Assembly (NCBI GenBank): GCA_025361485.1
Contig: JANYLA010000116.1
Coordinates: 1-37,749 of the forward strand
DNA: 37,749 nt
Direction of reading: 5' to 3'
Source: Bacteroidales bacterium
Lineage (GTDB): Bacteria; Bacteroidota; Bacteroidia; Bacteroidales; Tenuifilaceae
Position numbers and translations under genes: made by a program. The notes below the pieces were generated by a model. The model made no database searches. It saw only the letters and a program-made list of their open reading frames with translations, and had not been told where the DNA came from. Within the stretch, counting starts at the first letter, position 1, and every line of letters begins with the position of its first letter. Of the stretch, positions 1 through 37,749 are shown in pieces.

Positions 1-51
1 GGTGAATGGAATTATACAATATACCCTTAAACTGTATCATTTATTATTTAA

Positions 52-639
52 CAATTACTAACCCCATTTGACGATACGCTTAAAGTACCATTATCAGCAA
101 AACTAGCAATTACATTCAATGAGGAAATGTTCGCTAATACAGGTTTTGTAAGAATTAAAAGAGGTTTGGATGATTCTGATTTCGAATTGATCAATATTTC
201 TTCAACAGGTGTTTCAGGTAGTGGAACTAAAAAAATAACTATAGATCCAAACAGTAATTTTGAAAGCAATACCCAATACTATGTTCTAATTGATAATACA
301 GCATTAAAGAACTCCAAGAATCAACCCTATGGAATAAATTCAAAAACTTTCTGGAATTTTACTACATATAACAATTTTTCATATGTTGATATGTTGAGGG
401 ATGATGGAATTTCTGTTTATTCTGATAAAGGATATGTAATTATCTCATTCTTAAAATCCTTACCGTTGAACTCCAACAGCTATGTTGAAATCTATTCCTT
501 AAACGGTTCGCTGATAAAAAAGGAAAAAATTGGAAATGCTTCAGTTTTTAGAACCTACTTAGGTCAGAAACAAGAAATCTTTGTTATTAAACTCTCAATA
601 AATAAGAAAATCTATACTACCAAAACTTTGGTTAAGTAA
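52..639 (+). CDS. Secreted Ig-like protein with T9SS type A sorting tail, 5'-incomplete
   Basis: This is the C-terminal part of a secreted surface protein. The frame opens after an in-frame stop at 49-51 and reads straight into a bacterial Ig-like fold of the SbsA/Big_5 type (motifs VPLSAKLAITFNEEM, then YYVLIDNTALKN). The last ~85 residues look like a Por_Secre_tail/T9SS type A domain: ISVYSDKGYVIIS, VEIYSLNGSLIKKEKI, a hydrophobic strand FVIKLSI, and the basic end TKTLVK. That tail is known to direct export through the type 9 system and anchoring at the cell surface. No start codon lies upstream of the Ig domain: the first ATG (127) falls inside its second strand, and frames 1 and 3 carry stops in the first 70 bases while frame 2 stops at 59-61. 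The gene is therefore truncated, frameshifted, or cut by a contig edge. Confidence 0.7.
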   Translation, partial: QLLTPFDDTLKVPLSAKLAITFNEEMFANTGFVRIKRGLDDSDFELINISSTGVSGSGTKKITIDPNSNFESNTQYYVLIDNTALKNSKNQPYGINSKTFWNFTTYNNFSYVDMLRDDGISVYSDKGYVIISFLKSLPLNSNSYVEIYSLNGSLIKKEKIGNASVFRTYLGQKQEIFVIKLSINKKIYTTKTLVK

Positions 640-703
640 GAAGTAATCGTTTGAACCTTTTCTCTCCTTTTAAGTTTCTAGGCTAGAAAACAATTATTGC
701 TTT

Positions 704-1366
704 ATGAACACTTGGAATGATTTGAAATATGTTGAAACCGTTGTTATTGATAATATCAATTTAGCACAAGATGCCTTTATATTGAGATTTAAGAGGAACT
801 TTAGCTTTAAGGCTGGTCAAGTAGTTGGGTTAGGAGTAAAAACAGATATAGAACCTCGCCTTTATAGCATTGCCAGCGGCGAAAATGATGAGTATATTGA
901 AATCCTCTACACCGAAAAATTGGATGGTAAGCTTACCCCCATGCTTTCAATATTAAGAAAAGGGGATAAGATATTAGTCACAAATCCATTCGGAACTTTC
1001 ACAGAATACTCCGATTCACCAGTTTGTATATCAACAGGAACAGGGATTGCACCATTTATCTCAATGATTAAATCTGGAAAGGGAACGAACCCAACCTTTA
1101 TTCATGGAATTAGAACCCCTGAATATTTCTACTTCGAGGACATCCTTAGAGAAAAGCTTAAAGACAACTATACTCAGTGCTGTTCAGGTTTAAACTCACC
1201 CAAGTTCTTCAATGGGCGGGTTACCAAGTACCTGACAGAAAACCCTGTAAACCCTAGCAAAAAGTATTACCTTTGTGGAGTTGCCGAGATGGTAGTTGAA
1301 GTTAGAGATATCCTCATCTCAAAAGGGATTCCGTACGGCAATATTATTTCGGAGATATACTTTTAA
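704..1366 (+). CDS. Ferredoxin-NADP(+) reductase-like flavoprotein
   Basis: A 220-residue FAD/NAD(P)H oxidoreductase of the plant-type ferredoxin reductase superfamily, expected to move electrons between NADPH and ferredoxin or flavodoxin in the cytoplasm. Visible motifs are the FAD-binding RLYS (residues 52-55), the NADP pyrophosphate motif STGTGIAPF (from 110), the LCGVAEMV motif (from 190) and a terminal aromatic residue (F220), which in this family stacks on the flavin. The length suits a compact FNR with no extra 2Fe-2S domain. The rlmN gene begins 9 nt after the stop, so the two are probably co-transcribed. That may be meaningful because RlmN, a radical-SAM enzyme, needs a low-potential reductant usually delivered by a flavodoxin or ferredoxin reductase. 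That link is inference from position. Confidence 0.82.
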   Translation: MNTWNDLKYVETVVIDNINLAQDAFILRFKRNFSFKAGQVVGLGVKTDIEPRLYSIASGENDEYIEILYTEKLDGKLTPMLSILRKGDKILVTNPFGTFTEYSDSPVCISTGTGIAPFISMIKSGKGTNPTFIHGIRTPEYFYFEDILREKLKDNYTQCCSGLNSPKFFNGRVTKYLTENPVNPSKKYYLCGVAEMVVEVRDILISKGIPYGNIISEIYF

Positions 1367-1375
1367 AACCACACC

Positions 1376-2416
1376 ATGAGCCAAGATATAAAAGAGAAGA
1401 TATCGTTATACGGACTAACGTTGAGCGAAATATCTGCAATCGTTAAGGAGGAGGGTTTGCCTAATTTTGCTGCAAAGCAGATTACGGAGTGGCTATACAA
1501 GAAAGATATCGACAGCATTGATGAGATGACCAACCTTTCGCTGAAATCAAGAGAACAGCTGAAGCAAAAATACATCATTGGCTTAACCCCTTCGATGAAG
1601 GTAATGGAATCGATTGATGGCACTAAGAAATATCTATTTAAAACTGGAACCAATAATTTTATAGAAGCTGCATATCTACCCGAAACCGACCGTGCAACGC
1701 TTTGCGTTTCAACTCAGGCGGGCTGCAAAATGGGTTGTCTTTTCTGTATGACAGGCAAACAGGGCTTTCAGGCAAATCTTACAACTAACGAAATTTTAAA
1801 TCAACTTAGAAGCATTTCAGAATTCCGTAATGTATCAAACCTTGTATACATGGGCATGGGCGAGCCATTTGATAATATCGACAACGTATTATCGAGCCTC
1901 GAAATTATTACCTCCGAATGGGGATATGCTTGGAGCCCAAAACGGGTAACCGTTTCATCCATCGGAATTATTCCTGCAATGCAGACTTTCTTAGAAAAAA
2001 GTAATTGCCACTTGGCAATAAGCCTCCATAACCCATTCGATGATGAAAGACGTCAGATGATGCCTATTCAGAATGTTTACCCAATTCAGAAGGTAATAAC
2101 AGAGATTAAAAAGGCAGATCTTGGCAGACAGCAGCGCGTATCGTTCGAGTACATTATGTTCGATGGGATTAACGATACCGATAGGCATATCAAGGAGATG
2201 GTCAAACTCCTTGGAGGATTGAAATGCAGGGTTAACCTGATTCGTTTTCATGCAATACCAGGTACACCACTTAACGGGACTCCCGATGCGAGGATTATTG
2301 AGTTTCGAAATGCCCTTACAGCAAAAGGGGTTTTCACCACCGTTAGAGCATCAAGGGGCCAAGATATTCAAGCTGCATGCGGGTTACTTTCAACAAAGGA
2401 AATGGTTAAAAAGTAA
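1376..2416 (+). CDS. rlmN: 23S rRNA (adenine(2503)-C(2))-methyltransferase RlmN
   Basis: A radical-SAM methyltransferase that methylates C2 of A2503 in 23S rRNA, and in many bacteria A37 of some tRNAs, in the cytoplasm. At 346 residues it is the usual family length. The 4Fe-4S motif CKMGCLFC gives Cys117, Cys121 and Cys124. The C-terminal motif QDIQAACGLL contains Cys335, which corresponds to the mechanistic cysteine that carries the methyl-derived intermediate. Other family hallmarks are YMGMGEPFDN, VTVSSIGIIP, and LAISLHNPFDDERRQMMPI. The ATG lies 9 nt downstream of the reductase stop, suggesting an operon. No Rho-independent terminator is evident behind it, only an inverted-repeat element. 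Confidence 0.95.
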   Translation: MSQDIKEKISLYGLTLSEISAIVKEEGLPNFAAKQITEWLYKKDIDSIDEMTNLSLKSREQLKQKYIIGLTPSMKVMESIDGTKKYLFKTGTNNFIEAAYLPETDRATLCVSTQAGCKMGCLFCMTGKQGFQANLTTNEILNQLRSISEFRNVSNLVYMGMGEPFDNIDNVLSSLEIITSEWGYAWSPKRVTVSSIGIIPAMQTFLEKSNCHLAISLHNPFDDERRQMMPIQNVYPIQKVITEIKKADLGRQQRVSFEYIMFDGINDTDRHIKEMVKLLGGLKCRVNLIRFHAIPGTPLNGTPDARIIEFRNALTAKGVFTTVRASRGQDIQAACGLLSTKEMVKK

Positions 2417-2480
2417 TTGCTAACTTCGTAGTAAACTTAAATGTAACAATCAATTCTGCAGTAATCAAAATAAATAAAAA

Positions 2481-2656
2481 CCACGGAGACACGGAGGACA
2501 CAGAGAATAAAAGATAACAAATGCTTAGATTTTTTTCAGTCTTGATGATTACTCAAAAAATGTATTTGATTTTGTAGAATATAAAAGTGCTTAACAATGT
2601 TTTTATTCTGTGATGAACAAAACATACCTTTGTGTTCTCTGTGTCTCAGTGGTGAA
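2481..2656. repeat. Imperfect inverted repeat of the 'ccacggagacacggagg' family
   Basis: Two arms face each other in the rlmN-serpin spacer: 2481-2507 and 2630-2656. The reverse complement of the left arm matches the right arm at about 16 of the 18 outermost positions. The arms are the purine-rich and pyrimidine-rich forms of a short repeat that occurs in many bacterial genomes, including Bacteroidota. The ~120 nt between the arms is AT-rich without a convincing ORF. The right arm ends about 20 nt before the serpin start, so its hairpin may affect that gene's 5' region. Function is unknown. Confidence 0.6.
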
Positions 2657-2678
2657 TAATTACTAAAAATAAAGCGCA

Positions 2679-3851
2679 ATGAGAATAAATATTTTAATTG
2701 CCTTATTTTCCCTATCAATTGCACAAGGCAATGCTCAAAATTTGAGTAATAATCAGTTCGCAATTGATTTCTATAAACAGATTGCTAACCAAGAGAAAGG
2801 GAATATCTTTTTCTCGCCATACAGCCTAAGCACAGCAATGGCTATGACCTACGCAGGAGCGAAGGGAGTTACACAGGAGCAGATTGCACAGGTATTTCAT
2901 TTTACTGCTAATAATGACAAGTTTCATATTCAACTAGGCAATACCATAAAGCAGATAAATTCTAAGTCAGGAGCAGTCCAGCTTAAAATCGTCAATAACC
3001 TATGGGCAGAGAAAAACTACCCTCTAACAAAAACATACCCTAAATTGATGACAACGGCCTATATGGCGGCAATAAAGCCTATGGACTTCATCAATAAATT
3101 TGAAGAAAGTAGGCTTTCGATTAATGCGAATATCCTCAAAACCACCAACGAAAAGATTAAAGACCTCCTACCCCCAAATTCGCTTAATACACTGACAAGG
3201 CTTGTACTTACCAATGCCATATATTTTAAGGGAGATTGGAAAGTCATGTTCAAAAAGGATTTAACGAGCGATAGGGATTTTTTTATTACTCCACTGAAAT
3301 CCATAAAATGCTCAATGATGAGTGTTAAGAGTGAATTCAGTTACTATGAGGATTCAAAACTTAAGGCCCTAGAACTCCCCTATGCTGGGAATAACTTTTC
3401 GATGGTAGTTATACTTCCCAACTCAAATAATTCTTTGGAAGATATTACTAAAATGTTTACAAACGATTTACTTGCTGATATCCAAAGGGAGCTGGGCAAG
3501 CAGGAGGTTACAATATCGATTCCAAAATTCAAATTATCCAATGGTTATGAGCTAAAGCAGCTGCTTACAACGATGGGTATGCCACAACCCTTTTCCGATG
3601 ATGCTGATTTTACTGGAATGACTACCAAAAACAATTTAAAAATTTCGGATGTTTATCATAAGGCTTTCATTGATGTTAACGAGCAAGGAACTGAGGCTGC
3701 TGCTGCAACAGCTGTTGTAGTTGCAACTAAATCTGTTCATCGTGTGCAATCGTTTATTGCAAATAGACCATTCCTATTTTTAATCAAAGAGACACCAACC
3801 GGCACAATCCTTTTTATGGGAAGGGTTGTTGACCCAACCTTAAGTGAGTAG
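2679..3851 (+). CDS. Secreted serpin (serine protease inhibitor)
   Basis: A 390-residue serpin with an N-terminal Sec signal (hydrophobic stretch LIALFSLSIA, likely cleavage near NAQ), so it should act in the periplasm or outside the cell. Serpins are suicide inhibitors that trap serine or cysteine proteases after cleavage of a reactive-centre loop. Family motifs visible are GNIFFSPYSLSTAMAMTYAG near the N-terminus, TNAIYFKGDWK, and the C-terminal NRPFLFLIKE and ILFMGRVVDP. The hinge EQGTEAAAAT (335-344) has the small residues needed for loop insertion, so it should be inhibitory. Counting 17 residues from the hinge Glu puts P1 at Lys351 and P1' at Ser352, suggesting a trypsin-like target; the segment to the distal Pro-Phe is two residues longer than in alpha-1-antitrypsin, so this is approximate. 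The stop overlaps the start of the next gene. Confidence 0.92.
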   Translation: MRINILIALFSLSIAQGNAQNLSNNQFAIDFYKQIANQEKGNIFFSPYSLSTAMAMTYAGAKGVTQEQIAQVFHFTANNDKFHIQLGNTIKQINSKSGAVQLKIVNNLWAEKNYPLTKTYPKLMTTAYMAAIKPMDFINKFEESRLSINANILKTTNEKIKDLLPPNSLNTLTRLVLTNAIYFKGDWKVMFKKDLTSDRDFFITPLKSIKCSMMSVKSEFSYYEDSKLKALELPYAGNNFSMVVILPNSNNSLEDITKMFTNDLLADIQRELGKQEVTISIPKFKLSNGYELKQLLTTMGMPQPFSDDADFTGMTTKNNLKISDVYHKAFIDVNEQGTEAAAATAVVVATKSVHRVQSFIANRPFLFLIKETPTGTILFMGRVVDPTLSE

Positions 3852-4498
3852 TGAGCAAGCATATTATCAATCTTATAAAGCAGGGCGAACACCAAACGCT
3901 CGATTTTAAGCACTCAATCACCGATTCGAAGAAGATTGCACGTTCGTTGGTAGCCTTCGCAAATACTCTTGGAGGAACATTGCTAATTGGGGTCAAGGAT
4001 AATGGCTCCATTGTAGGAATCGACACCGAGGAGGAGTATTATATGATTGAGGCCGCTGCCCAAATGTACAGCAAACCTGAAATACCATTTAAAGTCACAA
4101 AATGGAATATCAATGGCAAGACAATTCTCGAGGTTATAGTAAATCCAATCAAGCACAAGCCCGTTAAAGCTCCCGATAAGAATGGCGAATACAAGGCCTT
4201 TATTCGGGTAAACGATGAGAATATTGTGGCATCAGCAATTCAACTAAAGATTTGGAAAGCCGAGAGGCATCGGAAATCGATTAGGATGGTGCTATCGGAG
4301 AAGGAGAATGCTCTTTTCGATTATTTCAAAACAAATCCTAAAATTACCGTTGGGCAGTATAGCCGACTTGCATTTATATCGAGGATTGATGCAGAGAATA
4401 TACTTATTGACCTCACAGTTATTGGGCTGATTAAGCATTTTGCGAATCAGGATGAAGAGTACTTTTTGCCACAAAGGCACAAAGACACAAAAAAATAA
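3851..4498 (+). CDS. AlbA_2 (Schlafen-type) domain protein with winged-helix-like C-terminus
   Basis: A 215-residue putative DNA-binding regulator. Residues ~10-135 form an AlbA_2 domain (also called the Schlafen AlbA_2 or AAA_4 domain): TLDFKHSITDSKKIARSLVA, then FANTLGGTLLIGVKDNGSI, and RVNDENI. Residues ~140-205 resemble a winged helix (ALFDYFKTNPKITVGQYSRL and following). The start is GTG at 3851, whose G is the last base of the serpin TAG stop. This one-base overlap implies translational coupling. The last residues (LPQRHKDTKK) are encoded by a copy of a dispersed intergenic repeat, so the original C-terminus has probably been replaced. AlbA_2 proteins are usually annotated as predicted transcriptional regulators; control of the serpin is inference from the overlap only. 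Confidence 0.78.
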   Translation: MSKHIINLIKQGEHQTLDFKHSITDSKKIARSLVAFANTLGGTLLIGVKDNGSIVGIDTEEEYYMIEAAAQMYSKPEIPFKVTKWNINGKTILEVIVNPIKHKPVKAPDKNGEYKAFIRVNDENIVASAIQLKIWKAERHRKSIRMVLSEKENALFDYFKTNPKITVGQYSRLAFISRIDAENILIDLTVIGLIKHFANQDEEYFLPQRHKDTKK

Positions 4499-4566
4499 TA
4501 ACGTATATTTCAACGCTCATAACCTTGCCTAAAAAATCTATGTGACCTAATGTGTCTACTGGGGTG
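4469..4566. repeat. Dispersed 'cacaaaggcacaaagacac' inverted repeat between convergent genes
   Basis: The left arm (4469-4494, ccacaaaggcacaaagacac and following A-run) and the right arm (about 4538-4566, with ctaatgtgtctactggggtg) are the two orientations of the same repeat family seen at 2481-2656 and 35270-35332. The element fills the gap between two convergent genes and overlaps both 3' ends: the left arm codes for the last residues of the AlbA_2 protein and the right arm overlaps the end of the minus-strand DUF3592-like gene. Its hairpin may act as a weak bidirectional transcription end, which is inference. Confidence 0.6.
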
Positions 4567-4960
4567 AATTTGATTCGAACATCTTCGGAAAACTTTTAAA
4601 AAATGCCCACCAGATAAGCAATCCAAGCGGCAGTTGAATGATAGTATCGATAAACAATCCCCAAAAAGTGTAAATCTTTGCAGCCTTTGGATTCCATTGA
4701 TAAAATATCACTTTTACATTATCCCCAACAAGCAGTGCCTCGTTTTCCTCACCAAGAATACCGTACTCATTATTTTGGTATTCAAACTGAACTTTGGGAT
4801 AGGATGATGTAGGAAATATTGAAACCCCATCCTGCTCAAAAACAATCTCTGTCACCTTCCCCTTTTCAGCTCTTCCTAAAACTAAGTAGGAAGTTGGTGA
4901 GAATAGAGTAGCAATAAAGATGAAGGCAACGCCAATACTATAAACCCTCTTACGCTGCAT
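4556..4960 (-). CDS. Small membrane protein, DUF3592-like
   Basis: A 134-residue protein with two predicted membrane helices, at about residues 9-29 (SIGVAFIFIATLFS) and 101-123 (FIDTIIQLPLGLLIWWAFF), flanking a soluble beta-rich segment. The middle part (GKVTEIVFEQDGVSIFPTSS, VQFEYQNNEYGI, VGDNVKVIFYQWNPKAAKIY) matches the usual layout of DUF3592 proteins, in which a small beta domain sits between two helices. Biochemical function is not known for this family. The start ATG has no competing upstream start. The 3' end falls inside the right arm of the repeat at 4469-4566, so the last few residues (SNSPQ) may be repeat-derived. It is monocistronic. Confidence 0.6.
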   Translation of the reverse strand: MQRKRVYSIGVAFIFIATLFSPTSYLVLGRAEKGKVTEIVFEQDGVSIFPTSSYPKVQFEYQNNEYGILGEENEALLVGDNVKVIFYQWNPKAAKIYTFWGLFIDTIIQLPLGLLIWWAFFKSFPKMFESNSPQ

Positions 4961-5261
4961 TTAAATGATTATCAATGCAAGATAATTTTTTTAAACGTTA
5001 AAAGATGGTTTTAAGCCATCCCTTTTTCTTATAATCCTTTAGCAATAAATTAAACACCTAGATATAAGCCTAATTTAGTATCAATTTTTTATACTAATTA
5101 TTTCACTTCAAGGCATAACAAACAGAGAAAGGTTCAATTATTTATGGAAAAGGGTTCGAAAAAGTATCTAATAGTAAAAGAGACCACCTAAAGTAAAGTG
5201 AAGTTCTTTGAAGAGTTGATTTTGTGATTAAATGATAAAAAGTTCTCATTGATATATTGAC
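4961..5261. other. Intergenic, AT-rich, no gene seen
   Basis: No ORF with coding character is visible on either strand. A small hairpin, gatgg/ccatc at 5004-5020 followed by a pyrimidine run (cctttttctt), could be a terminator on the plus strand, but no plus-strand gene precedes it. Confidence 0.4.
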
Positions 5262-5296
5262 AAAAAAATAGGTCAACAGTATTTATTGACCTATTT
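5262..5296 (-). terminator. Rho-independent terminator of the tRNA transcript
   Basis: The stem aaataggtcaa (5266-5276) pairs perfectly with ttgacctattt (5286-5296). On the minus strand it is followed by a run of seven U. It lies 9 nt beyond the 3' end of tRNA-Gly, so it should end the tRNA-Ala/tRNA-Gly transcript. Confidence 0.85.
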
Positions 5297-5303
5297 CTTC
5301 AGC

Positions 5304-5377
<74 letters not shown>

Positions 5378-5385
5378 TTATTCAG

Positions 5386-5459
<74 letters not shown>

Positions 5460-5500
5460 ATTTTATAACAACACACAACACCTTAGTAATTGCAAGGGTT

Positions 5501-5508
5501 CAAAGATA
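5501..5508 (-). promoter_or_regulatory. Bacteroidota -7 promoter element for the tRNA pair
   Basis: Reading the minus strand, TATCTTTG matches the Bacteroidota sigma-ABfr -7 consensus TAnnTTTG and lies about 42 nt upstream of tRNA-Ala. A convincing -33 TTTG is not seen at the usual distance, so only the -7 element is proposed. Confidence 0.5.
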
Positions 5509-5606
5509 GAAAAAAAATGAAGTTGACGAAAAATAGACGCGTTTTTTTATACTTATTCATTGTTTTTAACGTATAATATTATAAACAACCCTTAAAACCA
5601 AACGCC

Positions 5607-6389
5607 ATGAAAACACAAGACGAAAAAAAAGAAGTAGTTCCTTCGTTCAATGATCTGGTTTTTGAAAACAGGAACAAGGAGTATGGTGCATATACTATAA
5701 GGAAAAACTACAATGCCGCATTAATGTGGTCAATGCTCGTCAGCGTTTTTTTTATCAGCGCATCGGTTATAACACCATTTATTATTGAACAAGGAAAACC
5801 AATTCATATCGACACACCGAAGGATGACCCAAAAGTCATAGTTATTGAAAAGATAATTCTTCCAGTTAATAATCCTGAGCCAGAAAAGCCAGAGGTAAAA
5901 ATTAAACCTTTAACTTATGTTGCACCCGTAGTAGTTGATACGATGTCGCCTGAACAAGAGAATCAAATTTTAACTATTTCTGACATAAATGATTTACCAA
6001 AAAATGATAGCTCTTTTAATTATATACCCGAAAAGACTAGAATAGAAGTAGAACCTGAAAACAATACCATTAACGAACCATTTAGCGTCACAGAAAAACC
6101 TTTCTTTGGAAGTGGCGGCGATAATGAGTTTAGAAGTTGGATTGCAAAACAAATTGTTTACCCACAATCGTGTATAGAGACAAATACACAAGGCAAGGTT
6201 TACCTACAGTTTGTTGTTGAAAAAAACGGGAGTATTTCAAATATTCTAATACAAAGGTCAGTCGATCCTGAACTTAGTAAAGAAGCGATAAGAGTACTAG
6301 AACTCTCACCAAGCTGGAATCCAGGTAAAATTAACGGCTCACCAGTTCGAGTTAGAGTTAACTTTCCAATTACCTTCTCTTTAAGATAA
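5607..6389 (+). CDS. TonB-family energy transducer
   Basis: A 260-residue inner-membrane protein that transmits proton-motive-force energy from an ExbB/ExbD complex to TonB-dependent outer-membrane receptors. The N-terminal cytoplasmic segment has the Bacteroidota TonB signature DLVFENRNKEYGAYTIRKNY. One membrane helix spans about residues 38-60 (MWSMLVSVFFISASVITPFI). A periplasmic linker contains proline-rich, acidic and basic runs (NPEPEKPEVKIKP). The TonB C-terminal domain covers about 172-260 (IVYPQSCIETNTQGKVYLQF, then SPSWNPGKINGSPVRVRVNF). ATG 5607 gives the complete N-terminal motif. No exbB/exbD gene is in the window, so this is a stand-alone paralogue. A strong terminator follows. 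Confidence 0.9.
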   Translation: MKTQDEKKEVVPSFNDLVFENRNKEYGAYTIRKNYNAALMWSMLVSVFFISASVITPFIIEQGKPIHIDTPKDDPKVIVIEKIILPVNNPEPEKPEVKIKPLTYVAPVVVDTMSPEQENQILTISDINDLPKNDSSFNYIPEKTRIEVEPENNTINEPFSVTEKPFFGSGGDNEFRSWIAKQIVYPQSCIETNTQGKVYLQFVVEKNGSISNILIQRSVDPELSKEAIRVLELSPSWNPGKINGSPVRVRVNFPITFSLR

Positions 6390-6410
6390 ATACACAACCA
6401 AAATTATTAT

Positions 6411-6441
6411 AAAAACCCCGATTTTTTTTCGGGGTTTTTAT
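6411..6441 (+). terminator. Rho-independent terminator after tonB-like gene
   Basis: The stem aaaaccccga pairs with tcggggtttt around a short T-rich loop, followed by more T residues. It lies 22 nt behind the TonB stop codon and isolates that gene from the giant gene downstream. Confidence 0.88.
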
Positions 6442-6883
6442 TTTATACCAACCCATATTGAACTTTTTTTATGAGATTTTCATTACGGTAGATTTTTAGT
6501 TTTCCTTTTCAAGTGATTTTGGTTTTATAAAAAATCAACTAGTCAATCATAAAGTTAGTTCAACCAAATCATTGTAACTTTAGTAAACGTTAAAGCGTAC
6601 ATAATCAAAACTTACATTAAATAGTGCAAATACTAGAAACATCAGGTTATATTTGCTGTTGTTATAGGTTTGAAACTACACGAATAATGCCCAAAAGCGG
6701 ACAGAATGGGGATTAATACGTGTGTAAGTATTTGTATCTACCTAAATAAAAGCGAGTTAATATTATTGGTTTGGTTGTTGCTTTTATTTAAAGGTTAAAT
6801 ATGTCATATTGTTTTGTTGTTTAATGTTTAAAGAATTAACCATTCCGGGTATACCTGTTTAAGAAAAAATTAAAAATATACAT
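6442..6883 (+). promoter_or_regulatory. Long non-coding leader upstream of the giant surface-protein gene
   Basis: About 440 nt with no ORF of coding character between the tonB terminator and the giant gene. Two matches to the Bacteroidota -7 element TAnnTTTG are present: TATATTTG at 6648-6655 and TAGGTTTG at 6665-6672. Neither has a clear -33 TTG at 19-21 nt. If either is used, the mRNA carries an untranslated leader of about 200 nt. The 15 bases before the ATG are A/T-only apart from one C, as is common for initiation regions in Bacteroidota, and there is no Shine-Dalgarno sequence at the usual distance. Confidence 0.4.
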
Positions 6884-9800
6884 ATGAACAATCTTAAGGT
6901 TCGTAGCAAACTATTTTTCTTTGAAAATATCCATAGGAGGATATTTAGTCGTTCAAAGGAAATGATAAATATTTCGGGATTAACATCGAATATTAAGCAT
7001 GCTGTGCTATTAGCTATAGCTTTAATTGCTTTTTCTTCGGTATCGTTTGGTCAAGCTGTTGGGGATTATCAGACTAACGCAACGGGTGCATGGAACTGGA
7101 ATACTGTTGCAAACTGGCAACGATGTGTATCCGCAGGAACATGGGTTGGAGCAACCTCAACAGACTATCCAGGGCAATTAGCTGGAGCTGGAGCTGTAAC
7201 CATTTTAAACAACACTAACGTTACCTTGAATGTATCGCCGGCCAATGTGATTGGAACCCTAACAATAAATACTGGAGCAAATAACTCTTCGATAGTATTT
7301 TCGGGAGCAAACTCTTTAACAGTAACAGGGGCTACAACTATTAACGGTTCTGGAACCAATGCTATAAATAAATTCATTGATGTTGCTGCAGGAGCATTTA
7401 CAACTGCATCCATAAGCATGACCGATGGAGGTGGTGATACTCGTGATTGTTACCTGTCAATATCAACCGGTAGTGCAACCATATCTGGCGACATTACCAT
7501 GGCAGGAAGTAATTTAAGAAATTATATCCTTTTTAGTAATACAGGAATTGTAAATATTGGAGGAACTATCACTGGTGGAACAATTACGAGTACTGCAGGA
7601 GGTGGTGCTGCTGCACCAACATCAGGTACAATTAGCTACAATGGTGCTGGAGCACAAAATATTGGCAACTACGCATACTTCAACCTAGCCACGGCAACGG
7701 GTGGAATTAAAACGTTACCAAATGCAGCCATTGCTGTTGGGGGAACCCTTGCTGTAAACAATTCTACACTAGCTTTCACCAATGCTGCTGCTCAAGTTAT
7801 AACAGTTACAGGGAACCTATCGGGTAATGGCACAATCGATATGAGCTCAGGAAGTCAAACCCACACCTTAAACCTCGGGGGTGCAACGAATGCAATTGGA
7901 ACACTTACCACTGCGGCAGTTGCAAGTACAATTAACTATAATAGCGCTGGTGCTCAAACTGTTTTTGCTAGTCCAAATTACAGAAATCTTACAATATCCG
8001 TTGGAGGCACAAAGACTTTACAGGGAAATATTACGGTAAATAACGATTTAACGGTAAATACAAGCACACTAGATTTTGGGGGTACTTTAAAAACAGTTGA
8101 TGTTTTAGGTAACCTAAGCGGCTCAGGAACCATTAGCATGATAGGAGCGGGTATAGCGCATACCTTAAATCTGGGAGGTACGAATAATGCAATTACTACA
8201 TTTACTACAACAGCCGCATCTGGAAGTACCGTTAACTATAATCGTGCAGGAGATCAGCAGGTTTTTACAAGTATAAACTATCGAAACCTAACCATTAGTG
8301 TTAGCGGCATAAAAACCTTTCAAGGAGTTTCAACCGTCAACAACAATTTGAATGTATCGGGAGGAACTTTGAATCTTGGTACAGGAGCTTGGACTCATAC
8401 TATTACTGGAAATGCTCAGATAGATGGAACATTATCCTTTAATGGTGTTGGTGTAAAAACACTAAATATAACCGGGAATCTCAGTGGCGCAGGGATTCTT
8501 GATATGAGCACTTTAACTCATACACTAAATTTAGGAGGAGCAACCAATGCCATTGGAACACTTACTACAACAGCAGTTGCAAGCACAATTAACTATAATA
8601 GCGCTGGTGTTCAAACTGTTTTTGCTAGTCCAAATTACAGAAATCTTACAATATCTAATGGAGGAACTAAAACTTTGCAAGGTGATGCCACCATTGGAGG
8701 CAATTTAAATATTACTGCAGGCATTTTTGATTTAGGAGCAACGGCTACAGCAGTGAATATTACTGGCAATGCCACGATTACAGGAACATTAACGTTTGGA
8801 ATAATTGCAAAAATAGTTTCACTTACAGGTGATTTAAGCGGAGGCGGTTTTGTGCTCATGACAGGTGCTGGTCTTGCGCATACATTTAACCTAGGAGGTA
8901 CAAATAATGCCATTGCAACATTTACAACTACTGCATTATCGGGAAGTACTGTAAACTATAACAGGAATGGAGATCAGCAGGTTTTTGCAAGCGCTAACTA
9001 TCGAAATTTAACAATAAGCATTGGGGGTATTAAAACTTTTCAGGGAGCATCAACAATTAACAATGATCTGAACGTATCCGGAGGAACATTGAACCTTGGT
9101 GGTGTTGCTTATATCCATAATGTTTTAGGAAATGCTCAAATAGATGGAACATTATCCTTTAATGGTGTTGGTATAAAAACACTAAATGTAACCGGAAATC
9201 TCAGTGGCGCAGGAATTCTTGATATGAGCACTTTAACTCATACACTAAATTTAGGAGGAGCAAACAATGCAATTGGAACTTTGACAACAACAGCTGTAGC
9301 AAGTGTTATTAACTATAACCGTGCTGGAGCACAAACAGTATTTAGTAGCCCAAACTATCGTACCCTTACTATTTCTGGGGGTAATAACAAATCGCTTTTA
9401 GGAAATATTACAGTTGGTGGAACACTTACCCTTACCGCCGGATTCGTTCAACTTGGAAACTTTGACCTTACCATTGCCAATGGTGCAACGGCACCGGCAG
9501 GTGGCGTAACCAACATGGTAATTACAAATGGGACAGGGCAGTTAAAGAAAGTTTTCCCTGCAGGAGCCTCTGCATTTACATTTCCGGTTGGTGATTTAAC
9601 TGTATCTAATGATTATTCGCCAACAACAATTACGTATACTACAAACAGCACAATAAGAACAATAGGAGTTAAAGTAACCGATTCGCAACATCCAAGCGAT
9701 TTTACAATTACTGATTTTATTAGTAGATACTGGTCATTTACCGACGACCAAGCAGGAACCTATACCTACACCCCATCATTTTCTTATTCGGCAGCAGCTC

Positions 9801-12800
9801 CTACAGACCTAACAGGAACGTATGCAAACTTGCGTGTAAACCGTTGGGGCGGTTCATGGACACAGTATACTACAACAACAGCAGGTGCACCAACAATAGT
9901 TACAAGTGCAGTTGTAAGCGAAACAACAGGGCCATTAAATGGTGCTGACTTTACAGGTCGTGAAAACGGTCCAACAACCTATAACTGGAATCAAACAGGT
10001 GTAGTTGCTAACTGGACTACCCCATCGAACTGGACTCCAAGCAGGTTTTCCCCACAACCAACAGATATTCTAGTATTCGATAATAATGGTACAACAACGG
10101 CTACAAATGTTCCAACTCAAACCATAAATAGGTTAACTATTTCAAACACTTCGAATGTTACATTGCAATCAGCAGCAGCTGTTACATTAACAATAAATAA
10201 TGGAACAGGAACAGATTTAGTAATAAACCCTAGCACAGTTCTTTCCCTCGGAACAACGGTTAGTGTCACCTTGGCAGCAGGAGCAACAGCAACTGTTGAT
10301 GGAACTTTAACAGTGGGTACTGGAACTACTTATACAACGAACGGAGCATCAACCATAACAACGGTTGCAGGTACAGTAAACAACTCTGGAACTATTACCA
10401 GCACACTAACAGGGCTTATTTTCAATGCTAGTTCCATATACAACCACACCGGAAATGGTGGAGTAATTCCAACTGCTACTTGGAATACAACATCTACCAT
10501 TAATGTTACTGGGACAACCAATACAGCAGTAACCGGGTTAAATCAAACATTTGGAAACTTAAATTTTAACTGCTTAGCACTAACATCGTTTTCAACAGCA
10601 ACCTTAGGCGGAGCAACAATAGTTCAAGGTAATTTTTCTATCGCAGGAACCTCTGCCGCATTTAGATTTGTGCTACAGCTAGCTGGTCAAAACTTTACTG
10701 TAAATGGTACTACAAATATTAACGCTTTTGGTATTATTGATGACAACAATAATGCAGGTTTAAATACTTTTAATGGCGTTACTAATGTTAATGCAACTGG
10801 TTTATTCTCCGAAAACAATGCAGCAGGAGCCGGCTCAACTATTTTTATTGGAAATGTTAATATTTTAGCCAACGGAAGTTGGACAATAACATTAAACCCA
10901 GTATTAATTTTCAGAGGAGGGCTTACCTACAACGCTTCATCGTTTACCAGTGGAGGGGGAAATTATATATTTGACACCAACAACCAAAGTATTTCTGGTG
11001 GGCAGTCGCTTACTATAACAGGAAGCATTGTAACCACAGGCTTTACCCTTACCAACCAGAACACTGCAGGCTTAACCTGCGGAGCATTTATCTCAGGAAC
11101 AGGTAACTTTATTAATGGCGATGCCACCTATAACGCAATTCTTTACCTTACGGGAGGTGGAAACCCATTTAGCTTAGCAGGCACACTTACGTTAAATGCA
11201 AATCCAAATACGGTCAATTATGCTGCGGGGGTTGCCCAAACCATTGGTGCATATAACTTTTATAATCTTACTGCTAGTGGGGCTGGTACGAGAACCCTTG
11301 TTAATGGAGGTACAGTAGGCATTGCTGGTTTGTTTACACCAGTTGGGGCTTATGTTATTACAAATAATACCGTTGATTTCAACGGAACAATAGCACAAAA
11401 CATTCCTGCTTTTACTTTCAATAACCTTACTATTTCTGGTAATAGTACAAAAACATTATCTGGGAATGTGGCTGTTGGAGCTGCTGGCATTTTGAATTTA
11501 AATACGGCCATTCTTGAACTTGCCAATTTCAACTTAACCATAAGCAATAACGCTGTCGGTGCGATAACTGGAGCATTCGGTTCATCGAACATGATTTCGA
11601 CTAATGGAACAGGCTATTTGGTAAAAAACGCCGCAACCGGACAGCCTTTATTCCCCGTCGGTTCTGGAACTTATTACTCTCCTTTTACTCTTACAGCAAT
11701 TGCCCCAGTTGGAGGAACTGTAGGTGTTAGAGCGGTTACTCCTTTTCCGCTTCTTAACCCATCGTACATTAAGAAATACTGGGATATAACCAATAGCGTT
11801 GCAAGAACATCTGCAACAGCTACCTTTCAGTACGATGCTGCTGAGCTAAATGGGGCATCTCAAAGTATTGCCTACTCGCCCAATTCGGGAACAACCTGGC
11901 AAAACCCTCCAGCCTCAGGTCTTTCAAGTTTTGTTGGTAACTCATTTACAATAACAACTCATTTACAAAATATTCCATTAGGTGTTCCAAGCGCATTAAC
12001 CGGTTGGTGGACAATGGGAAATAGAACATTTTACTCATACCAAACTGGGGATTGGAGCACTGCAACAACTTGGACCTCAGATCCTAGCGGTACGCTACAA
12101 ATTGGCTCGACTATTCCAGGTTATAACGATAAGGTTGTGATACTTACTAGTCGTACAGTTACCATTTCGAGTCCTACCATAGCAACCCAAAATTTGGACA
12201 TTACCATAGATGCCGGAGGATTCCTTAACATGGGAACTTCATCGTTTACGAATCCATTGCTTGGACTACGCGGACAAGGAACATTGCAACTCGCTACTGC
12301 AAACCTCCCAACTGTAGCTCCAGTAGCCAATAATACTTTGGTCCTTAGCGGAGGTGGTACCGTTGAGTACAACAATACAGCAGACTTTACACTTCCTGTT
12401 CTTCAAACTAATTATAATAACCTTACCATAAATACTAGCGCCGGAATTATTGCAACCCAGTTCAACAACCTTACCCTTTCTGGTAACCTATACATAAAAC
12501 AGGGAATATTCCGTATTAACGATAATGCTTCAGTTGCTCGACGCGAAATTTCAATTTCTGGCAATGTTACTGTTGATGCTACAGGTGAAATAGCGGTTGG
12601 TACTGGTAATACCAATCAGGGGTCACCAAATACGCCTCCCTTTATGAACTACTACGATCAGGTATCACACCGGGTAGTCGTTTATGGTGACTTTACCAAT
12701 AGCGGTAAGGTTCGATTCACCAATCTTGCATTTCCCATTTATAATGTACGTGCAACAAATGGATATGCAACAGTTTATTTTCAAGGGCTTACAAACAACA

Positions 12801-15800
12801 CCCTTTCGTGTAATGGTCAAACCGATTTTTACAACTTGATACTCGATAAAGGAACAGACCAGACTTACAAACTAACTGTAAACCCATCTGCTTATGGTAA
12901 TTTTAGGTTATTTGGAGCAAATTATTCTGGTGGAGATCAAGTTGCACCAGCAACAGCCTCAAACCCCAATATCTATAAGGCTCTTTGGATTAGAAATGGC
13001 TCTCTTTATCTTACTGGTTTTACTGTAATCCCTTCTTTAACAGAGGGTACGGGAGGAGGACCACCAAATGGTGATTATTTTATTCCTGCCAACGGAGCGT
13101 TGGTTCTCGACAACCCTAACGTTATTGTGCTAGTTACAGCTGACGATTATCAAGAAGTAAATGCAGCCTACGGTGTTGCTGGTGGAACAGGCCAGGTTAA
13201 CGGCGTTTTAAATACCGGCAGTTTACAGGCACTTTCTTTATATGGAACTGTTCAGGTAAACGATGGTTATCTATCAACCCGAGAATCCGCTGGTATTGTT
13301 ACATGGAATGTTGCCTCGGGTCAGGTTGTTCTAAACGGTGGTGTAATTGATGCAAAACAGCTGCGTTCGGGCGGTGGTGGCGCAGGTAAATCATCCTATT
13401 TACAAAGTGGTGGTATGTTCATTCTTCGTGGTAGGTTCCAAAGAACTCCTACCGCATTCACAACTCCTACCGATTTATCGGACTACTCCATAACGACCCT
13501 TAATACGAGTAGAGTTTTAAGTACCATTGATGGAACCGTTGGAACATTTAGTCTTATCGATCCTAGTAACGTTTTCTCAATGACGGGTGGTACAATTCGG
13601 ATTTATGATGTTTGCGGCGGCGGAGGTCGTCTATTCGACGTATTCTCTTCCTCCGGAAACCAAAATGTAACTGGTGGTACGTTGGAAATAAACCCCATTA
13701 CAGGAACCGTTATAGCTGATGCTGCCACATGGCTTATGTCATCGTATGCTCCGCTGTACAACATTACCATTGATAGGCTCAGCAGTACTTCAATAGTGCA
13801 AAACAGTTCGAGCTATGCTGGTTATACAGCAAGCCCACTAGTGATTCTAAATAATTTAACCCTTAATACGGCTGTACTGAATGCTAATAGCCTGAATGTT
13901 AAAGTTGGAGGTAATTTCTCCGTTTCGCTTAACTCAACCTATACTCCAGGTACCAACATGACCATTTTCAACGGTTCAGGAGCACAATCATTATCGGTGA
14001 ATACCGCAGCTACACTTGCATTTAAAAAGTTTAAAGTCGATAAACCGGCAGGAACTGTTCTTACATTAGCCGGTACTCAACCGACTATTTCTGTGGCTGA
14101 CTCCTTGATGATAGTTAAGGGAACCTTAGCTGATGGTGGAAAAACTATTGACTTTGTTACATCGGGAACGACCACTACCTCATACATTTTTAATAGCGGA
14201 ATTCATTCAGGAGCAGGTAAAATAAGGCTTAGTGATGATGATCCTCAGGTGATTGACGGAGATGGATTAGGTATTTTTGGTAACTTTGAACTGAATAATA
14301 CCGATGCTCTTGCAGCACCTATTTCGCTAACTAGTAATATAACCTTAAACGGAGCACTAACCTTTTCACAACCTAAACTATTTAATATTAAGACTTACAA
14401 CCTTAAGTTGAATAGTACCGCCTCAATTGTTGGTGCCGATGCAACGCATTATATTCAAACCTCTGGTACGCTTGGTGATGGTGGTATAACTCGTGTTTAT
14501 CCAAATTCAACAGCTTTTATATTTCCTTTAGGCGCAGCATCAACAGGCCACGCACTACCTGCATATACACCAGCATCAATAGGATTTACTGGTGTTCCCA
14601 CTTACGGTTCAATCACAGTTAATCCAGTTGGTTATGAACACCCAACAACCACAACAAATGGTCGAAGTCTAACATACTTTTGGCGTGTAAAATCGAATGG
14701 ATTTACACTTGGTGCTGCAACAGTTACGCATCAATATACCTACAATCAGAATGATGTGGTAACAGGTGCATTAATCACAGAGGATGGCTATGTTCCTGCA
14801 CGTTACAATACATCAACTCTCAGCTGGACAAGAGGTTCAGCGCTAGATGTTGATGAAGCCGCAAATACAATAGGAGGAGTGTTCTTAACAGGTACAGGAT
14901 TTATCGATGGTGATTATACTGCTGGTGATGATACACCAACAAATCCTTTTGGCACCTCGATAATTTACTATAGCCGTATAAATGGGGCTTTGGCAGGAAA
15001 TGGACTTTGGAGCAATGTTAATACTTGGTCAACGGTAAGCCATACAGGACCTGCCGCTGCTGCTGTGCCTGGAATAAATGATATCGTTATAATTGGAGCA
15101 AAAGATTCTGTTTATCTTGCCACGGATAATACATGGCCGTATGATACGGATAATACAGAAGTGCCGACAAGAAGTTGTGCGAGTTTACAAATTGAAAAAG
15201 GTTCTGCTCTTGATATTGGCTATAATACAAACACCAACTTTGGAATGGTGCTAAGTCATGTAAACGGCAATGGAAATTTTAGGTTTACAACCTCATCTGC
15301 AGATCAAAGTACTTATATATTCCCTGCAGGTGACTTTACCGATTTTAACAAAAATTTAGGAACAACCGAAATCTACTCAACAAATCCGAATCCTGGAACA
15401 ACATATTGGTTACCAAATAATATTGCAACCTACGGGAACTTGATTTTATCACCATTAGGTGGTTCAAATATAATTTTCGGAAATACTAACCTTGAGATTT
15501 ATGGGAATTTGATTACTAGGGGTCAAAATGCCGACTCATGGTTCTGCCCAACATGGAATGTAAACTATCCCACTGCTCCTGCCGCTCGTATTGCAAAAAC
15601 CATTACAATAGACGGTAATCTTGATATTCAGGGGGGTGCACTAATTTGGTATGGAAATGCTGCAATTACTCAGAACGTCGTTGTTAATGGAGATGTTAAA
15701 GTTGCTCCAAACTCAGCAATTGATGTTTGGGCAGCGGCAACCAGCCAAAACTTTTCAATTGGCGGAAATCTTATAAATAATACTGTTGGCACAATTGCTG

Positions 15801-18800
15801 GTGGAACCTCTACCACACGTCAATGCGACTTTACACTTTTACCGGTAACATTTTTTGGGAATACCTCTACTTCAATTACCAATACAGTTAATAATCCAGT
15901 TACCATTTTTGATAGATTAACAGTTAATAAAGGATCGTCACAAGCAACAACCCTGACAATAAATATTGGTGGTACATTAACAACTCTAGTTGATAATTGG
16001 CTTACCCTACAAAACGGAACGTTAAAGTACATGCGGACAAATCCCAATAGCGATTTTACCATATCTCAGGGTACAGCATTTACCATACCCACCACATCCG
16101 GACTTTATATTGATTACTCCAATACAGGCAACCGAAACATCCTAATTGCCGATGCAGCTTCAGGCACAAACGACCTATTTCTTAATGGTAAGTTAACTCT
16201 TATTCGGGGTAATGTATATGTAGGCCCTATTGCAGCACCTAACAACGATAATGATATTGAATACTCAGGTGGTGGTTCTTCATCCATTGATGTTAGCGGA
16301 GGTCAATTGGTTGTTAATGGACAAATTCGTCGAAATGTATCATCAACTGTAGGAGTACTTAGCTACAACCAGACAGCCGGAAATGTTGTCATAAACGGTA
16401 ACAACCAGAATAGTTTGCGTGCTAAGCTAGAGGTTTGTAATGTGGCTAGTTCATTCAACATGTCCAACGGAACGCTTACCATTGTACGTGGTGGTGGAAC
16501 TACGTATGGCGATCTTTACTTACGTCCGGCAAGTGGCAGCGTAACAGGTGGAACGATTACATTTACCCAAGTCCCCACAGGTCTACCTGCAATACCATTA
16601 GCCGATGCAGATCAGGCCTACACCCTCGAAAGCAATATTGCTCTTAACCACCTAACCATTACCGGAAAAACAGCGGCCACAACAAGAACAGCTACAGTTA
16701 CTTTAGGTGTTAGTCCGCTTATAGTTAATGGTAACCTAACCTTAACCAATAATCGAAGTATTCTGATTTCAAATAATCGAGATATTACGATAAAGGGCGA
16801 TATGAGCAATACGGGAACCTATACTTATGGTACGAATACCACTACCTTTAGTGGAGGTGCTCAGGCTATAACTGGAACATCAGTAACTAATTTCTATGAC
16901 CTTGTGGTTTCACCGGTTACCTCGTTAACCCCCAGCAACAGCTTTACCGTTAATCGAAACCTTACCATTAATAGCGGCATTCTAACATTGACTAATAAAA
17001 ATGTCGCTCTTTTAGGAAATCTTGTTAACAACGGGACATATACCGATAATAATATAACTGGCGGTGTTAGCCTGACCGGATCTAGTATACAACAAATTAC
17101 TGGAACTGGATCGTACGGAAGACTTGAACTCAACAACAATACCGGAGCGAATCTCAATAATAGCATATCGTTACAAAACGACTTGGTTCTGACCCTTGGG
17201 ATATTGAATATTAATCAGTATGAGTTAACCCTTGGACAATCGAGCATTATTGGCGGTGCCCCGTTTAGCTTAACAAAAATGATTGTCTCCGATGGGGTTG
17301 CTACAAGCGAAGGACTACGAAAGTTTTTTGGTGTTATTGCTGCCCCAACCAATTTTACTTTTCCTGTTGGTGTTAGCGGAAAATACACTCCTGCTGCCTT
17401 TACTATTAATACAAATGCAACAGTTGGTTCTATAAATGTTATACCGATTAAAATGAACCACCCAGCGGTTGACGATCCATTAAATGTATTGAACTACTAT
17501 TGGAAAATAGAAAGTTCGGGGGTTTCGAACTTTGATGGAAAAATTGTTCTTCAATATTTATCCAGTGATGTACAAGTCACCGGGATTAATACAGAAGCTG
17601 ACTATGTTGCCGCTAAACTGCTAATTCCTGGAACGTACTGGAGCAAAGCGGCCCCAGGCTCAGGAACTGATAATGTTGATGAAACCCTTCATCAGATTAC
17701 TTTTAACTATTCTGCTGGAACAAATAATATCAGCGGAGACTATACTGCCGGGATTAATATTGCATTACCTGATGAGGTAGCCTCCTATAAATCGAATAAG
17801 AACGGAAATTGGTCCGACGAAACGATTTGGGATGCGATTGGTGCTTCACCCCCTTGCCCCATAGGTGGACCTAATGGGTTTAGTGTTATTGTTGATCATG
17901 ATGTAACCACAAATGTGAACTATTGTTTTGCTTACCAAACCACAATTAATGGAAAACTTAAAATAGTTTTCCCAACCTTTGGTCATAACCTGGGAACCGT
18001 AACCGGTTCAGGCACCCTCTATCTCGAAGGTGGTAATTTACCTGCTGGCACCTTCTACTCCTTCTTAGATTGTGCCACTGGAGGAACTCTAGAATACGGA
18101 GGGTCGGGTAATTATACCATTATTGCAAGTTTGTACAATTCTGTTCCAAATCTTTACTTTACAGGATCAGGTACAAGGACTCTGCCCAATAAAGATCTTA
18201 CAATTTGTAATCGCTTAAAGATTGATGGACCAGTCCTCGATAATAGTGTAAATAATAGGAAACTTACCATTCTGGGTACTATGGAGCGTTATACAACGGG
18301 TACATTCACCGCCGGATCTGGAGTAAATGCAATCGTTTCATTTGCGGGTTCTGCCTTACAAACTGTCGGAGGGCCAATGGGTAACTTCTCAGGTGCTAAT
18401 GGTTTTAATCACATGGAGATTAATAATAGCCTTGGATTAAACATCGGTAATGCTGGTGTTATTCAGCTTTCGGGGAATTTACTATTAACAAATGGTATTA
18501 TTAAAACTACCGCTACTAATCTATTATACCTTAATGGCCCTTCAACAGCAGTTCCTGCAGGTGGAAGCGCAACCTCTTTTGTGAATGGCCCCTTATATAA
18601 ATTTTTATTTTCTGGTTCAAGTTTTCTTTACCCAATTGGAAAAGGAGTCCAAAAGAGTCACAATTTTACTTTAACTAATACATCAGCAGGAAGTCTCAAC
18701 TGGTTAGCAGAGTATTTTTCCCCTAACCCAACCTATGCCTCATTAACGCTACCACTTGAAGCATCCAACACCAAAGAATACTGGAGTGTTAAGAATACTT

Positions 18801-20539
18801 CAGGAGCAAATACCGCCAAGGTTAAGATTGGGTGGGATCCGGCAAGCGATTTAACCCCAACCATGACTGTTAATGGTTTACCAGATATGCGAGTTGCCGA
18901 GTATAGCGCCGGCAGTTGGGTTGAAAAACTTTCGACAACAAGCGGAAATGTGAATACTGGAGATGTTGCAACAACAAATAATTTAACAATTTCTACAACA
19001 CCGATAAATTACACAACAGCAAGTGTTACTACTACAAAGCCAAAGGCTTCGTTAAATCCTTCGGGTCCAATTTGTGGAGCAGTTGGTATACCTGTTAGCT
19101 TTTCAACATTTATACCCATTGCTTTGCCATATACACTTGATTATACACTTGATGGTGTAGCTCAGCCAACTATAAATGTATTATCGTTACCATATACCCT
19201 TCCAACTCCAACACCCGGTGCTTACAAACTAACGAATTTTACTTACCATAATGTTCCTGATGTTGGTGTCGTTATTGGAGTGGTTAATCCAACCATTGTT
19301 AATGCATATGCTACCCCTCCAACAGCAAATGCGGGGCCCGACCAATCGTGGTGCTCCGTTTCAGGAACAACTTTAAATGGTAATGATCCTGATCCTTTGA
19401 ATGATCCAGATATTCTTTTTACCGGTCAATGGACAAAGGTTAGCGGTATTGGTGGTACAATTCTTACGCCAACAGCCTATAATAGTGGTTTTAATGGTAC
19501 TTTAGGTAATACCTATACATTAAGATGGACTGTAAGCAAAGCCACTTGTAGCTCTTACGATGATGTTGTTATTGCTTACAATGTTGCCGCTCAACGACCC
19601 TCAAACTTTACATCCGCTCCAACTCCTGTATGTCAGAGCAGCTTTGGAAAAATATATACAGTGCCCACAATTCCAGCCGCAACTTTCAACTGGAGCTATA
19701 GCGGTGATTTTGCAACCATTAATGGCATTAGCAATCCGCCAAGTGGCATAACAAATACCGTTAATGGTATAAGCAACTCAATAACTGTTGCGTACGGTGC
19801 TGCGGCAACTGGTGGTACAATGAGCGTTACAGCAACAAATGCATGTGGAACGAGTATTCCAAGAAGCATAATAGTTAGTGTTCTTACACAGTCGACCATA
19901 ACGTTGGGTGCAAATCCATCGGTGTGCCGAGGAGTAACCACAGCAAATCTTTCCTATAGCGCAACAACTGGTAGTCCCGATCAGTATAGCATTGTATTTA
20001 ATGCTGCTGCTACAGGTGCAGGTTTTGTAAATGTTACAAATGCCGCTCTTCCTGTAGGATCTATTTCAATCGTAGTTCCTGCTGCAGCACCGGTGGCAAC
20101 GTACAACGGAAATCTAACTGTTAGAAACGCAATTGCAGGGTGCGTTTCAGTAGTTTATCCAATTTCTATTACGGTTAAATCGATACCAGTCGCAACTATT
20201 TCGCTTAGCCCAATTCCAAATAGTTGCAATGCTGACCCTGTAACTATAACTTATACACTGTCGGGTGGAGTAAATTATGATTTTGATTTGAATAAAACAT
20301 ACTCTGTTACAACCACATTAATGGAGCATATTTCTACTCCCTTAGCGTCAGATACAAGAACAGATAATCCAATTTGGCTTGATCTTGGTTCAGGAAACAA
20401 CTCGGTTGTTTATACTTATACTATAATTAATCTAATGTCGAATGGTTGTGCCGGGGCGGATAAGAGCGCTTCGGTTGAAGTATGGAGAACACCAACTACC
20501 GGTACTCCAAACCATATTCCAAATAATCTTGGTTATTAG
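6884..20539 (+). CDS. Giant modular secreted protein with beta-solenoid-like repeats (4551 aa)
   Basis: A single uninterrupted frame of 13.7 kb. A charged N-terminal stretch of ~38 residues precedes a hydrophobic signal core (AVLLAIALIAFSSVSFGQA, 40-58). An alternative start is Met27 (nt 6962), which would give an ordinary signal peptide. The mature protein is very rich in Thr, Gly, Asn and Ser. It has about five consecutive super-modules. Each opens with a Trp motif (NWNTVANW near 70; YNWNQTGVVANW ~1032; TGDWSTATTW ~1720; GLWSNVNTW ~2705; NGNWSDETIW ~3640), continues with short repeated strands (NLTIS, GNLSG, TLNLGG types), and ends in a cap with FPVG, FPLG or YPIG (~890, 1590, 2546, 3492, 3916) followed by a YW motif. 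Residues ~4053-4551 are Ig/PKD-like domains, one with ANAGPDQSWC (~4147). It ends NHIPNNLGY with no T9SS tail. A surface adhesin or matrix role is inference. Confidence 0.85.
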   Translation: MNNLKVRSKLFFFENIHRRIFSRSKEMINISGLTSNIKHAVLLAIALIAFSSVSFGQAVGDYQTNATGAWNWNTVANWQRCVSAGTWVGATSTDYPGQLAGAGAVTILNNTNVTLNVSPANVIGTLTINTGANNSSIVFSGANSLTVTGATTINGSGTNAINKFIDVAAGAFTTASISMTDGGGDTRDCYLSISTGSATISGDITMAGSNLRNYILFSNTGIVNIGGTITGGTITSTAGGGAAAPTSGTISYNGAGAQNIGNYAYFNLATATGGIKTLPNAAIAVGGTLAVNNSTLAFTNAAAQVITVTGNLSGNGTIDMSSGSQTHTLNLGGATNAIGTLTTAAVASTINYNSAGAQTVFASPNYRNLTISVGGTKTLQGNITVNNDLTVNTSTLDFGGTLKTVDVLGNLSGSGTISMIGAGIAHTLNLGGTNNAITTFTTTAASGSTVNYNRAGDQQVFTSINYRNLTISVSGIKTFQGVSTVNNNLNVSGGTLNLGTGAWTHTITGNAQIDGTLSFNGVGVKTLNITGNLSGAGILDMSTLTHTLNLGGATNAIGTLTTTAVASTINYNSAGVQTVFASPNYRNLTISNGGTKTLQGDATIGGNLNITAGIFDLGATATAVNITGNATITGTLTFGIIAKIVSLTGDLSGGGFVLMTGAGLAHTFNLGGTNNAIATFTTTALSGSTVNYNRNGDQQVFASANYRNLTISIGGIKTFQGASTINNDLNVSGGTLNLGGVAYIHNVLGNAQIDGTLSFNGVGIKTLNVTGNLSGAGILDMSTLTHTLNLGGANNAIGTLTTTAVASVINYNRAGAQTVFSSPNYRTLTISGGNNKSLLGNITVGGTLTLTAGFVQLGNFDLTIANGATAPAGGVTNMVITNGTGQLKKVFPAGASAFTFPVGDLTVSNDYSPTTITYTTNSTIRTIGVKVTDSQHPSDFTITDFISRYWSFTDDQAGTYTYTPSFSYSAAAPTDLTGTYANLRVNRWGGSWTQYTTTTAGAPTIVTSAVVSETTGPLNGADFTGRENGPTTYNWNQTGVVANWTTPSNWTPSRFSPQPTDILVFDNNGTTTATNVPTQTINRLTISNTSNVTLQSAAAVTLTINNGTGTDLVINPSTVLSLGTTVSVTLAAGATATVDGTLTVGTGTTYTTNGASTITTVAGTVNNSGTITSTLTGLIFNASSIYNHTGNGGVIPTATWNTTSTINVTGTTNTAVTGLNQTFGNLNFNCLALTSFSTATLGGATIVQGNFSIAGTSAAFRFVLQLAGQNFTVNGTTNINAFGIIDDNNNAGLNTFNGVTNVNATGLFSENNAAGAGSTIFIGNVNILANGSWTITLNPVLIFRGGLTYNASSFTSGGGNYIFDTNNQSISGGQSLTITGSIVTTGFTLTNQNTAGLTCGAFISGTGNFINGDATYNAILYLTGGGNPFSLAGTLTLNANPNTVNYAAGVAQTIGAYNFYNLTASGAGTRTLVNGGTVGIAGLFTPVGAYVITNNTVDFNGTIAQNIPAFTFNNLTISGNSTKTLSGNVAVGAAGILNLNTAILELANFNLTISNNAVGAITGAFGSSNMISTNGTGYLVKNAATGQPLFPVGSGTYYSPFTLTAIAPVGGTVGVRAVTPFPLLNPSYIKKYWDITNSVARTSATATFQYDAAELNGASQSIAYSPNSGTTWQNPPASGLSSFVGNSFTITTHLQNIPLGVPSALTGWWTMGNRTFYSYQTGDWSTATTWTSDPSGTLQIGSTIPGYNDKVVILTSRTVTISSPTIATQNLDITIDAGGFLNMGTSSFTNPLLGLRGQGTLQLATANLPTVAPVANNTLVLSGGGTVEYNNTADFTLPVLQTNYNNLTINTSAGIIATQFNNLTLSGNLYIKQGIFRINDNASVARREISISGNVTVDATGEIAVGTGNTNQGSPNTPPFMNYYDQVSHRVVVYGDFTNSGKVRFTNLAFPIYNVRATNGYATVYFQGLTNNTLSCNGQTDFYNLILDKGTDQTYKLTVNPSAYGNFRLFGANYSGGDQVAPATASNPNIYKALWIRNGSLYLTGFTVIPSLTEGTGGGPPNGDYFIPANGALVLDNPNVIVLVTADDYQEVNAAYGVAGGTGQVNGVLNTGSLQALSLYGTVQVNDGYLSTRESAGIVTWNVASGQVVLNGGVIDAKQLRSGGGGAGKSSYLQSGGMFILRGRFQRTPTAFTTPTDLSDYSITTLNTSRVLSTIDGTVGTFSLIDPSNVFSMTGGTIRIYDVCGGGGRLFDVFSSSGNQNVTGGTLEINPITGTVIADAATWLMSSYAPLYNITIDRLSSTSIVQNSSSYAGYTASPLVILNNLTLNTAVLNANSLNVKVGGNFSVSLNSTYTPGTNMTIFNGSGAQSLSVNTAATLAFKKFKVDKPAGTVLTLAGTQPTISVADSLMIVKGTLADGGKTIDFVTSGTTTTSYIFNSGIHSGAGKIRLSDDDPQVIDGDGLGIFGNFELNNTDALAAPISLTSNITLNGALTFSQPKLFNIKTYNLKLNSTASIVGADATHYIQTSGTLGDGGITRVYPNSTAFIFPLGAASTGHALPAYTPASIGFTGVPTYGSITVNPVGYEHPTTTTNGRSLTYFWRVKSNGFTLGAATVTHQYTYNQNDVVTGALITEDGYVPARYNTSTLSWTRGSALDVDEAANTIGGVFLTGTGFIDGDYTAGDDTPTNPFGTSIIYYSRINGALAGNGLWSNVNTWSTVSHTGPAAAAVPGINDIVIIGAKDSVYLATDNTWPYDTDNTEVPTRSCASLQIEKGSALDIGYNTNTNFGMVLSHVNGNGNFRFTTSSADQSTYIFPAGDFTDFNKNLGTTEIYSTNPNPGTTYWLPNNIATYGNLILSPLGGSNIIFGNTNLEIYGNLITRGQNADSWFCPTWNVNYPTAPAARIAKTITIDGNLDIQGGALIWYGNAAITQNVVVNGDVKVAPNSAIDVWAAATSQNFSIGGNLINNTVGTIAGGTSTTRQCDFTLLPVTFFGNTSTSITNTVNNPVTIFDRLTVNKGSSQATTLTINIGGTLTTLVDNWLTLQNGTLKYMRTNPNSDFTISQGTAFTIPTTSGLYIDYSNTGNRNILIADAASGTNDLFLNGKLTLIRGNVYVGPIAAPNNDNDIEYSGGGSSSIDVSGGQLVVNGQIRRNVSSTVGVLSYNQTAGNVVINGNNQNSLRAKLEVCNVASSFNMSNGTLTIVRGGGTTYGDLYLRPASGSVTGGTITFTQVPTGLPAIPLADADQAYTLESNIALNHLTITGKTAATTRTATVTLGVSPLIVNGNLTLTNNRSILISNNRDITIKGDMSNTGTYTYGTNTTTFSGGAQAITGTSVTNFYDLVVSPVTSLTPSNSFTVNRNLTINSGILTLTNKNVALLGNLVNNGTYTDNNITGGVSLTGSSIQQITGTGSYGRLELNNNTGANLNNSISLQNDLVLTLGILNINQYELTLGQSSIIGGAPFSLTKMIVSDGVATSEGLRKFFGVIAAPTNFTFPVGVSGKYTPAAFTINTNATVGSINVIPIKMNHPAVDDPLNVLNYYWKIESSGVSNFDGKIVLQYLSSDVQVTGINTEADYVAAKLLIPGTYWSKAAPGSGTDNVDETLHQITFNYSAGTNNISGDYTAGINIALPDEVASYKSNKNGNWSDETIWDAIGASPPCPIGGPNGFSVIVDHDVTTNVNYCFAYQTTINGKLKIVFPTFGHNLGTVTGSGTLYLEGGNLPAGTFYSFLDCATGGTLEYGGSGNYTIIASLYNSVPNLYFTGSGTRTLPNKDLTICNRLKIDGPVLDNSVNNRKLTILGTMERYTTGTFTAGSGVNAIVSFAGSALQTVGGPMGNFSGANGFNHMEINNSLGLNIGNAGVIQLSGNLLLTNGIIKTTATNLLYLNGPSTAVPAGGSATSFVNGPLYKFLFSGSSFLYPIGKGVQKSHNFTLTNTSAGSLNWLAEYFSPNPTYASLTLPLEASNTKEYWSVKNTSGANTAKVKIGWDPASDLTPTMTVNGLPDMRVAEYSAGSWVEKLSTTSGNVNTGDVATTNNLTISTTPINYTTASVTTTKPKASLNPSGPICGAVGIPVSFSTFIPIALPYTLDYTLDGVAQPTINVLSLPYTLPTPTPGAYKLTNFTYHNVPDVGVVIGVVNPTIVNAYATPPTANAGPDQSWCSVSGTTLNGNDPDPLNDPDILFTGQWTKVSGIGGTILTPTAYNSGFNGTLGNTYTLRWTVSKATCSSYDDVVIAYNVAAQRPSNFTSAPTPVCQSSFGKIYTVPTIPAATFNWSYSGDFATINGISNPPSGITNTVNGISNSITVAYGAAATGGTMSVTATNACGTSIPRSIIVSVLTQSTITLGANPSVCRGVTTANLSYSATTGSPDQYSIVFNAAATGAGFVNVTNAALPVGSISIVVPAAAPVATYNGNLTVRNAIAGCVSVVYPISITVKSIPVATISLSPIPNSCNADPVTITYTLSGGVNYDFDLNKTYSVTTTLMEHISTPLASDTRTDNPIWLDLGSGNNSVVYTYTIINLMSNGCAGADKSASVEVWRTPTTGTPNHIPNNLGY
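7931..9380 (+). repeat. Near-identical tandem repeats inside the giant gene
   Basis: Within the first super-module the sequence alternates two unit types, recognisable by the NYRNLTIS motif, near 7972, 8273, 8630, 8993 and 9350. A higher-order unit of exactly 720 nt (240 codons) is repeated: 8411-8550 and 9131-9270 differ at only about 6 of 140 bases. Another pair, 7931-7998 and 8588-8655 (offset 657 nt), differs at a single base. Such identity at third codon positions indicates recent duplication or gene conversion. Confidence 0.88.
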
Positions 20540-20549
20540 AGCAAATAAG

Positions 20550-20575
20550 AAAAGGTGTCCGAATGGACACCTTTT
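20550..20575. terminator. Bidirectional terminator between the giant gene and asd
   Basis: The perfect stem aaaaggtgtcc/ggacacctttt has a four-base loop (gaat). It starts 10 nt after the giant gene's stop and lies 19 nt past the asd stop on the other strand. A-run and U-run on both sides allow it to serve both convergent genes. Confidence 0.9.
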
Positions 20576-20594
20576 CATTTAATATCAAATTAAT

Positions 20595-21587
20595 TTATTT
20601 AATCCAGCCTTTACTATTCAAATACTCTGCAATCTGAATGGCATTAGTCGCAGCGCCTTTTCGGAGATTATCGGATACGCACCAAAGATTTAAACTGTTT
20701 GGTTGAGAATCATCCCTACGAATACGACCCACAAAAACGTCATCTTTACCTTCGGCATATTTCGGCATTGGATAGATATTCTGCGATGGAGTGTCTTGAA
20801 TGGTAATGCCATCAGAATTTTTTAGAATTTGGTTAACCTCATCTAGCTTAAAATCTTTATGAAACTCGATATTAACAGATTCTGAATGACCACCAACAAC
20901 AGGAATTCGAACAACCGTTGCCGACACCATAATAGAATCGTCGCCAATAATTTTTCGGGTTTCGTCAACCAACTTCTGCTCCTCAGTGGTATAGCCATTT
21001 TCGAGAAAAGTTCCTCCGTGTGGGAAGCAGTTCATATCAATAGGGTGTGGGTATGCTCTTTCAGCCTCTTTGCCATCACGCTCATCATGCATCTGCTTAA
21101 CGGCTTTTACGCCTGTTCCAGTAACTGATTGATATGTTGAAACGATTAATCTTTTTATTTTATACTGCTTATGTAGGGGGTTGATTGCCACAACAAGCTG
21201 AATGGTTGAGCAGTTTGGATTGGCAATTATCTTGTGATTTGGAGTTAAAACACTAGCATTAACTTCGGGTACAACCAAAGGTATTTCAGGGTACATGCGC
21301 CATTGCGATGAGTTATCGATAACAACCGTTCCAACCTTTGCAAATTTTGGTGCCCAATCGCGTGAGGTTGATCCCCCTGCCGAAAAAATTGCCACTGCTG
21401 GTTTCATGCTTATTGCGTCCTCCATTGATACAATTGGATATTCCTTACCCTTAAAGATGATTTTCTTACCAACTGACTTCTCCGAAGCCACGGGAATAAG
21501 GGTTGTTACTGGAAAATCTCGTTCTGCAAGAACTTTTAGCATTACAGTGCCAACTAATCCGGTGGCACCAACAACGGCAACTTTCAT
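20595..21587 (-). CDS. asd: Aspartate-semialdehyde dehydrogenase
   Basis: A cytoplasmic NADPH-dependent enzyme that reduces aspartyl phosphate to aspartate semialdehyde, the branch point to lysine/diaminopimelate, methionine and threonine. The 330-residue length is typical. The dinucleotide-binding motif GATGLVG is at residues 7-13. The catalytic cysteine is Cys126 in NPNCSTIQ. Further family motifs are FSAGGSTSRDWAP, VIDNSSQWRM, PLVVPEVN, and SVTGTGVKAVKQM. The ATG at 21585-21587 directly precedes the nucleotide-binding strand. It is monocistronic, sits between two large surface-protein genes, and is divergent from the second one with a 190-nt AT-rich spacer. Confidence 0.95.
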   Translation of the reverse strand: MKVAVVGATGLVGTVMLKVLAERDFPVTTLIPVASEKSVGKKIIFKGKEYPIVSMEDAISMKPAVAIFSAGGSTSRDWAPKFAKVGTVVIDNSSQWRMYPEIPLVVPEVNASVLTPNHKIIANPNCSTIQLVVAINPLHKQYKIKRLIVSTYQSVTGTGVKAVKQMHDERDGKEAERAYPHPIDMNCFPHGGTFLENGYTTEEQKLVDETRKIIGDDSIMVSATVVRIPVVGGHSESVNIEFHKDFKLDEVNQILKNSDGITIQDTPSQNIYPMPKYAEGKDDVFVGRIRRDDSQPNSLNLWCVSDNLRKGAATNAIQIAEYLNSKGWIK

Positions 21588-21777
21588 GAGTTTTGGATTT
21601 TAATTTGTTTCGTTAATTTTAGAGTTAAACTCTGGTATGTTCTCTCAAGAGATTCTATTTTTTTATTGTCGAACGATTTTTTTTATTTTACAAGCATCTA
21701 TTTTTGTTCATTTCTTGTAACTTTAATGTCAATTCGATTTCTTAATAAACTTGTCAAAAGTAATGTAATTTCTGATT

Positions 21778-24700
21778 ATGATAAAAAAGTTTACCTGCTT
21801 CCTAATATTTTTTATTCCAGCAATTTGCATCTCACAGGGAACCTATAATTTTGAATCAGGCAGCCTATCTGGATGGACACAAGTGCCCAATACGCATTGG
21901 GCTGCATCTTCAGCCTCTCCGCTAAATGGAAGTTATTCATTAAGGCATACCTATGACAATACAGCAAGTGCTACAGATCGAATATCGATTCCGCTACCCT
22001 CGTGGAATCCAAATAACGGTAACATAACTTGGCAGGTAAAAGTTCGGCATGGCTATCCACCATCATCTTCCAATCGTTGGTGGATTTATCTTATGTCCGA
22101 TAAGGATGCCAGCCAAATGCAACCTTCAGGTGGAACATGCAATGGCTATGCAATTGGAGTAAACCTTACAGGCTCTGACGACTTACTTAAGCTCTGGAAA
22201 ATAGTCAATGGAATACCCCAAATTATTTTAGCATCAACACTAAACTGGCAAACCCAAATAACACCTTCTGGAATTGGAGCAATAGAGATTGAACGCTCAA
22301 AGAATGGAAGCTTTACTCTAAGAGCATCTACATCTGGTTCATTTTCAGCACTAACAAATTATGGCATCGTTACAGACATTACTTTTAACAATTTCTCTTT
22401 CTTTGGAATATGCTATAGCTACACATCAACAGGTGATTTATTATTATGGGTGGATGATATTTCTGTCAGCTACAATCCCAATGATATCACATCTGAAGTT
22501 TTAAGCCCTACAACTCAAATCGGAGCAGGAAATATTAGTTCGACCTTGAATAGTTCAGCATCGGCTGTTGATGTAATGAAGTTCATGATTAAGGACAATG
22601 CCACAAGCGATATTCTGCCTACAAAGGTCAAAACGCTTGAAATAAAAAGAGGGCCTTCAGCCAATGGCGCAAGCTGGGGTAACTCAATCGGTGGTGTTAA
22701 GCTAAGAGATGAATCAGAAGAAGTATCGATACTTAACCAAACCATTAGTGCCGATAAAATTACGCTCATAGTAGATTCAACTACAATGACCATTCCAAAT
22801 GGTCAAGCAAAAGAGTATACGCTAAGCCTTTACCTAAAACCAAATAATCTGGTTGATGGATCAACGCTTAAATTTTTAATTGATTCTGTTAATCATGGAT
22901 TTGATGCAGGGCTTTCCGGGTCAGACTTAGCCAGCACTTTTGCTAGAAAAATTCATTCAAATGAATTTAAAATAGATGTTTTAGCCACCGATCTTAGAGT
23001 AACTCAACAACCAATCGGAATTAGCAAGAACAAACCCTTTATAATTTCTGTTGGTGGTGCTGATAATGCTGGTAATATCGATAAGGAGTTTGGCAATGAT
23101 ATTACCTTATCATTATTGCAAGGAAATGGATTGCTTACATCAGCAGGAGGATTAACAAAAACACCTACTACTGGGATTTCGAGTTGGAGCGATTTGCAGT
23201 ATAGTTCAAGTGGAACGCTAAAAATCCTTGCAACAAGCAATGGTATAAATCCAATTCAGACCAATACCATAAATGTACTTAACGATTCCACATCAGCTGT
23301 AGGTCTTGGATTAAGTCAGCCCGCTGCGATTGGAATTTCATCATTAAAAACTTTCCCTGCGTCGGCAGTGGAAGCGCTAAGGTTTCGAGTTAATGACATG
23401 GGCGAAACCGATGGGTTACCCACAATCGTAAAAGATATCAAAATAAGCAGAGCCGAAATTGCCGATGCAGCCTCTTTAACCAAGGTTATTGGCGGTGTTT
23501 TGGTAAAAGTAAATGGCATTCCTGTTGGGATCTCCGAACCAGATATCAAGACAAACTATTTCACATTTACCATTAGCGAAAACGGCTTGGTTATACCCAA
23601 TGGCGGGTTTATTGATGTTAGTGTTTCAATATACCTAAATGAATCGGGGTTAACCGATAACCAAAAAATTCAGCTAAAGGTCGATGCCTCAAATCATGGA
23701 TTTACAGCCTATCCCACCGGATCAAAGTTTAACCCAACTTTTCCATTGCAAGTCATCTCCAATATTTTTTGGGTTGATGTGGTTGCTACTCAGCTTAAAT
23801 TCGCATCAATCCCAACGAGGGTTGGAGTTCTACAGCCTTTCAATATAATACTTAACGCTACTGATTTGAATGGTAATACCGACAAGGATTTCGCAGGCTC
23901 TGTTACACTTTCGCGACTTACGGGTAACGGAAATTTGGTAATTCCATCGGGTTCAACAATGCCTATTGTACAAGGAATAAGTACATATAATGCATTGACC
24001 TATAGTATTCCCGAAAAATTCTCGCTGCTTGCCTCGTGCCCAACACTTAACAACATTGCATCGCCATCGATAACCTGTGGCGACTCCGATGGAGGAATTG
24101 TAGCAATAGCCTCATCAGCCGATACTGTTTTAGTAAACAGCACATCAGCTTCAGCTCAAAATGCTGTCGAGGTAATGACGTTAAATATTTTTGATGCTGG
24201 GAGTACCGATGAATTGCCGCTCATTCCATCAAAAATCAATCTGTTTCTTTTCGATCCTACAAAAGCAGAACAGCTGAATAGTCAGATAGGTGGGTTTGTG
24301 ATTAAAGCCGACAACACCATTATCGATATTGAATCATACTCGTTAAACAATGGTGTTTTTGAAATAATACCTAGGGCAGGTAGTTTGGTTATTGCTGATA
24401 ATGATACGGTTGAACTATCTATCTCGATTTATTTGAATAAAAGTAATATCGCCGATAATTTCCCTTTCCGGTTTTATATACCAGCAGCCAATCATGGATG
24501 GATATCCTCCTCAACGGGAACTGGTTTTGCAAACAATTTCAATGCTGCTGTTTATGGCCCTGAATGCAGCATGAAGGTTTTAGCAACAAGTCTTAAATTT
24601 ACGGAAGTCCCTTTTTCAATCTTCCCATCACATCAATTCCCTGTTAAAGTTTGTGCGGCTGATGCTCTTGGGAATATCGATACTGACTTTACCGATCAGC

Positions 24701-27450
24701 TAATTCTTAGTCTGTATCAGGGAGACGGAGTTTTATCCTGTTCAAGCATCAATCAAATTTTAACATCGGGATATGCAGAATGGAGCGATGTAAGTTTAGA
24801 TAATACTGGAGTTTATCGCTTAAAAGTAACCGGAACTCATTTAGGTACTGCAATATCAGATGAAATTATCTGCGGAATTGATAAGAGTTGCCTAATCCAA
24901 GAAAATTTTGAGGGAGAGTTGAATGTTACTTGGCTTGGTTCGAACGATTGGATGTTCTCAACAATTTCACCCATTAGCGGGGCAAGGTCTTTACTGCATA
25001 AGCAAAGCACGAATTCAAGAATAAGCACATTATCTATTCCTGTTGCACTCCCCTCAATGGGAGATAAAATTATTGAATGGAGTTTCACTTTTAAAAATGG
25101 CGATTGGGATCCTTCATCTGATAATTACTTCTACTATGCAATAATGGCAGACTCTTCGGATTTGACAGCAGATAGTACGAATGGCTATTTCATTGGAATA
25201 AATCCTTCATCGGGCAATGATTTTATTACGCTTTGGAGTTCGAATCAAGGAGTAAAAATTCCATTAATCACTTCTAGCTATGATTGGAATCCCAACGACG
25301 AGATTAAAATCAAGGTTGGGTTAACCCCCGGTGGTGATTGGAAAATATGGTATCAGCCGAAATCGGCACAATCATTCATTTATGGAGGAACAGGTAAAAG
25401 TATTATTAATAATCAGATGAGCTGGAGTGGTCTTGTTTTCGGATACACATCCTCACGATCAGGTCAGCTTTGGATGGATGATTTAAGCATTTGTGCCACA
25501 GACTATCCACCAATTATTTTATCGGCAAAGCCGCTAAACCTAAATACAGTAAAGGTTCTATTCTCAGAGATTGTCAACTTGGATGATGCCTCGATTGAGA
25601 GCAACTACACAATTACAGATAAAAATGGGTCATCAATCGTTATTAATAGCATATCCGCCTCATCTGAATTACCCAATGGAGTATTTCTAAAAACGGATCA
25701 GCTACCTTTCGGTAAGTTGTTACTAGAAGTTGATAATATTAGAGGATTGAACGGTTCATCCATAAAAGATAGCATCTATTTTGGGTTAAGCGAAAGTGGT
25801 TCTTTGGGTAGGTTGATAATAAACGAAATAATGGCTAGCCCCGAACCAACGGTTGGATTACCAAACCTTGAGTATATCGAACTTTTTAACCCAACATCCG
25901 ATACGGTTCTCCTTAATGGATGGAAAATTCAACTGAACGACTATAAAATAAATCTACCAAACGATTCATTGCTTCCAAATCAATTCGCAGTTCTTTGCTC
26001 CACTAGCGCAGCGTCTGTTTTAAGCACTTACGGAAAATCGATTGGAGTAACAAGTTTCCCAGCGCTGCTTAATTCAGGAATGAACCTAAGATTAACTGAT
26101 TCAGGTGGCTCGCTGATATCGCTTGTAAACTATAGCGACAGCTGGTATAGCGATGATTTGAAGAAAAATGGTGGTTGGTCGTTGGAGAAGATCGATTACC
26201 AAAATCTAATGGAGGGGAAAAACAACTGGAATGCTTCTGTTTCATCAAGGGGCGGAACACCATGTGCAGTGAATTCTGTATATGGTTCAAATCCCGACAT
26301 CACTCCTCCCCGATTATTATCCCTTGAGATAATATCAGACAAAACCATTAACCTGCTTTTCTCTGAGCCAATGGATAGCTTGATGCTCACATTTACCAAT
26401 AACTTCGATATCGATAATGGAATTGGTCATCCTGAATCTTCAACGCTCGTCGGAACTGAATTCAACAAATTGATCATATCCCTTACAAACCCTTTGGCCA
26501 TTGGAACAATCTATAACCTTTGTTTAAGTCAGAATATAGCTGACTTCTCAGGAAATCATCTCATTAACGACTGCTTGCCGATAGCATTACCTCAAGCTCC
26601 GGCACGGAATGATGTTGTAATCAACGAGGTTCTCTTTAATCCCAATACTGGGGGTGTTGATTTTGTTGAGCTATTTAACCGTTCCGATAAAACCGTTGAT
26701 TTAAGTAAGATATCGCTTGCCAACAGGAATAGCACGACCAATCAGCTAGATCAGGTATACGCCGCTTCCGATACGGCCAAACTATTCTTCCCAAATGATT
26801 ATGCTGTTATTACAGTTAGTTCGGATCTGATTAAAAGGTTCTACCGAACGGAGAATGATAAAGCGTTTGTTAATGTTTCAAAAATGGCATCGTTCAATAA
26901 TGATATGGGAAACGTTGTTCTTCTGAATAAAGAGTCAGAAATTATTGATGAGCTCAGCTATACCGAGAAGATGCACTCGAAGCTGCTTAACGATTATAAG
27001 GGCGTTTCGCTCGAAAGGATTAATCCCAATTTGGCATCATCAAATACATCAACGTGGCAATCGGCAGCTCAAACGTTTGGTTTCGCAACACCAACCTACA
27101 AAAACTCACAATGGGTTGAGCCATTAGTAAAGGATGATGCATTTACCCTTTCGCCCGAAACCTTTTCGCCCGATGGCGATGGGCTAGACGATTACCTGCT
27201 AATCTCATATAAACTCCCAGTCGATGGGTGTATTGCAAATATCAGAGTATTCAGCGCAAACGGGATTGAGGTAAAACGATTAGCATCAAACCTACTAATC
27301 GGAACCGAAGGAACGCTTACTTGGGATGGATTGAATAGCAGAAATCAAAGAGTGCCAATAGGAGTTTACATCGTTTACATCGAATACTTTACTCCGAATG
27401 GCGAGGTAATTAAGTACAAAAAAACGTGTGTTGTGGCAGAGAAAATTTAA
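21778..27450 (+). CDS. Large secreted lamin-tail-domain protein (1890 aa) with FlgD/CHU_C-like C-terminus
   Basis: A multidomain surface protein with a Sec signal (FTCFLIFFIPAICIS, first ~20 residues). A jelly-roll-like domain covers ~24-235 (ESGSLSGWTQ, WWIYLMSDKDASQM). Three copies of a ~262-residue module follow at ~241-501, 502-764 and 765-1035, each with an N-H-G-(F/W) motif (SVNHGF, ASNHGF, AANHGW) and a domain containing D-N/K-DF. A second jelly-roll covers ~1038-1250. After an Ig-like domain come lamin-tail domain 1 (~1344, LIINEIMASPEP), an SbsA-like domain, lamin-tail domain 2 (~1611, VVINEVLFNPN), and a C-terminal FlgD/CHU_C-like domain (~1789-1890, FSPDGDGLDDYLLISYKLP). That last domain often marks T9SS substrates; type B sorting is inferred. 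Possibly cell-surface or extracellular adhesion; no catalytic motif was recognised. Confidence 0.87.
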   Translation: MIKKFTCFLIFFIPAICISQGTYNFESGSLSGWTQVPNTHWAASSASPLNGSYSLRHTYDNTASATDRISIPLPSWNPNNGNITWQVKVRHGYPPSSSNRWWIYLMSDKDASQMQPSGGTCNGYAIGVNLTGSDDLLKLWKIVNGIPQIILASTLNWQTQITPSGIGAIEIERSKNGSFTLRASTSGSFSALTNYGIVTDITFNNFSFFGICYSYTSTGDLLLWVDDISVSYNPNDITSEVLSPTTQIGAGNISSTLNSSASAVDVMKFMIKDNATSDILPTKVKTLEIKRGPSANGASWGNSIGGVKLRDESEEVSILNQTISADKITLIVDSTTMTIPNGQAKEYTLSLYLKPNNLVDGSTLKFLIDSVNHGFDAGLSGSDLASTFARKIHSNEFKIDVLATDLRVTQQPIGISKNKPFIISVGGADNAGNIDKEFGNDITLSLLQGNGLLTSAGGLTKTPTTGISSWSDLQYSSSGTLKILATSNGINPIQTNTINVLNDSTSAVGLGLSQPAAIGISSLKTFPASAVEALRFRVNDMGETDGLPTIVKDIKISRAEIADAASLTKVIGGVLVKVNGIPVGISEPDIKTNYFTFTISENGLVIPNGGFIDVSVSIYLNESGLTDNQKIQLKVDASNHGFTAYPTGSKFNPTFPLQVISNIFWVDVVATQLKFASIPTRVGVLQPFNIILNATDLNGNTDKDFAGSVTLSRLTGNGNLVIPSGSTMPIVQGISTYNALTYSIPEKFSLLASCPTLNNIASPSITCGDSDGGIVAIASSADTVLVNSTSASAQNAVEVMTLNIFDAGSTDELPLIPSKINLFLFDPTKAEQLNSQIGGFVIKADNTIIDIESYSLNNGVFEIIPRAGSLVIADNDTVELSISIYLNKSNIADNFPFRFYIPAANHGWISSSTGTGFANNFNAAVYGPECSMKVLATSLKFTEVPFSIFPSHQFPVKVCAADALGNIDTDFTDQLILSLYQGDGVLSCSSINQILTSGYAEWSDVSLDNTGVYRLKVTGTHLGTAISDEIICGIDKSCLIQENFEGELNVTWLGSNDWMFSTISPISGARSLLHKQSTNSRISTLSIPVALPSMGDKIIEWSFTFKNGDWDPSSDNYFYYAIMADSSDLTADSTNGYFIGINPSSGNDFITLWSSNQGVKIPLITSSYDWNPNDEIKIKVGLTPGGDWKIWYQPKSAQSFIYGGTGKSIINNQMSWSGLVFGYTSSRSGQLWMDDLSICATDYPPIILSAKPLNLNTVKVLFSEIVNLDDASIESNYTITDKNGSSIVINSISASSELPNGVFLKTDQLPFGKLLLEVDNIRGLNGSSIKDSIYFGLSESGSLGRLIINEIMASPEPTVGLPNLEYIELFNPTSDTVLLNGWKIQLNDYKINLPNDSLLPNQFAVLCSTSAASVLSTYGKSIGVTSFPALLNSGMNLRLTDSGGSLISLVNYSDSWYSDDLKKNGGWSLEKIDYQNLMEGKNNWNASVSSRGGTPCAVNSVYGSNPDITPPRLLSLEIISDKTINLLFSEPMDSLMLTFTNNFDIDNGIGHPESSTLVGTEFNKLIISLTNPLAIGTIYNLCLSQNIADFSGNHLINDCLPIALPQAPARNDVVINEVLFNPNTGGVDFVELFNRSDKTVDLSKISLANRNSTTNQLDQVYAASDTAKLFFPNDYAVITVSSDLIKRFYRTENDKAFVNVSKMASFNNDMGNVVLLNKESEIIDELSYTEKMHSKLLNDYKGVSLERINPNLASSNTSTWQSAAQTFGFATPTYKNSQWVEPLVKDDAFTLSPETFSPDGDGLDDYLLISYKLPVDGCIANIRVFSANGIEVKRLASNLLIGTEGTLTWDGLNSRNQRVPIGVYIVYIEYFTPNGEVIKYKKTCVVAEKI

Positions 27451-27452
27451 AG

Positions 27453-29453
27453 TCAAACCAACAAACCAAGAACTAAGACATCATCGATTTGTTCGCTATC
27501 ACCCTTCCATGTGATAAATGCTTTACTAAGCTCTTTCGAATAACGTTCACCATTCGACTGGCTATGGGTTGTTAGTAGATTAAAAAATTGCTTTTTAAGA
27601 AACTTTTTATTCTTTTCACCACCAAACTGATCGACAAATCCATCGGTATAAAGGAAAAGCCAATCGTTTTTTTGAAGTTGAAATGTCTTTAGCTCAAACT
27701 TTCGGCTGTTAACTTTATCCGATAATCCAATTAAGATTGATGATGATTTTTCTTCGATTATCAAACCATTTCGGCAAATCAACAGAGGAATAAGCGCTCC
27801 GGAGTAAGAAAGAGTCATGTTCTCATTGTCGAAACAACATACTGCTATATCCATTGAGTCTTTTAGAACCATCTCATCACTTCCAATATTCATTTTTAAA
27901 GGTAACTCAACGTTTAAGAAGTTTAGTATTTTGTCTGGGTCGGTTATATTTTGCTGAATTACAGCTTGATTTAACATATCCAACCCGATTATACTCATAA
28001 AGGCACCAGGAACTCCATGCCCAGTACAATCGACCACAGCAAAAAACACCTTGTTGTCTTTTTGTAAAATCCAGTAAAAATCACCGCTAACAAAGTCCTT
28101 GGGTTTGTAGTAGCAAAACACATCCGAAAAATAGGGCTTTGCTAATTCTAATGATGGCATCAATGCCTCTTGGATTCGCTGTGCATATTGAATATTATCC
28201 GTTATTTTTCCGATATAATTTTCGATTACTGTATAGGCATCTTCAAGATTTTTATTTTTAAACTCAATATTTTTTCTCTGATCGCTAATTTCAGCATTTT
28301 GAATCACAAGCTGATTATTTACCTTCTTCCTCTGCTTAAGGGAAACTAAAACAAAGGCAATAAGTCCAACTAAAAGGACAATGATAACCACCAGGGCAAA
28401 AGCGAGCGATCGTGCTCTTTTTAGTTTCAGCTGTTTAATTTCTATCTCCGATTCTTTTTTCTGTTTCTCGTACTGATACTGAAGAAAAAATAACTTTTCG
28501 GAAAGTCGTTGGTTAAACAGGGTGTCGTTATAACTAATAATACTTTCTAAATTTCCAGTAGCTATACGAAAACGTTCTTGTCCTTTAACAACTTGGGTTA
28601 TAACTTTAAGCGCATCACGAATTGTTAGTTTCGCACCGATCTCTAGGGCAATGCCATTGGCCATTTCAGCATACTTAAGGGCCATATCGGTTTCGCCGGT
28701 TTTAAGAAATAGTTCAGCTTTTCGAATAAGAATATTTGCATATAAATCCTTATCTGTTTCAGCATTTACTAATTGCTGAGAAGTATTGTAGTTCTCTATA
28801 GCCAAAAAATAATCACCTTTCTCCTTATAAAGATCCCCAATATATTTATAGCAAACGGCAATACCTGATTTAAGGTTTATTTCGCGGCGAACCTTGAGGG
28901 CAAGGTTTAAATCTACCATCGCGCTATCATATTGCTTAAGCAAGAGTTTCGCTCGTCCAAGGTTTAGGCGGACATAGGAGAGCATAAGTTTATTATTAAT
29001 CCTGTTTGCAATTACCAATGCATTATCAAGATTTTCGATGGCATTATTATAGTATTCCTGGTAAATAAGAAGGTTTGCAATGTTGATATATGCGAATCCT
29101 TCCTGCTCCGGGAGCTGATACTTCTTAGAAAGTTCAAGGCCTTTATAGTAGTAGTCGGTGGACTTGGAGTAGTTACCTATTATTCGATAGGCTACTCCAA
29201 CATAGCCATGAAGATTTACAAGATTTTTGTAATCCTTAAACTTTTCAGCGAGATCAATAGTTTTAAGCCCAATTTCGATAGATTTATTCGGTTCAGAATT
29301 TCGAAGTTCCCATGTGAGCTTTGTAAGAATTTCTATACGCGACGAGTCGTCAGCTTTACCCAACTTGATGTAAAGGGAATCAATTTTTTTGTCCTTTACT
29401 GGATATCCAAATAATGGAATAAGAAGAGCAATGATGGTAAAATACCTAAACAT
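27453..29453 (-). CDS. TPR-transmembrane-SpoIIE/PP2C-type serine phosphatase
   Basis: A 666-residue signalling protein. An N-terminal signal/membrane segment (FTIIALLIPLFGY) is followed by tetratricopeptide repeats to about residue 300 (such as YYKGLELSKKYQLPEQEGFA and IENLDNALVIANRI), which should lie in the periplasm. A membrane helix (LAFALVVIIVLLVGLIAFVL) and a coiled coil (~370-425) lead to a cytoplasmic SpoIIE/PP2C phosphatase domain (~430-666). Metal-binding aspartates are visible: Asp458 in VSGDFYW, Asp475 in VVDCTGHGVPGAFMS, and Asp657/Asp658 in QIDDVLVL. The domain should dephosphorylate phosphoserine or phosphothreonine, for example on an anti-sigma antagonist, but no partner is encoded nearby. 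Its stop lies 2 nt from the stop of the convergent 1890-residue surface-protein gene, with no terminator between them. Confidence 0.9.
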   Translation of the reverse strand: MFRYFTIIALLIPLFGYPVKDKKIDSLYIKLGKADDSSRIEILTKLTWELRNSEPNKSIEIGLKTIDLAEKFKDYKNLVNLHGYVGVAYRIIGNYSKSTDYYYKGLELSKKYQLPEQEGFAYINIANLLIYQEYYNNAIENLDNALVIANRINNKLMLSYVRLNLGRAKLLLKQYDSAMVDLNLALKVRREINLKSGIAVCYKYIGDLYKEKGDYFLAIENYNTSQQLVNAETDKDLYANILIRKAELFLKTGETDMALKYAEMANGIALEIGAKLTIRDALKVITQVVKGQERFRIATGNLESIISYNDTLFNQRLSEKLFFLQYQYEKQKKESEIEIKQLKLKRARSLAFALVVIIVLLVGLIAFVLVSLKQRKKVNNQLVIQNAEISDQRKNIEFKNKNLEDAYTVIENYIGKITDNIQYAQRIQEALMPSLELAKPYFSDVFCYYKPKDFVSGDFYWILQKDNKVFFAVVDCTGHGVPGAFMSIIGLDMLNQAVIQQNITDPDKILNFLNVELPLKMNIGSDEMVLKDSMDIAVCCFDNENMTLSYSGALIPLLICRNGLIIEEKSSSILIGLSDKVNSRKFELKTFQLQKNDWLFLYTDGFVDQFGGEKNKKFLKKQFFNLLTTHSQSNGERYSKELSKAFITWKGDSEQIDDVLVLGLLV

Positions 29454-29640
29454 ATGGTGGTAATTACTTATTAATCACTTTTTCTACAAAACTACTATTA
29501 CTTATTGAAAAAGGGCAAACTAAGAGAACAAATTGTAAGAGTTGAGTGATAAGTGTTATTACTTTTCATCTATACGCCAAAAAACAATTCGTTTACTCAA
29601 CGTTTTTCTCAGAAACCTCATGTTTTCAATATCTTTTAGA

Positions 29641-29670
29641 TAAAAAAGAGCCGGATAGGTAATCCGGCTC
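29641..29670 (-). terminator. Rho-independent terminator of the lpxK-PNP operon
   Basis: The stem gagccggat (29648-29656) pairs with atccggctc (29662-29670). On the minus strand it is followed by six U residues. It is 31 nt past the purine nucleoside phosphorylase stop codon. Confidence 0.88.
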
Positions 29671-29700
29671 AACAGGTCAATATTAAAAGTACAATTAGGT

Positions 29701-30510
29701 TTACAAACCTTGCATCATCTCCTCCATAATCAGGGTCATTTTCTTCTCAGCATGTTTACCAATCTCTTGTACCTCCTCATGGGTAACCACCTGAATCTTA
29801 CCGGGAACACCTAGGTCGGTAATAATTGAAATAGCGAATACTGGAAGTTTCATATGTCGGGCAACAATAACCTCCGGAGTGGTTGACATTCCGACGGTAT
29901 CCCCACCAATGACTCTAAAATATTGATATTCTTTAGGAGTTTCGAATGTTGGGCCAGTTGTTCCAACATAACATCCTTCCTGAACTTTAATATTGTTCTT
30001 TTTGGCAATCTTCTTAGCTAAAGCAATAAGGCTAATGTCGTAAGCATCGCTCATATCTGGGAAACGTGCGCCCAATTCAGGAATATTTAAACCAATCAAT
30101 GGATTTGGTAAAAGGTTGATATGATCGTTGATAATCATCAGATCCCCAATCTCAAAGTTTGGATTTACACCACCGCTTGCGTTCGAAACGAATAGGAATT
30201 TAATTCCTAATGATTTCAATACTCGAACAGGGAATGTAACTTGTTTCATGTCATATCCTTCGTAGAAATGGAAACGCCCCTGCATGGCAACTACCATTTT
30301 TCCACCCAATTCGCCAAAAATAAGTTTACCCGAATGCCCATCAACTGTAGATAGCGGAAAGTTGGGAATGGTTTTATATTCTAATACTTGCTGGTTTTTG
30401 ATATCGCGAACCAAGCCACCCAAACCCGTTCCAAGAATAATTCCTACTTCTGGGGATATCGTTATTTTGCTTTGGATAAAGGTTGTGGTTTCTTTAATTT
30501 TTTCGAGCAT
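29701..30510 (-). CDS. Purine-nucleoside phosphorylase (PNP/MTAP family)
   Basis: A cytoplasmic enzyme of purine salvage that cleaves inosine or guanosine with phosphate to give the free base and ribose 1-phosphate. At 269 residues it has the size of the trimeric class. Motifs visible are GIILGTGLGGL (phosphate loop), STVDGHSGKLIFG, the arginine-containing MQGRFHFYEGY, SNASGGVNP, TGPTFETPKEYQ, and VGMSTTPEVIVARH. The order and spacing match trimeric PNP (PunA/XapA-like). Its first 17 bases overlap the 3' end of lpxK in a different frame, indicating co-transcription and probably coupled translation. A terminator follows its stop. Confidence 0.93.
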   Translation of the reverse strand: MLEKIKETTTFIQSKITISPEVGIILGTGLGGLVRDIKNQQVLEYKTIPNFPLSTVDGHSGKLIFGELGGKMVVAMQGRFHFYEGYDMKQVTFPVRVLKSLGIKFLFVSNASGGVNPNFEIGDLMIINDHINLLPNPLIGLNIPELGARFPDMSDAYDISLIALAKKIAKKNNIKVQEGCYVGTTGPTFETPKEYQYFRVIGGDTVGMSTTPEVIVARHMKLPVFAISIITDLGVPGKIQVVTHEEVQEIGKHAEKKMTLIMEEMMQGL

Positions 30511-31552
30511 AGGTCAATATTTGGTTTATAAAACTTTTTTCTTGGTTATCGATAAACTTTACCTCTATTGGGATGTAGAATAATACTTTTTTGAATTCTT
30601 CATCAAGAAAAGGTAATCCTCTTAATCGAGCAGCATCCTTTTCGGTGGTTATAACTGCTTTGTCGAGAGCTCCTTTTTTTAAATAGGATTCAAAGATAGG
30701 TGAAATTTTATTTTTAGTAAAGGTAAAATGGTCTGGAAAGGTATACGTTTCAATTATTTTTACCTTATTTTCTAGATAAGAATAGAAAAAAGTCGGGTTT
30801 GCAATTCCTGCGAAAGCAAAAACTTCTTGACGCTGATTCAAATCAAGGTTAATCCCATATTCTTTGAACACAGCAATGGGTTCACCATAACCAATCCCAG
30901 TATAATATATTGATTGATTTGGGTTCAGTCGAAGCTCGTTTTCTATAGATCCTCTCATTTGCAGAGTTAAATCATCCGGACATTTTGTAATTATTACAAT
31001 ATCTGCTCTTCTTTTCTCTTTAACGCTATCGCGTAATCGGCCCATGGGTAAAAAGTAATCGCGGGTAATTAAACGATTGAAATCGATTAATAAAATCTGT
31101 AATCCGGCTTTAACCCACCGATGCTGAAATGCATCATCGAGAATAATAATAGCAAGGTAAGGAATTTCCTTTATCAACGTTGAAATTCCATTAACCCTAT
31201 CGGCATCAACAGCCACTTGCACCGCTGGGTATTTCAACTTCATTTGCAATGGCTCATCGCCAACTTCAGATGCACTAGAATTATCAGTAACATACCTAAA
31301 GCCCTTAGTTTTTCTCCCATATCCACGGCTAAGGGTTGCGGCCTTATAATTTGCAGAAAGCAGTTTAAGAAGGTATTCTACATGGGGCGTTTTGCCTGTT
31401 CCTCCAACGGTAATGTTTCCAACACAAATAATTGGTTTATCAAACGAAACAGATTTAAAAATCTTATAATCAAACATAAGATTTCTAATCTTTACAATTG
31501 CGCCGTAAAGAAATGCAAAAGGAGCAAGTAGAACTGAAAAAGAATTCAGCAT
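30494..31552 (-). CDS. lpxK: Tetraacyldisaccharide 4'-kinase LpxK
   Basis: An inner-membrane-associated kinase that phosphorylates the 4' position of the lipid A disaccharide precursor in lipopolysaccharide synthesis. The 352-residue length is typical. An N-terminal membrane helix (LAPFAFLYGAIVK, ~9-21) is followed by the P-loop GNITVGGTGKTP (45-56), the conserved LSRGYGRKTKGF, GDEPLQM, and DDAFQHR. The last matches the DDxFQH signature of the family, here with Ala at the variable position. C-terminal motifs are FAGIANPTFFYSYL, FPDHFTFT, and TTEKDAARL. Its 3' end overlaps the PNP gene by 17 nt. It marks the organism as a lipid A-producing Gram-negative. Confidence 0.95.
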   Translation of the reverse strand: MLNSFSVLLAPFAFLYGAIVKIRNLMFDYKIFKSVSFDKPIICVGNITVGGTGKTPHVEYLLKLLSANYKAATLSRGYGRKTKGFRYVTDNSSASEVGDEPLQMKLKYPAVQVAVDADRVNGISTLIKEIPYLAIIILDDAFQHRWVKAGLQILLIDFNRLITRDYFLPMGRLRDSVKEKRRADIVIITKCPDDLTLQMRGSIENELRLNPNQSIYYTGIGYGEPIAVFKEYGINLDLNQRQEVFAFAGIANPTFFYSYLENKVKIIETYTFPDHFTFTKNKISPIFESYLKKGALDKAVITTEKDAARLRGLPFLDEEFKKVLFYIPIEVKFIDNQEKSFINQILTYARKN

Positions 31553-31633
31553 ATTTTAAATTTACAATTTGCTATTATCTTGTCAAAGATATTTAATTTA
31601 TCTCTACCAACGTATTGATTGTCTTATGTGATG

Positions 31634-31668
31634 ATAAAAAAGGGTGCTTCAAAATCGAAGCACCCTTT
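31634..31668 (-). terminator. Rho-independent terminator of sppA
   Basis: A perfect 12-bp stem, aaagggtgcttc (31639-31650) with gaagcaccctttt (from 31657), and a six-base loop. On the minus strand a U run follows. It lies 21 nt past the sppA stop and separates it from lpxK. Confidence 0.9.
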
Positions 31669-31689
31669 GTCGATAAAAAATCTTTTCGA

Positions 31690-33459
31690 TTAATAGAGCT
31701 CAACATTGTAAGGGATTCTTGCTTGAACACCCTGATTTGTTAACATGCTTTTTATATTATTGTACTGTTTATAAGCATCTCCGAGTTCATCGCTAAGCAT
31801 CGATATTTTTGCCTTTCCAGTTAGCTCTTCAATTATCTGTTGGAATGGCTCTTTCTGCTTTGGCAGTTCAGTAATTCTATAATCATCAAGTTTTGCCTTT
31901 TTAACAGCAACCTTAATGGCTTCGGTTAATCCGCCAAACCCATCGATTAACTTGATATCAATGGCGTTGGCACCGCTCCAAACCCTTCCCTGTCCAATCT
32001 CATCAACTCTTGTAACGGGAATATTTCTTCCCTCAGCAACGTGTCCGATAAACGATTGATAGATATCCTCAACTCCAAGTTGTGCAACTGCACGCTCCTC
32101 GGCGGTTAATGGTCGATACATAGAACCAAAATCAGAATGTTTATTTGTGCTAACAGTTTCAACATTAATACCAAGTTTATTGGTCATTCCATTCTTCACG
32201 TTGAAGTACATTCCAAATACGCCGATTGAACCAGTTATGGTTGTTGGATCGGCAAAAATGGTATCGGCGGGTGCTGATATATAGTAACCACCCGAAGCAG
32301 CCACATCGCCCATCGAAACGATTACTGGTTTTACCTTTTTGGCTAAAACCATCTCGCGCCAAATTACCTCTGATGCCAGAGCGCTTCCACCTGGCGAGTT
32401 AACCCGAAGAACAATGGCTTTGATTGAGCTATCGCGACGAGCCTCGCGAATTAATTTTGAAATTCCATCCGATCCGATTGCCCCATCGGTAGCACTTCCC
32501 ATATTTATTTCGCCAGTAGCGTAAATAACAGCAACCTTATTCTTTGAAAGTCCTTTGCCTTTAAGAGGAGTTGGCAATTTAGCGTAATCATCAAGTGAAA
32601 CTGAAGCAATATCCTTTTTATCGGCTACACCTATGCGTTTCTTAAGAATACTAATCACCTGATCTTTATAAATCAAGCTATCTACAAGACCATTCTCCAG
32701 TGTTGTTTTTCCATTACGTATCATCATATCGTCGGCAAAGCGATTTAGCTCAGAAACAGAAATATTCCTCGATTTTGATATCGCCTCAACCCAATAATTC
32801 CAAATCGAGCCAATAAAGGTTGATATTTGCTCTCGATTTGCAGGGCTCATCTTATCGAGCATATATGGCTCAACAGCACTTTTAAATTTACCATGACGAA
32901 TGATTTGTGGCTCAACCCCAATTTTCTCAAGGATGTTCTTATAGTACATTACTTCAGCTCGTAGGCCTATCCAATCAACGATCCCTTCGGGGTTCAAATA
33001 TATTTTATCGGCAACCGATGATAAGAAGTAAGCCTTCTGGCTATAAAGATCGTTGTAGCTGATAATGAACTTCCCAGACTCTTTAAAATCGATAAGCGCA
33101 TTTCGAATCTCGTTAACGGTAGCGGCACCAGCATTAACGGCATCAACCTCCATGAAAATTCCTTTAATATTTACATCTTCCTTAGCATTCTGAATTGCTT
33201 TAAGAATATCATTCAGCCCAAGGGATGTTTTGGGTTGAAAACTTCCAAGGTCGAATCCATTGAATGGATTATTCGATGCTCGGTCCACAATCTCTTTATT
33301 CAGGTTGATGTAGAGTATCGAGTTTTCTTTCACCTCAACCAATTTATCGGATGAAGACATCATCGCCCCAACAATCCCAAAAAAGATAATGAAACACAGG
33401 AATGATGCAATAAAAAAACCAAGTATTGAGGCGAGTAAAAATTTAAAGAATGTTTTCAT
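31690..33459 (-). CDS. sppA: Signal peptide peptidase SppA (67-kDa type)
   Basis: A membrane-bound Ser/Lys protease that degrades signal peptides left in the inner membrane after secretion. The 589-residue length and duplicated ClpP-like fold match the long (E. coli-type) SppA. One N-terminal membrane helix (ILGFFIASFLCFIIFFGIVG) anchors it, with the active site on the periplasmic side. The general-base lysine is Lys193 in GKFKSAVEPY of the N-terminal half, and the nucleophile is Ser389 in GDVAASGGYY of the C-terminal half. VLRVNSPGGSALASE and ITGSIGVFG are further family motifs. It is monocistronic, with its own terminator, and divergent from folK. Confidence 0.95.
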   Translation of the reverse strand: MKTFFKFLLASILGFFIASFLCFIIFFGIVGAMMSSSDKLVEVKENSILYINLNKEIVDRASNNPFNGFDLGSFQPKTSLGLNDILKAIQNAKEDVNIKGIFMEVDAVNAGAATVNEIRNALIDFKESGKFIISYNDLYSQKAYFLSSVADKIYLNPEGIVDWIGLRAEVMYYKNILEKIGVEPQIIRHGKFKSAVEPYMLDKMSPANREQISTFIGSIWNYWVEAISKSRNISVSELNRFADDMMIRNGKTTLENGLVDSLIYKDQVISILKKRIGVADKKDIASVSLDDYAKLPTPLKGKGLSKNKVAVIYATGEINMGSATDGAIGSDGISKLIREARRDSSIKAIVLRVNSPGGSALASEVIWREMVLAKKVKPVIVSMGDVAASGGYYISAPADTIFADPTTITGSIGVFGMYFNVKNGMTNKLGINVETVSTNKHSDFGSMYRPLTAEERAVAQLGVEDIYQSFIGHVAEGRNIPVTRVDEIGQGRVWSGANAIDIKLIDGFGGLTEAIKVAVKKAKLDDYRITELPKQKEPFQQIIEELTGKAKISMLSDELGDAYKQYNNIKSMLTNQGVQARIPYNVELY

Positions 33460-33549
33460 GGTTAATAAGTATTTTATATTGTTAAATTTTAAGATGAACT
33501 AAAAGTATAAAAATAGTGTTTAATCATTATGTTTGAAAAAAATATATCT

Positions 33550-33557
33550 CATATTTG
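33550..33557 (+). promoter_or_regulatory. Candidate -7 element for folK
   Basis: CATATTTG followed by CA is one mismatch from the Bacteroidota -7 consensus TAnnTTTG. It would start transcription near 33562, which is downstream of the TTG at 33533 and upstream of the ATG at 33587, and so decides the start of folK. The -33 spacing is not ideal. Confidence 0.4.
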
Positions 33558-33586
33558 CACGTTTTTACTTTTCAAATAATAGCGAG

Positions 33587-34090
33587 ATGGCAAAAGTTTA
33601 CTTTGTAGTGGGTGGAAATCTGGGGGATAGAGAGCGCTACCTTGAGAGAACAAAGAGTCTAATATCGGAAAGAGTTGGATTAATTTTAAGAAACTCATCA
33701 TTATACGAATCGGAACCTTGGGGCTTCGAACATGATCAAAACTTTTTAAATCAGGTAATCATTGTTGATACTCAGCTTAGCCCTGCAGCAATCCTACTAG
33801 AAATATCTTTTATTGAAGGGGTGTTAGGGAGGGAGAGAAATGGCAATGGCTATTCAGCCCGAACGGCAGATATTGATATTCTTTTTTACGATCAGCAGGT
33901 AGTTTTTTCACCAAGTTTAGTAATACCGCATCGATTCTTACATAAACGATTATTTGTGCTTACACCGCTAAGCGAAGTTGCTCCTGATTTAATTCACCCG
34001 CTCTTTTCGGTTACAGTACGAGATCTAATCTCGACATGCGAGGACACAACCAAGGTTTGGAAATATCAACCGGTTACAGTGGCAGAATAA
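33587..34090 (+). CDS. folK: 2-amino-4-hydroxy-6-hydroxymethyldihydropteridine pyrophosphokinase (HPPK)
   Basis: A cytoplasmic folate-biosynthesis enzyme that transfers pyrophosphate from ATP to 6-hydroxymethyl-7,8-dihydropterin. The protein has 167 residues from ATG 33587. Family motifs are VYFVVGGNLGDRERYLE near the N-terminus, LYESEPWGFEHDQNFLNQV, LGRERNGNGYSARTADIDIL (Mg/ATP-binding aspartates), and IPHRFLHKRLFVLTPLSEVA. The frame is open upstream to a TTG at 33533, but the residues before Met (such as YLIFARFYFSNNS) are not part of the fold, which begins right after this ATG. Its stop is 7 nt from the convergent upp stop. Confidence 0.94.
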   Translation: MAKVYFVVGGNLGDRERYLERTKSLISERVGLILRNSSLYESEPWGFEHDQNFLNQVIIVDTQLSPAAILLEISFIEGVLGRERNGNGYSARTADIDILFYDQQVVFSPSLVIPHRFLHKRLFVLTPLSEVAPDLIHPLFSVTVRDLISTCEDTTKVWKYQPVTVAE

Positions 34091-34097
34091 ATACTAC

Positions 34098-34757
34098 CTA
34101 CTCCTTACTTCCGTATGCTAAATCACCCGAATCGCCTAGTCCTGGAACTATATATGATTTTACGGTTAATTCGTCGTCAACTGCACCCAACCAAATGGTA
34201 ACGCTTTTTTGGGATAAATTACGTTTCATGTAGTCAACCCCTTCTTTCGATGCAATTGCAGAAACAATATGTGTATGCTTTGGAGTACCTCTTTCAAGTA
34301 TTGCTTTGTATGCCAGAAGCATTGATGCACCTGTAGCCAGCATCGGATCGATGATTACCAATACTTTCCCATCAACTTTAGGGCACGATAGGTGCTCAAA
34401 CTGGATTCGAAAACTTCCATCTTTACTATACTTTCGGTAAGCCGAAATAAAAGCGTTCTCCGCTTTATCGAAATAGTTCAACATACCCTGATGTAAAGGT
34501 AATCCGGCTCGCAGTATAGTGGCTAAAACCAATTGGTCGCTAGGCAGATTAACCTCTGCAACACCAAGCGGGGTTTGAACTTGACGATTCTCATAGTGTA
34601 GCTCTTTGCTTATCTCATAAGAGAAAATCTCGCCGATGCGTTCCATATTTCTGCGAAAACGCATTGAATCGTTCTGAACGTTAATATCGCGTAGTTCAGC
34701 GATAAACTGATTAAGTACTGAATTGTTCTCACCAATTACTTTAACCATAATTTTCAT
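34098..34757 (-). CDS. upp: Uracil phosphoribosyltransferase
   Basis: A cytoplasmic pyrimidine-salvage enzyme that converts uracil and PRPP to UMP. The 219-residue length fits the family. Motifs visible are ILRAGLPLHQGMLNYF (flexible-loop region), the PRPP-binding IIDPMLATGAS, and the uracil-binding C-terminus IVPGLGDSGDLAYG. The start is taken at 34757; a second Met three codons later (nt 34748) is equally possible. It converges on folK with a 7-nt gap and no obvious terminator. A near-match to the -7 element (TATTTTG) lies about 40 nt upstream on the minus strand. Confidence 0.95.
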   Translation of the reverse strand: MKIMVKVIGENNSVLNQFIAELRDINVQNDSMRFRRNMERIGEIFSYEISKELHYENRQVQTPLGVAEVNLPSDQLVLATILRAGLPLHQGMLNYFDKAENAFISAYRKYSKDGSFRIQFEHLSCPKVDGKVLVIIDPMLATGASMLLAYKAILERGTPKHTHIVSAIASKEGVDYMKRNLSQKSVTIWLGAVDDELTVKSYIVPGLGDSGDLAYGSKE

Positions 34758-34922
34758 CCCCCTATTTGATTAGCAACTTGAGAATAAATGATTAGGTGCA
34801 AAATAGTAAAAGATTTCTAAACTTTGGGTTGTTTTGATGTGTTATTCAATAGTTAAGAGTTAAACTTTTTTCCATACCATTTGTTTCGTCACAGAACAAT
34901 CATTTAACTTAATCCTATTTTC

Positions 34923-35144
34923 ATGAAAACATTTCTTTGTAAAACCTGCAATAAAAAATTTGAAGCCGTTGGTGTAAAAATTGATTGGAATGACCCAACA
35001 TATGGACCTAGCAGTAAATTCACCGCAAGTTGCCCTTGCAATGGCGAGGATTGCGAAGAGTATCGGCCATTAAGCAGCAAAAAAGAGGAGCTGGTTTCGA
35101 GCGGTTCATCCTGTGGCACGGGTGGTTGTAGCTGTGGCAGATAG
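34923..35144 (+). CDS. Small Cys-rich, zinc-ribbon-like protein
   Basis: A 73-residue protein not assigned to a named family. It starts with a CxxC knuckle (Cys6, Cys9 in LCKTCNKKFEA), has a second cluster CPCNGEDCEEY (Cys37, Cys39, Cys44), and ends with a Gly/Cys-rich tail SSCGTGGCSCGR (Cys64, Cys69, Cys71). Eight cysteines could bind one or two zinc ions. The layout recalls the FmdB-type putative regulators, which have an N-terminal CxxC ribbon and a Gly/Cys-rich end, but the spacing differs and this is only a resemblance. It appears monocistronic. Confidence 0.65.
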   Translation: MKTFLCKTCNKKFEAVGVKIDWNDPTYGPSSKFTASCPCNGEDCEEYRPLSSKKEELVSSGSSCGTGGCSCGR

Positions 35145-35183
35145 GTAGGTTTAGGAGTAGGAATTGTACAAAATCATTTGATA

Positions 35184-35371
35184 ATGCGAATTAAGGGTTG
35201 AGAATTTAATTTCTACCACCATGTTAAATAGTCAATTATTAGCAATATGATAAGTGTGTCTTGGTGAATCTTTGTGCTTTTGTGTCTTTGTGGCACTTTT
35301 TGACTTAGCCACGAAGGCTCTAAGACACAAAGTTTATAGGATTAATAAGATGTTCAACCCTTAATTCGCAT
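35184..35371. repeat. Nested inverted repeat, MITE-like (188 bp)
   Basis: The outer arms are a perfect 18-bp inverted repeat: atgcgaattaagggttga at 35184-35201 and its reverse complement at 35354-35371. Inside, at 35270-35294 and 35308-35332, is an imperfect pair (19 of 25 positions) of the dispersed 'ctttgtgtctttgtggc' repeat also found at 2481-2656 and 4469-4566. No ORF lies inside. The arrangement suggests a non-autonomous mobile element that carried or captured the smaller repeat. No target-site duplication was confirmed. Confidence 0.6.
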
Positions 35372-35439
35372 AGATAAGGAACTTATACCTATTTACTCAT
35401 TAAAAAAATCCTACCTTCACAGAAACAAACTTCAACGCT

Positions 35440-35832
35440 ATGGTGCTTTTAAGTTTCGATTCTTGGTGGGAAAGTCTTAACGCTTTTACAAAAATCTATT
35501 GGTTAATAACAATTCCTGCATCCCTAATCTTTTTAATTCAAATGGGGTTTATCTTTCTAAATCCCGATTCTAAAGCGAAAGCAGCCACATCTTCCGATTC
35601 TCAAAATTTAAACGAAGCAACAACTGCTTTTCAGCCAATCAACTTCAGAAACTTAATCGGGTTTTTTACCGTTCTTGGCTGGAGTGGGCTCGCCTGCATT
35701 GATGCAGGCTTATCAACTGAATCGACAATTTTAGCATCTTTCGTTTGTGGTTTAGCAATGCTTCTTGCTATGGCAACTGTTTTCTATATTATGGGAAAAC
35801 TCATGAATGATGTAAGGGAGAATTTGGATTAA
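35440..35832 (+). CDS. Short membrane protein resembling the N-terminal part of NfeD/YqiJ-like proteins
   Basis: A 130-residue protein with three predicted membrane segments: about 15-37 (TKIYWLITIPASLIFLIQMG), 70-86 (LIGFFTVLGWSGLACIDAG) and 96-120 (LASFVCGLAMLLAMATVFYI). The arrangement SWWESLNAFTKIYWLI plus FFTVLGWSGLACIDAGLS resembles the membrane portion of the NfeD/YqiJ-like proteins usually encoded next to flotillin genes. Those normally continue into a C-terminal OB-fold domain, which is missing here, and no flotillin gene follows. It is either a short family variant or a truncated remnant. The element TACCTTCA about 20 nt upstream is a weak match to a -7 box. Identification is from memory of the family. 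Confidence 0.5.
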   Translation: MVLLSFDSWWESLNAFTKIYWLITIPASLIFLIQMGFIFLNPDSKAKAATSSDSQNLNEATTAFQPINFRNLIGFFTVLGWSGLACIDAGLSTESTILASFVCGLAMLLAMATVFYIMGKLMNDVRENLD

Positions 35833-35990
35833 AAACAAACTAGCTCTATATCAGTTTACACTTGAAGTCTATACATTTAATGATTAATGTCATTACCAAC
35901 AAATTTAACTTTTTTTTTAAATTTGACTCTCTCGTAAATGTTAGTATATTTACCGTAAGCAAAAACGTTCTCAGTATTCATTATTTTTGA

Positions 35991-36020
35991 TTGTTTGAAA
36001 GAATAAATGAATTACCTTTG
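35991..36020 (+). promoter_or_regulatory. Bacteroidota-type promoter
   Basis: TTG (35991-35993), a 19-nt spacer and TACCTTTG (36013-36020) match the -33 and -7 elements of the Bacteroidota primary sigma factor. Transcription would start near 36026, about 18 nt before the ATG of the next gene. Confidence 0.65.
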
Positions 36021-36043
36021 CGAACTTTTAAAAATCAATTACT

Positions 36044-36646
36044 ATGATAGACTTAATTAAAGAAGCTTTAAAATCACCTGCTGGTTCATTCTCATTTATT
36101 TTTGCCTTAATGATTTTAGCATTTTGGCTTATACATTTTGTAACAAAAAAAATAACTGAGATTAATGCTGGACATAGTACGTTAGATAAGTCTGTAAATA
36201 AAATTGAAACACATATTGATGAAATAAGAAAAGACATGTCGTTCTTAAAAGGTTCTATTGAAGTGTTGAGGCGTGGAGCAGAACCTGTTGTACAATCTCA
36301 TAGTCCGGTTTCGTTAACTGCGTCAGGCATAGAAATGGCTAAGGAATTTGATGCGGAAAAAATGATTGCTCATAATTGGGAGAATATTTATACTGATTTA
36401 GAAAAGAATATTTGCAATAAAAACGCATATGATATTCAGCAATATTGTATTGAAACCGCATCCGTTGAGCCAGAAAAATTTCTGGAAAAATCTGATTTGA
36501 GTAAAATGAAAGAATATGCGTATGCAAAGGGAAATCCTTTACAATACTATATGCCTATTTTTGGGGTGTTGATACGAGACAAATACCTTCAGATAAAAGG
36601 AATTCAAGTATCTGAAATTGATAAATGTGATCCTAATAAGAAATAA
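36044..36646 (+). CDS. Unknown membrane-anchored coiled-coil protein
   Basis: A 200-residue protein not recognised. An N-terminal membrane helix (FIFALMILAFWLIHFVTKK, ~18-36) is followed by a coiled coil (~45-85, KSVNKIETHIDEIRKDMSFL) and a linker containing SPVSLTASGIEMAKEF. A helical C-terminal domain (~115-190) has NWENIYTDLEKNICNKNAYD, QQYCIETASVEPEKF, and PLQYYMPIFGVLIRDKYLQI. The predicted topology is N-out or N-in with a long cytoplasmic tail. It has its own well-formed promoter with a very short leader, and it is flanked by repeat-rich accessory DNA. It could be a small accessory or cassette-type gene; no enzyme motif is visible. Confidence 0.7.
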   Translation: MIDLIKEALKSPAGSFSFIFALMILAFWLIHFVTKKITEINAGHSTLDKSVNKIETHIDEIRKDMSFLKGSIEVLRRGAEPVVQSHSPVSLTASGIEMAKEFDAEKMIAHNWENIYTDLEKNICNKNAYDIQQYCIETASVEPEKFLEKSDLSKMKEYAYAKGNPLQYYMPIFGVLIRDKYLQIKGIQVSEIDKCDPNKK

Positions 36647-37054
36647 TTTTATGAGTTATTTTTCAGGTTTATAATTCAATGCTTTTTAAAGATTCTTGCC
36701 AAAATCGGTCACCTTATTTTCTTCACAGATTGGATCTTTTGTGTGTCCCTTATCATCAAATTTAAATGGCGGTTCTAGTTGTCCGTGCTTTCTACTATTT
36801 AATTTATTGAAATTAGACCACATGTGTTCCATGTTATCCGAACATGAAAAAAAGCAGTTATTTGATTTAACTGTGCTGTTAAATTTGGTTCTCCGATATC
36901 AAGCGTTAGCTGAGAAATTTTGCAGTATCCTTTCCCTGTTCATTTTTTGGTGTTTTGCTTTTAAATTCAACGGCTAATCCACGATAAGCAAGTTACTTTA
37001 CAATTTCGAAATACGTCACAGGCGAAGTGGTCACGGCTTGCTGCAATAACCTGT
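36647..37054. other. Intergenic stretch with possible small ORF and folded segment
   Basis: About 400 nt without a certain gene. On the minus strand a 48-codon ORF lies at 36686-36832. Another segment, 36987-37042, can fold using agcaag/cttgct as outer stem, with a central tttcgaaa palindrome and two gtcac copies. A long plus-strand frame (36696-36977) does not look like protein. Confidence 0.4.
36686..36832 (-). CDS. Possible small ORF, unrecognised
   Basis: A 48-residue minus-strand frame starting ATG at 36830-36832 (MEHMWSNFNKLNSRKHGQ...). It is hydrophilic with ordinary amino-acid balance (EPPFKFDDKGHTKDPICEEN), unlike the Cys/Leu/Phe-rich frame on the opposite strand. The frame stays open upstream to a stop at 36899-36901, giving CFFSCSDN just before the Met, so it may be the remnant of a longer gene. 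No promoter or homology is known to me. Confidence 0.3.
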   Translation of the reverse strand: MEHMWSNFNKLNSRKHGQLEPPFKFDDKGHTKDPICEENKVTDFGKNL

Positions 37055-37090
37055 AAAACAAAATCCGAGCCTTTAATTGACTCGGAAGTT
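37055..37090 (-). terminator. Probable terminator of the thioesterase gene
   Basis: On the minus strand tccgag and ctcgga form a stem (37064-37069 with 37081-37086), followed by ttttgtttt. It lies 23 nt past the thioesterase stop. Confidence 0.7.
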
Positions 37091-37113
37091 TTATGTATTT
37101 AATAAAGCAACTA

Positions 37114-37539
37114 CTACTTTCCAAGTTCAGATGCCCGTTTGCTAAGAATCTTATCCTCTTCTGTTTCTAAATCTACCGTAATTCCATGAGGGCAAGCCTT
37201 TGTGTTGTCATCAACATGAACGAATGTGATAAAGCCATCGACAATCACAGAATCAGGATTACTAACACGAGCAACCTTTACGTATGCAGTTAGGCTACTT
37301 TTACCAGTATAAACAATCTTGCTTGTGTAGCAAATACATTCGCCGGGTTTAACAGGGCTGCTAAAGTACATTCCATGAATCTTTAAGCAGATAATGTTTT
37401 TAGGGTTTATCAGCGATGAAGCTGAAACAAAGCCCGATTCAACAAACCATTCAGCGCTTCGCCCAGCGTACAGCGTTCCATGATGATTCAAATCTTCGCT
37501 CTTTACAAGCCTATGCGTAGGATACTCTTTTGTTTTCAT
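37114..37539 (-). CDS. Acyl-CoA thioesterase (hotdog fold)
   Basis: A 141-residue cytoplasmic enzyme of the 4HBT/hotdog superfamily that hydrolyses acyl-CoA thioesters. The motif DLNHHGTLYAGR (residues ~16-27) matches the helix entry of YciA/BFIT-type acyl-CoA hydrolases, where the downstream FVESGFVSASSL helix packs against the sheet. Beta strands follow: IICLKIHGMYFSSPVKPGE, CICYTSKIVYTGKSSLTAYV, and VDGFITFVHVD. The length is normal for a single hotdog domain. It has a strong Bacteroidota promoter just upstream, is monocistronic and ends at a terminator. Precise acyl substrate cannot be told. Confidence 0.85.
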   Translation of the reverse strand: MKTKEYPTHRLVKSEDLNHHGTLYAGRSAEWFVESGFVSASSLINPKNIICLKIHGMYFSSPVKPGECICYTSKIVYTGKSSLTAYVKVARVSNPDSVIVDGFITFVHVDDNTKACPHGITVDLETEEDKILSKRASELGK

Positions 37540-37558
37540 TTACTTTAGTTTGAGGTTG

Positions 37559-37590
37559 CAAAGGTATTCTCAAAAACTAAAGCTGTGCAA
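37559..37590 (-). promoter_or_regulatory. Promoter of the thioesterase gene
   Basis: On the minus strand TTG (37588-37590), a 21-nt spacer and TACCTTTG (37559-37566) match the Bacteroidota -33/-7 pattern, placing the start of transcription within about 15 nt of the ATG. Confidence 0.7.
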
Positions 37591-37617
37591 CAAATCTTAA
37601 TGTTATAAAAGGAGTAA

Positions 37618-37749
37618 TGGACATTTATGGTGTTTTTTTTGAGACGTTTTATTCAAGTGGACATTTGTGGTGTTGTTTATTTTTAGGTTAGCTGCTCAAT
37701 TAGGTAAAAGTGTTCTATTTTTGTTGCATCAAATGAAACGGAAATGGGC
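37618..37749 (+). mobile_element. Possible end of an IS21-like insertion sequence
   Basis: Two direct repeats, tggacatttatggtgtt at 37618-37634 and tggacatttgtggtgtt at 37658-37674, match at 16 of 17 bases and are 40 nt apart. IS21-family elements carry such multiple terminal repeats, often containing a tggaca core, at each end. An ATG at 37733, with MKRKW following, could be the start of a transposase running off the window. The element is cut by the window edge, so family assignment is tentative. Confidence 0.4.

What the first reader, a model, noticed from the sequence alone, without database searches (positions are those of the whole stretch)
6884..20539. 4551-residue surface protein made of five repeating super-modules
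Five times in order, a Trp motif of the type NW..(T)W starts a block, solenoid-like Thr/Gly/Asn repeats follow, and a cap with FPVG/FPLG/YPIG plus a YW motif closes it. This regular grammar of entry, solenoid and cap suggests a rod assembled from duplicated segments. I know no named family that describes the complete unit.
Basis: partly seen in the sequence, partly recalled or inferred. Interest (0 to 1): 0.65.

Follow-up and report, generated by a model that had tools for sequence, protein, structure and literature searches.

The report
Giant rod with shared C-terminal tag
A giant exported rod protein of an environmental Bacteroidales bacterium really is built of five related modules, but the bigger surprise is its last 15 residues, a short tag that it shares with quite different exported proteins and that may be an apparently undescribed address label for export to, or attachment at, the cell surface.

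Summary
The 4551-aa ORF (6884-20539) has five Trp 'entry' segments and five FPxG/YW 'caps' where stated; left out in turn, all ten beat 1000 shuffles (cap 5 barely). One module (M5) is predicted as one confident unit, beta-helix plus beta-sandwich cap (pLDDT 91.7). The modules are old: M3-M5 are colinear with modules of relatives' rods; M1 is an extra N-terminal one.

P0001 matches no known T9SS signal; it ends in a tail, PTTGTPNHIPNNLGY. The consensus PxTGPxYHIPNxFx closes 26 of 26 complete rods examined in its family (probably Tenuifilaceae) and 0 of 8 from other families, six of which carry type A signals. The tail also ends other exported proteins, above all an Ig-like protein encoded with a type-B-signal protein and a PorP/SprF shuttle. 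Tail variants agree between protein classes within families (p = 3e-5). No NCBIfam model matches it, and no open PMC paper holds its core letters.

Best reading: a short C-terminal export/anchoring tag served by a PorP-type T9SS shuttle; inferred, not shown.

The parts
6884..20539 (+). 4551-aa exported rod protein P0001
   Evidence: single open ORF; no Pfam/NCBIfam hit for the whole protein at E<=0.1
6962..7054 (+). N-terminal signal-peptide-like stretch (hydrophobic, ends SFGQ); the true start may be the internal ATG at 6962
   Evidence: read by eye from the translation; no signal-peptide program was available
7052..9973 (+). module 1: entry (7052-7321), solenoid, cap 1 (9497-9973); extra N-terminal module relative to related rods
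   Evidence: internal DNA repeats 657/720 nt apart between 7858 and 9402
9974..12031 (+). module 2: entry (9965-10255), solenoid, cap 2 (11573-12031)
   Evidence: 48-55% identity over the module to the N-terminal module of two same-genus rods, partial matches in the other nine
12032..14965 (+). module 3: entry (12014-12268), solenoid, cap 3 (14432-14938)
   Evidence: 49-56% identity over about 1000 aa in 8 of 11 rods compared, 28-33% in the other 3
14966..17785 (+). module 4: entry (14969-15247), solenoid, cap 4 (17258-17764)
   Evidence: 50-68% identity in 8 of 11 rods, 32-35% in 3
17786..19033 (+). module 5 (shortest): entry (17771-17986), solenoid, cap 5 (18557-19033)
   Evidence: AlphaFold2 model of 17762-19042 with 22 sequences, pLDDT 91.7, pTM 0.86; beta-helix and beta-sandwich look-alikes
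19034..20491 (+). Ig/PKD-like C-terminal region (PKD_6 match at about 19610-19870)
   Evidence: PF19408, E 4.7e-6, 27.3 bits against cut-off 25
20492..20536 (+). C-terminal tail PTTGTPNHIPNNLGY, member of the PxTGPxYHIPNxFx tag family (model region 20465-20536)
   Evidence: (E 6.1e-12, but it is one of the model's rows)

Best explanation
P0001 is a very long exported, probably surface-held rod made of five old modules, each a Trp-motif-started beta-helix closed by a beta-sandwich cap (structure predicted for one module), followed by Ig/PKD-like domains. It matches none of the known type IX secretion (T9SS) C-terminal domains. Instead it ends in a short tag, consensus PxTGPxYHIPNxFx-COOH, which it shares with other rods, with an Ig-like protein of about 300-460 aa and with a 1064-aa repeat protein of the same genome. 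The tag most likely works as a C-terminal address label: it is recognised by a dedicated T9SS-linked outer-membrane device, most likely the PorP/SprF-type shuttle and the small type-B-signal protein encoded together with the Ig-like protein, so that rods and Ig-like protein are exported through, or anchored at, the same site. Shown by computation: the modules, the tag and its strict C-terminal position, its sharing between different proteins, its family-wise agreement between them, the operon, the type A signal at the same place in rods of other families, and the presence of T9SS genes. Inferred: that the tag is read by the PorP/SprF or type B partner, that export is by T9SS, and that the rod stays at the surface.
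For: Tail at the exact C-terminus: 28 of 28 matches (E<1e-3) among 1363 ORFs of the window and the 32 cap-selected loci, 0 elsewhere (12 of the 27 rows of the tail model come from these sequences). 26 of 26 cap-bearing ORFs over 900 aa with their own stop in family f1 have it, 0 of 8 in other families; 6 of those 8 were tested and all 6 have a type A CTD over the curated cut-off, whereas the last 120 aa of 4 tail-bearing rods (P0001 included) match nothing in NCBIfam at E<=0.1. The three f1 genomes without a tail match (G016, G020, G025) also gave no cap. The tail ends other exported proteins: 20 of the 29 weaker matches (E 1e-9 to 1.5e-3) were fetched and all 20 end at or within one residue of the stop (signal peptides judged by eye). 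The Ig-like gene is followed by a TIGR04131 protein and a TIGR03519 PorP/SprF in the four loci checked by HMM (one type B score, 31.1, under the cut-off of 35). With profiles made from five f1 loci the order Ig-type B-PorP is complete in 20 of 22 loci (those five included), the other two being cut by contig ends. Rods stand directly upstream of that operon in 5 loci: L176, L181, L182, L183, L184. In the Ig-like family the tail has a mean column identity of 0.71 against 0.32 for the body and 0.52 for the best body window. Tails of rods and others agree better with Ig-like tails of the same family than of other families: mean distance 0.51 against 0.64, 3 in 100,000 label permutations as low. 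In the Ig-like model the tail follows the last strand and has no secondary structure. Own genome: 25 type A CTDs, SprA_N matches, 6 PorP/SprF, 4 type B CTDs over cut-off. Published: type B substrates commonly have, and two were shown to need, the PorP/SprF protein encoded directly downstream (PMC12618676, introduction read), and PG1035 and SprB were found bound to PorP and SprF, suggested to anchor them (PMC9143113, abstract and passages).
Against: No experiment and no complex model links the tag to PorP/SprF or to the type B protein. P0001's own neighbours are a TonB-like gene and a semialdehyde dehydrogenase gene; the operon is on another contig. In G136 (L212) two tailed Ig-like genes and the type B gene have no PorP next to them. 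Known T9SS signals are folded domains of about 40-235 aa; 15-20 residues without a fold would be unusually small. PorPs of the same group also stand beside type B regions fused to long proteins without a tail (G033, G143, G040), so this PorP does not need the tail. The agreement test fails to pair two of nine families (f38, f42) and treats families as independent. The tail is confined to 26 of 247 sampled genomes of the order and was not found in the other 391 of 392 genomes sampled over the phylum (E<=1e-4), so it is a lineage-specific device. P0001's own tail deviates from the consensus (TGTPNHIPN for TGPxYHIPN).
Confidence: 0.5

Rival explanations
1. The tag is an assembly peptide, not an export signal: rods and Ig-like protein are brought outside by some other route and the tag is the piece by which they plug into each other or into the type B protein (docking or donor-strand-like), building one surface structure.
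For: Tag on rods and on the Ig-like protein of the same operon; the agreement of tails would also follow from a shared docking partner; the tail is an unstructured extension after the last strand in the model.
Against: It leaves the rods without any recognisable T9SS signal, although rods of other families carry one at the same place; the tag is also on proteins outside the operon such as the 1064-aa and 467-aa repeat proteins.
Confidence: 0.25
2. The tag is a processing or covalent attachment site: the PxT-G core is cut by a sortase-like enzyme and the protein is joined to a surface polymer, as PorU does for type A substrates.
For: Near-invariant P-x-T-G; CTD cleavage at a PT/GI consensus is reported in Prevotella intermedia (PMC11969387, passages).
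Against: The conserved part continues nearly to the stop (HIPNxFx); there is no membrane stretch and no basic end as in LPXTG signals (by eye); [quoted passage not shown] No candidate enzyme was looked for.
Confidence: 0.12
3. Ordinary adhesin with no special signal: the tail is only the conserved end of the last Ig-like domain, kept for folding, and the rod is one of many giant beta proteins of Bacteroidota.
For: The tail follows Ig/PKD-like sequence in the rods and in the Ig-like protein, and perhaps also in the 1064-aa protein (by eye); rods with such caps are common (32 of 60 genomes, own included).
Against: The tail also ends a 467-aa protein whose repeats run up to it without an Ig-like domain in sight (by eye); in the Ig-like family the tail is much more conserved than the domain before it and lies outside its strands; family-specific tail forms are shared between different proteins.
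Confidence: 0.13

Closest known systems
T9SS type B substrates with a PorP/SprF shuttle (SprB-SprF, PG1035-PorP)
   Same: exported proteins tied to a PorP/SprF gene and a TIGR04131 protein in one operon; rods just upstream in five other genomes
   Different: rods and Ig-like protein match no type B CTD but carry a tag of about 15-20 aa; the type B CTD sits on a separate protein of 336-417 aa in the complete loci
Rods with the same caps and a type A CTD in other Bacteroidales families (e.g. L058, L066, L067)
   Same: entry/cap modules and giant size
   Different: end with TIGR04183 over cut-off, 6 of 6 tested; no tail
Short CTDs of Prevotella intermedia
   Same: unusually short C-terminal T9SS signals
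   Different: about 40-60 aa, three predicted strands, type A motifs B, D, E with a conserved basic residue (PMC11969387, passages); by eye the tail has none of these
Beta-helix adhesins and lyase-like proteins (yeast Awp1/Awp3b, Cthe_2159, phage tailspikes)
   Same: similar arrangement of the solenoid part of module 5, Z 8-10
   Different: 9-12% identity; Foldseek itself gives no match at E<=0.001; no relation claimed

Membership tests
T9SS type A CTD substrate | TIGR04183 domain at the C-terminus | tested here: not met
   0 NCBIfam families for the whole protein, for 17771-20536 and for the last 120 aa, E<=0.1
T9SS type B CTD substrate | TIGR04131/CHU_C domain at the C-terminus | tested here: not met
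   same; Pfam
T9SS type B CTD substrate | porP/sprF-like gene directly downstream | tested here: not met
   the gene downstream of P0001 is a semialdehyde dehydrogenase on the other strand; in the tailed Ig-like protein's operon on contig C98 a PorP/SprF lies two genes downstream
T9SS type C (ChiA) substrate | NF033708 domain | tested here: not met
   last 120 aa, no match at E<=0.1
T9SS substrate in general | genome encodes a T9SS | tested here: met
   SprA_N E 6.9e-129, 25 type A CTDs, 6 PorP/SprF; other core genes not searched
T9SS substrate in general | export to the surface depends on T9SS | not testable with these tools
   needs a mutant
Short CTD of P. intermedia type | motifs B, D (GxY) and E (basic residue) within about 40-60 aa | tested here: not met
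   by eye on the tails, no profile was built
LPXTG sortase substrate | LPXTG, then a hydrophobic stretch and a basic end | tested here: not met
   PxTG present, but only about 7-13 residues without a membrane stretch remain to the stop (by eye)
Right-handed parallel beta-helix proteins | stacked parallel coils | tested here: inconclusive
   confident all-beta model, VIA Z 8-10 to beta-helix chains, but 0 Foldseek matches at E<=0.001
ZU5/GAIN/FIIND-type domain (cap) | that beta-sandwich fold | tested here: inconclusive
   model residues about 250-427 match NLRP1/CARD8 FIIND, GAIN and ankyrin ZU5 chains at Z 5.3-7.9, within the range of common arrangements

The most novel reading that the evidence does not exclude
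PxTGPxYHIPNxFx-COOH is a new class of T9SS C-terminal signal, smaller than those in the papers read, that works in trans: tagged giant rods and an Ig-like protein have no folded CTD of their own and are taken out and held by a small type B CTD adaptor bound to its PorP/SprF shuttle, so that one shuttle serves several cargoes of thousands of residues.
Probability: 0.3. Interest if true: 0.82.

Novelty: new variant of a known kind. Interest (0 to 1): 0.6.

Why it matters
T9SS substrates are found by their C-terminal domains (types A, B, C). If a tag of about 15 residues does the same job in some ten families of Bacteroidales, a set of exported giants is being missed by annotation, and the question of how PorP/SprF shuttles choose cargo gets a minimal, mutable test peptide. 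The natural swap (type A CTD against tag on the same rod architecture) is a ready-made comparison.

Tried and rejected
Considered and rejected: (1) A truncated gene or frameshift that lost a CTD: only 55 bases separate the stop from the end of the opposite gene, and 26 of 26 complete rods of the family end the same way. (2) A conserved downstream partner of the rod itself: none was evident in the f1 loci (judged from gene positions and sizes only). (3) The type B protein's N-terminal region as a specific marker of tail genomes: its model matches 90 of 119 genomes, probably because it resembles common Ig/PKD repeats; only its best 10 listed hits, 205 bits or more, are full-length operon proteins, nine of tail-positive genomes and one of G068, which has a diverged tail. 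(4) A clean PorP tree: operon PorPs lie mostly together but not as one clade (2 changes needed), partly because of a long-branch row; one of the own genome's six PorPs (L205) did not enter the tree. (5) Sequence search of PDB with module 5: E 0.23 and worse. (6) Pfam on module 5 homologues: 0 of 22 members match at E<=0.01. (7) Literature: no paper of the open PMC library contains TGPIYHIPN, PETGPQYH or YHIPNN; the other T9SS searches listed none that describes the tail, judged from listings and the passages read; (Tenuifilaceae) was seen as a listing only. (8) Self-BLAST of P0001 returned no rows and was replaced by leave-one-out profiles. (9) (plasmid BLAST of a neighbour gene) only served to see that the genome is Bacteroidota-like.

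Results against the reading that are easy to miss: G136 has no PorP beside its Ig-like and type B genes (L212); L213 (G062) has a second type B gene without tail or PorP beside it; f38 and f42 rods are closer to Ig-like tails of another family. On checking, my own note of 11 top type B hits was wrong (it is 10), and the G136 case was added; I left the odds as they were.

Rows dropped: 14 rows were dropped (9 short ORFs under 200 aa caught by the loose pattern, 3 type B CTD proteins likewise caught, and L233 and L235, whose protein class was uncertain although the tails look real), and L126 was left out as a second copy of L044's Ig-like gene; 97 were kept. For the 500-base pieces L218-L237 the class was set by hand from the open-frame lengths, and L120 and the 521-aa ORF of L061 were set to 'other' by hand. 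The pattern missed L191's upstream ORF (SDTGPEYLIPNSIHE, seen) and the L225 piece. 9 of the 29 weaker matches were not fetched.

Full report
What is there. The window is a whole contig (37,749 b, G000:C126) of a 3.49-Mb genome in 173 contigs, 97% complete. A relative of the same family group (G022) has a contig of 69,927 b, the length of a Perlabentimonas gracilis contig that carries the same tail; NCBI places that species in Tenuifilaceae, Bacteroidales. I therefore read family f1 as probably Tenuifilaceae. ORF 6884-20539 encodes 4551 aa rich in Thr, Gly and Asn. Pfam and NCBIfam give nothing for the whole protein at E<=0.1; only the C-terminal piece alone has a PKD_6 match. Neighbours are a TonB C-terminal protein upstream, a semialdehyde dehydrogenase downstream on the other strand, and a second protein of 1890 aa with LTD and Big_5 domains.

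The five modules. Profiles of the five caps and five entries find each other: with each segment left out in turn, all ten exceed 1000 shuffles of themselves, cap 5 by 0.1 bit only and entries 2, 4 and 5 by 1.7-2.6 bits. Module 5 with 21 homologues is predicted with pLDDT 91.7 and pTM 0.86, all beta. Foldseek finds no PDB match at E<=0.001; the second look by VIA-align lists beta-helix proteins (yeast Awp adhesins Z 9-10, a lyase-like protein Z 9.3, phage tailspikes) for the solenoid and FIIND, GAIN and ZU5 chains (Z 5.3-7.9) for the cap. The latter lie in the range of common arrangements, so the cap's relation is only a lead. The other four modules were not modelled.

History of the rod. BLAST of the modules against 11 rods of relatives (chosen from those) shows that M3, M4 and M5 each have a colinear counterpart (49-75% identity in 8 of 11, 28-36% in the other 3), M2 matches the N-terminal module over its whole length in two same-genus rods and partly in the others, and M1 matches N-terminal solenoids in a mixed way. 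P0001 is thus best read as a four-module rod with one more N-terminal module, inside which DNA repeats 657 and 720 nt apart (65-85% identical) show later growth. Caps occur in 32 of 60 genomes, own included, at E<=1e-4.

The tail. The complete rods of family f1 end alike, typically VxVxKxPETGPQYHIPNxFGx; P0001 ends WRTPTTGTPNHIPNNLGY. Among 1363 ORFs in the window and the 32 loci fetched by their caps, all 28 tail matches (E<1e-3) end within 3 residues of the stop codon and none lies elsewhere; 26 of 26 cap-bearing ORFs over 900 aa with a stop in f1 have the tail and 0 of 8 of other families do (12 of the 27 rows of the tail model come from these sequences; two more f1 ORFs ran off their locus). 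Of those 8, one ends in masked sequence, one looks cut short, and the other 6 all carry a type A CTD over the curated cut-off, while four tailed rods tested, P0001 among them, match no NCBIfam model in their last 120 aa. So, at the same place in the same architecture, one group has the classical T9SS signal and the other has the tail.

The tail is not only on rods. Searched with 24 rod tails, 26 of 60 genomes match at E<=0.05, 24 of them in f1 (of 27 f1 genomes) and two marginally (E about 0.04) elsewhere; the three f1 genomes without a match also lack caps. Of the 29 weaker matches (E 1e-9 to 1.5e-3) I fetched 20; all 20 end at or within one residue of the stop, in proteins with signal-like N-termini (by eye). 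Fifteen were aligned as one Ig-like family, two of 461-462 aa look like longer relatives, two are 1064-aa repeat proteins (own genome: G000:C117) and one is a 467-aa repeat protein. In the Ig-like family the tail columns have a mean identity of 0.71, the body 0.32, and the best body window of the same size 0.52. The AlphaFold2 model of the own genome's Ig-like protein (pLDDT 85.5, pTM 0.78) puts the tail after the last strand, without secondary structure; Foldseek's matches are Ig-fold chains, with low overall TM-scores.

The operon. In the own genome and in G019, G007 and G022 the Ig-like gene is followed by a TIGR04131 protein (E 5.8e-15, 5.2e-16, 3.5e-15; in G022 1.9e-7, under the cut-off) and a TIGR03519 PorP/SprF (E 6.6e-72 to 1.8e-65). 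With profiles built from five f1 loci, 20 of 22 loci with the Ig-like gene show all three in this order, those five included and with extra genes between in L184; the other two are cut by the contig end (these loci were chosen for tail or Ig matches). Two further loci came in by other routes: G068 has the order Ig (cut)-type B-PorP, and G136 has two tailed Ig-like genes and the type B gene but no PorP beside them. In L176, L181, L182, L183 and L184 a cap-bearing rod with a tail stands just upstream on the same strand; L185, L191 and L193 have a cut ORF with a tail-like end there. In the f1 loci seen the rods are elsewhere. Rods and this operon are thus physically linked in other families.

Distribution. 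With 27 mixed tails, 26 of 247 genomes of the order match at E<=1e-3, in ten families, and in a sample of 392 genomes of the phylum only the own genome at E<=1e-4. The Ig-like protein is found in 12 of 119 genomes of the order; 11 of these 12 also have tail matches, and the twelfth (G068, where the Ig match lies in a 4018-aa ORF) has the operon with a diverged tail, PTPTTSPIQHLKNL. The Ig model contains the tail columns, so the two are not fully independent.

Tails agree within families. In f88 9 of 10 tails listed, on rods, Ig-like and other proteins, end N[NS]xAK; in f91 8 of 8 have Trp two residues after the conserved Asn; in f37 and f61 most stop at or one residue after that Asn or its neighbour. 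Averaged over nine families with both kinds, rod-or-other tails are closer to Ig-like tails of the same family (0.51) than of other families (0.64); 3 of 100,000 permutations of family labels are as low. Seven of nine families' rods have their own family's Ig-like tails as the nearest; f38 and f42 do not. Two loci that split before these families and drift independently would not do this. A shared reader of the tail, or gene conversion, would.

Mechanism. T9SS is encoded (SprA_N, 25 type A CTDs, 4 type B CTDs over cut-off, 6 PorP/SprF). [quoted passage not shown]), and PorP-like proteins bind type B substrates and are suggested to anchor them (PMC9143113, abstract and passages). Putting this together, I think it most likely that the tail is the address label by which rods and Ig-like protein are handled by this operon's shuttle or its type B protein. 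That step is inferred. In three genomes (G033, G143, G040) a type B region like the operon's protein is the end of a long protein next to a PorP of the same group, without a tail (15 Ig_7 stretches in the G033 protein). This fits the idea that the separate type B protein serves in trans for tailed proteins, but it also shows that this PorP does not need the tail.

Known or new. Published T9SS signals are type A, B and C domains (PMC10202324, passages) and the short CTDs of Prevotella intermedia (PMC11969387, passages). The tail matches none of the NCBIfam models, by eye lacks the motifs of the short CTDs, and its core letters are in no open PMC paper. No NCBIfam model matches any of 27 Ig-like members at E<=0.01. 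I call it a new variant of a known kind: probably a T9SS-linked C-terminal tag, new in form, with the rod itself a new but ordinary giant adhesin-like protein. All functional statements await experiments.

Noticed in passing
window 2679-4498: A clear serpin (PF00079, E 1.2e-116) directly followed by a Schlafen/AlbA_2 gene, in a bacterial genome.
   Followed up: no
window 21778-27450: 1890-aa protein with lamin-tail (LTD) and Big_5 domains and an end that looks like a T9SS signal but stays under the CHU_C cut-off and matches no NCBIfam model at E<=0.1.
   Followed up: no
window 7858-9402: Direct DNA repeats (168- and 300-nt copies, 657/720 nt apart, 65-85% alike) inside module 1, a sign of later lengthening.
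   Followed up: partly
L130:7131-13475 and L180:4068-10440: A tailed 1064/1070-aa protein sits beside two FGE-sulfatase/SUMF1-like proteins of 502-516 aa in both the own genome and G198; T9SS ring proteins PorK/GldK are, from memory, of that fold.
   Followed up: partly
L209, L216, L217: In G033, G143 and G040 a region like the operon's type B protein ends a long protein next to a PorP of the same group (15 Ig_7 stretches in L209; the other two not scanned).
   Followed up: partly
L210:10138-13999: In G091 two ORFs end in related but shorter forms, LPVTSPIQHN and LPVTQPIVHSQ, so the tail family may reach further than the model finds.
   Followed up: no
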